Both the position numbers and the translations under genes were made by a program. 64,000 nt of DNA, taken from Escallonia rubra (taxonomy: Eukaryota; Streptophyta; Magnoliopsida; Escalloniales; Escalloniaceae). The notes below the pieces were generated by a model. The model was given only the letters and a program-made list of their open reading frames with translations, did not search any database and was not told the DNA's origin. The stretch spans positions 62,001 through 126,000 of the forward strand of contig JAVXUO010001025.1 in assembly GCA_033065855.1 (NCBI GenBank). The letters are read 5' to 3'. Below, in pieces: positions 1 through 64,000 of the stretch (its first letter is position 1; each line of letters begins with the position of its first letter).

Positions 1-633
1 GCCTGATGTATGCTTTGCCGTAAATCACCTTTCTCAATTCATGCTATCTCCCACTGAACTTCACTAGACAACCCTTAAACATGTTCTCCGGTATCTGAAA
101 GCCACCATCCATCATGGCCTTTATCTTCACCAAGGAATCCCTCTCACCCTTCAAGCCTTCAATGACTCTGACTGGGGTGGTGACCACGACAACGGTCGCT
201 TCACAACTGGGTACATCCTTTATCTTGGCCACAATCCCATCTCCTGAAAATTGACTTGCCAAAAGTCAGTCTCTCGCTCTTCATCGGTGGTTGAATACAA
301 AGTTATTGCCAACTCTACTTCCAAAATTCTCTGGGTTACCAATCTTCTTCATCAACTTCGTATTATTCTTCCTAAACACCCCGCCCTATTTTGCGACAAC
401 ACTAGAGCCACCTACCTTTGTGCCAATCTTGTCTTCCACTACTGCATGAAACACATTGGCCTGGATAACCACTTCGTTCGGGAATGTGTCACCAATGACT
501 CCCTCCGTGTCCATCATATCAGCACCAAGGATCAACTGGCGGACGTCCTTACAAAGGCACTAAATTGCCAACAATTTCTTCTTCTTAGATCCAAGATCGG
601 AGTCACCAATGGCTCTTCAATCTTGCGGGGGCA
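1..633 (+). mobile_element. Ty1/copia pol 3' end (RT tail and RNase H), fossil
   Basis: The stretch opens inside the window with the end of a copia reverse transcriptase ([10 protein letters not shown]) and runs through RNase H. Visible motifs are a DSDWGGD block, FCDNTRA near 400, [11 protein letters not shown] near 455 and [11 protein letters not shown] near 530. This is the order at the C-terminus of Ty1/copia polyproteins, where RNase H removes the RNA strand during reverse transcription. It is followed at once by an LTR. The 5' part lies outside the window and the copy looks broken. Superfamily assignment is firm; lineage is not assigned. Confidence 0.85.
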
Positions 634-991
634 TGTCAATAATACCTTCTTAAGCAAGCAATAACAGCAGGTGACAAACCCACTCTCACGTGAGATGCTG
701 CTAGTCTATCTTTAGAAGATCACCTTATCTCCTTGGCTTTGAATTTAATTTTTGAACCTTCAAATGTAAACAAGAACCCATGGTTCTCTCCACATATCTC
801 TCTCATCTCACATACACCTGCCGCTAGTTTATCTTCAGAAGATTGGCTTATCTCATAGGCTTTGAATTTAATATTTGAACTTTCAAATGTACATATCTCT
901 TTTAGTTAACATGCACCTGCTCGTGCATATATATACTATGTACAGAAAGAATGATTAATAAGAAAATCAGATTACAAAAGCTTTCTTTACA
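634..991 (+). repeat. copia 3' LTR
   Basis: A G-rich tract (GCGGGGGCA) precedes TGTCAATAAT, and the block ends in TTTACA just before LINE sequence. The TG...CA limits, the position after RNase H and the AT-rich promoter-like run near 926-945 fit a 358-bp copia LTR. An internal near-duplication is visible: TAGTTTATCTTCAGAAGAT near 822 resembles the stretch near 702. The partner LTR is outside the window, so the limits rest on position and termini only. Confidence 0.6.
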
Positions 992-2106
992 GAATGGCTA
1001 CTGCAATTTTCAGAGCAAGTGTCTCTCACCTATTTTCTCACACTTCGGATCATCTACCCATCCTTCTTAGCACCCGATCAACTCAAGCCTTTGTAAGGAA
1101 ACGGGGAAAAAAGACCTTCAAATTTGAATCTACGTGGGTTAATAGAGAGGATCGTGAGCGGACTATCAAAGAGACATGGGACTGTCCCCTGGAAGTTGAT
1201 AATTTTTCCAACTTCCTTAGTAAAATTAGAAGCTGCTGACTTGGTTTGATGAAGTGGAACAAAGGCATTGCTGGAAACATACAAATGAAAATTAGAGAAA
1301 TGAAGCACAAATTGGAGGTATTTAAAATGGGGCGGATTACAAAAACATCTCGCCAAGAAGAACTCTCTATTAGGAACCGGCTTGAAGACATGTTAGATAT
1401 GGAGGAGAGTTTATGGAAACAATATTCTTCTTCCGAATGGTTAAGGGATGGTGATCATAATACGAGGTTTTTCCACGCCAAGGCTAGTGCTCGCAAGAAC
1501 CGTAATCTGATTTTAAACATAAAAAATACTGAAGGTAATTGGTGTGCAAATGAGGCCGAAATGGAAGCTACCACTGTCGGATACTTTTCAGAACCTCTTA
1601 ACGTCCTCGAAACCAAATAGCGTGGTTATGAAAGAAGCCTTGGCAGCTCTTGAAACTAAGGTCACTGACGAGATGAATGAGAATATTTTGAGGAATTTTT
1701 AAGATGATGAGGTGTTCCCTACAAAAGTGCCTGGTCCCGATGGTATGTCAGCTTTATTTTTCCAAAATTTTTGGCATATTGTTGGCAGAGATTTGTCCCA
1801 CCTAGCTATATCTTTTCTTGATAGATACTAGTTCTTACCTAAGCGAATCTACAGTTAGCCAATACATTGAAACCCATAATGTCGAGTGTCATTTCTGAGG
1901 CACCCCGATAGGCTTATCATTAATGACGTGCTTGTCGCATTTGAGCTTAACCATTTTCTAAAAAGTAAAACCTGGGGGAGATAAAGCAGTGCTGCACTCA
2001 AACTCGACATGAGCAAGGCCTACGCCCGTGTTGAATGGTGCTTTGTCTTTGGCATACTCAAGAAGTTAGGTTTCTCTGATCGCTGGTTATCTCTCATACA
2101 TACTTC

Positions 2107-2511
2107 ATGAGCACTGCATCATATTTTGTTTCAATGAATAGTGAACAGCTAGTTTTCTTCTCTCCTGATAGGGGTCTCCGTCAAGGAGATCCCCTGTCCC
2201 CTTATTTGTTCATTTTCTATGCAGAAATTCTATCAGCATTGTTGAGCAAGGCGAGTCTGGATGGAAGGATTCGAGGAGTAAAAGCAAGCAAAGAAGGCCC
2301 TAAGATCACACACCTATTCTTTGCAGATGAAAGTTTGCTGCTTTTCACTGCAAACAAGGAGGAATGTACTGAGATCAAAAGGATACTGGCAGTTTATGAA
2401 CGAGCTTCTGGGCAAAAAATAAATTTCCAAAAGTCCTTTATTTCCTTTATCAAAAATACAGATTGGTACTTCACAATGAACTGGTCAATCTGTTGGGAGT
2501 TGAGGTGGTAG
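2107..2511 (+). pseudogene. LINE reverse transcriptase core
   Basis: Open segment carrying LINE RT blocks: RGLRQGDPLSPYLFIFYAEI (fingers/palm, residues about 25-44), then HLFFADESLLLF (palm active site) and RASGQKINFQKS. The second catalytic Asp of the usual xADD motif is Glu here, which is expected to abolish or weaken polymerisation. The segment is one fragment of the larger decayed ORF2 and has no independent start. Confidence 0.75.
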
Positions 2512-3204
2512 ACTCGCATAGCAAGTACCTTGGCCTACCTTCTGTAGTTGGGTGCTCAAAGAAGTAAGTGTTCAAAACAATCCAAGATAGAGTCCGCAAT
2601 AAAATTGAAGGTTGATCCGAGAAGTTATTGGCCAGAGCAGGGAAATAAGTCCTAATCAAAGCAGTGGTTCAATCGATTCCCACATATTCCATGGGCTGTT
2701 TAAAAATTCCTGATCACATGTGCGGCGAGTTTGGATCGATGGTCAACAACTTTTGTTGGTGTCAAGTAAATGGTAGGAAGAAGATGCATTGGGTTAGTTG
2801 GGAGAAAATGTGTCTGAGCAAAGATCGTGGTGGCATGGGATTCCAATCTAAAAGCATTTAATCTAGCCTTACTCTCTAAACAAGTGTGGACACTGATCAC
2901 GAACCGATCCTCGCTGGTGTATAAAGTTTTAAGTGCCAAGTAATTTCCTGATGGCAATATTTTTAACTATAGTTATGGCAGCAATCCTTCATATACGTGG
3001 AGGAGTATTGCGGCGGGCATTAAGGTAATTGAAGCAGGTTCTCGATGGCACATAGGGAATGGCCTTCATGTAAAGATATGGAAAGATATATGGATTCCCA
3101 CACCTATATCTTTCAAGATACAATATCCTATCAACCAGTTGGATGAAAATGTGACAGTCTCTGAGCTTATGGATCCAAGCACCAAAACATAGAACGATGA
3201 AATC

Positions 3205-3789
3205 TTGATACGATATTCTGGCCAAATGAAGCAGCAATTACTAACTCCCTTCCTCTTGGTTCAATGCACAACGAAGACAAAACTGGTTTTGCACTACAAT
3301 TCCAAGGGCATCTTCTCCGTGAAAAGTGCTTACAAAGTAGTGATCGATCAAAATTTCCATACCAGTAGAGGAAGAGACATGGCAGGCATGAGCACTAGTG
3401 AGTTTTTCCTGTGGAAGTTCTTGTGGAAATGTAGAATTCCAAACAAAGTAAAGATCTTCACTTGGCGAGCTTGCACAGACTCATTGCCAGTGGGCCACAA
3501 ACTGAAGTGTAAACATATCTCAACTGAGGACTCATGTATAATGTGTGGTAAAGAGGCAGAAACTCTCATACATATCCTCAAGGACTGTACGTACGCAAGG
3601 TTAATATGGGGATTGTGCAATTGGAAACATAAGGGCAACTTTGCACAAGCTACCTCTGTGATATGGTGGATGATAGATGTGCATGAAGCATTGCCTAGAA
3701 ATGAATTCAAACTTTTCATCATCATTTGCTGGTGGATTTGGAAAAGCAGAAATGATAAAATGTCAAATGCCTTGAGAAGGATGTTCTAG
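3205..3789 (+). pseudogene. LINE ORF2 zinc-knuckle (zf-RVT) segment
   Basis: The open segment reads KGIFSVKSAYK, then NKVKIFTWRACTDSLPVGHK, then CIMCGKEAETLIHILKDC. This is the plant LINE zf-RVT region between RT and RNase H, with a C-x2-C...H...C arrangement. WIWKSRNDKM near the end is the usual link to RNase H. It belongs to the LINE at 994-4408. Confidence 0.75.
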
Positions 3790-3864
3790 AACTATATTCA
3801 TTAGCCTACCATTACAAGGAGAAGTATCAAGCTGCTCAAACAGTGATGAAGTATCGCAAGGAAA

Positions 3865-4236
3865 TTGATGTTCCTATACGTTGGCGGCTCCCCCAGCCAT
3901 GGATGGCTGAAATTGAATTTTGATGGTGCAGTATTCAAGGAAGTTTATGCAATAGGACTGGGAGCAGCAATTCGAGACTCGAGAGGTTCTTTCATTGCAG
4001 GTCTACCAAAGAGAGTGGATAACCTGACTTGTCCACTAATGGCTGAAGCTTTAGCTACTTTGGATGGTATTAAGCTCGCTCAACCAATGGACTGTCAGAG
4101 ACTTTGCATAGAAGGTGACGCCGCAGACATAATTTTTGCATTGAAGAGTACGGAGGATAATTTCTCAAAGATCGGTCTCATTGTGGATGAAGCCAAGAAA
4201 CTAGTATCTTCCTTTCAAGCGGTTCAAATCGCATAG
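3865..4236 (+). pseudogene. LINE RNase H domain
   Basis: Begins with GWLKLNFDGAVFKE and continues through GLGAAIRDSRGSF, MAEALATLDGIKLA and IEGDAADIIFALKS. The acidic residues D (NFDGA), E (AEALA) and D (EGDAAD) are in the positions expected of the plant-type RNase H fused to L1 ORF2. The frame stays open to near the C-terminus, and the LINE 3' UTR and A-run follow within 170 bp. Confidence 0.75.
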
Positions 4237-4610
4237 GTTAGGAGATCAGAAAATCATGTGGCATATACTTTTGCGAGAGAAGCGTTATTTGCTTATGAAC
4301 CTAGATACTGGAGGGATGTGGCACCATCTTTTGTAGTGTCCAGCCTCCTAAAAGACGTACCAAGTTAATTTTCTCTCTCAATAAATTGATTCTTCATCAA
4401 AAAAAAAACTAGAATAATTAGGCAAATGATAACTAATTAGGCCAGAACTTCAAATTAAATGAAAATATCAGTTACTAATTACAAACTAGGCAGTACTTGT
4501 AAGTTAATTGAAAATCTTTGATGGTAATTACAACTTAATTAAAAGTTACTACGCAGGCGCAGGCGCAATTGTAAATGCAAATTCAGGTAACAGGGCTAAT
4601 CCACTGAGAA

Positions 4611-5015
4611 ATGATGGCACCTCATGATGATACTAGTGAACCACCACCAGTTGGACTTGCTACTGCTACACCACATGTGGTTAATGCTGCAACATGGGCT
4701 AGATTTGTTTCTGTAGGTACTGTGTCCAAAATTTTGCTTCTTTGTTGGGCTCAAGGGACTTCTACTGCTGATGTTGATGCTGCTTCAATACCTGCTACTA
4801 CTCTTAGCAGGTTATAATCTACCTTGACTTAGTAAATTATAAACATTTCGCTTTAACTTACTATATATCTAGTAGGTTACAACCTGTTGAGACATCAAGG
4901 GCAACAAATAATGAAGGCTGCTAATAAAAAGAGACAGAGGGATCCTGTTGCAAAACAAACAACTGGTAGTAGAAAGAAGGGTGATCTTGGCAAGAAGAAA
5001 TTGGGTGTAAACTGA
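4611..5015 (+). pseudogene. Possible transposase C-terminal tail (uncertain)
   Basis: Two low-complexity pieces in different frames: an Ala/Thr/Ser/Pro-rich run to about 4815, then a basic tail (KKGDLGKKKLGVN and stop at 5013-5015). The composition resembles the disordered basic tail after the zinc knuckle of plant Mutator-like (MULE) transposases, but no catalytic or zinc motif is present. The bases upstream (4409-4600) are AT-rich with short GCAGGC repeats at 4553-4566. I do not recognise a function with confidence. Confidence 0.22.
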
Positions 5016-5499
5016 ATTTAGTTTATGTTTTTGTATTGTTTGTAAACTAAAGACTTTGGTTTGGATGTATTTTACTTTTGGTTTTTGTATTGGTCTTGTT
5101 AGGACGTACTTCAATATGCTTTGGATGCAGTGAGACATTTTTGATGTAATTATTGGTCATGTTTTAAACTTCATGTGGTTGGTGGTTTTTATTGTAATCT
5201 TTCAAAACAGTTTATGTATCTTATGGTTCTTTTTGTAGTGGTGAGTTTTTTTTGACACTTGATGTATTATTATACACCATTTGCAAAATGTGTGTTGACA
5301 CTTAATTAAAACAGGTTCACAAACAATATTTTCTCACATTTAGATGTTTGCATTACACAAAGATGTGTAATAACACTTTTGTTTGCATTATACATTTGCA
5401 TTACAGATGATAGATTTGCATTACACATCACATTTGCAGTACAATTAAAGATAGAGAACTGTAATGTTGCACAGTGCATTTGTATTACATATTTTTCAC
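5016..5499. other. AT-rich spacer with short TTTGCATTACA repeats
   Basis: No gene seen. Between about 5340 and 5490 the element TTTGCATTACA recurs several times with small variations. The stretch separates the plus-strand tail at 4611-5015 from the converging minus-strand GRF gene and probably holds both 3' UTRs. Confidence 0.4.
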
Positions 5500-5927
5500 C
5501 TAGATCATCTTAGCTAGCAATACAAGGATTAGCATAACAAAAGTTCCAATTAAGGCCTTCTTGTAAAGCCTCTCCCTTTTGCGAGATGTAGCCAATTCCA
5601 TTTCAAGCTGCTTGATGTTGGCTAACATACTGTTACGAACTTTACTCCCTTTTCTCGACATTGGAGGATCAATCCAATCAAAATATCTATAAATTCATTG
5701 GTTCTAGAAGAACAAAAACTTTAAAAGTTAGGGAAATCAATTACTTTTAAAATTCAAAAAATTTGCTATACCAATATCATAATTATAGTACATACCCCAT
5801 ACATAGCACAACCAAAAAATCTTCTTCCAAAGTTTTGAACAGTGAATGAGGTTTTCACTAGAGTTAGAACACCACAGTGGCATAGCCGCATGTTAATTCC
5901 TCGTTCTGGCATGGCACTGTGATCCAT
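5500..5927 (-). CDS. GRF-type zinc-finger small membrane protein, two exons
   Basis: Exon 1 (5927 to about 5803) begins MDHSAMPERGINMRLCHCG and carries the GRF signature: CHCG, a TSFTVQNFGRRFFGC stretch and Tyr. Exon 2 (5686-5500) reads YFDWIDPPMSRKGSK, then a Lys/Arg/Glu-rich helix (NIKQLEMELATSRKRERLYK), then a hydrophobic C-terminal segment (GTFVMLILVLLA) and a stop. This is the plant GRF zinc-finger plus coiled coil plus membrane-anchor layout; such proteins are numerous in plants and often lie near transposons. The GRF finger binds single-stranded nucleic acid in characterised members; a role here is inferred. The acceptor TTTATAG at 5687 is good. The donor is ambiguous: GT at 5802 keeps the frame, GT at 5795 does not. 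The usual fourth Cys is not visible, so the gene may be decaying. Confidence 0.55.
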
Positions 5928-6479
5928 TATGGCAGGGTAATGTAGGTGGAGAACCCAAACGTAGTTGGGAGGTTGGTAAAGAAAGCAAAAATCCTGGAGG
6001 TTGTTAGGGTAAGAAATGAGGGAAAGGGAGGGGGTTTATGTATTATAAAGTGGATAAAAAGGCGTTTTGGTCTTAAAAGATGACATTTTGGGTTCCATAT
6101 GTTTCCCTCCAAAAAAACACAGCTAATTTGGTTGCTTTTTTGTAAACTGTACTCAGATTCCATAACTGTGGGGGGTTTAGTGCTTAAGTTTGAAGTAGAG
6201 GGGGGAAAATCGCATATCGTGTATAGTACAGGAGTTCATTAGATAATTAACCCATATGTCTAAGGTGGACACTGAATATGTAAGGATAAAGCTTTCAAAA
6301 ATTTAATTAATTCATAAACTATGACATCCTATAACTGACCGGGATAAGGTCACATCTTTTTAAAGCTTCAACAGTTACATATTTCAACGGCATAAAAGAT
6401 CTCCTCGTTTTTTTAATAAGTAACCGTACATTTATCATGCATGAACTCACCTCCAATTTAATTGCGTCAAATGAGTCTT
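5928..6479. other. Upstream region with a TIR-like edge
   Basis: No convincing gene. A 78-codon minus-strand open frame ends exactly at the GRF start codon (overlapping TAATG) and looks like 5' UTR. The segment 6170-6255 (CCCCTCTACTTCAAAC read on the minus strand, ending near GGGTTAATTATCTAA) has the look of a MULE terminal region, but I find no inverted partner on the left side. Confidence 0.3.
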
Positions 6480-7430
6480 GACATTGCTTTCAGCAAATGG
6501 TGTCCTTTCCACAGTTGTTGTAGTGATAATACAAAAGTAGGGCCAAAGTTAATTGTAAGCCTGTAAACCAAGGGATACAAACAATTTTCTTCTTTTCGAC
6601 CATCTTCACTGCAAGATCCATAATTCTTTTCAAACTTGAGAACTCATTGCTAGTATGTATATCCATGACATAACTATCAAGCTCGTGATTAAGTGTCAGA
6701 AGTTCTATACTAGAAAAATCAATTGGACATAAGTTAGCAAGTTGAATCAACTTTTTTCTTATCAAAAGCAAAGAAGTAGTCATTTGGATTAAAGGTTGCC
6801 ATGCAAAGAAGTAATTTTGTGTTCCCTTTAGTGAAATGATTGTTCAACTTATGAATTGAATATCAATGACTCTATAGAACAATTGATTTATTACTCCATA
6901 TACATGGTGCTTAGATTGCAAGATGGGTTCAAAATCTGCATTCATATTAGGAATGACAATCTTGATCTTTACAAAAAAAAAATGAACGAGTTTCATCAAG
7001 AAGGTCATCCCACCCATCTTCTCTCATCTTTTGGAGCTGTAAGATTTTGACATGATCCGTGGCATTCAGGATATATCTTGATCTGTATGTCATAATGCCT
7101 CTTGTAATGTATTTGTGATACCTAAGATGTTTTCAATCAAAAAGAGAGATAATGCAAAGTCGAAAGTGTGAATTGTCCCCTATACAACCACTAAATTCGC
7201 CAGGCACCAAAATGTGAGCTCCACAATCTATCACCCACCCTTTAAGCATAGTTCTTGATTCAATCTTGGACCACTTTGAAATTCACTTGTAACAAGTGTA
7301 TTCAATACTAATTAGCTTACTTCTTTTTGAGCACATTACGACATCTATAACAAGCACCAACCGAGTTTGCCACACTTGAAACATGATGAAAATGGTTCAA
7401 CTAGGTCATGATTTGTTTCAACATCATTTA
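6480..7430 (-). pseudogene. hAT transposase remnant (TTF-type zinc-finger family)
   Basis: Reading the minus strand from about 7430 to 6490, recognisable hAT blocks appear in order: a GLNQE...L block near 7270, FALSLFLIENILGITNTLQE near 7155, LQKMREDGWDDLLDE near 7030, ELNNHFTKGNTKLLLC near 6845 and LIQLANLCPIDFSSIELL near 6740. This is the C-terminal half of the plant hAT transposase often annotated as TTF-type zinc finger or DUF4371. It would catalyse cut-and-paste transposition. The frame shifts at the A/T-run near 6755 and elsewhere, and the final dimerisation block is not recognisable. No terminal inverted repeats were found. Confidence 0.7.
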
Positions 7431-7511
7431 GTGAAAGTTTGAATTTGATATGCAGAACATTGAACATAGAAGACTACCCCATTGGAAAAGGAAAAACAAT
7501 TGTTCGACATG

Positions 7512-8634
7512 GGTTTTTTTATTTTTGAAAAACGTAGGAATATATACCAGGTCATAAAAGGAGAATATACATCCAGTTCAACAGGCTAACTAAACTATAA
7601 ATTGGATGACATCGCATCCAATGAACACAACAAGTTAACTAGAAACTAACAGAAACATTCTACATATGAACTAGCAGAGAACAAAACACCATAAGGAAAT
7701 TAGGCAGGCAAAAGCGAGACGCTAGGAAAAGGCACTGAAGGCTGAATACTAGCAAACCACTCCGGTTGATTCCCAAAACTGGACTGAACAGCAAAGGATG
7801 CCAACGCTGAAGACAAAACTAACACCTCAGATTTTCCTTGGGCGACATGCAATGAGTGCAAAAACCTGCAGTTCAACTTTATGTGACACAAAAGATCTAA
7901 AAAGTGCAAACACCTCCGCTCAATAGACTTCGTCTGCATCATAAAATTAGAGTGAGGAAGGAGAACAATGGCATGCCCAATTTGAAATCTACTCAATTAT
8001 AACCAAGCAATAACTGAGAGTATAGCCAAAACAAATGCATTAAGCTCATCAGCAGAGTCAATAAAATCCGTGAGTGGCCCAATCGGATTCCGTTCGGAAT
8101 TAAACAGAACTAAGCCTAGCCCAAATTTTCGATCAACAATTGAACCAGCAACAGATAGTGTGCAGAAAACAGGCAATGAATGAAACGCACAATCACAACC
8201 TAAGGAGAAATGGATAAGGTGAAGGGGAGGAAAGAAATGAGTTAGGGAGAAAGATGATCTCTTGGGAAAGCTATGAACATGATGTTGAGTTTTCCGAAGA
8301 CAAAGCTGAAAAGAACTAGATTCTTTGATAAGAGAAAGCATGTGCCTAGACTTGTGAACAATCTGACCAATGGAGAATTTTCCCCCCTTAAAAAATAACT
8401 GCATTTAGCCTCAACCAGATGAACCAAAGAAGAACAGCTATGGTTAATAGGTTCAACAAATCAGCACTGAACTTAAAGATTAGTTTAGCTATCCACTGAG
8501 TGAACCACTGATTAACACATACTAGAGGAAGACAAGAGATATGACGAGAATCTAAAAAGAGCGACCAGATAGAATGAATGCAAGGACTCTCTAGAAAGAA
8601 GATGTTCATGAATTTTAGAATAGAGAGTACACAG
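7512..8634 (-). mobile_element. L1-type LINE, 3' half (split by copia insertion)
   Basis: The 3' half of a minus-strand LINE. An A-run (T-run on plus, 7511-7527) marks its 3' end. Moving 5' on the minus strand: a 3' UTR, the RNase H tail (ASFAVQSSFGNQPEWFASI near 7750), RNase H blocks (GLGLVLFNSERNPIG near 8080; ADELNAFVLAI) and a LLWFIWLRLNAVIF link near 8400. It is interrupted at 8634 by the copia element whose target duplication is CACAG; the LINE resumes at 16970. Several frame breaks show it was already decayed or decayed later. Confidence 0.7.
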
Positions 8635-9187
8635 TGTTTGATTTATTTCATTCATCTTGACCCCATAATCAAAACTTTAGAATCTTACAATAGCACAAAT
8701 ATAAGAATAATAGGGTTTTGAACTCATCGGAATCGAAAGAAGTCATAGATTACCAAAAATTTTATTCTGATGATGAAAGAACGCGAAGATGCAGAAGCTA
8801 ATTTCCCTTTGGTATTGATCTTAACTACACTTTTGTTTTCTTGATGATGGAATAGAGTGGTATATTTTATTTTTCTTTACTCTAGGAGGCAAAAGACTGG
8901 CCAAACATTATGATACCCTAGCCTCCTAGAAGAAGAGTTACTTATATAGAGAGAGTAGTGGGATCAACCCTAAAGCCTGTCAAATCACAATCGTCCATCA
9001 AAGTTAAGAGATTAGAGTATATAAGCCTTTTATACACAATAAGTAATTAGTGTATTGGATGCTAAATTAAATAGGCCCATAATGTTATTTAACCAATTTA
9101 ATTAATTAAGGTCCAAGTCAAATAAATAGTTAACAATAGTATGACCCGTTAGGCCACTTAATTGGATTGGACTGATCAAATCCAACA
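8635..9187 (-). repeat. copia 3' LTR (minus-strand element)
   Basis: Direct repeat of 16432-16969. Read on the minus strand it begins TGTTGGATTTGATC after the tract AAGTGGGATAA. It contains a TATATAAG-like promoter box (minus-strand complement of CTTATATAG near 8941). Confidence 0.85.
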
Positions 9188-9217
9188 TTATCCCACTTGG
9201 CCAAGGATTATACTAAG

Positions 9218-10657
9218 TGTTAGCCCTATGGTTGGATAACCTAGGCTTACATCTTGTTTTGATGATAACTACACATTGATTATGTTCTAATGTGTGCTTT
9301 GAGTGTATTCTTAGTAGGTATATACATGTACACTCATGAAGACACATTTGAGAAGTTGGATAGATGGATTAAAGCCAAAGAAGCTTAAAGCTATGGTGAC
9401 ATGCTATGGAAGCTTCATCAAGTCCAATGTCAAAGAGCAAGAAAGAATGCATAGGCTAAGTTACTATCGATTATAATTGATCTTTCCTATTATGTACCTA
9501 GTCTTGGTTTGATGCTTGGATTGATGACTATGACCTAAAAAGACCTTAGGATACCTTGTGCATTGCATGTGAGTTCATAACCTTTCACACGAGTGTGGTT
9601 CTTGAAAATGAGTGAACTTTGGAGCTCACTCAGATTTTCTCAAAACTGTTTTTGGTGCTAATATTTTCATATCTTGATAAAAAATTTCATTAGCTTTCCA
9701 ACGCAAAAAACGGTACCTTAATCTGATTTTTCTAGAGAAAGTTATGCCCAAAATAGGAAAGGGGGTTTCGTGAGGCAGCCGATAGGCAGTAGGGTATTAC
9801 AGTCGACTGTAATTGAATACAGTCGACTGCATTGGTCAAACTTCAGTTCCAACGGCTATTTTCGAGGACAAAACTCCAACGGCTATTTTTGAGGGATTAC
9901 AGTCGACTGCATTGGTTACAGTCGACTGCAATGGCAGTTTTGCCCACTTTATGCCTATAACGGCTATATTTGATCTCTTCTCTATATAAATGATTTGGGG
10001 CTTCATTATACTTCATGGAAACCACATTCTAAGCCTTCATTCATTAGAGAAACATCAAGGCTCATAGATTAAATTTTTCTCTCTTCATCTTCATGATTTT
10101 ACATCATTAAAGAGAGCATCTTTGTGAGCAATTCTTTGATTGAGAGTGAGCATCCTTCAAGTCATCAATTCTCTCATCTCTCTATTGCACTAGAGCTTCA
10201 TTTGTACTCATTTCCTTTCAAGAGGGTTTCTTTGTACACATTTGATCTTTGTAAAAGGATTGTGATCAAGGCTTGGGTTTGTCAAGTCTTGGGCGAGCTT
10301 TGTGGATTCAAGGCTTGTGCTTGGTGTGGGGATATCACCAAGTGTTGTAAGGGTTTTGATCTTGACCCGGAAGAAGATTGTTGCTAGTGGATTCTAGTGC
10401 TCTTGCAAGGGACTTCCTTGAAGATGTGGATGTAGGCTTGAGGGTATATCAAGCCGAACCATTTAAATCTCCTTGTCAAGTATCTCTAACTCAATCTCTT
10501 TACTTATTGCTCTTTAATTGTTTGAGATTGTTTAGTTAGCATCTTCATTGAAGTATTACTTGGTTTGTTTGAGATTTATGATTGTGCTTAGTTTAAATTT
10601 CCCATTATATTTCAAAAACCCTATTCACCCCCCTCTAAGGTTGTTTTATTGGTTTCA
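9218..10657 (+). repeat. Solo LTR of the SIRE-like copia family
   Basis: Starts TGTTAGCCCTATGG and ends TTGGTTTCA, and is flanked by a perfect 5-bp duplication CTAAG (9213-9217; 10658-10662). It matches the 5' LTR at 55782-57076 at both ends and in the middle (GATTTTGATGATAAC-type stretch; TATTCACCCCCC near the end). No internal region is present, so it is a solo LTR left by LTR-LTR recombination, inserted next to the polypurine tract of the surrounding copia element. U3 holds four copies of CAGTCGACTG (9800, 9820, 9900, 9919) just upstream of TATATAAA (9983). An 87-codon open frame at 10124 lies within the LTR and is probably meaningless. Confidence 0.88.
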
Positions 10658-11299
10658 CTAAGGTTAACATCATAAGTTTTGACATAACAAAATTAAACAA
10701 AGCATCCCGTAAGTTAGGCCAAATTTAACAAGAAAAACTAAAATCGAATCTAAGATAGTATCTGTGACTCTCAATGCCACAGAACCATTCTCCGGTTACA
10801 ATCTTAGATCTTTTGCTAAATATGACAGTCAAACAGCTTAATATGCATGAACTGTACCGTTCCATAATAAATAACCATATGAACGAATTCATGTGATCCT
10901 TACATGAGTGTTTGTTTTAGAATACTTCAAATGTGCACTTTTAACGAGAAGTAACAAACCATAATCATAATATTCAGAATCCATAACATAAGGTGATCAC
11001 GAAATAAATGTCTCAAATCAAAATCCCATCATCAAAAGGAAAAGCTATCAACCAAACCAATGCTAGCAACATGTTGTCTAAAGAGACTGGGTGGTTAGCC
11101 TTTCGTCATGGAATCTCCCAACATAGCGGTCGTACTGATATGTTGAATAGACAATATGTGATTCTGAATTATTTCCCTCACAACGAGGTACTTAATCAAT
11201 AATCTCAAAAGTGTCTACACACCCTGCAAAATCAGAATCAAAATAACCAATAACCTCAAGGTTATCTGACTACCTATAAGTAAGCATGAAATCCTTGGT

Positions 11300-12260
11300 A
11301 ACCTGTAAGTAGCGCATGACTTTCTTAATTGGCTGCTTTCCAATGATCCATTCCTGGGTTTATTTGGTAACGTCCAAGCATGTCAACAACATACGCTATA
11401 TCTGGACGAGTACAGACTTGAGCATACATGAGACTCCCTACTGCTGATGCGTAGGGAATACGCTCCATTTCGTCTTGCTCTAGTTGGTTCCTAGGACATT
11501 GTAGCAAACTAAATTTGTCACCCTTAACAACAGGGGCAACAGTGGGAGCACAATTATGTATATTGAACTTTTTCAGAACCTTATCAATATAGGCTCTTTG
11601 GGACAATCCCAATATCCCACGAGACCTATCTCGGTGAATCTCAATGCCTATAACATTAGGGGCCTCTCCAAGATCTTTCATATCAAAATTCTTAGACATG
11701 AAGTTTTTTTTTTGGTCTCATGCAACATATGCATATCACTACTAGCAAGTAAGACATCATTTATATACAAAATGGAATGATAAACTTCCTCCCACTGATC
11801 TTTAGGCATATACATTGGTCCATTGCAAATTTTTTAAATCCATATTTACTAATCACATCATGGAACTTAAGATACCATTGTCTAGAAGCTTGCTTTAATC
11901 CATATATGGATTTCTTCAACAAACATTTCATATGTTCCTTTCCTTCAACCATAAAACCCTTCTGGTTGCATCATATAAACATTTTAATGCAAGTCGCCAT
12001 TAAGAAATGCAGTCTTTACATCCATTTGATGTAGCTCTAAATCATAATGAGCCACTAAAGCCATGACTATTCGAAAGGAATCCATTTTCGACACAAGAGA
12101 AAATGTTTCATCATAATATATCCCCTCCCTTTGAGTAAAACATTTAGCGACGAGTCTAGCCTTGTATCTTTCGATATTACCTTTAGGATCTAGCTTAGTT
12201 TTGTAGACCCATTTACAGCCTACAACTTTGGCCCCTTCAGGCAAGTCAACAAGGTCTCAA
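11300..12260 (-). mobile_element. copia RT region (fossil part)
   Basis: Minus-strand motifs: WVYKTKLDPKGNIERYKARL near 12200, DVKTAFLNGDL near 12000, LLKKSIYGLKQASRQWY near 11915 and the later VGSLMYAQVCTRPDIAYVV block near 11430. These are the hallmark copia RT blocks through the RT/RNase H connection. Part of the element 8635-16969. Confidence 0.85.
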
Positions 12261-12599
12261 ACTTCATTTATTTTCATTGACTCTAACTCATCTTTCATGG
12301 CCTTAAGCCATTGAGTTGAGTGATCGCTCATAATAGCTTATTTAAAGGATGTAGGATCATTTCATATGCCTAGATTATAGTCAGCCTCATCTAGGTACAC
12401 AATATAGTCATCAAAGATGGATGTCCATCTCTTTCTTTCTGACCTTCGAAAAGGTTGCTCATTAGTAGAAATTGGATCGGGATCCATAATAGAAGGCGAA
12501 TCATTAGGTACTACATCGGGTCCCTCGTTATCCTCTATATAAGGTAATGGCACACCAACCTTTTGGATAACAAGAATAGAAACATGATCCCGAATTTTT

Positions 12600-13620
12600 T
12601 CATGGTTTATTATTCTTGGGGTACTACTCCCATTATACTCAGCATCTTCAAAAAGAATATTGCATGCCTAGTTTCAACAATTCTAGTGGTATGTGATGGA
12701 CAGTAAAATCTGAAACCCTTAGACCTTTCAGGGTAACCTATAAAATGACAACTTATGGTCTTGGAATCAAGTTTCTTAGTATGTGGATTGTAGACTTTTG
12801 CTTCAGCTAAACAGCCCCACACATGAAAATATTCTAAACTTGGTTTCCTCTGTGTCCACAATTCAAAAGGTGTTTTAGGCACAGACTTACTGGGAACCCT
12901 GTTAAGAATATGCACAGCTATTTTAAGTGCTTTAACCCATAAATCCCCTGGTAGAGTGATATGGCATATCATACTTCGTACCCTATCAATGAGGGTACGA
13001 TTTCGCCATTCAACTACACCATTCTGCTAGGGTGTACCTGGCATTGTATACTGAGCAACGATGCCACATTCTTCCAAATACAAGGCAAAAGGACTAGGGT
13101 TACGACCCGTTTCAGAGAATTTTTCATAATATTCTCCGCTTCTGTCAGATCTTACAACTTTAATCTTTAAGTCGAGTTGATTTTCAACTTCGACTTTGTA
13201 AGTCTTGGCAAGTGAGTCATATTTTTCATGAATGAGGTAAACATATCCATAACGAGAATAGTCATCAATAAAGGTGAAAAAATATCTATGACCACCAATA
13301 CCCGGTGTAGGGAAAGGTCCACAAATGTCAGTGTGGATAAGCTTTAAAAGTCTCGTACTTCGACTGGCACCACGTTTATTGCCTTTTACAAATTTTCCTT
13401 TAATACATTCAATACATGTGTCAAAATTTGAGGAATCTAAAGAATGAAAAATTTCATCCTTAATGAGGCGTTCCATTCTGCCTCGTGATATGTGACCTAG
13501 ACGTTCATGCCACAATTTAGCAGAATTTTCATTCTCTCTTTTTCTCTTACCACAAGTTTTAGCAACTACATCATTCACGTTCATTGTTTTTAAGGATTCA
13601 GTAAAAGGAAGCATTCAAAA
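12600..13620 (-). mobile_element. copia integrase region (fossil part)
   Basis: Minus-strand motifs: LWHERLGHISRGRMERL (HHCC start) near 13500, TCIECIKGK near 13415, HTDICGPFPTPGIGGHRYF near 13300 and DDYSRYGYVYL (catalytic core). [12 protein letters not shown] and [12 protein letters not shown] near 12800-12720 follow at the C-terminal end. The order is integrase before RT, which defines Ty1/copia. Confidence 0.85.
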
Positions 13621-13970
13621 GTAATTTGTAGATGTTCCCTCCAACAAACCAGAATCAATAACTCTAGAGTAAAGGAAAAGAGAGAAGTCTTTATTCTCAA
13701 ATTTAAACGAATATCCATAAGCATCAAGTCTAGAAATAGAAATAAGGTTTCTAGTCATATTGGGAACATAAACAGTATCAACTAAATCCAAATTGAAGCC
13801 ACTCTCCAAAACTAAACGGAGAGTTCCTACAGCTTCAACTTGAGCTTTCTCTCCATTTCCTACTAGAACATTACGGTCCCCTTTGTTTAACTTCTTCACG
13901 GAAAGGAATCCCTGCAATGAATTAGTTATGTGCACAATTGTACCGGTGTCAACCCATCATGTACTTAAAG
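13615..13970 (-). mobile_element. copia protease/pre-integrase region (fossil part)
   Basis: KKLNKGDRNVLVGNGEKAQV followed by GTLRLVLESGFNLDLVDTVY and MTRNLISISRLDAYGY is the segment just after the copia protease active site. It lies directly 5' (on the minus strand) of the integrase region. Confidence 0.75.
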
Positions 13971-14399
13971 GAGCATCAATTGTATAAGACTCATAACAAA
14001 TGCAAATAGATAAATTACCTTTCTTTTCCAACCACTCTATGAATTTATGACATTCTTTCCTCATATGTCCTTTATCTTTACAAAAGTGAACCTGGGACCC
14101 TTGGTACAAGAAGAGCTTGCCTTGTCAGTCTTGGTTACAGAAGCATTCTTATTCTCTTGCATGCTTACTTTGCAAAATTTCTTTTCCTTTCATTTTTCTT
14201 TAGATGGACTAGTTATGGCAACATGAGCAAAATCAGGTTGTTCAGATTTTAGCATTATCTGAGTCAGGAATGGCTCCGAGAGTAGCAGTCGTAATGTACC
14301 AGTAAAATATGCTCACGAACACCGTTGGATCCACTGTACTTGAGCATAATCATTTTAGTGATGAGAGTAGTAGCATGTGCCTAGGAATAACCCTGAAAC

Positions 14400-14725
14400 T
14401 GCTCTTCAACACGAGTAAAGGTACATCTTAGCATTATTTGAGTCAGGAATAACTCCGCGAATTGCAGTCCTAATGGAGCATTTCATAATCCTTACAAATA
14501 TGCGGTTAAAACGCTTCCACTTTTCATAAGCCGCTTTTTGCTCAATAGAGCTTTCAGCAGTAAGGGCAGTAGATGCGTCAACCCGTAAAGCATAATCCAA
14601 ATCCATAACTCCAAGAATTATGTTAATCTGCTCTTTCCATTTTCTAAAATTGGTGCCACTCAATGATTCAATAAAGGAAAGATAGCCAGTAATTGCAGCA
14701 GAATTATACCATAATAATAACAATA
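14400..14725 (-). mobile_element. copia gag region (fossil part)
   Basis: LSGTNFRKWKEQINIILGVM followed by DLDYALRVD and YEKWKRFNRIFVRIMKCSI is the N-terminal gag block shared by many plant copia elements. Downstream (14.0-14.2 kb, minus) there is CCHC-like and linker sequence. Confidence 0.75.
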
Positions 14726-15857
14726 ATCATGCACATTAGTACCGAAAATCCACATGGTGAAAATTATTAGTTCATCTTTTAACATAATAATATAAATTGA
14801 GGGATAAACAATTTATTTGTATTGAAAAGGTAAATACACAAAACCTTTCCCAAAAGGAAAAAATTAACATATCACTTATGATTTTTCGTTGGGTCGGTTA
14901 TTAACATACAAGTGTTTTTCCACCTTTAACAATTTGGAAATCATTATAAGTAACATGAGCACAAATTACATCATCTTTTAGCATAAAATAATTTGACATG
15001 CGTAACTTCTTATTTCCTTTGTTTTGGCGTAAAAATTAAAATATATTCTTCGGTTGGACCGATTAATATTTTTGATTAATAAGTGTAACATGATGTGGTT
15101 TTATCATTATCTCAACTTATAAAAGAAAATAAACTTCTATTGGGCCGCTTACTGCCAAAATAAGTAAGAACTACTAATTTTTTCAAGTTCATTATTATAG
15201 TCCAGACATGTCAAACGAAGCATAAGGTTTTAGCATAATCTCGTAATTTTAGACTAATTCTTGAAATTATAATAATATTGGCACGTTATATTCATCAATA
15301 TCCCATAATAAGCCAATATTAAATCATAAGCGGCTTTACAAAATAAATTAAAATACACAAGACATTTGAAAATCTATTTTAAATGGCCAAAACAGGCCCA
15401 CTTCAATAGCTATAAGCCCATTTTTAAATGGCCAAAACAGCCCACTTCGGAGGCCTACACAAGTTCTTTTAACTGGCCCAATTTTGTTGTAGACAGCAGC
15501 CCTTTAACAGGCCTTTTAAGGCCCAATTCCTCTTGTTACAAGCTCCTTTAAAGAAAGAAAGGAAAAACAAAACGGGCTATACTAGTTCCAGCCCAACAGA
15601 CTCAACAAAGTCACAAGAGCCAAATCAGGCCACAAAGCAAGGCCAAACCAGGCCTAAATACATTTTCAGTTTGGGCCATTTAACAGGCCACATGGGCTTC
15701 CTGTGGGCCAAAGCATAAATCCAACAGGCAGGTCGAACAACTTACCTTAATCGGCCGGCCAATCTTGCTAACCCAATATTCCAGGGTAACCATGCCATTT
15801 TTTATTTTTTTTAACGTTAGTATTTAAACGTAAATTTAAAATAATTCCAAAAACTTA
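14726..15857. other. copia leader/5' untranslated region
   Basis: AT-rich sequence between the gag start and the MITE. From about 15360 to 15720 the word GGCCCA/TGGCCCA and its complement recur (for example AATGGCCAAAACAGGCCCA), an uneven short-word repeat. No gene is seen on either strand. Confidence 0.4.
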
Positions 15858-16187
15858 GGTCCTGTTTGACAGGGCTTTTTTTTTCCATTTTTTTTTCAGT
15901 TTTGGAAACTGAAAAAAAATAAACGCGTTTGATAACAAGTTTTGTTTTTCTTCAGTTTAAAAAATCAGTTTTAAAACCAAGACTGTGTTTGAAAACTCCA
16001 AAAATGAGTTTTGGTTTTTTTTTTGTGAGACCACGACCACCACCACCCTCCCACCCGTCGGCAGCCACCGCTCACCACCTCCGACGACCATCGTCGGCGA
16101 CCACCTCCGGCAGCCACCAGCCACCGCAAACCACCACAAAAAATTTTTAAAATAAAAACTGTGTTATCAAACACCAACTTTTTTTTG

Positions 16188-16260
<73 letters not shown>

Positions 16261-16318
16261 CTCTTTATTTTTATTTTTTTTGGAAACTTAAAAAAAAAAA
16301 GTGTTGTCAAACAGAGCC
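15858..16318. mobile_element. hAT-like MITE with GC-rich core (candidate)
   Basis: The left end GGTCCTGTTTGACAGGGC and the complement of the right end (GGCTCTGTTTGACAACAC) match as imperfect terminal inverted repeats, and the internal word TTTGGAAACT also recurs near both ends. The ends resemble plant hAT-type non-autonomous elements. The core (16026-16140) is strongly GC-rich and encodes Pro/His- or Trp/Gly-rich strings depending on strand. An AT microsatellite follows. A clean 8-bp target duplication is not seen. Confidence 0.5.
16190..16255. repeat. (AT)n microsatellite
   Basis: About 33 uninterrupted AT dinucleotides lie inside the candidate MITE, between its GC-rich core and its right end. 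Confidence 0.98.
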
Positions 16319-16417
16319 GCCTTAAAGGAGGAGTTCTATGTTTGAATGCCAACGTAAAAAAAATAAAATTCAAGAACCTAAAAGAAAATTTCTATGTTCC
16401 TGCGATTGATTAACGAG

Positions 16418-16429
16418 GCTCTAACACCA
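16418..16429 (-). promoter_or_regulatory. copia primer-binding site
   Basis: On the minus strand TGGTGTTAGAGC lies two bases inside the 5' LTR. It differs slightly from the usual TGGTATCAGAGC, which pairs with the 3' end of initiator tRNA-Met. Confidence 0.7.
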
Positions 16430-16431
16430 CA

Positions 16432-16969
16432 TGTTAGAATTATTTCATTCATATTGACCCCTTTATCAAGATCATTAGAATCTTACAATAGCATAAATAT
16501 AAGAACAATAGGGTTATGAACTCACCGGAATCGAAGGAAGCCATAGATTACCAAGAGTTTTATTCCGATGATGAAAGAACGCCAAGATGCGAAAGCGAAC
16601 ACGTACCCTTCTCTATTCTTGATGATGAAATAGAGTGGTGTATTTTTTTATTTTACTTTTTGTCTAGGAGGCAAAAGAGTGGCCAAACATTACCATACCC
16701 TAGCCTCCAAGAAAAATAGATATTTATATAGAGAGAGTAGTGAGATCAACCCTAAAACCTACCAAATCTCAACCGTCCATCAAAGTTAAGAGATTAGGGT
16801 TTATAAGCATTTTATACACAATAAATCATTAGTGTATTGGATGCTAAATTAAATAGGCCTATAATGTTATTTAGCCAATATTATTAATTAATGTCCAAGT
16901 CAAATAAATAGTCAACATTAGTATGACCCGTTAGGCCACTTAATTAGACTGGACCGATCAAATCCAACA
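16432..16969 (-). repeat. copia 5' LTR (minus-strand element)
   Basis: Direct repeat of 8635-9187, slightly shorter. Its plus-strand left edge TGTTAGAATT adjoins the primer-binding site and its right edge CCAACA adjoins the CACAG target duplication. Confidence 0.87.
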
Positions 16970-17940
16970 CACAGAGGACAACAATCTTGAGTAGTACAAT
17001 GGCATTTAACTAATTAAGAACTAAATGGGAAGGCGACCATGAAGAAATTTCCATAAAAAATCTTAAGTTTCTCAGGGACAGGAAGTTCCAAGAGCAGATA
17101 TCATAAAGGAAGAGCCAGAAGACGTAACTGAGAGATTGGCCATTAAGAACCGATAAACTGAGGCAACTAAAAACCTATTGTTTGTAACAAATGGCCAAAA
17201 GCTGACATCCGCCAAACCAGGTTGAAAAATCTCTTGTAAAATCTGAACGACAACCTCCTGAGGAACACTTCCATCAAAACTGCTAAATTCCAATGAGTAG
17301 TATTAGGAATAAACAAATCCAAGACCCTTCAATGAGGATTCAAACTCTTACAGTAACGCTTTAAAGAAGTAGATGAAATAGAAGGTAACCACCAATCCAT
17401 CCAAACCGAAACTGAGCACGCATCCCCAATATGGCATTGTAAACCATGTTTAAGAAGACTTTGTCCTACCAAAATACTGCGCTACTCATGAGAAAGAGTG
17501 AGTTAGGTGTTCATGAAGAAAGTTACATTTGAAAAAAATATCAATCTTTAAGAACTTGACTTAAAAGACTACCAGGGTTAGACCAAATTCAAAACTTAAC
17601 TTAAAAGACTACGAGGGTTAGACCAGATTCTCTAGGCTTTCTTAATAAACATGGCTTGATTGAAAAAAACAAAATCTCGAAATCCTAAACCCTCGAGCCT
17701 TTTATTAGGAAGGCACAGACTAGGTCAAGCCATCCAATGAATAATATGTCGACTTGCATCTTCTGACCACAAGAACCGAAAAAGGATTTGATCCAATTTA
17801 TGGCAAACTTTAACATGAAGTTTATACATCGACATATAATTGTCTCAGAGTGAAGATAGGACATACTTAATAAGAGTAGCTCTCCCTTGCCTAATAAGGC
17901 TTGTTTGACATGTTTAAACACAAAAAACAAATTAGATCCA
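16970..17940 (-). mobile_element. L1-type LINE, 5' part (continuation of 7512-8634)
   Basis: Continuation of the LINE interrupted at 8634. Near 17200 the minus strand reads FWPFVTNNRFLVASVYRFLM (start of the zf-RVT region). Near 17800-17690 it reads KFAINWIKSFFGSCGQ and later RV-type blocks of the RT thumb/connection. Similarity stops near 17940, so the element is 5'-truncated within RT. The reading frame is broken several times. Confidence 0.6.
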
Positions 17941-18612
17941 AAAAATTAGTTATTACGGTCAACCATCATCTTACTAATCTCAAATCAAAAATTAAAAGTT
18001 CCTAATTCGTAAATTTTGAGTTTAAAAATTCCTAAACCCAAAATCCAAAGGATAATTATAACATTATCCTTTTATCTTTGGCCCCTAGTCTTTTAAGTGT
18101 CCCTCTTTTTCTATTTGTTTGCCTGTAGTCCTCAAGAGTTTATTCTATGAACCAATTGGTCCTTCCGTCCATTAACTCTTCATTAACTGATGACCTGGAC
18201 CTAAATGGGAGGGAAAGGTGAAAATTCATGGCATCAACTCATGACTTGGACGCGACTTCGACGCCCATGTGACAAATTAGATTCTGGCTTAATTGAGGAC
18301 TCGTGGATTGTGACCAACCTTGGAAGGAGGTTTCTTTGATGCCCAGTAATGTGGTATATGCTTGATTTGTTGTTTATGATTTCAAGTTGTAACAGAACCC
18401 TGATTGCTTTTTCATTTTTTAGACCCCTCAATCATGTGGCTTCTTCGCGTGGGCTGACGTACTCGCCGTTGCCCTTATGAGAAGGATTTGCAGAGATGAG
18501 GAACTGTAGAAGAGGCTAGGGGCTTGATCATTCTAGCTTCGTTGATGATCATCATAAAGTGTAAACGATGTACGGAATGCAAGTTATTATAAGAAATTTT
18601 TCGTAATGAATC
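17941..18612. other. Unassigned AT-rich stretch
   Basis: No gene seen. The segment 18090-18200 (ACCAATTGGTCCTTCCGTCC and following) resembles the sub-terminal part of plant MULE-type repeats, but I find no inverted partner. Host flank of the LINE inserted at 18629. Confidence 0.3.
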
Positions 18613-18628
18613 AAGTATTTGTGATGAC

Positions 18629-19400
18629 TATGGCTTATAGACATGAGATGTATGCCTCCACCCCAGGCAGATAAAGAAGACCAAATTCTGTGGAATTTGA
18701 ACAAGAATGGAGAATTTACTGTGCATTCAGCCTGGCAAGCCACCAGAACAACAAAGGAGCAAGTGCCCTGGAGTAAAGTGGTCTGGTTCAATGGTAATAT
18801 ACCTAAAAGTGCTATGATATTGTGGATGATGTACAAAGATGGACTTAGAACAAAAGACAAGCTGAAAAAATGGTATCTTATTGACGATGACACTTGGCCT
18901 TTATGCAATAAGGGCAAAGAGAATATAGACCATTTATTCTGGAATTGTGAATACTCAAAAGGGATATGTGAGAAGGTGTTTAAGAAGATGCAGATAGTCA
19001 GGCACTGGAAATCATGGCATCGAGTGATGGAAATTGCTACTATCCTATTTAGAGGGAAAAGTTTCCAAGCTAAACTGAAGAAGCTGGGACTTGCAGTGAC
19101 AGTTTACATGCTCTGGGGGGAAAGGAATGCTCGGATCTTCAAACAGCAATCACAGAATATGGAAGCAACTTTTCAGCAGATACAACAATGGATGCAATGG
19201 AGAGTAAAAAGCTGGAAGAGAGTTCCATGCTCCAGCAAGAACATGACATTATGTGATAATTGGGAGATAGATAGAAGAATACTACTTGATTGATATTTTG
19301 TCATTGCTTATAAGCTAGGAAAGCTAAGTAAGGAAATATTGTACATCTGTAAATACATATTTTGAGATCAATACAATTGACTTTCACCCAAAAAAAAAAA
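18629..19400 (+). mobile_element. 5'-truncated L1-type LINE with clean target duplication
   Basis: A single open frame (18643-19293, with no stop from the element edge) encodes the LINE C-terminal region: LWNLNKNGEFTVHSAWQAT, then a zf-RVT segment (WPLCNKGKENIDHLFWNCEY) and LWGERNARIFKQQ. A short 3' UTR and an A-run (19390-19400) follow. The element is flanked by AAGTATTTGTGATGAC at 18613-18628 and 19399-19414, a 16-bp direct duplication of the kind left by target-primed reverse transcription. The intact frame and perfect duplication suggest a rather recent insertion. Unlike the LINE at 994-4408 it has no RNase H after the zinc knuckle, so it belongs to another L1 clade. Confidence 0.9.
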
Positions 19401-19414
19401 GTATTTGTGATGAC

Positions 19415-20063
19415 CTGCCTTTGAAACATTTCTAAGTCTATGTAATTTACCTTTGAATGGAATGCACGTGTTTGAAAAAAAGCCACTTTAAAATTTTCTT
19501 TTACTAAATTTGCACACCAAAGTAGGAAAAAATTTGGTTGCTACTTCGGTTGGAAGAATCTTTCTCGTACCCCTTATATAGCGACAACCAATCGTCTTTA
19601 AATATCTCTAGTGCCCTTTATTTAGTGACGCTAAAAAAGTGCTGCTAATAATTGTCGCTGATAGTGTAAGAAAAAAAGTCATTAGAAACATTTAGCGACT
19701 ATTAGTTGTCAATATACACAGAGTTAGAGGAAGATTCTTACAATCCGGGTACGAGCCGAAGTATACCAAAGTAGGAAGATTCCTAGCAAAAATGTTGCCT
19801 TGGTATCTAAGTCAGTAGGTGGAAATGTACTAGTACAAAGTATGGATTTATAGGTACTAAAAAAAAGTTCCCATGTCATAGATGAGTAGTTGCAATGTGG
19901 TATCCAGTACATAGATTTATCGACACTATCCAAAAGATCCAATATCATAGATCATACCAAATTGCAATTGTTCCTATATATGAATATGAACATGTTTAAA
20001 CAGCCATTCCGAAAAACTTGACTTGCAAAATAAACCAAGAATTAAAAACTTTCAACTTGGACT
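19415..20063. other. Unassigned stretch with TAGCGAC words
   Basis: No gene seen. Around 19566-19715 short words such as TAGCGAC and GTCGCTGAT recur in both orientations, resembling sub-terminal motifs of CACTA-type DNA transposons, but no CACTA terminus or transposase is visible. Confidence 0.25.
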
Positions 20064-20068
20064 CAAAC

Positions 20069-20371
20069 TATTAAGCATGATAACATTGTTGGGTCAATTC
20101 TCTAACAGCTTGAGCTTTTAGAGCAGATGGTAACTTAACATGGTATCAGAGCTCTGGTTTAGCAAGGTCTTGGATTCGATTCTTTTCACTTGCGTATCTG
20201 GTCCCCCTTTATCATAGTGCTATTTGTACTCATTTTTTATTTATTTCTGTCTTGATTTGTCTCTTCACATGCAATCAAGGACTTGCACATGATGGGGAGT
20301 ATTAAGCATGATAACATTGTTGGGTCAATTCTCTAACAGTTTAAGCTTTTAGAGTAGATGGTAACTTAACA
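20069..20371 (+). mobile_element. TRIM (miniature LTR element)
   Basis: A 303-bp element with two 72-bp direct repeats (20069-20140 and 20300-20371) differing at about three positions. TGGTATCAGAGC (20141-20152), the initiator tRNA-Met primer-binding site, follows the left repeat directly, and GATGGGGAG, a polypurine tract, precedes the right one. The 5-bp duplication CAAAC flanks it (20064-20068; 20372-20376). It has no coding capacity, as in all TRIMs, and would be mobilised in trans. It looks structurally whole. The repeats begin TATTAAG rather than the usual TG. Confidence 0.92.
20141..20152 (+). promoter_or_regulatory. TRIM primer-binding site
   Basis: TGGTATCAGAGC matches the complement of the 3' end of plant initiator tRNA-Met and abuts the left terminal repeat. 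Confidence 0.9.
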
Positions 20372-20502
20372 CAAACTAACAACAGAGCCAAAAACCTAAC
20401 TACTGCTACAACATCATGGCCTCCAAATTCTTTGCTTTCTTAAGGCATCACTATTCACTTGCAACCATCTTTGCTGGGGACTTCAGCTTCTCTAATAGAC
20501 CT

Positions 20503-21420
20503 TGTTCCCAAGTTATCTTGCCAACACCCATTGATCTACTACGGGTCCAATTTTTGCACGACACATCGATACAGTCAATGATCAATTTTTAACACTTGCA
20601 ACTGGTCAAAATGCACACGCCCAAGTCACGTGTATTTTTCTCCTTTTTTACAATTCGTCTTCTCTAAGTTATTTTGGTACGACTCTTTTTTTGGCTAGCG
20701 AGACATCCTCAGTGCGCCTCAACCTTCGGAGCCCCTTTTTGTTTAGCCGGTTGCACATCTTCCCCCTCGGCAGTCGACGTGCCTTAACCTTAAGAGCCCC
20801 ATTTTGCTCAGTCAGTCACACATCTTCCCACTCGACAGTCGGCGTGCCTAAAACTTCATAGCCCCTTTTTGCTCAGCCGATCGCATATCTTCCCCCTCGA
20901 CCTCGGCATGCCTCAACCTTCCTCCTCCTTGGGGGTCGACGCGCCTTCCTTCTTGACGGTCGGCGAGCCTTCCTCTTTGAGGGTTGACCCCATTCCCTTT
21001 GTGGGGTTGATTGGCCTTTCACCAATGCATGCTCAGTTCTCTTTGCCTCAGCCATATGTCGTTTGTGACACTTGCTGTCACCCGTGCACCGACTTCGAGG
21101 CTGCCGTCTCCCATGCGTCAACTTCGAGACCCCCATCGTCGATGTCTGCGAGCTGACTCTGCGACGCCTGTTGCCTATGCCTTAGTGCTGTCTCCACGAC
21201 ACATGCCCGTAGCACAACACATGGCTTTCCCATGAGCTGTTTCCATGTCGAACTATCATGCCCTCGGCACTACACACAATTCGTGCTCCCATGTACGACG
21301 TTACTGATACAGTTGCGCCCCCCGACTCTCTATCACACTACCATGCCCCGCGTTGGTCTATCTTTTCACCATACCATGCGCACCTTGGCTTGGTTGTGGA
21401 ACATGTTTTTACCCACGGCC
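20503..21420 (+). repeat. Left LTR of the gag-only Gypsy element
   Basis: Matches the right repeat from TGTTCCCAA through the CTTCCCCCTCGACAGT repeats, TGATTGGCC and GGTTGTGGAACATG (about 21415). It is shorter than the right copy, and its TATA-bearing 3' part is not visible. It carries about 63-bp tandem units (next entries). Confidence 0.65.
20700..20940. repeat. About 63-bp tandem repeats in left LTR
   Basis: Three to four units of the pattern GTGCCTCAACCTTCG, AGCCCCTTTTTGCTCAGCC, then CACATCTTCCCCCTCGACAG. The same unit recurs in the right LTR at about 25325-25590. Confidence 0.8.
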
Positions 21421-22099
21421 GCGATCTTGGAGATACAAAAATTAATCCAAGTCTTGGCTTCATAGTCGCCGACCTCTCAAGGCCTCAGAGCTCTCCAACC
21501 CCATATACATTGCTCACCTCGTGTTATCTTAAGCTCTGGGTTATCCCATGCTGTAGTTCCAGCCTTCAAGGCCTGGGCTAGTTCTGGACACAGCTCATAT
21601 CCCAGTGTCACGACCACTGCTGCCTCGATCTTCCGGGCCCTCGGTAGTAGGACTAGGGGAACCTCAGCCCCAACGCCCCGCCTTATCCTTGCTCGGAGTA
21701 TTTCGGGGACTTACGACTCAATGAGATGGAACCCAACCCCAACATGCCTAACTGACACCTAAAAGCCAGCCATGTCCCCGACTTGTTCTAGACGGCTCTT
21801 CCTAACGGCTGGCCTCCTGCCACTGGCACTACCCCTGTGCAAACTACACCCTAAGAAACTACTTCCCACCATAAACCATTCTCTACCATTATCATACCCT
21901 TAATGCCTCAGGTTGCCCCGTCCGGGGGCTTGAGTGCTAGGCTCATCCCGATCGGGCACAAACCTTCTCATGCTCTGTATGTCACCAAGCATGACCTTGA
22001 CACCATCATCTACCAATTCAAGGAATCATCCTTACCTCACTCATCCTCTAAGTTATCCAGCTATGCTACCTACTCCGATGACCTTGCTACCAAGCCCTA

Positions 22100-22950
22100 C
22101 CCTCTATAGTAAAAGTAACCAGCCTTCACCCTGTTCAATGACAAAGAAGGCTACGCCCGCAAGCACCTCAGCCGTTTTGCTAGCTTTCTAGAGCACTACG
22201 GGGAGGACAACACTTTAAAGCTTTGAGAATTTCACAAGTCCCTTATTGGCCTCACCTACTCTTGGTACCACCAAATCCCCGATGATACTATCGACTCCTA
22301 GTCTGACATGGTCCAACTATTCTTTAACAAGTTTCACTATAAAACGGAGCGTGTGACCATTTTTTACATTGTTGGAATCCTCCATAACCCCGGCGAAGAC
22401 CTCAATGCCTATGTCACACAATTTCATCACAAGTGCTTAGAGTGTAATAACTTTGGCAATGATGAGAACCTCGTACCCATTTGCCTCAAGAACATGAAAG
22501 ACGCCTATAGGATCTACCTTGAAAATCTCCAGCTTCGATCTTGGGGACATCTCAAAGAAGGTGTGACGCACCTATGACTCGGTTGGTCCATCAAAGACCC
22601 CAAAGCCCCAAACTCAGACTGCCCTAGCCACGACACTGGAAGCAGCCACTGACAACGACAACTACCACAAGCATCAATCCTAGGGAGAGGATTGAGGCCC
22701 TGACAAGAGGCAGACAACACCTACCCTGGAATACCCACGCGACTTGAAGACAATCAGAGCTCTCTTCAAGACCTGGATCAACGATAATGCCATAACCTTT
22801 CTAGATGCCAAATCTGAGCATACCTCGACGGACTTAGCCTATCACAATTACTGCCCATATCATCAGACTGTTACTTACGGCCTCAAGTGGTGCAGAGGCC
22901 TCAAAGTCTTCGCTGACAAAATTGCATCAAGAGAGCTCAAACTCTAAGTA
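22100..22950 (+). mobile_element. Gypsy gag region (fossil part)
   Basis: Motifs of the retrotransposon gag family in order: KHLSRFASFLEHYGED near 22160, FHKSLIGLTYSWYHQIPD near 22230, MVQLFFNKFHYK near 22308, and LNAYVTQFHHKCLE near 22405. The later YCPYHQTVTYGLKWCRGLK near 22850 is the zinc-knuckle-like tail that precedes the protease in autonomous relatives. No pol motifs follow. Confidence 0.7.
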
Positions 22951-23699
22951 CGGGGACCTATGCCCCACCCGCCCAAGCCTTGGCATGCGCTAGTGCATTT
23001 TCCACACTTGTAAATTTTTTTCCTTTGATTTTGCAAGTTGCAATGTACTCACTCATCATGTGCAAGGCATGTTGCCTCCCTATGTTATCAATGAAGTTAT
23101 ATTTTCCAAACTTAGACAATTTTCAAGCTACAGTTGCTCTTACACAAGTCTACTGACACCGCCCTTAATGCCATCATCTACTCTCTTTGGGGCTTCACCA
23201 TTCCCCATTCCCAGGCAAGCCAGGCACTTCACCCTCAATCTCACATTGCATAGCGGCTTCGTAAGTGGTGCGCGGGGTGGCCTCGAGCCACGCTAGTAAG
23301 TCTAAACTCAGTCTGCCAACATCACCCAAGGCCTCATGATGCCTTTGTCAGGCATGCACGCAAGACGTCTCGCTAGCCCTCTCTTGCCTCTATGATACAA
23401 CCGGTCAACAATGCTAGGCCGTCATCCAAGTCCCCACCTCCTTCTCACCCTGCCTACTCCCGGCCACATTACCACTCGCAGCATCCCCCCTTGACACATT
23501 GGCCCGAGCTCTCTTCTCTCCTTCTTTTAGGACTTAGAAAACTCTTGAAAAAATTTATTTTTGAAATACCCACCACCCTTTTAATTTTCTTTCTGACACA
23601 TAGAAAAAAGTTTCAAAATATTTTTTTCATTCCCCCTCCCTCCTTGGGGCCAATCGTTTAGACTCACTAAAAAAAAAGTATTTGCCCCCACCCCCTCCC

Positions 23700-23951
23700 C
23701 CGCGTGCCTAGGTAGCCTTTCCCAAGCTCGGGCAGCTTCTCTTCACGCGCGGTCTCTCCTCTCTCTTTTGGAATCTATAGTTTTCCTTTCTCTTCCTCTC
23801 ATTTCTCTTCAATCATTTTTAACCTTTTACCTTTTACCTTTTCTCTCTCCTCATTCACTCTCCCTGTCACATTACCCAATACACAATTGTTTCCTTTCTC
23901 CCTTATTACCGAGACTCCCTCTCCCTTCCCCACTTTACTTTCTCCTCTATT

Positions 23952-24004
<53 letters not shown>

Positions 24005-24520
24005 TATCTCATCTTTACTCCCACCCTTTACCTCTCCCCAAGTCAACCCCCTTTCTCTCTCGTTCACCCCATTAATCACCCTACATACTCTTCTCACTCC
24101 TCTCTCTCCCTCACGTAGGTCTCCCCCCCCCCCATCCCTTCTTTTCTTCCTTTTCCCTCATCCATTACTCACATTAACTCTCACCACTTACAACCTTTTC
24201 TCTCTTTCTCTCTATCCCTCTCTTTCTCCCTCCCTATTTACTCACTCTTTTCACATTAACCATCTCACTAATTTATCTCTCTACCACCCAAAATTCATGC
24301 TGAGTTTTATTTTCCTTCTCCTTTTCTCATCAACCTCCTTCCTTCCTTTCCTCCACATTTCCACACCCTCTTTTCCTATACTACACTTAGTTTTTTTTTA
24401 TCAAAAAAAAAAACCAAGTCACACTTCATACTCATTATCATTTACTACAATTTAAGTCTCACCTATTTATTCTAAGGTGGCACTTCTTCATTCCCTTACC
24501 CATTTCTTCACTCTTCTACA
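23700..24520. repeat. Pyrimidine-rich low-complexity block with (CA)n
   Basis: Long C/T-dominated stretch on the plus strand, including (CT)n at 23951-23967 and (CA)n at 23967-24000. Open frames in it encode Ser/Leu/His-rich strings typical of low complexity and are not genes. Confidence 0.9.
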
Positions 24521-24639
24521 TTGAGAGATTTGTTTTTGCAACTTTGACCATGTTTGCATTAATCGCACCTCTAAACCCATCGTCACGCCCCCGCATCGTG
24601 TCACTTGACCGTGCTTTTACTTCTGTCATCGCGCCACTA

Positions 24640-25050
24640 CGCCCAGGCTTTAGTAGGTGGTGCACGAGGTGGCTCAAACCAACTACTCTCATTCATTGTT
24701 CAGCGCCCATCGCCGCGCTTTCTCGCTTTGATGCCCGATCGTGCCCATGTGCCCGTCATCGTGCCCTTATCACACCTCACGTTGCGATGCCCTGCGACAT
24801 CTATATAAATGGTAGGTGGTGCACGAGGTGGCTCAAGCCACCAACTACTGATCCTCATCGTTCAGTGATGACTGCGGCCTTGCATCTGACCGTGCCCATG
24901 CGCCCGTCGTCGTACACCCATGTGGACGCCCACGCATTCCCAGGCTTCAGTAGGTGGTGCGCGTGGTGGCTCGAGCCACCTACTATTCACCCCCGTCATT
25001 CAGTGATGACGCTAGTGACTTTCCGGGCAACAAACAAACAAAAATTCTTC
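24640..25050. repeat. About 150-bp tandem repeats with hairpin core
   Basis: Three units centred on GTAGGTGGTGCACGAGGTGG (24651, 24810, 24951), each followed by CAGTGATGAC or a relative. The third unit forms an inverted repeat (AGTAGGTGG with CCACCTACT). A related copy is near 23255. The block sits just before the polypurine tract of the right LTR. Confidence 0.75.
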
Positions 25051-25754
25051 TAAGTATAAATTTGTGAATATGCACGCGCTACACACCCGGGTTGCCCCTC
25101 TGTACATACCGCATACAAGGGGTTATGTTCCCAACCTATCTTGCCTACACCCATGGACCGGTCCCATTTTGCATGACACGTCAATATAATCAACGGTCAA
25201 ATTTCAACGCTCGTAATTGGTCAAAATGTACAAGCCAAAGTCACGTGAATTGTTCTCCTTTTTTTACAATTCTTCTTCTCTAAGTTATTTTGGTGTGAAT
25301 ATTTTTTTTTTGGCTAACGAAATGACCTCGGCGCGCCTCAACCTTCGTAGCCCCTTTTTGCTCAACCGGTCTCACACATTCTCCCTCTACGATCAGCGTG
25401 CCTCAACCTTCACAACCTTTTTTTGCTCAGCCAGTCACACATCTTCCCCCTCGACAGTGGTGCCTCAACCTTTGCAGCCTTTTTTTGCTCAGCCGGTTGC
25501 GCATCTTCCCCCTTGATCTCAGCTTGCCTCAACCTTCGCAACCCATTTTTGCTCAGTAGGTTGCATATCTTCCCCCTCGTGGGTCGGCGTGCCTTCCCCC
25601 TAAGGGGTCGACACCTTCCCCTTGAGGGTTTGGCAGCTTTGTCGGCCGTCTTCCCCTTTGGGGGTTGATTGGCCTTTAACAATGCATGCACCTTGCCTTG
25701 GTTGTGGAACATGCTTCAACCTATTCCCCAGAGTGTGCAACATCCCGCGGGGAT

Positions 25755-26330
25755 AGGCAACTCCTCCGAAACACTATCTCGGCCAGGGAGCTCTAAGGGC
25801 TCTAGCATGAAGACTCCCTTTCTGCCATGTAGACGGCTCTTCTGGGATGCTACCTTCGCCCGTCAGGTAAACAACTCCTCCGGGACACTACCGTACGGGC
25901 TCTAAGTGCCCTGGCACAAGGAATCACACACGGGAATAGGCTCCCTCACAAAGACAATATCTCCGCTATGGAGCTCTAAGTGCTCCGGCATAAAGACTCC
26001 ACTTCTGCCAAGTAGACAACTTATATGGAATGCTACCTCAGCCCATTAGGTGGGCGACTCCTTCAGGGGTAGTACCTTAGCGTGCTCTGTGTGCTCCGGG
26101 ACAAGGACTCTCTCACGGGGATAAACTCGCTCTCTAAGACACTATGTTTGACAGGAATCTCTAAAGCTCCGGCATGAAGACTCCTCTTCCACCAGGTAAA
26201 CAGCTCATCCGAGATGCTACTTCAGCCTGTTAGATAGGCTAGTCCTCAGGGACACTACCTTGACGCACTTTGGGTGCTCCGGCACAAGGACTTACCCGCG
26301 AGATAGGCAATTCCTCTGGGACTCTATCTC
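25755..26330. repeat. About 185-bp tandem repeats in right LTR
   Basis: At least three diverged units, starting near 25755, 25940, 26125 and again 26306. Each carries GACACTATCTC-like, GGAGCTCTAAG-like, CTCCGGCATGAAGACTCC-like and GGCTC(C)TCTGGGATGCTACC-like words in the same order. Confidence 0.75.
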
Positions 26331-26753
26331 CAGTAGGGTGTCTGCATGACTAGTCTACGTGCTCCGACACTGGGGACTTTCATCAGGCACCCCTAGGGAC
26401 TATGATCGTCGGGTCACTCTGAGAGGGGAGTAGGGTCTCTAGAAGGCATTGGGCCTAGTCTGCTTGGCACTTGGGCATCGAGCCTTTCCCACCGCTGCCA
26501 CATCATCGGCGTCTCTCGAAGCACTGTAGGATTCTGTAGAGGCTTTGGACTGGTGGCCAGATCAAAGGGGCACTCTAACCACATCGGCGTTGTGTGGGCC
26601 AGTCTTTTCAGATAGACATAGTGACACTGTATAAGGCAGGTGGGGTGAATCTACTATCCGACAGTCTGTGTAGCACTAACACATGTGAACCCCCTGGTGA
26701 CGTGTCACTCTCGGGGAGCACCATGTGTCACTTGATGACATCATCATCTCAAC

Positions 26754-26766
26754 CCTATAAATAGGG
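26754..26766 (+). promoter_or_regulatory. LTR TATA box
   Basis: CTATAAATAGGGG is a strong plant TATA element with a downstream transcribed-leader-like stretch, consistent with the LTR promoter. Confidence 0.65.
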
Positions 26767-26939
26767 GGCTTGAGAATTCATTTGAGAACTTCAGACTTTC
26801 CTTCTTACATTCACTTTCTCACTCTAAAATTCTAGAGAGAGAAACATGCAGGACCTTGAGTGTGGACTTAGGCGTCGAACTGTGACTGTTGTCGTGTATT
26901 CACTCTGCGTCATTGCCCTCGCACGCAGCATTGCCATCC

Positions 26940-28600
26940 TTAGGCTCTGTTTGGGAAATCCTTGGTCTCTGCCCTTACGTCATCCTTGTTGTGTCCTACA
27001 TCAACTTACTTGGCATTTGACACGAACTGCATTCTTTGTGGCACTTCCATGTTAATTGCGAGCCCACTTCCTTGGCATCACACCCTTTCTTTTCAAGCTC
27101 ATGTGCTCATTAACAACCTCATTCACTTAAGTTGGGCTCCACTGGTACACCTTCTTCACTTCCAACATTTCTTACTGATGACCTGAGATTTATAAGTACA
27201 CCAATTCTCCTCAAGTTTTTTTTTTGCTCACTATCCTTCTTCTTCATTGGTGACCTAAGCTTGCCTGATGTCTCAGCTATGTCTCTTATGCCTTTAAAGC
27301 TGCACAAAAAAAGAAAAAAGGATGGTCATTAAACATAAACAAACTTTCACCTTCCACTCACATATGAAGGTAATTATTTTATTCGACCACTCCCTCTAAA
27401 AAGCATTTTAGCTACCGTGTTAAAGTTCCCTGTTGAAGAATAACTGCAGCCTTAATTGTCTTGTTAGGAGGCCTCGTCTCTTCTACTGCTGCTTGGGGAC
27501 TTATGGGCTACGAAGCAAGGAAAATTTGTATCAAGTACTGCATAAACTCATGGAAAACACTGTGTACAGCTGCTTGGCACGCACTTTGGATCAAGCCTCT
27601 CAGCACTTACTCCGGTCTCTATCTCAAAATTCGACTCCCTTATGTCATCAAGTCCTTCAAAAGTCCTTTACGATTGGCCATCCCATCATCTGCATCAATC
27701 CTCTCATCATTTTGGTTCAATCCTCTCATCATCATTTTGGTCCAATTCTCTCATCATTTTGGTCCAATCCCCTTTGCATTTTCTTATGTTCCTTGACCTG
27801 GTACAGCCTTATTATCATTTCCTTTTGTTACTTGTTATCATATACAACGGTTATCTACAATAAAAATTGGCCTATAGTAACAATTGAACTATCTTACTTT
27901 CTTCTTTTGAGTTTTTTTTTCCATGTCCCTACTCACTCAATCAGGTCATTTTCTTACCTGCATAAAGAATTAGCTTCCACAGGTACCTTACACAAGGGTG
28001 TTTTATAGTGAAAGTTGTATTATCTGCAACAAGCCTCTCAAAACTTACTCCAGTCCCCTCTGCGTTTGCTTCTATTCATTGACTCGTTCCAGCCCCATTA
28101 TCATTTGCTTTCGCTACCTTCTTCTGAGCTTTATTTGCCATTCCTTTACTCACAAAATCAAGTCCTTTGCTTACCTACATAAATTCTTCCAAACATATCA
28201 TATACTTACAAAAACTCATCTAAGTATCTTACCTTCTTCTTTTGGGCTTTTTTTGCCATGTCTCTGCCAACAGAGTCAGGTCTTTATCCCTTACATGTCC
28301 TTGCATTATGCCCTAAAATCCCCCATTTGCTGCACTTATTCTTACCTAGATACTTTCTAACTTGTGAGGATTGTTGTTGGATAGTAGTTCATTGGCTTCT
28401 TTTCTTCTTGGCCATCTTAAACCTACCTACTTGCCTATAAATAACATGAGGAAGTATAGGAGGCCTATCAAATTTTCCTAACATGTCAGCCCCAAACAGT
28501 GGTTCAATAAGTAGTTTATATGCCTTCAGTAGTGGAAAAAATTGATAGAATTAAAGTTTTGCTTATGCATACAGGCAACAACATGTTGACAAGAATCCCA
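26940..28600 (-). pseudogene. MULE transposase C-terminal region, decayed
   Basis: On the minus strand at 28337-28290 the sequence reads KCSKWGILGHNARTCKG, the zinc knuckle near the C-terminus of plant Mutator-like transposases (C-x2-C-x4-H-x4-C, here with Trp in place of the second Cys). Upstream (28440-28345) lies a Lys-rich linker (GKSRRKKSQ) and downstream a basic tail (MAKKAQKKKVRY). The tail is partly duplicated: about 27590-27960 resembles 28030-28330. A 19-bp unit TCTCATCATTTTGGTCCAA is repeated about four times at 27700-27770. No catalytic DDE region or TIR is visible. Confidence 0.5.
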
Positions 28601-28609
28601 AACAATGTT

Positions 28610-29330
28610 TGTAGACACCCCATTTTCGTACGTGTTATTTTATATTTATTAGGCTTTTTATTGATTGGTCTAGGCTTAATAATATTAGGCTTAATTTAAT
28701 TAGTCAACTCCAGTCCAGTTCGCCCAATTTAGGTGGTCCGATACAGTTAGTTTGGGCTTAGCCCAGGTCAAAGTCTTGATAAGATAGGAGGTCTAGTACT
28801 TGGTTGGACTGTATTTAATTGTCTATCCCGAATTTAGATTAATCACATGTGATTTATCAGGATATGTTGTCTTTTCCCTCTAGAGTTGGCTTAAAAATAC
28901 ATCAATTGGGGGAGCAGAACCGGCCGGTTTTCATTGAAACCAACAGTAGTTGATAGAGAATCAAAGTAGATTTACCAATGAATCACGAAATGCTATGGTT
29001 CTTACATATGATTTCTGAATTTATTCAGAAGTAATTCGCGGGATCATGCACCCTTTTTCCTAGTTATACCGGAAAAAGTACAGCTGGTTGGATTCAACTT
29101 ATTCTTGAAATAAACAACTCGCACACATGGTTACATGGTCTCTTGAAGTTCTAGAACTCTTAGAGCGAACGTGATGATCCCATAGGTTCGAGCTCAGCGA
29201 TACGACGTGAATGGGAATTGTAATGTTTGAGTACTTGTGGGGTATGGATTTTGGTGCAGTTTGGGTAGTGTTCACCTATTATATTGGCCACTATAGTGAA
29301 AGTGTAGTGGCTTAGACTTTGTCAATCTTA
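28610..29330 (+). repeat. Gypsy (Tat-like) LTR fragment
   Basis: Starts TGTAGACACCCCATTTTCG, the usual start of Tat-type plant Gypsy LTRs. The segment 28830-28960 matches, in inverted orientation, 50740-50880 (shared words include GATTAATCACAT and ACCGGCCGGTT). The LTR loses similarity before 29.3 kb, so it is partial. Confidence 0.5.
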
Positions 29331-29495
29331 TAAAATTCAAGGACGAATTTCTCTTAACGGGAGGAGAATGTAAAATCAAGGTCTCAAATTTAGATTACGT
29401 TTAAGCATGAAGAATTTACTTAGACTGTTAGCGACCATTGGTGTTTGGTGAGATTTCTTTGTATAAAGACGATTTAATGGTTTAAATGGAGACAA
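29330..29495 (+). mobile_element. Possible Gypsy 3' edge (purine tract and LTR start)
   Basis: KFKDEFLLTGGE-like coding followed by GGGAGGAGAATGTAAAATC looks like the polyprotein end, polypurine tract and LTR start of chromovirus-type Gypsy elements. Only about 150 bp can be assigned. Confidence 0.35.
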
Positions 29496-30770
29496 TGTAA
29501 AATAATGATGTCATTTGAAATATTTCTTCTCACACCAAAGGCATTTTGGTATTCCAAAATAACATTTGGTAAGGCCTCCTTAATTCTGTTTACGAGGAGG
29601 GTCTTTGGCTCTTTGCTATTATTTTTTATATGGTATTGCAAAGCTTTATGGGTCTAAAGTCATTCAGTCTGGTACATGGTTTAAGTTTCGAGATAAGTAC
29701 AAGATGAGTTTTATTATGATGCTGGACATCCATACTATCCCAGCACTCTTGGTAAACTTAGGCTAGGATATCATCTAGGCTTGGTGCTTTGAGGGGTTGA
29801 TCTTGAATAGTGCAGATCTTATTTTTACGGCTGAAAAAGGTTTGTTCACGTTACAAATCTGATCATGGAAAGGGTGCGAGATAGGACACTTACGACGGAG
29901 CAGTAGGTTTGGTTCTTAATTCCATGGTGGGTAGGGAGAAAGTAGCTTAAATGTAATGAGACAAAAAGAGATATCTAAGTGGGTAAAATACGTGTTGCCC
30001 AGCCATCAGTCATTGATCGAATATGGATATTGTTTCTGTGAATAATCGTTGATGTGTGGAAAACTTTAGTATTTATGTCACCAAGGTGTAACTAGCTGAT
30101 GAGCCCTAAAGGTTTCTTCACAATCTAGAAGCCAATCAAGTTTTTTCCTGGCCCTCTGCTCCAACAGGATTTGTGCATCCAGGATTTGGTATGAGCGTAT
30201 AAAAATGCATAGTGGGCACTGACATCTGTTATTTAGGCATCCAAATTTCCAAATCGTTCCCATGAGGATATTTTGAACAGCAGGGGGGTTCCCGAGATAA
30301 AAGTGGACAACTCCTAGTAAATAATTGATTTGGCCTGTGGATGCTTTCAGCCACATTGTCTCAAATCTTTTTGGTCTGGGGGGCAAAGGGAAAATCCTGA
30401 ACCAACTAACATTGCAGAAGCCTCAGTCAATTCGTATATAGGTAGACGCACGATCTGTAAAAGTAGGACACATATTTTAATGCTACTAAGTTGTTGGTCT
30501 GTAGGAAGTCAGAATATTTTCTCTTCTTTTGGGTGCTTAGGTGATTAACACCTATTTTGTGAGTTTGTGATAAAGCCTAATTTGAGTCCCCATCCATAAC
30601 CAGTCAGTCACGGTAATAATGTATCATTACGACTACTACACGATTCTTGTCTTTATGAAGTATAGAACCACCAACTTCATCTGTCTAACCCACCCAGATA
30701 TCTTCTTTACTTCCCAAAATGCCCTAGGGTTCCACATCCACCGACTCAGCAAAACCCAGTTTATATAGTA
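29495..30770 (-). mobile_element. L1-type LINE fragment, left inverted arm
   Basis: Reverse-orientation relative of the LINE at 44470-45810. On the minus strand: an endonuclease N-terminal stretch near 30740, then RFETMWLKASTG near 30370 (start of the EN-RT linker) and EQRARKKLDWLLDCEETF near 30170. The 29500-29700 stretch mirrors 45690-45800 (for example AAGAGCCAAAGACCCTC). The frame is broken and the fragment ends at about 29495 inside the LINE. Confidence 0.65.
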
Positions 30771-31019
30771 TTTTGATACGAAGGCCGAGGGTTTCTTGGT
30801 TTCTTAAAAGAAGATGGGGATCGGTTTACAAGTTCTATCCAGCTTAAATGCTGCACGAATTGTCTGGTGTTAACCTATTCCACGATAGTTCTAGCTAAGA
30901 ATTTTCATTAGTCTTAAGGGGTTGTTGGCGGACAACACCTGAAACCCGAATGTGAGATAGAATCGCTTTGACAAAAGGTGTTCATATAGATATTAAGAGG
31001 ATTTTTTTTGTTCTGATAA

Positions 31020-31385
31020 TTAAGAGGAGGGGGGGGGGGGGTTGGGGGCATACCGAAAATAACAAGATGGTTTGCAATTAAGTGAAGCTGGGGCTTTCTT
31101 TTGTTTTATAATAGAGAAAAATAGGCACGAGTTTAGCAGTGAGATTTTGCTTCCCTCATAAACATTTGAAAGGGCAGAATTATGTGATCTCGACATTTTA
31201 AGTTTTTTTTGCACCGTAACTAAGTCATGGCAATCAACATTGAGCTCAATGATTTTCCTCTTTTAGGTGCATAAATTAGGAGTTAGAACACAATAGTAAA
31301 TGGATTGTAAAATATAAGCAGCAGTGAAATGGAATTAGCATATTTAATAAGAGAGAGATAAAGAGAGACCTGGTGATGCAGATGG
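31020..31385 (-). other. Linker between LINE and C-JID tail, left arm
   Basis: The minus strand reads SRSHNSALSNVYEGSKISLL, matching SRSRNFPFSNDYQGSKISLP at 44350-44410 in the right arm. A G-run at 31027-31041 interrupts it. It is shared non-assigned sequence of the inverted duplication. Confidence 0.5.
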
Positions 31386-31920
31386 TTGGGTTGCAGCTTC
31401 CATTTTTTGCTTCGATCGTCACCTTAATTTAGATTATCTAGTGCTCTTTCCTGAATGGATCTTGTCGGCTCCCACTTTTTTAGTTTTCTTTTGCAGCCTT
31501 GTCACAGGAGTCCGATTTTGAGGCAAAGTGCTCAGGAGATTCCAGACTATCGCTATGGTCGATGGATAGGCAATCAAGATCTGGAGCACTAAATATTCTT
31601 CCCCAAGCTGTCAAATTGTTCATCTTTTGCTTTTCTTGAACGCACAGGGCATGCGTCGTGGAAATTGTGGGTGTGACATCATTTTTTGTCTTCTGATTTC
31701 ACGTTGCAGGTATCTTGGTAAAAAGTCGAGCGGTGGCGGTGCAGGTGGGGTGGCACGATAGTGTGTACAGTTGGTAGTTATGGGCAATTCCGACTCCTTC
31801 CCTGGCCTGTGGTGTATAGTTGGATGATGGCCAAGATGGGTGTGGGTGGTGGGGTGGGGGGTTATGGCGCTGGAGTCTGAGTTGATGGGCTAGAGTCTAG
31901 GGCAGGGAGGGAGAGTATAG
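31386..31920 (-). pseudogene. C-JID gene fragment, Pro-rich tail only (third copy)
   Basis: Minus-strand relative of the Pro/Thr-rich tails at 41.9-42.5 kb and 43.6-44.2 kb. Shared words on the plus strand include CTCCTTCCCTGGCCTGTG near 31795, GGTGCAGGTGGGGTGGCA near 31738 and CAATCAAGATCTGGAGCACT near 31571. The C-JID domain itself is not present; similarity ends near 31920. The frame is broken at several points. It is followed on its 3' side by the same LINE as the plus-strand copy. Confidence 0.65.
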
Positions 31921-31924
31921 ATTA

Positions 31925-32110
31925 TGTTGTTTAGTCCAGTCCAGTTCAATCCAATCCAATAATTAGTCCTATTATCTAATCCAGACCTATTCAATAGTTA
32001 GTTCAATTGTCCAGTCCAGTCCTTTTCAATCGCCAGTCCAGTTGTCCAGTCTAGTCTAGCTATCAGTCTAGTAAATAGGCTGAGTCCAGTCCAACTACCG
32101 GAGTCCAGTC
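31925..32110. repeat. Degenerate (T)CCAGTCCAGT tandem array
   Basis: Words such as TCCAGTCCAGTT, CAATCCAATCC and GTCCAGTCTAG recur about a dozen times in under 200 bp. A shorter run is at 28704-28720 within the Tat-like LTR, which suggests the array is LTR-derived. Confidence 0.75.
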
Positions 32111-32945
32111 CATGTTAGAAGATTGTGATTTACTTAGACAATTTAGGATTACTTGTGACTTATCCTTAATGCATGTGATTAATACTTGGCTTACATGAAA
32201 TATGGAAATAATTCACAAATCTAGTACATTCCATTTGATTAAATCAAAGATAACTACGAATTAAGGGCAAATAATGTCCTAAAATTCGAAAAAAAATAAA
32301 TTTAAGGGGTGAACTGGCTAATTTTCAACGAACCGACCAGTTCATTGATTTCTTCATTTCACTTCATATCCATTTATATAATTTCTTAAGTCATTGCATG
32401 GTGGATCCGTGTCAAAGCATTCCTGAATAGGTAAACGCACTTAAGAGGTATATTTATTACTTTTTAGGCTAGTTTAGAATGGTAATAGTTTAGAGTATTT
32501 CCCCTCCCAGTGATCACATTTGAAACACAAAACTATCAAAAATAGTCTTTTCATTTCATTTTTTTTTAGTTTAAGACCAAAATGTAGATCACCACCCGTA
32601 GGGCACAATCAAATTATTATGGTTTTGATTCTGCTTTGTTCACGACCAAATAGGTAGGCCATTTGACCCCTACTGTCGAATTCAAACCAATAATTTAGAA
32701 TAAGAATTAGGTTCTATTTTATGCATATCTGTATGTGTTTTAAGGCCAAAAACTAATAAACATGAAGTAGAGATCAAAAGGGTTGGGTGAGTGCCTAACA
32801 GCTCCCCTTCGTATAACTTAGTCCCCGAATCCATTTCTCTGTTTTCAATATATCAGTACTCTTTGGACTTTTAAGACTCTTTTTAGGTTTTTTCTATTTT
32901 CTTTTTGTTTAATAAAATAAGATGGCGACTCCTAATTTTAGACCT
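32110..32945 (+). repeat. Gypsy (Tat-like) LTR fragment with PBS-like edge
   Basis: The segment 32640-32850 matches 48350-48540 in inverted orientation (TTAGTCCCCGAATCCA; ACCCCTACTGTCGA). The right edge TAAAATAAGATGGCGACTCC resembles the LTR end and primer-binding site of Tat-type Gypsy elements. No internal coding follows. Confidence 0.5.
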
Positions 32946-33689
32946 TTTTGGGGCTAGGATTTTTTCGATGCTGTTCATTTGAGTAGGAACTTCTCAAGTT
33001 CAAGCAAATGAGACACAATCTCAGTGATCTTGCAAACCCACTGCAAAATGCTTCAATTGTAGTTGATTTCAAAACAAAGATGAGAGTGAACAAAAAAAAC
33101 GATAAAAACAAATAATGTCAGTCCATTTTGTCGCTAAAAAACAATCAAGAATCTTGAGATGAGTACTAGCAAGGTTGTGGGGGATATCATTGCGTTTTCT
33201 CCAAGATTCTCTAGTTCAATGCGTCTCTTTATATGACATGATATCCAAGATACCATATAAGGAGTTTGAACCTCTTCAATGTCGACGATGCTGCATCGAA
33301 CTTTATGAAAGTAAAAGAGCTGCATAAGAAATGCCAATAGGGATCAAGGCATAATACTGCGTAGTTCCATCTTAGAAAGTTCATCTCAAAATTTTCGGGT
33401 AGAATCGAGAATGCAATGTTGCAGCTGATACCACTCGTGCCTCTGTCTTGCTTGCAATTAGTCACACTTTGAACGAACCAATCAAGGACAAGCTATGACC
33501 AATTGTATTGTGCAGGTGTTGATGCGATTGATATCCCACAAAACATGTCAACTGACAGCTTGCTAAGTGTGAGACAAAGGAATGTGCTCAACTGAAACAA
33601 CAACAAGGCCTGACGAAATTCCGCATTAAACACGTCAACACTAGTCAATTACGAGCTCAAGCCCTTTATGTTCATCTAGAAAAATGATC
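32946..33689. other. Unassigned stretch
   Basis: No recognisable gene or repeat limit. Open frames here are short and unsupported by any motif. Confidence 0.4.
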
Positions 33690-33914
33690 TCAAGCGGGAT
33701 GCAAGACATCATCATCAATACATGTTAGAACTGGTTTGCCCTTGTATGGAATACCTAATACCAGCCTAAAATCACTTACCTTTACATGTAGCATTTTAAA
33801 CTTGTTTACACGCATCTTGCACGTGTAGGGGTCAAATCTCTTTATGTGCTTCATTTTAGCTTCTCCGTTCCTTCGTTTTACTAGCACACATATCATCCAC
33901 TTAAGTGGTTGCAT
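33690..33914 (-). pseudogene. Possible Ulp1-linked transposon-captured fragment (DUF1985-like)
   Basis: The open segment reads HIKRFDPYTCKMRVNKFKML then HVKVSDFRLVLGIPYKGKPV. A Tyr/Phe-Asp-Pro start followed by a D-x-x-LVLGIP-x-x-G block is the core of plant domains found beside Ulp1-like proteases in MULE and other transposons. There is no start or end context; it is at best one exon-like remnant. Confidence 0.3.
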
Positions 33915-34038
33915 GTGGTTCCCATTTTCAGTTTCCTCTTAGTTTTTCGAGGTGAAACATGTATGCCTATTAATTCTGAGCCACCCTTTGGCTTACTACT
34001 TCATTGCTTTTACCCTAACATCAATCATGCATAGCAAC

Positions 34039-34072
34039 AAAAAGGTATCAAAATATCTTTTGATACCTTTTT
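34039..34072. repeat. Perfect 15-bp stem hairpin
   Basis: AAAAAGGTATCAAAA, a four-base loop TATC, then the exact reverse complement. It could be a MITE footprint or the core of a small foldback. Confidence 0.85.
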
Positions 34073-35688
34073 AGTTGGGTTTCCCGGGAAATAACATTGT
34101 ACTCTTCCATCTCTTTCTTGGCTTGGTGGACATAGGGTAATTTGTCTTCCTCGCTTATGTCCAAGCCATGGGATAATCTGTCTTTCTCACTTAGGTCTTT
34201 CCATAGTTGGGATGCAAATTGTAAAACCTAAAATGAAGAGATTCATATTAGTTGGTTTGTAAAGCAATTACAAGAACAATGAGTTAAAAGTTGTTCAAAT
34301 AGTTTCAATCACCTCACGAATAGTCATGTATCGATTGGAATGGAACTGCCACAGTCCCTGCTTTGTTTTGGCCATGAAGACATTACACCCAAAACCAAGT
34401 CAAACATCAATACAATTACATTTGTTACGTGGACACCACTACATAAGCTTTACAAAGAACTTAAAAGAATCTCATGAAACCATTGATAGGCCTTTTTTCT
34501 TATAGAATATACCTTAACTAGCATCATCTTAGCTGCTATTAGATACTAAATGGTAGCTATTGGCAGCTATAACTACATGTACATACAATATTTGCGAGCA
34601 TTATTTTCACAAATAAATATCATATCTGCTAGGGACGACGATCTTTGTAGGTTTACCAGCAAATTGATAGATCCCCTGGAATCATAAAAATGGCAACCAG
34701 TAGATAACAAATATTTTCACAAAATTCCCTTATACGAATCCAAAAACAAAAAATAGCACTTTATCGTATCAAATCACAATAAACTCAAATCTAAAGCAAA
34801 CAATTTTTTGCCCAAGAAAATCACTATACCAAAAAAATATTTGATCAACCTAATAGTACCAAGATGTTAGAAGGGTACCTTTAGACATTCGAGCTTGAAG
34901 CTTCCATAGGTGAGTCAAAGGGAAAAAGCCAATACGGGACGCACAAATGCCCAAGCTTCAGATTCTGATCTTTAGGGCGACATGCATGAAATTGAAATCC
35001 CCTCTTTTGTCACTCTATTTCTTAACAGCTTTTGGAGAAGGAGAGGGGTGGTATGTCTTTATGCACACGCGCTTGTGTGTGCGTGTGTGTTTTTGTGCCG
35101 AGGGAATGTGGGGAGGCGTTTGTGTTTACGGGGAAATGGGCATTTGTACTTGGGAGGGAATCTGACATAAGAATGGGTGAGGGTGGGGGTGGGGGAGGAG
35201 GAATGTATTTGGAGGGAAATCTAATTGAGCGTGGATCGACATATGTATTTGGGGGGAAATTAGACAAGGGTCAAGGATGAAAGGCCATATGGTTGACAAG
35301 ATCGGGGAGGGAAAGCAGCCAAGGGCAGTTCTGTCTTTTCCAAAATGAGTTGAGAGTGGTGATTTGGGCAGACAAAAAAAGGTAAATTCTGAAAAAATCG
35401 ATGTTTTTTAAGGTGTGCTATCTATACTACTTATTAAGCTAAAACTTTGGTTTGGTGTAACACATCTTTGGTGATATATTCAAACTCATTTTGGTACGGA
35501 CAAGTGTCCTACTATCTAAGTTTCCTTAATTGTCCACTCTTTTGGTACTGATAGAGAGGGTTATCAGGGCAAGAAAGTCATTAACCATATAGTCCACTCT
35601 CTAAGTTCAGTTATCAGATACCTTTCACCTTCGTAACTTCCCTTCAACAGCCTTCATCCTCTACCATTATGACTCCCCATTTTGAAAT
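34073..35688. other. Unassigned stretch, G/T-rich at 35.02-35.28 kb
   Basis: No supported gene. The 35030-35280 block is G/T-rich, with GTGTGTGCG runs and the words GGGAGGGAATCTG, GGAGGGAAATCTAAT and GGGGGGAAATTAGAC, a diverged tandem pattern. At 35411, ATCTATACTACTTATTAAGC resembles the 5' end of plant Helitrons (see findings). Confidence 0.35.
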
Positions 35689-37638
35689 GGGAAAATTAGG
35701 TTTTGATGGGTTTTGGGATTAAAACTTAGTGAAGGGTGAGTTTCTTTTGAAAAGTTATGAAAAAGTGGAGTGACTTTTCAAATTTTTTGGACAAGGGGTA
35801 GAATTAGAAAAAAAAAATTTAATTTTTGAAATAAATTAATTTGGTCTTCCCAAGTTATCCCTCCCCCCAAAATCGTTGACCTCAGTTCTGTACAAGTCAT
35901 TTTCTGCAAGAATGCAAGTACGGTTATGCGAAGATGATTGTCAGTCGTTTCATCTCTTCCAACTGATGCAATACTAAACTTGCCTCCAATTGGATACCAC
36001 CAGAAAAGTTTAAATTCTTGGCAATAAACAAGGTTAAATTCTGGGTAATTTCGGGCAAGTTGTTGTCATCGAAATTTGGATCATGCACTCTAGATTACTT
36101 GCCATGAATGTTTGTGAGTTCAGACAGATAAGTAGGAAAAGCTTCCTTTCTCCGGATAGAAAAACCTCTCATTCAGTGTTCCCTAGTATGTTATATAGTG
36201 GTCAACCACGAATAAGTGAAACAAAAGAAGTATTGACTTAAGAAAAGCAACAAAGAAGTCTCAAATAATTAGATTCTATGCATTCTCGTGCTTCAGTCAT
36301 ATTCATATGTCATCAGAATCTATGTTGATTACTGGAGGTATTAATTGTCTTTGAGGGTTATATATATGTGTTGAAGATACTTATATGGCTCACTCGTGGT
36401 TATAAGCATAACTAATGCTTTGACTGAACATATCCAAAACTCAATGGTAAATTCTTTTCTTTACTATGATTCATGAGGAATATAACGATGATGACGATGG
36501 ATGTTAATGACTTGCAGAATCCTCTAACAAGCTAGTGCAGGCACTAGAGTCATGAAATTCCAAAAATCACAAGGGTAAAACAAGTATTAAATTTAGTGAA
36601 CCATAATGATAGAAGTGATTTTTTGAACAAAAAAGCACATATCTACTGCACACATCCTTTGCACTATCAATGGTTTCTGCCTCTTTTATGGAAGACAGTC
36701 AAATTTATTGAATGGCAACGGTAAAGGTAAGGTCCTTAATGACCATTCTCCACCTTCATGTATTGATACAAGGGAGAAATTATTGCTAACTGAGCACTAT
36801 TTTAACCTTTTTTTCATTTGAAATTGGGTCTTTGTGTAAAATTAGGTTACAATTAACTCATAATATTAGCACCTTAAAGAAAAATTAATATACCTAGAAG
36901 ACCTTCAGAATTTAAGTCGATAGAGGACATTGTAAAATTTAATCATATGTATCAAGAAATGAATGACAAGAACTTGGAACATGGGCTTTTCTATTTGTAC
37001 CAATAATAAGAAGGGTCTTTTGTCTAAATTCGCTCCATCAGTGAAACAAGAGTTGCAAGAACCTTAATGGAGATTGTATAAATGGGTTTCCCATCACTAA
37101 AGTCACACATTCGGAATCAGCCTATACAGATATTACCACCCAATGGCTGTTAAATTCTTTAAATCTTGAAAATTAGACCTTTAAAGATTGCATAAAAGAC
37201 TTGCAATCTAAACAAGCTGATGCAGTCAACAACTAATTATACCCGATATATCTAGAGGAATCTTTTGACTACAAATAAGAATAAACATCCAGAGTGAGCA
37301 TTAGTAAAATGGATTCTTTTAATCATTCAAAGAGAAAATTGCATCAGTTGGAAGAAAAGAAACGTCTTGAAAATCTGTACAAACTGACAAGTATCTTCCA
37401 ATAACCTACATGCATTCTTAAAGAAAATAACTTGTATCACAACAGTGGTCAAAGATTTTGGGAGGAGGGGTAATTTGGAAAGACCAAATTAATTGATTTA
37501 AAAAAACCCATTTTTTTCAAAGTCGGGGGCCCTTCTTAAAAAATTTTGAAAAGTTACCCCACTTTTTCACAAGTTTTCAAAAGAAACCCACCCTTCACTA
37601 AGTTTTAATCCCAAAACCCCTCAAAACCTAATTTTCCC
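35689..37638. mobile_element. Non-autonomous MULE-like TIR element A
   Basis: Ends are inverted copies starting GGGAAAATTAGGTTTTGA and continuing for about 185 bp (35689-35875 against 37450-37638). A 9-bp near-perfect target duplication flanks it: TTTTGAAAT (35680-35688) and TTTTGAAAG (37639-37647). Long TIRs and a 9-bp duplication are the marks of Mutator-like elements. The 1.6-kb interior is AT-rich without a transposase; I recognise no captured gene. Confidence 0.8.
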
Positions 37639-37724
37639 TTTTGAAAGTGGTTGAATTGTTGCCCTTCACACTTGAAATTGGAGGTTCTGTGAAGCTCCAA
37701 TTTTGAAATCTTGCCTTTTTTTTT

Positions 37725-40700
37725 GGGAAAATTAGGAAAAAGTGGGTTTTTGGGTAAATTTTTTGGGGATGATGGGTTTGTTTTGAAAACTTGTGAAAAA
37801 GTGGGGCAACTTTTAAAAACTTCTGAAAAAGGGGATGACTTGTGAAAAAATGGTTTTTCTTCTAATGATGACTTTTCATTTCCCATGCTATCCCTCCCCC
37901 TGTTTTGTCCCTTTCTTGATGGGAAGATGCGTTGGTGAAAATGTCACCAAGAGAAAACAAAAGGCATGAAGAAGAAGAAGAAGAAGATGGGTAAAGGTTA
38001 ACAAGTCTGTGCAGTGGGAGTGGTACACTGTGCTTGCACAGTTGTACCACGTAGCTATGGGGCATCGTGCAAATCTCATAAAATTCTGAAACTTTACAGG
38101 AATATTTTTAGGACAATTATAGAATTACTGTTAAAATTTCAGATTTTTCTGATATCGTTTAATGTTTTCAATATGTTTTGAAAGTTCAGTTACTCTAAAA
38201 TTAATTTGGAGCTCTTAAAATTCTTAATAAATTCTGGAAAATTTACTTTAATGATTTTATGATGTAAATAAGTTTCTGTTTAAGTTTCGTAACTTTTAGA
38301 GTTGATTTGATACTAATTCCATATCGCATTTGATTTAGAAAAATGGATGATTTTAAAATGGTTTCGTTACTTTTTAAATCCTAATTTCTGTTTCACTATT
38401 TTTCTTATATATTTTGAAGCTATCATGAAAATTATGGGACTCTGATTTGGGCTAGAAGCATTAATTGCTCTTTTTGGGTTTTTTTTTATGGTATTTAAGA
38501 AAATCGTTTTTAATTTGAAAATATTCAAAAATTCAGAAAATTTATATTGTAACTTGTTATGCTGTTTTAAGGTACAAAACCATTTATAAGAATTTATTAT
38601 CATTCTAGAGTGTCTTAATGCGTTACAGAGTGTGCAAGGTTATCGGTTAGCTAGGTTTAGCTGCTCGAGCAATCCGGTTCGTTTTCGTTTACTTTAAGAG
38701 TGTCAGAGTGAGCAATGATTAAGATTAAGCATTATATTAATAGTTTGCGAGCAATCCAGATCATTTTCTCCTCGGCACCAACGTGTATATTTGGGTCGAA
38801 AAAATGCGGCCTAATTGAGAGGTGACAAAACGCGGCGCTTTTCATCACAAAATGGCTAAACCGCATCCGTTTCTTCAATCCCAACCCCCTTAGCGAGGTC
38901 CTCTTTTTTTAGGAGTCCCACCGAAGCAAAAGCAACGCTTGTGCCCCCCGTAATTTTTACATAAAAAGACTGGGGCATTGGCAGAATCCGACATGCACTT
39001 TTGCATAAAATGACTTCAGTTTCTGCAGAAAGTGACTTGTGTTTCTGCAGAAAGTGACTAGTTTCACCCAGACCGTGCTTCTACACCGTTCTTCTATGAT
39101 TGATCGATAAACACACTCTGAAGCGGATCATTTTCTCCTCAGCACCTACATGTATATTTGGGCCGAAAAAATGCGGCCTAATTGAGAGGTGACAAAACGC
39201 GGTGCTTTTCATTACAAAATAAGTTCATATATGATAAAAATTCTAACTTCTAAACATGGTTCATTTTGCTAACTGAAGTTCTAATGCTTAATTAATATGA
39301 GGTCAATTGATGGAAAAATGACATTCATCAAAATACGCATATTGATTGGCACAAGAGTCCGAGATCATAGTATTTTTTGTCCTATATTAACCCATGCACC
39401 CTCACTCTCGATGCCCAATTTTTAAGTGGCACATGTATGCTGATTCTCATCGATACATGACATTAATGACGTGATGAAAAGTCTCTAAGCCTATTGATAG
39501 TACAATGATTAAATCGATGCACAACGAGAAATAAACACTGAGCATCGAATAGGATTTTCAATAAACGTGTAAGGCTCAAAACAGGGTTTTCAAGGCAAAC
39601 AATGCGACTTTATGAAAATAACAGAATCCAAAAGAATAGCGATAACAAATCAAGAGAATGTACGAAATCAAATATGAAGAGTTTGGTTCGGATAAAAATC
39701 CCTTAATACGATCCAGGTTATGCGCTCGCTGTTATTCAACTTTGTTCAAACCTCGAATTAACCTAAATGGAAAAATTAATTATTATAATTCAGTCTAACC
39801 TCACAAACTATTAATATAATGCTTAATCTTAATCATTGCTCACTCTGACACTCTTCAAGTAAACGAAAACGAATCGGATTGCTCGAGCAGCTAAACTTAA
39901 CTAACCGATAACCTTGCACACTCTGTAACGCATTAAGACACTCTAGAATGATAATAAATTCTTATAAAATGGTTTTGTACCTTAAAACAGCATAACAAGT
40001 TACAATATAAATTTTCTGAATTTTTGAATATTTTCAAATTAAAAACGATTTTCTTAAATACCATAAAAAAAAACCCAAAAAGAGCAATTAATGCTTCTAG
40101 CCCAAATCAGAGTCCCATAATTTTCATGATAGCTTCAAAATATATAAGAAAAATAGTGAAACAGAAATTAGGATTTAAAAAGTAACGAAACCATTTTAAA
40201 ATCATCCATTTTTCTAAATCAAATGCGATATGGAATTAGTATCAAATCAACTCTAAAAATTACGAAACTTAAACAGAAACTTATTTACATCATAAAATCA
40301 TTAAATTAAAGTTTCCAGAATTTATTAAGAATTTTAAGAGCTCCAAATTAATTTTAGAGTAACTGAACTTTCAAAAAATATTGAAAACATTAAACGATAT
40401 CAGAAAAATCTGAAATTTTAACAGTAATTCTATAATTGTCCTAAAAATATTCTTGTAAAGTTTCAGAATTTTATGAGATTTGCACGATGCCCCATAGCTA
40501 CGTGGTACAACTGTGCAAGCACAGTGTACCACTCCCACTGCACAGACTTGTTAACCTTTACCCATCTTCTTCTTCTTCTTCTTCATGCCTTTTGTTTTCT
40601 CTTGGTGACATTTTCACCAACGCATCTTCCCATCAAGAAAGGGACAAAACAGGGGGAGGGATAGTATGGGAAATGAAAAGTCATCATTAGAAGAAAAACC

Positions 40701-40827
40701 ATTTTTTCACAAGTCATCCCCTTTTTCAGAAGTTTTTAAAAGTTGCCCCACTTTTTCACAAGTTTTCAAAACAAACCCACCATCCCCAAAAATTTTACCC
40801 AAAAACCCACTTTTTCCTAATTTTCCC
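37725..40827. mobile_element. Foldback TIR element B with about 1.02-kb arms
   Basis: Left arm 37725-38747 and right arm 39804-40827 are near-identical reverse complements, so the same 67- and 63-codon open frames appear on both strands. The tips read GGGAAAATTAGGAAAAAGTG, the same family as element A. The central spacer is 38748-39803. The tandem (AAG)n at about 37968-37985 is mirrored at 40563-40583. The interior has no coding sequence. A target duplication is not clear (left flank is a T-run, right flank AATTTCTTT). High arm identity implies a recent origin or ongoing gene conversion. Confidence 0.8.
38763..39220. repeat. Two 93-bp direct repeats in the foldback spacer
   Basis: CATTTTCTCCTCGGCACC to CATCACAAAAT (38763-38855) and CATTTTCTCCTCAGCACC to CATTACAAAAT (39129-39220) are about 90 percent alike by eye, both with AAAAAATGCGGCCTAATTG and GGTGACAAAACGCGG. 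Between them lie three AAAGTGACT-type words. Confidence 0.8.
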
Positions 40828-41811
40828 AATTTCTTTCCTTTGCCTGCTTCTGCACAACGAAAGTCTGGGTTTCTATGCTTTGTTTGTTTCCAAGATCAAA
40901 TGGGCTGAATTTGTTGTATTAGGCTCAGCTAAGTGGAGTTTTTCTTTGCTGTTGGGCCAATTTTGAGTTCAAAAGTTGCGGTTCCTCTCTCATTCTCCCT
41001 GGGCTTTTGGAGTCACCAAACAGAGCTATAGTGCTATATGTTCTGTACTCTATACCCTTCTCGAATTTCTGAACAATTTTGTCTGTAATATTTCTGCCTT
41101 ATGGTTTTTTAATCCGTGCCTGTGAGTGTGGTCGTGGGTTTGTTTTTCGTGGTTGTGGGTGTGTCTGGTGGTCGCGGGTTTCGCCGATTGTCATGGGTTG
41201 CGGTGATGGGGTTAGATGTGGCGACGGCGGCGGGTTGACAGGCAGTGTGTTGGCTGATGACGACCGGTCGGCGTTGGTGGTTTGCGAACGGTCGCGGGAG
41301 GTTGTTGGATGATGGGCTTTGGGATTTGTGGCGGTTGGTGGTCGTGGGTGGTCTTGGATGGGCCGATTTAGATGTTGAAATCGGCCGGCGGTGGTGGGTG
41401 GTTGGGGGGACAGTGTGGTGGACTTGGTGCTCGTTGGTGGGTCTGTTGGGTTCGCCGGAGGTTGTTATCGGCACTGTCTCCGGATGGTGCTGTCGCCGGT
41501 GTTGCCAGATGGCGTCGCTGAAGGGTGTTGCCGGCGATGGTGGATGCTGATGTGTGAAATGAGAGCAGCCCTGCAGTCTGTTTGTTCCTGCGTTAGTGAT
41601 TGTACAATGTGAATTTTTTTTGTACACCATGCATTGTTGGTCGTACAACACGATTGTAATATTATTTGAATTTTTAAATAATATTATACTTTGGATATTT
41701 AGAATAATTTTACTTTTTTTTACTTAAAAGTACTTTTAGGTCTCCATACAATGAATGAGTCGCACATACATTGCGTGTGCACGACGGCTTGAAATTCATA
41801 TAAGAAAACCC
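40828..41811. other. Unassigned block with G-rich core
   Basis: No supported gene. The 41120-41550 part is G/T-rich on the plus strand (GGTGGTCGCGGG, GGTTGTTGGATG). Its open frames encode Trp/Gly/Val- or, on the minus strand, His/Pro/Thr-rich strings, which indicates composition rather than coding. It resembles the GC-rich core of the MITE at 16 kb. Confidence 0.4.
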
Positions 41812-41889
41812 ACTTTTTTATTAACTTTACAAAAGTTTTCCGGCATCCCCTAAATTGTTAACCCAAAAACTCACTTTTTCCTAGTTTTC
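41812..41889. repeat. Third terminal repeat of the GGGAAAATTAGG family
   Basis: Ending CTTTTTCCTAGTTTTCCC at 41889, this stretch matches the tips of elements A and B over about 55 bp. Its left partner is not resolved. It abuts the end of the minus-strand C-JID gene, cutting it relative to the plus-strand copy. Confidence 0.6.
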
Positions 41890-43260
41890 CCTTCCATTTT
41901 TATTTTTTAGCTTCCTTGTTATGGGGGGATCATTATCTATATTCACATTATCTAGTTCTCTTCGAATCCCAATGGATCTCGCCGGCTCCCCCTTTGAGTT
42001 TTCTGTTGCCGCCTTGTCGCAGGAGTCTGATTCTGAGGCAGGGTCCTTGTGAGATTCCGGACTACTTCTTTTGCTGGTGGATTCCCAATCAAAATCTGGA
42101 GCACTGAATCTCTCTCCCCGAGGAGTCAGCTTGTTGATCTGTTGCTTTTGTTGGACGCGCAAGGCTCCGGCGAAGGGGTCCATCCTCCGAATATAATCTA
42201 ATGGCGCGGTAGCGACTCCGGGAGCAAGTGCCGTGGAAGTTGTGGGTGTGAGGTCATTTTCCTTCTTCTCTTTTTCCCATTGCAGTTGCAGGTATTCCAG
42301 TGAAAATTCCAGCGGTGGCAGGTCAAAGAACTGCCCAGGTAAGGTGTTAGGGCATTGGGGCGGTGCAGGTGGGGTGGCAAGGTATTGTGTGTAGGTGGTG
42401 GTTATGGACTGTGCCGGCTCCTTCCCTGGCCTGTGTTGTATTGTAGGATGATCGCGGGGATGGGCTGGTGGCTTGAATTCTGTAGTGGCGGTGGTGTCTG
42501 AGTTGATGGGGTGGACTCTAGGAGGGCAGGGAGGGAGAATAGAGGGTACAGGAATGCCTTCAATAATCGGAGAGTTGTGGTTGGATGGGCGACATACTAT
42601 CATTTGGCCTTCGAGTGGTAGCGTGACATCTTCCTTGTAAATCAGACGACCACCGCCCTTTTGAACGATCCACCCCTCAGAATTAGCAAGGAAACGAACG
42701 TCGGATAGAAGGAACTCGATGAGGCGACAGTTGTTGGGTTGAATTCTTGCAGCAAGTGTTGTAGGCGAGAATACATGACCAAATCTCAGGTATGCCAGCA
42801 ACAAGTGCATCGGACCAACCTTTACTGTTGAGCTAATCTCAATTCCCCTCCTAATCATAAAGCATTCCTCAAGGTTGTCATCACTTTCCACTCTTACTTT
42901 CATGCGAATGAAATGGGTTCTTCTCCTATCTAACGGATGACGTGTGAAGTCCCCTGCTAATTGGACGACAGCGTATATCGCAAAACCCAAGAAGTTGGCA
43001 CTACACCATTGTGGAGGCAGCTCCATTGAAATTGACCGCCCCATGTTCTCATTGCCCAACTGCCCTGGGATGTCTCTTCCAGCATACATAATACTTGAAC
43101 TTGTGTAACCTCTGTGTCTAAAAGTGCTACCACAATGGTATAATGATAACTTCTTGGGATTTGCTATTTGCGCTGTCGTCAAATTACGGGACTTCACTTG
43201 TAGTCCTTCTAGTCGGACTACAACCAACTGTATTCGCCTGGAAGTAAAATTGGTAAACAA
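41881..43260 (-). CDS. C-JID (TNL C-terminal domain) protein fragment with Pro-rich tail
   Basis: 459 open codons. Residues about 1-48 are merely antisense to the neighbouring plus-strand copy; genuine homology starts near 43118 (RHRGYTSSSIMYAGRDIPGQ). Residues about 57-220 match the C-JID domain that follows the LRRs of TIR-NBS-LRR immune receptors: GRSISMELPPQWCSANFLGF, AIYAVVQL, LLLAYLRFGHVF, NCRLIEF and GGGRLIYKEDVTL. In receptors this jelly-roll domain helps recognise the effector. A Pro/Thr-rich tail of about 240 residues follows (LATPPAPPQCPN), which TNLs do not normally have. No TIR, NB-ARC or LRR is in the window. The end is formed by a TIR-element tip. Long openness argues for recent coding selection; alternatively it is an exon of a larger gene. 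Confidence 0.6.
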   Translation of the reverse strand: MFTNFTSRRIQLVVVRLEGLQVKSRNLTTAQIANPKKLSLYHCGSTFRHRGYTSSSIMYAGRDIPGQLGNENMGRSISMELPPQWCSANFLGFAIYAVVQLAGDFTRHPLDRRRTHFIRMKVRVESDDNLEECFMIRRGIEISSTVKVGPMHLLLAYLRFGHVFSPTTLAARIQPNNCRLIEFLLSDVRFLANSEGWIVQKGGGRLIYKEDVTLPLEGQMIVCRPSNHNSPIIEGIPVPSILPPCPPRVHPINSDTTATTEFKPPAHPRDHPTIQHRPGKEPAQSITTTYTQYLATPPAPPQCPNTLPGQFFDLPPLEFSLEYLQLQWEKEKKENDLTPTTSTALAPGVATAPLDYIRRMDPFAGALRVQQKQQINKLTPRGERFSAPDFDWESTSKRSSPESHKDPASESDSCDKAATENSKGEPARSIGIRRELDNVNIDNDPPITRKLKNKNGREN

Positions 43261-44260
43261 TCACGACCGGGTGCACTTCCATCATCTTGTCGCGTGCATT
43301 AAGGTTGGCTATAATGAAAAGGTTCAACTGAATCACGTGTTGCTGGCATACCTAAAATTTCGTGATGTATGTTGGCCTAGCCTTGACGGATTCCAACCCA
43401 ACAACTGTCGCCTAATCAAGTTCTATATGCACGACGGAAGTGACTCTGCTCGTACTCTCCCGTTGATCGTTTCGAAAGGGGGCGTTCGTCTGATATACAA
43501 GGAGGATGTTATACCTGAGGAGGAAAATGCTGAATCAAGCCCTCAACAATTGATGGACGTTCCGGCTCCGATTCATGAAGATGTTCCTGAACCGCCTACT
43601 CTCCTTCCCTGCCCTCCTAGAGTCCAGCCCATCGACTCAGACACCACCGCCACCACCTATCCCGGCGATCATCCTGCAAGACACCACAGGCCAGGGAAGG
43701 AGCCGGTACAGTCCATAACCACCACCGACACACAACACCGTGCCATCCCACCTGCACCGCCTCAAATCCATAGCACCTTATCTGGACAGTTCTCTGACCC
43801 GCCACTGCCGGACTTTTTACCGGAATGCCTGCAAGGGGAAAAAAAGAAGATGGAAAATGACATCACACCCACAATTTCCACGGCCCCTGCGGCCTTAAAT
43901 CATCTCCCGGAAATGGACCCCTCCGCCGTAGCCTTTGGCTTTCAAGAAAGGCAGCAGATCAACAATCTGACTCCTGGGGGAAGCATGCTCGATACTCCAG
44001 ATATGGATTTTGACCATAGTGATCGTCCGGACTACTGTGACGAGGCGGCTGTAGAAAACTCAAGGGGAGAGCCGGCGAGACCCATTAGGGAAAGAGCACT
44101 AGATATGGATGATGACCCCCCTGTGACAAATATGCAAAAAGTGGAAGCTACAGCCCAACCATCGGCATCAGCAGGTATCCCTTTATCTCGTCTCTTCTTA
44201 AATGCGCCAATTCCCCTTCACTGCTGCTTATATTTCCCAATCCTTTTACTACTGTCCTGA
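43119..44260 (+). CDS. C-JID protein fragment, inverted second copy
   Basis: About 380 open codons beginning inside the C-JID domain (LPQWYNDNFLGFAICAVVKL) with no ATG at the edge; the first in-frame start-like codon is GTG, so it lacks its true N-terminus. It continues through LLAYLKFRDVCW, NCRLIKFYM and KGGVRLIYKEDV, then a Pro-rich tail (HRAIPPAPPQ) and acidic end (DMDDDPPVTN). Identity to the minus-strand copy is around 60 percent by eye with several indels, all in frame. AG|GTATCC near 44175 could be a splice donor. It is directly followed by an L1 LINE. It may be a host gene exon, or part of a LINE ORF1-like chimera. Confidence 0.55.
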
Positions 44261-44469
44261 TTTCTGCACTCGAAAACGGGAAAATCATTGAGCTAGAATG
44301 CTAGATGTTGATTGCCATGACTCACTTGTGCTACAAAAACCAACTTAAAACGTCGAGATCCCGTAATTTTCCCTTTTCAAATGATTATCAAGGAAGCAAA
44401 ATCTCACTACCAATCTCGTGCCTCTTTTCTCTGTTATCAAACGGAAGAAAGGCGCGGCTTCAGGTAATT
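44261..44469 (+). other. Linker between C-JID copy and LINE, right arm
   Basis: Carries SRSRNFPFSNDYQGSKISLP, the counterpart of the left-arm linker at 31020-31214. Position and spacing suggest the inter-ORF region of a LINE or a 3' UTR. Confidence 0.4.
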
Positions 44470-47400
44470 GGAAACTGGGTTTTACCTAGTCAGTGGGTGT
44501 GGAACCCTCGTGAATTTTGGGAACTAAAGGAGGTATTTGGGTGGGTTGGACAGAAAAAGTTGGTGGTTAGTAGTTGTAATAAGTAATAACACATTATTAC
44601 CCTGGCTGATTGGTTTTGGTTGGGGACTCCAATCAGTCTTTACCACAAACTCGCAAAACAGGGGTAAATTATACAAGCACGCAAAGGAGGGTAAGATATT
44701 CTGACTTCCTACAGACCAACAGCTTAGTAGCATTAAAATGGTTGTCCTGCTTTTACAGATAACACGTGTACCTATGAACGTATGGACTGAGGCTTCTGCA
44801 ATGCCAACTAGGCTCGAGATTTTCCCTTTGCCCAAATTCTTAATCTTGGGATACTGACTAACTTCTGATCATGCACCTTTAATCCTCGGCCTCAATTCAA
44901 TCCCATAAATGAGTTTTTGCCCAGACTCAAAAGATTTGAGGCAATGTGGCTAAAAGCATCCACGGGCCAAACTAATTATTTGGAAATCTGGATGCCCAAA
45001 TATCCTCATGGGAACGATTTGGAAATCTAGATGCCCAAATAATAGATGCCAATGCCCACCTTCTGCATTTTTATGTGCTCATACCAAACTTTGGACGCAC
45101 AAATCATGTTGGAGCAGAATGCCAGGAAAAAACTTGACTGGCTTCTAAATTGTGAAGAAACCTTTAAGGCTCATAAAGCCAGTTACACCTTAGTGACATA
45201 AATACAAAAGTTTTCCAGACATCAACTATCATTCGCAGAAACAATAACTCGATTCGATTAATCACTGGTGGCTGGGCAACACCTATTTATCCACTCCGAT
45301 ATCTCCTCGTCACACTACACATTTTGAAACTAATTTCTTCCCACCCCCCACCGTATTAAGAACTAACCCTTGATGTCCCATTGTAAGTGACATATCTCGC
45401 ACTCTTTCGCATGATCAAATTTGTAACTTGAACAAACCTTTTTCAGCTGTAGGAATAAGATCTGCACTATTCCAGATCAAACCCTCTCAAAGCACCAGGC
45501 CTGGATGATATCCTAGCTTTAGTTTACCAAGAGCGCTGGGATATTATGGCTCAGCCGATCACAATAGTAATCCATGTAATCTCTGAGATCAGCTTATTTG
45601 CTCGGCATCACAAATAAAACTCATCTACTAATCTCAAAACTTAAGCCCTCTACCAGACTGAAAGACTTTAGACCCAATAGCATTTGCAATACCATGTAAC
45701 ATGTCATAGCAAAGAGCCAAAGACCCTCATAAAATAATTAAGGAAGCCTTGCCAAATATTATCTCGGAAGAAATATTTCAATGACATCATTGTTGGTACC
45801 ATTAAAATAGACATGAGCAAGGCCTATAACCGAGTACGATGGAACTTATCAGAAGCTATTCTGGAAAAAAATTGTATTTGATAGCCACTTCATCCACCTT
45901 ATAATGTCATGTGTCAGTACATTTTCTTGTGAGATTCTCTTAACTGGATCCCTATCCAAATGATGTTTCAACCCAATGCAGACTCAGACAAGGAGACCCT
46001 CTATCCCATATCTGTTCATCCTGGGTGATTAAGCTCTTTTGGCTGCTTTAGTGCAAGCCCAGTTTGACCAGAGAGTACTCGACATCAAAGCAGGTCGAAA
46101 CTCACCAGCAACTACCTGCCTTTTCTTCGTGGATGATTCCCTGATTTTCACTAAACTCAAAGCTTGACCCGTTCTAATCTGAAGAATATCATGGCAAGAT
46201 ACTGTGAAGAATCAAGGTAAACAACTAACCTTGACAAATCTTTGCTCAGAACTAGCCCAAAAACTCCTCATTCAATGGCACGTGAGATGGCCAATGTTCT
46301 GTTAATGACAAAGTCCTTAAGCACTGCTCGTCCTGGAAGGGACTGCTTCTCAACATAGCCGGACGAGCTATCCTTGTCAAGTCCGATCTATCCATCGTCT
46401 TCATCTAAAACATGTAGGTCTGTCTTGTACCACAATAGTTCTGTCACCGCATTGATGCGATCCTGAGCCAATTCTGGTGGTCTTGTGTTAGATACACCTG
46501 AGGCATCCACGAGATAAACTGGCATGCACTTTGCACACCATTAGATCTAGGGGGGTCTAGGCTTCAAAAATTACACGTCTACGGAACAAAGTCCTTCTAG
46601 CTAAACTCTCCTGGCGAATTTTTTCAGAACCTACATCGCTATTGAAAAAATTCATGATCGGGGAATATTGCCAAAACAAAAGTATTCTAAAATCGCCAGC
46701 CTTTCGGGGCTGGCGCAGTATTTCTGATTAGCCATGAGGTTTTATCAAAGGACTTTGGTGGCAAGTAATGGATATATCATTATTGTATATAAGGATGAGT
46801 GGATCCAACACAGAGTTCACTTCATGCCTTCTCAAAACCAGCCTAGAGAGACCAAAGATCAAAAGTCAAGAACCTCATAATTAATGATAATTGGAGTACC
46901 CTTCTATTGGATAAGCTATACCAGTCAGATATAGAGAGAAAGATCCAAGCAATTTATAATCTAATTATGATTATGAAGACCATGAGGACGGGAGTGCCAC
47001 TCTAAACGGGGATTTTACTGTCTTTTTGGCCTATCAACTCCTATATAAGGAGCAAAATTGGTCTTTAAATCAAAGTAACGAGAGACAGAGAAGCAATGTA
47101 ATGGGATCACCAAGGCATAGACTCACCTTTGGAAATTCCATCTACCCCTAAAGATATTCATCCTTGTATGCCAAATTTTCAAGGACAGATTACCTTTCAC
47201 AGCAAAACTCCGAAGACTATATATCACACGTGATGAGCTTTGCTCTATGTGTAGTGCACAGTCAGAAACTATAGACCACTTATTCCTCTAATACCTGTTG
47301 TCAAACCTATCTAGATTGGAATACCCTCTGCTATTAGAATTGATCAAGTCAGGGTTCCTTAAAAACTTGGCTTATTGCTTGGGCCAACATCCGAACACGA

Positions 47401-47545
47401 CCTCACTTTCTCCCTACCCTCAACTTATTCTTTACCATATGGTGCATTTGGACTAACCATAACAAGCTAGTTTTTAGACAAAAACCATTTAACCCTACCC
47501 AGATCATAAAACATATATTACATCCATGTAATAATTTTTGACAGC
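44470..47545 (+). mobile_element. L1-type LINE, EN to zinc knuckle, decayed
   Basis: Near the 5' edge WNPREFWELKEVFGWVG corresponds to the WNCRGLGN-type start of the plant L1 endonuclease. Further blocks are LTSDHAPLIL near 44855, RFEAMWLKAS near 44935, a QGDPLS block near 45990, FFVDDSLIFT near 46125 (RT active site as VDD) and CSMCSAQSETIDHLF near 47255 (zf-RVT). FTIWCIWTNHNKLVF near 47440 follows and the 3' end is T/A-rich near 47545. There are many stops and frameshifts. The first 1.3 kb is repeated in inverted orientation at 29495-30770. No RNase H is seen. Confidence 0.75.
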
Positions 47546-47599
47546 CCTTTTTTTTATTCAAGTTTTTTTTGTTTCTATACTAGGGGTTTGCTAGATGTA

Positions 47600-48160
47600 C
47601 TTGCTGAACACCAACTAACCAGTGACACTAAGCACTGTGTTAGGCATCTTACAATAATCTGCAAGTCAAGATAAGGGTAAAGCCTTGAAAGATGCCTTGT
47701 GGACTGCTGCAAGAGCTACAATAGTGAATGTTCTAAAAGGTGCATGGAAGAGTTTAAGAATATAGATGGTGAATCATTTAACTAGTTAGCTGATTAGTGC
47801 CCAGCATCTAGGTCCCATTTCAATCCTCAACCTACATGTGATATGTTAATGAACAACTTATGTGAGAGTTTTAATAAGTACATTCTCAAATCAAGAGTTA
47901 CACCAGTACTAGCTCTATTTGACATCATTAGACAACAGCTGATGAGGAGAATGCATAGTGAGAGGGTGTGGATGGAAAAATATAACGGTGTGTTTGTGTC
48001 CTAACATAAACGAAAAGCTTGGAAAGATAAAGGAAGCTGCTTCACACTGGATTGTATAAATCTCTCGGGCAATAAAGTTTGAAGTGGTTGGCATGATGGG
48101 GGAAAATTCACTGGGGACGTAGATGAATATTATTGTTCCTATAGGAACCGAACATTATGG
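47600..48160 (+). pseudogene. MULE transposase fragment (catalytic C-terminal part to SWIM)
   Basis: Reads RHCVRHLHNNLQVK near 47615, then FKNIDGESFN, SRSHFNPQPTCDMLMNNLCE (47810-47870), SFNKYILKSRVTPVLALFDI, IRQQLMRRMHSERVWMEKY, a GMMGEN stretch and EYYCSYR (start of the SWIM zinc finger). This is the standard order of the plant MuDR-type transposase after its DDE core. Several stops and shifts are present; the N-terminal half and the rest of SWIM are missing. It may derive from the same MULE family as the tail at 28.3 kb. Confidence 0.75.
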
Positions 48161-48211
48161 TGGACCGAACATTATGGTGGACCGCCACCGAGAAAGACCA
48201 AAGGTCTTCTC

Positions 48212-50895
48212 GAGTGGCTATCTTATCTTTTAAGTTAAATAAATAACTAAAGAAGGAAAATAAGAAACCTAAAGTTCGACTCTGGATTGTTTAATTAAAG
48301 CTTTTAATCTCACAAAAATAGAGATTTGGATTCGGGGACTAAGTCATATGACGGGAAGCTAGTAGGCACCCCGTCATGCCCTAATGGTCTCTAACTTGTC
48401 TTACGGTAGTTTTATTATTTTATCCCAAAACAAATGACAAAAGAACAAAACCTAAAGTAAACCTACTTTGGTTTAAAGTCGACAATGGGGGTCGAATGAC
48501 CTATGTACCCGACTTGATAAGTAGGGATTAAAAAAAGGTAGTTTGATCGAACATATTGGGAGGTGACCTAAATCCCGGTCTATATTTTTAGAGACCTAAT
48601 TCAATTCAACTTCTTCTAGTTAACTGCTTTAAAAACTCTTTTTGACCGACTCTAGTAGTTGCTTTAGGATTCTAATCGAGATAGAAGTCCAATCGTTATA
48701 GAATTCTAATTTTAGCAGAATTCTATTTCTATAAAAATTCTAATCCTAACCAACTTCTTCTAGTGGTAGGCTTGGAGATTGTTCTTCTGATTTTTACCAC
48801 AGACCGAAACTTGATTGCGGGGAAGGGGTTAAATCTAATCTAATCTATAACTATTCTAAACTACTCCACTAAAAGATAAGCATAGGAATTTGTAGAGTAA
48901 AATGCACCAATGGCCACCGAACTATAACCCATTTTTCACTTAAGTCACCCAACTTTTTTTTGTGTCATTTTAGTCATTGGACTCTCAAATATGTCCAATT
49001 TGATCAACCATTCCATCAGCCGGCGTTAGGAAGAGTCCCGTTAAGTAGTCATGTGCAAGGTACATGACCCTTAACCCAGGGGCAAAATCGTCTCACCAAC
49101 CTAACTCTTTATTTCTTTTCTTTTTCTTTCTTTTTGACTTGATTTAACTTAGTTGTAGTATCCTTTTGTCACTAAAAGTATTAAAGTTATCTTTAAATCT
49201 TTTAGCGACAAAAAATTATTTTGGTTCTATTCTTTTTTCTTTAACCTGGCACCATCTGGAGGTCAATCTCTGTGCAACACCACCACCCGCCACCACAGTG
49301 CAACACCCAAGCCTTCCCATCAAAATGGTAGGGCTGGAACTGATGTGTACATCAACACATGAATACAATTTCCCTATGAACAAAAGCAATTAAAAAAATG
49401 AAAAAAGATAAGCCAAACTGAAGAGTGGTAAGCACTAGCAGCATTCAATATTTTCTCTTCATAATAACTATTAAGAAACAGTTTTCAATGGTCTTGTAGC
49501 CATCTCCTTGGCCCTCCTCCTCAAAATGGCTTTTGCACTTTAGTCAGCGTCTTTCCTCACGTAGGATTATTTCGGATAGCAGACCTACCAAAGGGAACCG
49601 AGACATCATGTTTGCGAGAGGAGTAGAGATCAATATGATGTTTGCTAACCTAAGGAAGTTGTCTGACCCAGAGAAAGAGTTGGAGGAGAAAGACTTCTTT
49701 TGCATAGGCGAAACTGGAGCATAAGGCATGTGGCTGGCCTCAATCTAGTTTATAGTCAATCTCGGAGCAGCTGACTTGTTTAAGCTTCCTTAAACCATTT
49801 CATAATCAAGCAGCCACCACCATCACCCAATCAAAACCACCCAAGCCCTGCCGTAACCACCATCCGATCCGCCCCCACAGTACAACATCCCCAGCCAGCG
49901 ACGCGGGCGACGACCACCTTGGAGCTGTGCCGTGACCGCAGCGACGACAACAAGATCTTGGAGCTCTGTCAAACACACGACGACGATTCATCCCCCAAGC
50001 CCGCAACGACGACCGCCACCATGCCTGCGCAGACCTCCAAGACTCTCAGATCTGTTTGTTTTGAAAATGAAGAAGAGGGAAGACCAAATCTGTTGTGATG
50101 AAAATGAAAAAGGAAGATCAGATCTGTTGTGAAGAGGGAGAGAGAGATATATATTGAAATGAAGTGACAGTTTTGCCCCTCTTGTGATGCCCCATGTGCG
50201 CATCATGTGACTACTTAACGGAGAAAATTTAACTTTGGCTGACGGAATAGTCAAATTGGATATATTTCAGAGTCCAGTGGCTAAAAAGGAACAAAAAAAA
50301 ATTTGGGTGACTTAAGTGAAAAAGGGGTCATAGTTCAGTGGCCATTGGTGCAATTTACTCGAATTTGTAATTCTTGATTTGGTTAGCTTGGAAGACTTGT
50401 CAGTTTCCTCCCCATTCTCCACAATGCGGTGACTATGCACTGAACTTGAATTTGGCTAAGAATCTGAACCTCTTGGTTTATTCTCTCAAAATTTCTTGCC
50501 AGTTTAAGCTCTCGCACAATATCCACAGCCTTTATGAGGGGAATTTTCTCGTCAACTGACTACCCCTTTTGAGGTAGCCAGAAAGCCTTCTTAAAAAAGG
50601 TCCGAGGTAGCAAAAATGCAGGAGGAGACTATTAGGCCGCGCCTATCACCTTTACGAGATAAGACTAAAATTAGGTTAAAAGTCTAAATCGACCTTACTG
50701 GCCAGTTCATTTAAGTCCACCAAATTACCAATTGGTTCCTTTGGAAACCGGCCGGTTCAATTCTCCTCTCTCAGTTAATGTATTTTTAAATCAGCTCTAG
50801 ACAGAAAAGACCTCATATCTTGATAAAACTATATGTGATTAATCTAAAGGTGTCCTTGATAACCCAATTCAGCAATTAAAATAGAAATTTTCAAT
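48212..50895 (-). repeat. Gypsy (Tat-like) LTR fragment, split by a MULE
   Basis: Minus-strand counterpart of the plus-strand LTR pieces at 28.6-29.0 and 32.1-32.9 kb. Matches lie at 48340-48540 and 50600-50890, with the MULE 48895-50360 inserted between. The edge near 48212 (GATAGCCACTCGAGAAGACC on minus) parallels the primer-binding edge at 32930. A 19-bp unit ACCGAACATTATGGTGG is duplicated at 48151-48186. Confidence 0.5.
48895..50360. mobile_element. Non-autonomous MULE with 9-bp target duplication
   Basis: Tips GAGTAAAATGCACC and GAGTAAATTGCACC are in inverted orientation, with TIRs of about 165 bp (to about 49060 and from about 50195), including ACTTAAGTCACCCAA on the left and its complement on the right. 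Flanked by the perfect 9-bp duplication GAATTTGTA (48886-48894; 50361-50369). The interior lacks a transposase. Two non-repetitive pieces may be captured host sequence: an open frame at 49533-49724 (ARGVEINMMFANLRKLSDPE) and a GC-rich block 49800-50060. Confidence 0.92.
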
Positions 50896-51044
50896 GGCTT
50901 CTAATTAAGTGCATTTGATAACGTAGTTTTTCTTTGTCACTTACAATAATAAATGCTAGGTTAATTAAAGGTGAACATTTTAAGTCAACAATAACTGACT
51001 TATCACCAAACAAGCTTAATGGTAGGTCATTAAAACATTTTACC

Positions 51045-51769
51045 TATGAAGCACCGGTGCGGCAGTCAGGAAGAAGCATCGGCACCAGGTGCGCGTCGGG
51101 TGCGACATGGGTGCTCACTGGATGCATGTCCGAAAGTTTTTTTTTCAATTAATTTTCTGGATCTAGGGCGGCTCGGACATGCACCCAAGGTTTTTTTTGT
51201 AGAGAGTAGAAGAAGAAAGAGAAGGAGAATAGAAGAAGGAGAGAAAGAAAGGGAAGAAGGAGAAGAGAAAAAGGAGAAGAGAAGAAGGAGAAGATAAGAA
51301 ATAACTCCGTTGGAGCGTCAAGGGTCTTCCAGCAGGAGAGGCGATCGGCGAGGGACTTCCGGCATTAGAGGCCACGGCCACTCCTTGCTGTGATGTTTTC
51401 TATGTCTCTAACGACTGACGGCTTTGTTATAAGATAGGGATAGCGTTTCTATGAAACTTCATTTTTATTATGTTTAACTCCCAGGTCTATTGACAATCTT
51501 GCAAAAATCCACTACTTTTAAAAAAACAATACAACTTCTATGAACTTTGTCATACTTGATTATGCACTTTCAATATTTCTAAAGCAGCCCACCAAATTAA
51601 CAAAATATCTTATTGTTTGTCTAAAATAACATTATTTTTGTTATATACAAATAATATATATAATAAATTTTTTTTGTATCTCCACCGCACCTGTATCCTA
51701 TTTTTTTAGAAAATGACGTATCGGTATATCCACACCCATATCGCACCTGCACCGAAATATGTGCTTCTT
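51045..51769. mobile_element. Small MULE-like TIR element, 11-bp target duplication
   Basis: Left tip TATGAAGCACCGGTGCGG and right-tip complement AAGAAGCACATATTTCGGTG are inverted relatives rich in GGTGCG words. Flanks carry AACATTTTACC at 51034-51044 and 51770-51780. The interior has a purine-rich block (51198-51300) and no coding sequence. Superfamily is inferred from duplication length. Confidence 0.75.
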
Positions 51770-51780
51770 AACATTTTACC

Positions 51781-52469
51781 AATAAAGGACTAATTTGCCC
51801 TAACTGTCTCCTCTTCTTCCCAATTGTCTTCACCTCTTCTTCTTATTCGCTGCCACTTCTTCTTGTTCCTCTGGCTGACTCGCTGCCTCTTCTTCTCTTC
51901 TCACAGTACTCCTACTTGCAAGTGCATGATTTCATGGTGCTTTATTACATGGGTGTCCCTTGATCTATGAACTCAAATAGGACTTTTTTTCCATTTGTTC
52001 TTTGTGATATTTGATCCCTCTCCTAAATTATGAATCATCTGAATTAGTTGGGGATGGATTTCCCTTTCAATATACACTGCATAGTGTGTTTATGTATTGC
52101 TTTAAGAAGTTTTCTTAAGGTCCTGTCTATCAAGGTATAGATTAGGAGATTATCCGAGACGACGACCAACAATTATTCTGATTGAGATTACTAGGAATGT
52201 GCTAAATGAAGCAAATTATGTGCCAAGTTGTAAAACAAAATTTGGATCTTTATCAAGCTACTTCTTCGGATTGGTGCCTGAGTATGTGATATTGAACCCT
52301 TTATGAGTTATATTTTGGTCCTGGTGTAATAATTATAATTACTACACATTTGGGACAGTACAAGGCCTTTCAAGGGGCGAGTTTGTTTTCAGGGGAAATT
52401 GATGCATGTACCATATGTTTAAGTGCATGACCATAACAAAAAAGGTCAGATTGCAGAAGTATGAATCTG
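51781..52469. other. Unassigned stretch
   Basis: CTTCTTC-rich at 51805-51900, otherwise AT-rich. No gene or repeat pair recognised. Confidence 0.4.
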
Positions 52470-52980
52470 TCACACCCACACTAATTTACAGATGAAGCAC
52501 TCAAAGAACAAAGGATTTGGAGGAAACTTTATTTCTTGCTTACCATTAAATAACACCGTGCATACAAACATATAAAGAAAGAGCAGTAACTGACTCCTTC
52601 TAAGATACTTCTTCTTCTCTTCTGGCTTCTTGGCCTCTTCTTTCTTGGGCTTTTCCTCCTCCTTTTCAGGATCTTGTGCTGGCCCCACACTCACTAACTC
52701 TAAGTGACATAGTTTCCTTAATTTTCCCATTATTCTTACGGGATCTATGTCCTGACACTGTTAATTTCTTGTCCTTTGGATCCATCGCAATTGATTCAAC
52801 CGCTGCAAATTTCACACACAACCCCCTTTTAGATTTGAAAAAATCTTCATAGTCCTAAGAGGTTTGGACATAAACAAAGCTAAGAGAAATTATTGGTAGA
52901 ATACCTGAGAGGTTAGAGACTTTCTGCATGGCTTTTTGCTTGGATTTTTCATGATGGAATTCCAATTTCAACACTACTTT
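52470..52980 (-). pseudogene. HIPP-like heavy-metal-associated (HMA) gene, broken
   Basis: Exon 52980-52905 reads KVVLKLEFHHEKSKQKAMQK then VSNLS, the first half of an HMA fold of the HIPP type. A GT-AG intron (52904-52803) follows. The next exon, 52802 down, reads AVESIAMDPKDKKLTVSG, then after a 2-base shortfall near 52755 the original frame resumes as DPVRIMGKLRKLCHLELVSV, GPAQDPEKEEEKPKKEE. Standard HIPP proteins carry a metal-binding MxCxxC and end in a CaaX prenylation box. The Cys pair is absent here (as in many HIPP members) and no CaaX end is seen; the tail drifts into unrelated residues to the stop at 52470. An upstream first exon with ATG is expected near 53.0-53.1 kb but is not certain. 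Confidence 0.7.
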
Positions 52981-53082
52981 CTGCAACTTTTTGCCATTAA
53001 CAAAGATGAGAGAGCACCAAAGGATCTGAATCAGACTCTTAATCATAAAAACCTTAATGCCAAAGAGGGCAATCAGATTCAT

Positions 53083-53829
53083 GCTCAGGCTAGCTAGTCA
53101 TATGACACATGACTTACTATAACTCATCAAATCTTATCTTACTGATCAGACCCAATGAAGTATATTACACCAAAATTCTTAAATCCACCTTTGACAAGTC
53201 ATCTAAGGTATTTGACCATGTGATATGCGTACTTGTATTTGATTGCCATCATCATAAAAATTGCTTAAGCTTGTGATGGTCACAAATTTCATGTGTACGA
53301 CAGTAACCCAACTAAAAGACAAAACCAAGGCACCTGAATTATACAAGGAATCTAAATCAAACCAAAGTGATCAAAGATCCCAAAACGGTATTGATATCAC
53401 TTCATACAAAATTAGCTCTCCTCTCTCTCTCTCTCTCTCTCTCTCCCCCCGCTGCATTCTAGTTATATTTCAAACTTGCTAATTTTACGAGTTAAACATG
53501 TCATGTTTTTTGGAGTAGAGATCATAAGATTAAACTTAGCAAAAACTTCTGATTTTTCTCAGTTTTTGTCTTGATGGAAATGTCTGGGCTATTCCCATAA
53601 GTATGCCAGTATAGAGATATTGGCATTCAGAAGTTAAGTACCTTGTTGGATATGTGTTCAAGCTGCTCTTAGGCCTGAGAGAAGTTTTTTGACCACCATG
53701 GTCACAGTTCGAAAATGCTGCCTACAGAGTGATTCCGTCGAAATTTTTGTGCAAAACTTTTAAACCTCTTTACCGACACTTTTCCTGTTTTGTATTACAA
53801 AATCTTAGACCTTTAACCTTTTATAGTAG
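53083..53829. other. Unassigned stretch with (CT)n at 53415-53445
   Basis: No supported gene. A CT microsatellite of about 15 units ends in CCCCCC. The remainder is AT-rich and could include the HIPP promoter. Confidence 0.4.
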
Positions 53830-53844
53830 TATCTAATACATGTT

Positions 53845-54156
53845 GACGATGACTCTGACGTGTCTCTTACACTTGATTTCCCGATGGATGTACCAAAATC
53901 AAAAGTCAAACGCCATAAGAAAGACAAATCTGAGAAGCTTGATGACCAACAAGACGGGTCATGCATGGAGGAGTGTAATCGTATCTTAAATGAGATGCAA
54001 ACGATACAAGTGACTCATCACTTATACGTTGTTGCATGCAGCATTTTTTGTGAAAGTAAAGTATACAGGGAACAGTGGATGTTGCTCAGTCAAAAACCAG
54101 AAGAAGTTAGAAAAACTTGGATACAAATGAATGGAAAAAGGCTAGGACTTATGTGA
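53845..54156 (+). pseudogene. Myb/SANT-like Harbinger-associated protein, C-terminal part
   Basis: Reads VDDDSDVSLTLDFPMDVPKS, a basic stretch KVKRHKKDKSEKL, then EECNRILNEMQTIQ and YREQWMLLSQKPEEVRKTWI. The acidic/basic linker followed by a short helical domain with RE-x-WM and EEVRKTWI is the C-terminus of the Myb-like protein that accompanies plant PIF/Harbinger transposases and recruits them to the element ends. The N-terminal trihelix is not visible, and there is no ATG at the edge. The transposase remnant lies 0.9 kb downstream on the same strand. Confidence 0.5.
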
Positions 54157-54999
54157 AGTGTCCTTGGTTCGTATAATGTTTTGATTACGGATGCAATTCT
54201 TAAATGATTGTTGGACTAGTAGGAAGTTAATGAACTATCTTTTCTTTTTCATTTTGTTTCCTTTTGGAGTGTTGGATAATGTACTTTCTGATGTGTAAGT
54301 GTAATAATCATGTTTATCTTTTATTGTGCTAATTATTGACTTTACATTACTGTTCATTTATATTGTCCTCAAATGCATAGAATATAATGGTGAACACAAA
54401 TAAAAAAGATGCCCTAAAGAGTTGTTACAACCATTCTCATAATGAAAATATTTAAACAAAGACATTTTAAGAGAGACCAAAAACAAATATTTCGCTTAGT
54501 AGAGCTGGAAATTTAGACGAGCTAATGAATTGAAATCCTGCTCATTCTCAAGAGATTTTAAAGATGCACAAACAAACATTTTTTAAAATTGTAACCACTT
54601 TTGCACTCGAGGGCTACTAAAGGATAGTCGTTATGTTTCCATATGCGAGAATATGGCAATGTTCTTGGTAATTTTGAGCCATAATGCACAAGGACTCGAT
54701 TTGTTAAACGAAGATTTAACCATTCAACGCGTATCGTGCATAGATATTTTCCCAAGGTGTTATCGGCAATGCTAAAATTTTCTAAGGAAATGATTGTTCC
54801 TACCACATATAATCCTAATGCCAATCAGATTCGGTACCATCGTCGGTTTAGACACGTGTTTCAGATATAAATATAAAGTTAGATCTCGTTAAAGTTTTCA
54901 GTGACATATATTTTTTAAGTGAACAAGAAAACGCTTATAGGCGTAATTTTATATTCACTTGTATCCTATGTGGTGGTATTTTTTTAAAATTTTTTGGCC
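54157..54999. other. Spacer between Harbinger remnants
   Basis: AT-rich. An 88-codon minus-strand open frame at 54558-54824 shows no recognised domain. The 5' half of the transposase would be expected here but is not recognisable. Confidence 0.35.
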
Positions 55000-55700
55000 G
55001 TAGAGTGCAGTGGGTGCACTAGACATAAGCCTTATTCATTTTTGTCATATCCCTTGATCAGCAAAATATAAAGGAAGATGAAGGGGTGAACGTTACTAAA
55101 TGTTTCTAGCCATATGTGACTTTAATATGATTTTCACATGACTCAAAGGGTGTTAATAGAAACTATGCGGGATCCTGCTAATCTTTTTCTATTCCGCCCC
55201 CCCAGTATTGAAATATGGTGCCTCAATATATATGGTATGGACATTCAGTTTAAACCAATACTAAATTGTTGAAATAAATGAATTTATTACAGATAAGTAC
55301 TATTTATGTGATGCTGCATTTACATATACTAGTAGAATTAGGGCACCTTTTTGTAATGTGCGTTATTGGTTGGCGGACTTTGCACATGGTCATCGTGCAA
55401 GAACAAAAGAAGAACGATTTAACCATGTACATGCTAGATTGGAAATGTCATAGAGCGTTCCTTTGGAGTCCTTAAAGGCTTGATTCCCAATATTGAAGAG
55501 GATGCCACCATATCATTTTCAAGTACAAAGGAATATTGTAATTACTTTTGCAAATGTTACATAATTTCCTTCAGAAAATGATTGTCACAGATTGCCTTTT
55601 TAAGCGATTTGACAATGGGGATATTCTTGAAATTATGGATCACCACGACCAAAATACAATAGATATGGGAGCAGAAGAACAACAAGCTAATCAATTTTTT
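55000..55700 (+). pseudogene. PIF/Harbinger transposase, C-terminal half, decayed
   Basis: Pieces in different frames match the DDE transposase in order: AVGALDIS near 55005, FLAICDFNMIFT near 55100, DSRVL-like near 55140, DKYYLCDAAFTYTSRIRAPF near 55290, NVRYWLADF near 55355, EERFNHVHARLEM near 55410, LKA-FPILKRMPPY near 55475 and FQVQRNIVITFA near 55520. The last acidic catalytic region (VDA-like CDAA) is partly changed. At least three frameshifts are present. Terminal inverted repeats and the 3-bp target duplication were not found. Confidence 0.75.
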
Positions 55701-55781
55701 TTATGTTGAACTTATGGGAATAGATTGCATTTTAGAAAATTATTAAATTTTGTCAGAAATTCTAATATAGCCTGAGGTACC

Positions 55782-57076
55782 TGTTAACCCTACGGTTATT
55801 TAACCTAGGATTATAGTTGATTTTGATGATAACTAAAATTAATAATTATGTTGTCTAACATGCATTGAGTTGATGAAGAAATAGGTACAATATTATACTC
55901 ATGCAAACAGACAACTAAACGAGCAAATCGATCAATGACACTCAACGGATCGCTCTAAATAAGGAATTTGTCGGTTGAATTTTACAATGCTTTTATTTCC
56001 TTCTTTGTAAACTAGACATAGAGAGATGATCGTAACGATGACTGTATATCTAGAATTTGCCCATAGATTTCTCTTGCATGCATAAAAGTTTTTCATTCTT
56101 TGAAAATAAGGAAACTGCATTTTCTGGAATGCAGTCAACTGCAAGTTGGGTAGTGAGGTATTATATTCGACTGTATTCCAATGCATTCGACTGCAAGTTG
56201 GGCAGTAGCCTATTACAGTCGACTGCAAGTTAGAAATTTTGAATTTCCAACGGCTACTTTGGGAATACAGTCGACTGCAATGGCACATTACAGTCGACTG
56301 TATTTACCGTTTTTGGCGCATTTAATGCTCCACCTAACTCCAAACGGTCATATTAATTCCCAACTCTATAAATACTCATCTTGGGCATAGTTTTGATTCA
56401 TCAATTGCATTCAAAGCTTTCTTATCTTACATATTCTCAAAGATCAAAGCAATTGTTCAATCTCTCTTGGTTTCCAACATTTTCTCATCCATTTCAAGAG
56501 AGCATTTATTGTGAGCTTATATTTGAGAGATACACACTTTCATTAAGTCATCATACACTCATCTCTCTTGTTCTAGAGCTTGAACTTGTACTCATCTACT
56601 TCTTGAGAGTGAAATCTTGTACATTTTTCATCATCTAAAGTTTCTTGTATCAAAGCTTGGGGTTGTCAAGCTTTGGAGCTTTGGGATTGTCAAAGCTTAT
56701 TCTTGATGTGGGTATAGCATAAAGGGATTGTAAGCGGTTCGATCTTAACCCGTAAGGAAGATCAGACTAGTGAATTCTAGGGCCTTTCAAGGGACTTCCT
56801 TGAAAGGGTGGACGTAGGCTTGAGGGTAGTTCGAGCCGAACCATCTAAATCTCAAGCATCAAGTAACTCTAAACCCTTCTCTCTTTATTATTGTTTTATA
56901 CTTGTGTGGAGATTGGATAGATTGCTTATTTAAGTTATTGTGTTTTGAGGTTTGTTGTTGAAGCTTTTTAAGTGTTCTTCATTTTTCCTCTAAGTTTGTA
57001 GTGTTTAATCGTTAATTATTTAAAGTAGTCTTAAACCCCTATTCACCCCCCCCCTAGGGTTATCTTTTTGGTTTCA
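55782..57076 (+). repeat. copia 5' LTR
   Basis: Starts TGTTAACCCTACGG, ends TTTTTGGTTTCA two bases before the primer-binding site, and is closely related to the solo LTR 9218-10657. U3 includes CAGTCGACTG at 56216, 56268 and 56291, with diverged copies at about 56133-56200. A TATA box CTATAAATA lies at 56365. Confidence 0.88.
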
Positions 57077-57078
57077 AG

Positions 57079-57090
57079 TGGTATCAGAGC
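57079..57090 (+). promoter_or_regulatory. copia primer-binding site
   Basis: TGGTATCAGAGC, the complement of the initiator tRNA-Met 3' end, two bases after the LTR. Confidence 0.92.
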
Positions 57091-57135
57091 CTCGACTCTT
57101 GATATATTGGGTAACACCAAGAGAGTTAATCGATC

Positions 57136-58700
57136 ATGGCTTACGTTGGGGGAATGGAGGTTAGCTCTACCACTAGGCCTCCATTGTTTAATGGGATCAA
57201 TTATAGTGTATGGAAAATTAAGATGGAAATCTACTTAGAGTATTAAGATTATGAGGTGGGGTACATTGTTGAGAATGGCTCATTTGTTCCGGTGAAGGTG
57301 GTTGACGAGGATGAGGAGCCTAAAACCAAATCGGAATATAGACAAATGAACTCAATAGAGTCATTATGTGCAATTTTGCTAAGAGTATTTGGAATACTCT
57401 ACAAGTTACGCATGAAGGAACCTCACTTTTTAGGGATTCCAAAATGAACTTATTGTTTAGAGATTATGAGTTATTTCAAATGCTTCCTAATGAATCCATT
57501 ATGGATATGAATACTTGTTTACTAACATTGTGAATCCTTTGAAACAATTGGGCAAAAAATTCACTAATGGTGATCTCATAAGAAAGGTGATTAGGTCTTT
57601 ACCAAGAGCTTGGGATGTAAAGATCACCGCCATCCAAGAATCAAAGAATCTTAACATCTTTCCTCTTGATGAATTGATGTGCTCTTTAATGACATACGAA
57701 ATGCAACTCAAATCTTTTGATCAAGAGGACATCAAGAAGAAGCCAACATCAATTGCTCTTAAAGCTTCATCTTTAAACCTTGAGTCAAGTGATGATGACG
57801 AAGAATTTGATGAAGAGGATGTTGCAATGATTGCAAAGAACTTCAAGAAGTTCATGAGATTTAAAAGGAATGTTGGGAGATGGCAACAAAACGCTAGCAA
57901 CGAAGAGAAGCTTTGCTACAAATGTCACAAACTAGGATACATGAAGATGGATTGTCCTATATACAAAAGGGAAAAGAAGGAAAGAAGAGATGTATGAGAA
58001 AGAGCGAAGAAAAGACAATTCTATAAGAAAGAGAACAAAGAGAAAGAAAAAGCCATGAATGCCGAACATACTCCAACATGGAGTGACTTCGATTCAAATG
58101 ATGAAGACAATGTGAAGAATGAACAAGAAAATGTATGGTTCATGAAAAATGATGAGGTAAGCCTTTCTTCCGATAGCGATAGTGATAGTGAAAGCTTTGA
58201 AGATGCTTATGATAGCCTTTATAAGGAATCCAAGAAAATTTTTAAGAAAAATATTATTTTGTCAAAAAACTTCTTTGATGCTAATAAGCAAATTGAGAAG
58301 TTGATAATGGAAAAAAATAAGTTGCATGCCAAGAATGAATGCATTTCCAACCATTTATATGTGAAATATGTGAATAACGATTTGGTTGAATTATTTTTTA
58401 ACACTCCTAGCTCAAAGCAAATCTCTTCCAAAAACATTGGCTTTAGAAAAACAAAATGAAGATTTAAAAGTTGAGATTTGTGATTTAAAAAAATTTCTTG
58501 AAAAATTTCTTGATGGTCAAAACAATTTGGATGTCATGCTTGGACGCCAAAGAATTGGCCTAAACAAAGGTGGCCTTGGATTAGATCCCTTGGCCTTGCC
58601 TCCTAATATCCTTCAACAACAAGCTAGGTAGAACGTTCATTCAAAACAACCAAAGAACTATTGCACACCATTTACACATTGCAGTTGGTGCTACAAGAAA
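57136..58700 (+). mobile_element. copia gag region (fossil part)
   Basis: Begins MAYVGGMEVSSTTRPPLFNG, then NYSVWKIKM-like, PLKQLGKKFTNGDLIRKVIR, SLPRAWDVKITAIQE and the CCHC knuckle CYKCHKLGYMKMDCP near 57915. Acidic and coiled-coil-like stretches follow, then a second knuckle-like CSWCYKKGHTTNY near 58680. Confidence 0.85.
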
Positions 58701-58849
58701 GGGCATACGACTAATTATTGACCTTGTAGAATTGTTTATATATGAGGTAGAAAGAAAATGTGGATTGTGAAAGGTCAAGCATACAAATGCAAGACTAACA
58801 CCCAAGGACCCAAGAAAATTTGGGTACCAAAAGTCACTACTTGTTTTGT

Positions 58850-59100
58850 GTTTATAGGTATGTCTCAAAGCAAAATCTAGTAGCAAGAAATGGATTCTTG
58901 ATAGTGGATGCTCAAGACATATGACCGGCAACATATCTTTTTTTACCTCGATTGATCTTAAAGAAGGAGGAAATGTGACCTTTGGTGACAATTCTCAAGG
59001 AAAAATCAAAGGTAAAGGAACTATTGGTAAGGAACCACATTCAATTGAGAATGTGTTATATGTTGAAGGATTGAAGCATAATTTGCTAAGTATTAGTCAA
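58850..59100 (+). mobile_element. copia protease region (fossil part)
   Basis: WILDSGCSRHMTGNISFF is the aspartic protease active site (DSG), followed by VEGLKHNLLSIS. Interrupted at 59100 by the MULE. Confidence 0.85.
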
Positions 59101-60273
59101 GGCTTAATTGCAGTGTAGACCCTGAGGTTTCCAAAGATTTGCAATCAGAACCCTAAACTTTATAACTCGACATCCAAGACCCCAACGTTTGACACACGTT
59201 GCAATCTGTGGAATTTATTAACGGGAGTCACATATTCCGTTAGTAAAATCCTAACTGCGGGGGTATTTAGGTCCTTCTCTCTTGTATTTTCCAATGGAGG
59301 GAAAATCCCACCTTCCCTGTTCCCTTTTGGCGCCAAATATGTTACACGGTTATATATACACAAACACCCACGCACGCACACACATACACAGCTACTGACT
59401 CACGGCTGTAGCTTCTCTTCTCCCTTCTTTCTTTCTTCTCACACTCAGCACTCACAAACATATACACACCTAAACACCCAGCTGCTATCCTTACTGCAAC
59501 AGCCCGTGGTCTCTCTTTCTCTACCTCAAAACCCACAGTTTCTCTCCATCTTCAGGCACTCATACACACAGGCCATAAGCACACTCATACACTCACCTGG
59601 TAGTTTTCATGGCTGCCTTCTCTCTTGAACCGAAATCTGCAGCCCACTCTTTCTCTCTCATTATACACAGCACTAAACACCCAGCCATTTGCACATCTTT
59701 TTCTCATTTGTTTTTCTTTCCAACACACCCACATATGGTACACAATACAAATCTGCTTCCTCCCACGTTTCAAAACCCATTTCATGTCATCTATCAAGCA
59801 CCACATTGAAATCTCCATTACTGCCCCTTGGCTGTACCATTTCAGTCCGTAACTCACATAACAAGGCTGCGACCTTGGCTACTTTAAACGTAACCTTCTT
59901 AATTTCTATCCACTGTCTTCAAACACCATCACCATCACATGTATATACCTATGGCAACCACTCCATGGTTGTCCTCACTCTCTCTCTAAGCCCCTATACA
60001 CACGTCTACGAGCACATAATGGTTGTCCCCTTTACACGTGTTTACATCTCAGTCATCAGATTGGTTAAGATTATAATTTTGTTGGAAAGTTATTAAAACT
60101 AACCTAAGAAGACGATTTTACCCTCAACAAATAACGGAATATGTGACTCCCGTTAATAAACTCCACAGATTTCAACATGTGTCAAACGTTGGGGTCTTGG
60201 ATGTCAAGTTCTAAAGTTTAGGGTTCTGATTGCAAATCTTTGGAAACCTCAGGGTCTACAGTACAATTAAGCC
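59101..60273. mobile_element. Non-autonomous MULE inside the copia element
   Basis: Tips GGCTTAATTGCAGTG and GGCTTAATTGTACTG are in inverted orientation with TIRs of about 145 bp (to about 59245 and from about 60125). Shared words include AACGGGAGTCACATATTCCG and its complement. The perfect 10-bp duplication TATTAGTCAA flanks it (59091-59100; 60274-60283). The 0.88-kb interior is C/T/A-rich with CACAC words and no transposase; open frames inside encode His/Ser/Thr-rich strings and look non-coding. Its clean duplication shows it landed after the copia element. Confidence 0.93.
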
Positions 60274-60283
60274 TATTAGTCAA

Positions 60284-61650
60284 TTTAGTGATAAAGGTTT
60301 TAAAGTAATCTTTGAGGCTTCTCATTGTACTATACAATCCTTGAAAAATAATGAAACTATTTTAGTAGGAAGTAGAGATAATAATGTTTGCTCCATACAA
60401 TTAAATGATTTAGCTAACCAAGATGCCAAGTGTCTTAGTGCTATTAGTGAAACATCTTGGCTTTGGCATCGAAGACTTGGTCACATGCACATGGAGCATT
60501 TGAAGGAGATTTCAAGCAAAGAACTTGTGAGGGGACTCCCGAAGATCAAGTTTGAGAAAGATAAAATATGTGATGCTTGTCAAATGGGTAAGCAAAAGAA
60601 AGTCTCGCACAAACCGAAGAAAATGGTATCTACCTCTAGACCCTTGCAATTACTTCATATGGATTTGTTTGGACAAATCCCTACTACAAGTCTTGGTGGT
60701 AAATCATATTGTTTTGTTATTGTTGATGACTTTTCTCGCTGTACTTGGACTTTCTTTTTGGCTATTAAAGATGAATCTCTAAATGTGTTCACTTCATTTG
60801 CAAAACGTGTTCAAAATCAAAAAGGATATTTAATAACCAACATTCAAAGTGATCATGGTAGAGAATTTGAAAATTCAAAAATAAGAGCTTTGTGTGATGA
60901 CTTTGGAATATCGCATAATTTTTCAGCTCCTAGAACTTCTCAACAAAATGGTGTTGCCGAAAGAAAGAATAGGTCTTTGCAAGAAGCGACAAGAACAATG
61001 CTTAACGAATATGGCTTACCTAAATACTTTTGGGCGGTGGCGGTCAATTGTGCATGTTTTGTACTTAATAGAGTTATTTTGCGTCAAATTTTGTTAAAAC
61101 CCCTTCTGAGCTTTTTAATGATAAGAAACCTAATGTGAGCTTTTTTAGGGTCTTTGGATGCAAATGCTTTATTTTAAATAGCAAGGATCACCTTAGCAAA
61201 TTTGATTCCAAAACTTATGAGGGAATTTTTCTTGGATACTCTAATAATAATATGACTTATAGAGTTTATAATAAAAGTACTTTGGTTGTAGAAGAATCCA
61301 TTAATGTCACTTTTGATGAGACTAATCCTTTTCTTCGGAGGACTAACATTGTTAATGTAGATGACATGGACAATGACATGAGAACTTTGGACATAAGTGA
61401 AATGCTACAAGACATTCCCAAAGAAATTGATCTAAGGGAGCAACAATCAAGCTCTCAGGAGGGAGACAAGGAAGCAAGCAATGATGCTTCAAATTTGGAC
61501 AACTCTCAAGTATTACCAAAAGATTGGACTTACAAAAAAGATCATCCAAGCGATCAAATCTTAGGTAATCCTTCGCGTGGGGTAAGAACTCGACACTCTC
61601 TTCAACAACATGTCAATTTAGCGTTTATTATCAAAATGAAACCGGAGAAC
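60284..61650 (+). mobile_element. copia integrase region (fossil part)
   Basis: WLWHRRLGHMHMEHLKEISS then CDACQMGKQKK (HHCC finger), LLHMDLFGQIPTTSLGGKSY, DDFSRCTWTFFLAIK, SDHGREFEN and NGVAERKNRSLQEATRTML (catalytic core). FRVFGCKCFILN and YEGIFLGYS follow near 61140-61235. Confidence 0.88.
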
Positions 61651-62560
61651 TTCTCCGAAGCTCTACATCATGAATCTTGGATGATTGCTATGCAAGAAGA
61701 GCTAGTTCAAGTTGAAGGAAATAAGATTTGGAGCCTTGTGCCTAAACCTCAAAACTTTAGGATTATAGGCACAAAATGGGTATTTAGAAACAAACTTGAG
61801 AATCCGGAATCGTGGTTAAAAACAAGGCTAGATTAGTGGCCCAAGGTTATAACCAAGATGAAGGAATTGATTTTGATGAGACTTATGCACCGGTAGCTAG
61901 ACTTGAGTCTATTAGAATGCTTTTAGCTTTTGCTTGCTATAAAGATTTTTAACTCTATCAAATGGATGTCCAGAGTGCTTTTCTAAATGGTTTTATTTCA
62001 GAGGAAGTTTATGTGGCTCAACCTCCCGGTTTTGAACACGAAAATTTTCCAAACCATGTTTTCAAGCTTAGCAAAGCTCTTTATGGTTTAAAACAATCTT
62101 CTAGAGCTTGGTATGAAAGGCTAAGTATCTGTCTTTTGGAAAATGATTTTTAAAGAGGAAAACTTGACACCACTCTCTTTATAAAATCTAAGGGCAAGGA
62201 CTTATTGTTGGTGCAAATTTATGTTGATGATATTATATTTGGTGCTACTAATGGATCCTTGTGCGAAGAGTTTGCTTCTTGTATGAGTAAGGAGTTTGAA
62301 ATAAGCATGATGGGAGAACTCAACTTCTTCCTTGGATTGCAAATCAAGCAAAGCAAGGATGAAATCTTTATCAACCAAGCCAAATACACCAAAGAGCAAC
62401 TCAAGAGATTTGACATGGAAGAATCAAATGCTTTTGACACTCCAATGAGCTCATCATTAAAGCTTGATAAAGATGAAAAGGGTAAGGACGTTGATATTAA
62501 GCGCTATCGAGGTATGATCGGATCACTCCTTTACCTTACCGCAAGTAGACCCGATATAAT
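61650..62560 (+). mobile_element. copia RT region (fossil part)
   Basis: [13 protein letters not shown] near 61765, DVQSAFLNGFISEEVYVAQP near 61965, KLSKALYGLKQSSRAWYERL near 62070, LVQIYVDDIIFGAT near 62208 (YVDD active site) and FFLGLQIKQSKDEIFINQ near 62320. Confidence 0.9.
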
Positions 62561-63157
62561 GTTTAGCGTTTGTTTATGTGCTAGATTTCAAGTTTGTCCT
62601 AAGGAATCTCATTTACTTGCCGTTAAGAGAATCCTTAGATATCTTAAGGGCACTCACAATTTAGGATTATGGTATCCTAGAAACTCATCATTTTTTGACC
62701 TATTTGGTTACTCCGATGCCGACTATGCCGGTTGTAAAACTGAGAAGAAAAGCATTAGTGGCGGTTGTCAATTCCTAGGATACTCTTGGAGTTCCAAAAA
62801 GTAATATTCGGTTGCACTCTCTACCACCGAAGCCGAATATTGGAGGTTGGCGCTTGTTGTGCACAAATTCTATGGATGAAACAAACCCTTTTGGATTTTG
62901 GACTCAAGTATGATCATATACCTATCTTATGCGATAACTCTAGTGCCATTGACTTGAGCAAAAATCACATCCAACATTCATGGACTAAGCACATAGAAAT
63001 CAAACACCATTTTATCTGTGATCATGTGCAAAAAGGTGATATCATTCTCGATTTCGTGGACACAAATAACCAATTAGCGGATATCTTCACTAAATTGTTA
63101 GATTCGAAGAGGTTTACCGCTCTTAGAAGAAAACTTGGCATGTCTTCACCTATGTGA
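62560..63157 (+). mobile_element. copia RNase H region (fossil part)
   Basis: VKRILRYLKGTHNLGLWYPR near 62620, GYSDADYAGCKTEKKSISG near 62705, PILCDNSSAIDLSKNHIQHS near 62920, TKHIEIKHHFICDHVQKGDI and NNQLADIFTKLLD near 63065, ending at 63157. Confidence 0.9.
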
Positions 63158-64000
63158 CTAAATTGTTATACATCATGTGGTTCAAACATACAAGTTGCAC
63201 TTCACATGCTTGAGCATTATTTCATATGCTTATAGCATGTTTTGGTTATTTTCTCTCGAAATTATTGAGTTTGTTGATATTCATCCTTTGTGTTTAAATT
63301 ATCTTCGTACACATTTATATTGACATATACATATGCATATTCAATTTCAAGACTGTTTGAATTTTGGCATTAAAGTCGACTGCATGTTGAAATACAGTTG
63401 ACTGCATGTGTTGAATACAGTCGACTGCGTTACGCGAAAAGGGCATAAATCTGACCCATTTCGGCAGATGTCTCATTCTCTTTCAAACCCTTCGAACCCC
63501 TTTCTCTCTTCTCTCACACTAGGACTCAAATCTTTGCAGATCGGCTTGAAATTGGTATGTAATCCTTCCTAACTCTTGTTATATTACATGATTTCAACAC
63601 TTTCACCGATTGATTTCACCCACATTGTTCAAAATCTGTGTAAATTTAAATTGCTAATTTACTTCAATTGAGCATGCTATTACATGATTTAACTCTTGAT
63701 TCATGCTTAGGGATGCATATTACATGATCCTACATAGTTTAATTAAATGAATTCTTGCAACAATCGATTTCCCCCAAATTTCATAAACTAGGGTTTTTTG
63801 TAATGTCAAAATCTCTTCAATTAATTAAACAACTACATGTTTGATCACTTGATTCATGTTTAAATATGTCATTTGCTTGATTATTCATGGTTAATTACAT
63901 TCAATTTGTCCAAAATTGGTTCTTCCCCAAATTGCATAATCTAGGGTTCTTTATCTGTCAAAATTTCTTCAAATTGATCATGCAATTAGATGTTTTATCT
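63158..64000 (+). other. copia 3' non-coding stretch
   Basis: AT-rich, no open frame of note. Carries CAGTCGACTG at 63418 with diverged copies at about 63373 and 63395. The CTAGGGTT-containing words recur at about 63788 and 63940 (AAATTGCATAATCTAGGGTT, TTTCATAAACTAGGGTT), hinting at diverged duplication. The 3' LTR start (TGTTAACCC) is not reached. Confidence 0.55.

What the first reader, a model, noticed from the sequence alone, without database searches (positions are those of the whole stretch)
41881..44260. Two diverged C-JID plus Pro-rich genes head to head, both still open
The minus-strand (from about 43118) and plus-strand (from about 43119) copies meet inside the C-JID domain and each stays open for about 380-410 homologous codons although only around 60 percent alike at protein level by eye, with in-frame indels. 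Neutral decay at that divergence would normally add stops. C-JID is known only as the post-LRR module of TIR-NBS-LRR receptors. Here it stands without LRRs and with a long Pro/Thr-rich tail that TNLs do not have. It may be a stand-alone C-JID protein family, or the last exon of a receptor with an unusual tail.
Basis: partly seen in the sequence, partly recalled or inferred. Interest (0 to 1): 0.72.

Follow-up and report, generated by a model that had tools for sequence, protein, structure and literature searches.

The report
Two broken-off immune-receptor last exons
The two head-to-head reading frames are most likely the cut-off last exons of two ordinary plant TIR-NBS-LRR immune receptors, joined by a DNA rearrangement, and not a new stand-alone protein family.

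Summary
The sequence observation is largely right. Both frames are open and hit Pfam C-JID above its cut-off. They are 45% identical, and the join is at 43130/43131, not 43118.

The stand-alone reading fails. In the window's own 566-Mb assembly the same C-JID plus Pro/Thr tail is the last long exon of TNL genes: C659 reads TIR, NB-ARC/ROQ1-type winged helix, LRR, a ~4.5-kb intron, then C-JID plus tail, with phase-0 splice signals.

The minus copy is 94-95% identical to the 3' ends of two genes that keep NB-LRR exons upstream (C2358, C1776). The plus copy ends a block of at least 16 kb, 94.8% identical but inverted, matching the 3' end of another TNL on the same contig. The blocks meet at a 2-3-bp overlap not found elsewhere in the assembly. 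The join removed the minus copy's splice acceptor and C-JID positions 1-24 of the plus copy. No TIR, NB or LRR exon was found in the window or its 10-kb flanks. Pairwise dN/dS is 1.17.

Most of their divergence was inherited from two parents, so open frames need no selection. Most likely: orphan exons without protein function.

The parts
41881..43131 (-). Orphan last exon (C-JID plus Pro/Thr tail) of a TNL of the C2358/C1776 type; splice acceptor and about 9 exon bases missing
   Evidence: 94-95% DNA identity to C2358:6558-8579 and C1776:1467-3486; acceptor compared
42625..43083 (-). C-JID domain of the minus copy, profile 2-97 of 98
   Evidence: Pfam PF20160 39.3 bits; place
41884..42624 (-). 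Pro/Thr-rich tail of the minus copy (247 codons)
   Evidence: composition
43130..44260 (+). Orphan, 5'-truncated last exon of a TNL of the C2931:17-27 kb type
   Evidence: 93% to C2931:17034-18188
43130..43510 (+). Partial C-JID of the plus copy, profile 25-97 of 98
   Evidence: Pfam PF20160 37.5 bits; place
43511..44257 (+). Pro-rich tail of the plus copy (249 codons; its last part may be intron or 3' UTR in the parents)
   Evidence: composition; alignment
43130..43131 (.). Junction of the two blocks, 2-bp overlap with C1776 (3 bp with C2358)
   Evidence: only the window holds both sides among 17 matches
35719..43131 (-). Left block: 3' end and downstream DNA of the minus-copy parent, interrupted by an insert
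   Evidence: collinear with C2358:4123-8579, 92-94%
43130..59256 (+). Right block: inverted duplicate of C2931:2001-18188
   Evidence: 94.8% over 16,329 columns, cut by the end of the fetched stretch
41905..42036 (-). Conserved C-terminal tail motif, minus copy
44030..44149 (+). Conserved C-terminal tail motif, plus copy
42251..42427 (-). Stretch of the tail exon also found inside Pack-MULE-like elements elsewhere

Best explanation
The two frames are the 3'-terminal exons (post-LRR C-JID domain plus Pro/Thr-rich tail) of two different members of one clustered TIR-NBS-LRR (TNL) subfamily. Duplication and rearrangement inside the receptor cluster copied the 3' ends of two receptor genes with their downstream DNA and fused them head to head at a 2-3-bp overlap. 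The break falls about 9 bases inside the minus copy's exon and inside the C-JID of the plus copy. Both are therefore cut off from their TIR, NB-ARC and LRR exons; the minus copy has lost its splice acceptor and the plus copy the start of its domain. In known TNLs this C-terminal module helps the LRRs bind a pathogen effector (literature). The orphan copies most likely have no protein function and are decaying; they remain open because they are young and because most of the divergence between them arose in their parents. Shown here: family, exon context, junction anatomy, no upstream exons found, relatedness. Inferred: end joining as the mechanism, lack of function, and effector recognition as the role of the parent exon.
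For: C-JID hits. C659 is a full TNL with the same last exon: TIR E 2.5e-56, NB-ARC 1.3e-28, WHD_ROQ1 5.5e-22, LRR_13 3.8e-31, C-JID 1.8e-14. The LRR exon ends GAG|GTTCTC in four of the five genes read and AAG|GTTATC in C2931; the C-JID exon starts CAG|AGA in all five, phase 0. Of 40 merged loci matching the minus protein, 3 are in the window and 13 are short tail pieces of the kind carried by transposons. Of the other 24 (9 of them tail-only matches), 13 have a same-strand TIR exon within 30 kb upstream, 2 more have NB/LRR exons, 2 have a TIR at 34-36 kb and 7 have none listed. Block collinearity and junction. No TIR/NB/LRR exon in the window plus 10 kb each side. Minus-plus dN/dS 1.17, bootstrap 0.86-1.69. 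Sister exons carry disablements: C1776 a 4-bp insertion followed by a TAA; C2931:17-18 kb two 2-bp deletions and a TAA.
Against: Both window frames are open while two sister exons are broken, mildly unexpected for dead copies. In a crude simulation the chance of staying open was 0.55 for minus (18 substitutions) and 0.25-0.49 for plus (50-25 substitutions) without indels, but 0.15 and 0.01-0.09 with an assumed 0.1 indel per substitution. No transcript data. In the minus-C1776 pair the C-JID alone gives dN/dS 0.37, though on 7 changes with interval 0.05-1.52. Not every relative is an intact receptor: the NB match of C2358:7-14 kb splits between two frames, no TIR was found within the fetched 20 kb of C1776, and the C2931 gene has its LRR match split between frames. 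An assembly misjoin at 43130 cannot be excluded.
Confidence: 0.9

Rival explanations
1. Assembly chimera: the two exons belong to separate places and were wrongly joined at 43130 when an NLR cluster was assembled.
For: The junction is found only once in the assembly and joins two members of a multi-copy family, where misjoins are common.
Against: Each side runs on for kilobases with its own divergence from its relatives (left 92-94%, right 94.8%), so neither side is a mere copy of another assembled place. Even if true, both parts remain TNL last exons.
Confidence: 0.1
2. A stand-alone C-JID protein is made from the minus copy, starting at the ATG of codon 58 (402 codons, whole domain), acting as a decoy or regulator.
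For: An open frame with an ATG before the whole C-JID exists; minus-C1776 dN/dS in the C-JID 0.37.
Against: Upstream of the exon lies only antisense of the plus copy, so no native promoter is expected; dN/dS intervals include 1; the sister exons belong to NB-LRR genes; the plus copy has no such start.
Confidence: 0.03
3. Inverted-repeat silencing locus: a read-through transcript folds into a hairpin and gives small RNAs against the parent TNLs.
For: Region 42087-44009 folds at -1083 kcal/mol against -585 to -604 in 5 arm-shuffled controls, with 633 of 720 pairs between the arms. Inverted duplications of coding genes gave rise to 16 Arabidopsis MIRNA loci (PMC1790633, abstract and passages).
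Against: The arms are only 71% identical, with longest perfect run 22 nt; any inverted repeat folds well; no promoter or small-RNA evidence.
Confidence: 0.05
4. One copy is still spliced as the last exon of a TNL farther away.
For: Plant introns can be long; a fragment like the TNL long intron lies at 70.2-70.8 kb in the flank.
Against: No TIR/NB/LRR match in the window plus 10-kb flanks; the only TIR listed on this contig is at 26.4-26.8 kb, before another C-JID exon; native acceptors are gone.
Confidence: 0.02

Closest known systems
C-JID / post-LRR domain (Pfam PF20160) of TNL receptors such as RPP1 and ROQ1
   Same: Above-cut-off profile match in both copies; follows the LRR exon in the parental genes.
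   Different: Window copies have no LRR, NB or TIR exons. No sequence match to any PDB chain at E up to 1 for the minus frame. Some of the four signature motifs are degenerate.
TNL genes C659:4.3-14.4 kb, C2358:149-160 kb and C2931:17-27 kb (same genome)
   Same: Same last exon, tail and C-terminal motif. The C2931 gene is the plus side's closest relative found (94.8% over 16 kb).
   Different: They carry TIR, NB-ARC and LRR exons upstream. C2358:149-160 kb has an insertion in its C-JID exon; C2931 has frame breaks.
C2358:7-14 kb and C1776:2-9 kb NB-LRR genes (same genome)
   Same: 94-95% identical DNA to the minus copy and its downstream sequence.
   Different: They retain the splice acceptor, intron and NB-LRR exons.
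Head-to-head paired TNLs (RRS1/RPS4 type; PMC8813719, passages)
   Same: Opposed orientation of two TNL-derived sequences.
   Different: Those are complete genes; here two last exons are fused inside the coding sequence, with no 5' ends.

Membership tests
C-JID domain (PF20160) | Profile match over the curated cut-off | tested here: met
   39.3 and 37.5 bits, cut-off 24.1; the plus copy is partial, profile 25-97
C-JID domain (PF20160) | Four signature motifs as given in PMC8813719: P-x-[YEW]-F; Cys plus hydrophobics; His; Cys-Gly | tested here: inconclusive
   By eye: His kept in both; Cys of motif 2 in plus (FAICAV) but Tyr in minus (FAIYAV); motif 1 degenerate in minus (PGQL) and absent in plus; motif 4 has Gly without Cys (KGG) in both
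C-JID domain (PF20160) | Beta-sandwich (jelly-roll/Ig) fold | tested here: inconclusive
   AlphaFold2 with only the two window sequences: mean pLDDT 35.3, pTM 0.22; strands predicted in 47-163, tail mostly unstructured with two helices; too poor for a fold search
TNL receptor | TIR, NB-ARC and LRR exons upstream of the C-JID exon | tested here: not met
   None in the window plus 10 kb on each side; one 26-aa NB match at E 0.14 in the flank is not credible. Met for C659, with TIR, NB and LRR matches also at C2358 (two genes), C2931, C2930 and C317:124-131 kb
TNL receptor | In-phase splice acceptor joining the C-JID exon to the LRR exon | tested here: not met
   CAG|AGA present in C659, C2358 (two genes), C1776 and C2931:18 kb; removed by the junction in both window copies
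Stand-alone C-JID protein family | Conserved gene copies without LRRs, under selection | tested here: not met
   Same exon sits in NB-LRR genes; dN/dS intervals of the window copies include 1 except the minus-plus tail (1.61, 1.05-3.38) and comparisons with C659. Seven loci without a listed TIR were not examined for NB/LRR. Other plant genomes could not be searched
Functional gene (any) | Transcription | not testable with these tools
   No RNA data

The most novel reading that the evidence does not exclude
The head-to-head exons form a young inverted-duplication locus whose transcript folds into a ~1.9-kb hairpin and feeds small RNAs against the TNL clade it came from: a newborn self-silencing switch on an immune-receptor cluster. 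The Pack-MULE-like elements with the same tail piece could be a second, dispersed source.
Probability: 0.05. Interest if true: 0.5.

Novelty: new member of a known kind. Interest (0 to 1): 0.18.

Why it matters
It warns against reading an open C-JID frame as a new stand-alone protein: an orphan last exon of an NLR can stay open for hundreds of codons because its divergence was accumulated in a working parent. Annotation pipelines could call a false gene here. It also gives a base-level picture of how an NLR cluster is torn and rejoined. The Pro/Thr tail with its conserved C-terminal motif is a real feature of this TNL group that may deserve study in the intact genes.

Tried and rejected
Stand-alone family: rejected on exon context. 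Transposon carrying the whole minus copy into the plus copy: considered because both C1776 and C2358 lose similarity to the window at 43131-43136. Rejected because C1776 and C2358 stay alike (97%, with one gap of a few hundred bases) for about 7.5 kb past that point, so the break belongs to the window, and because the plus copy's missing upstream part was not found further left in the window. Tail of transposon origin: considered because 13 loci match tail pieces only. Rejected because in the 10 compared the piece is a ~177-bp internal stretch of the exon (454 bp in C1881) beside one arm of a terminal-inverted-repeat element, so capture from the TNL is the simpler direction; only some of the 10 were fetched with both arms in full. 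Damage in the NB exons of C2358 and C1776: suspected from the errors, then checked; the stops lie at codon 19 and (C1776) codon 404 of stretches that include intron ends, so they do not show damage, but the C2358 NB match does split between frames. Structure prediction gave an unusable model, so no fold search was run. PDB sequence search of the minus frame found nothing at E up to 1. The literature searches 'C-JID + proline-rich' and 'post-LRR + TNL + proline-rich' each gave 0 papers in the held open-access library, which does not show that such tails are unpublished. 'C-terminal jelly-roll + TNL + pseudogene' gave one listing, not read. Other plant genomes and RNA data were not available.

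Full report
Where it lies. The window is bases 62001-126000 of contig C2931 (191,873 bp) in an unnamed 566-Mb assembly. The many TIR and NB-ARC exons fit a eudicot plant (inference); the species was not identified.

Observation. The minus frame (41881-43260) and plus frame (43109-44260) are open, and both match Pfam C-JID over the curated cut-off. They share 45% identity at protein level over 381 columns and 70.7% at DNA level over 943 columns. The homology of the minus copy to genes elsewhere ends at 43131 (C1776) or 43136 (C2358), and that of the plus copy begins at 43130. Codons 1-43 of the minus frame are antisense of the plus copy. The plus copy matches only profile positions 25-97, and its first ATG is codon 107 of the frame, at 43427.

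What the family is. A genome search with the minus protein gave 59 matches. I dropped one antisense echo and merged the rest into 40 loci. Three are in the window: minus, plus, and a decayed fragment near 31.5 kb. Thirteen are short tail-only pieces of the class carried by transposons. Of the other 24 (9 of them tail-only matches), 13 have a TIR exon on the same strand within 30 kb upstream; two more have NB/LRR exons but no TIR found (C1776 and C317:81 kb); two have a TIR at 34-36 kb; seven have none in the list. The TIR search scored 150 of 227 candidates, so misses are possible, and those seven were not examined for NB or LRR exons. The locus C659 shows the whole plan: TIR exon within 4303-4830, NB-ARC plus ROQ1-type winged-helix exon within 5592-6812, LRR exons to 8864, a ~4.5-kb intron, and the C-JID plus tail exon from about 13348 to at most 14397. 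The LRR exon ends GAG|GTTCTC in four of five genes read (AAG|GTTATC in C2931) and the C-JID exon begins CAG|AGA in all five, phase 0. The C-JID plus Pro-rich tail is therefore the last long exon of a TNL subfamily. No cDNA was available to confirm the splicing.

How the window copies arose. The left side (35719-37724, 40854-41093 and 41090-43136) is collinear with C2358:4123-8579 (92-94%), and 36693-37724, 40854-41093 and 41090-43131 with C1776:1-3486 (88-95%). These are 3' ends and downstream DNA of genes that still have NB-LRR exons beginning 2.7-2.9 kb upstream of the C-JID exon on the same strand. The right side (43130-59256) is collinear, inverted, with C2931:18188-2001 at 94.8% over 16,329 columns, the 3' end and downstream DNA of the TNL at C2931:17-27 kb on the same contig. 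The two sides overlap by two bases with C1776 and three with C2358 (sequences), and among 17 matches to the 201-bp junction only the window holds both sides. C1776 and C2358 continue to match each other for about 7.5 kb beyond the break, so the break is the window's own. It removed the acceptor CATACAG and about 9 bases of exon from the minus copy, and what lies before C-JID profile position 25 from the plus copy. No TIR, NB or LRR exon was found in the window or 10 kb on each side. Inference: end joining after duplication within the cluster; an assembly misjoin cannot be excluded without reads.

Why both are open. They did not diverge from each other in place. Minus and C2358 differ by 35 counted changes over 399 codons (dS 0.036, dN 0.028); plus is 93% identical to C2931:17034-18188. 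Minus against plus gives dN/dS 1.17 (0.86-1.69), with 0.83 in the C-JID and 1.61 (1.05-3.38) in the tail (Nei-Gojobori, in-frame ungapped codons only, stop codons left out). By contrast, comparisons with C659 show constraint in the C-JID: minus 0.42 (0.27-0.71), C2358 0.42 (0.26-0.65), C2931 0.55 (0.37-0.81), plus 0.66 (0.42-1.00). A crude simulation puts the chance of staying open at 0.55 for minus (18 substitutions) and 0.25-0.49 for plus (50-25 substitutions) without indels, and 0.15 and 0.01-0.09 with an assumed 0.1 indel per substitution. So the open frames are compatible with recent decay but do not prove it. Two sister exons, C1776 and C2931:17-18 kb, are already broken.

The tail. It is variable and Pro/Thr/Ser-rich (Pro 13-16% in minus, plus and C659), with length changes and a better-conserved end, [SES]DxCDEAAVENSKGEPAR...DDDPPATKKQK, seen in whole or part in C659, C2358, C1776, C2931, C317 and C2930. 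The basic KKQK end could be a nuclear signal (inference). [quoted passage not shown] A survey of 305 angiosperm genomes found C-JID exclusively with the TNL class among NLRs, with 5.8% of C-JID-containing TNLs lacking an LRR (PMC12787737, passages). Nothing here calls for a new kind.

Function. In RPP1 and ROQ1 the C-JID binds the effector together with the LRRs (PMC8813719, passages). The parents of these exons probably do the same (inference). Without LRR, NB and TIR the window copies cannot act that way. The boldest reading left open is RNA-level: the head-to-head exons can fold into a long hairpin, -1083 kcal/mol against about -595 in 5 shuffled controls, and such inverted duplications can seed small-RNA loci (PMC1790633, abstract and passages). 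I give it 5%.

Verdict.

Noticed in passing
L027:3003-4373 (C1082), L029:763-1917 (C1547), L026 (C1881:155944-157444) and others; equivalent to window 42251-42427: Pack-MULE-like elements: 1.1-1.5 kb, ~187-bp terminal inverted repeats, apparent 9-bp target duplications (C1547 AAAGAACAA, C1881 TAAATAAAA), carrying a ~177-bp piece of the TNL tail exon (454 bp in C1881). 10 elements compared, 13 loci listed.
   Followed up: partly
window 37723-40829: 3.1-kb insertion with 1030-bp inverted arms 98.6% identical, absent from the collinear C2358 and C1776 sequence. Sequence like its end (41809-41891) supplies the stop codon of the minus frame.
   Followed up: partly
window 29552-31917: A third, decayed copy of the same TNL 3' region (71-79% to C2931:15507-17718), minus orientation.
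   Followed up: no
window 43130-59256: Inverted duplicate, at least 16 kb and 94.8% identical, of C2931:2001-18188 on the same contig.
   Followed up: partly
L037:993-1340 (C2930:220.5-220.8 kb): The conserved C-terminal tail motif is tandemly duplicated.
   Followed up: no
L015 (C2358:150289-150534): An insertion of about 250 bp interrupts the C-JID exon of a TNL with TIR, NB and LRR exons; a related sequence (72%) lies at window 19524-19762.
   Followed up: no
flank L012, window-scale 70246-70818: A fragment 78% like the long intron of the C2931 TNL (20501-21062), with no TIR, NB or LRR exon match found near it in the fetched flank.
   Followed up: no
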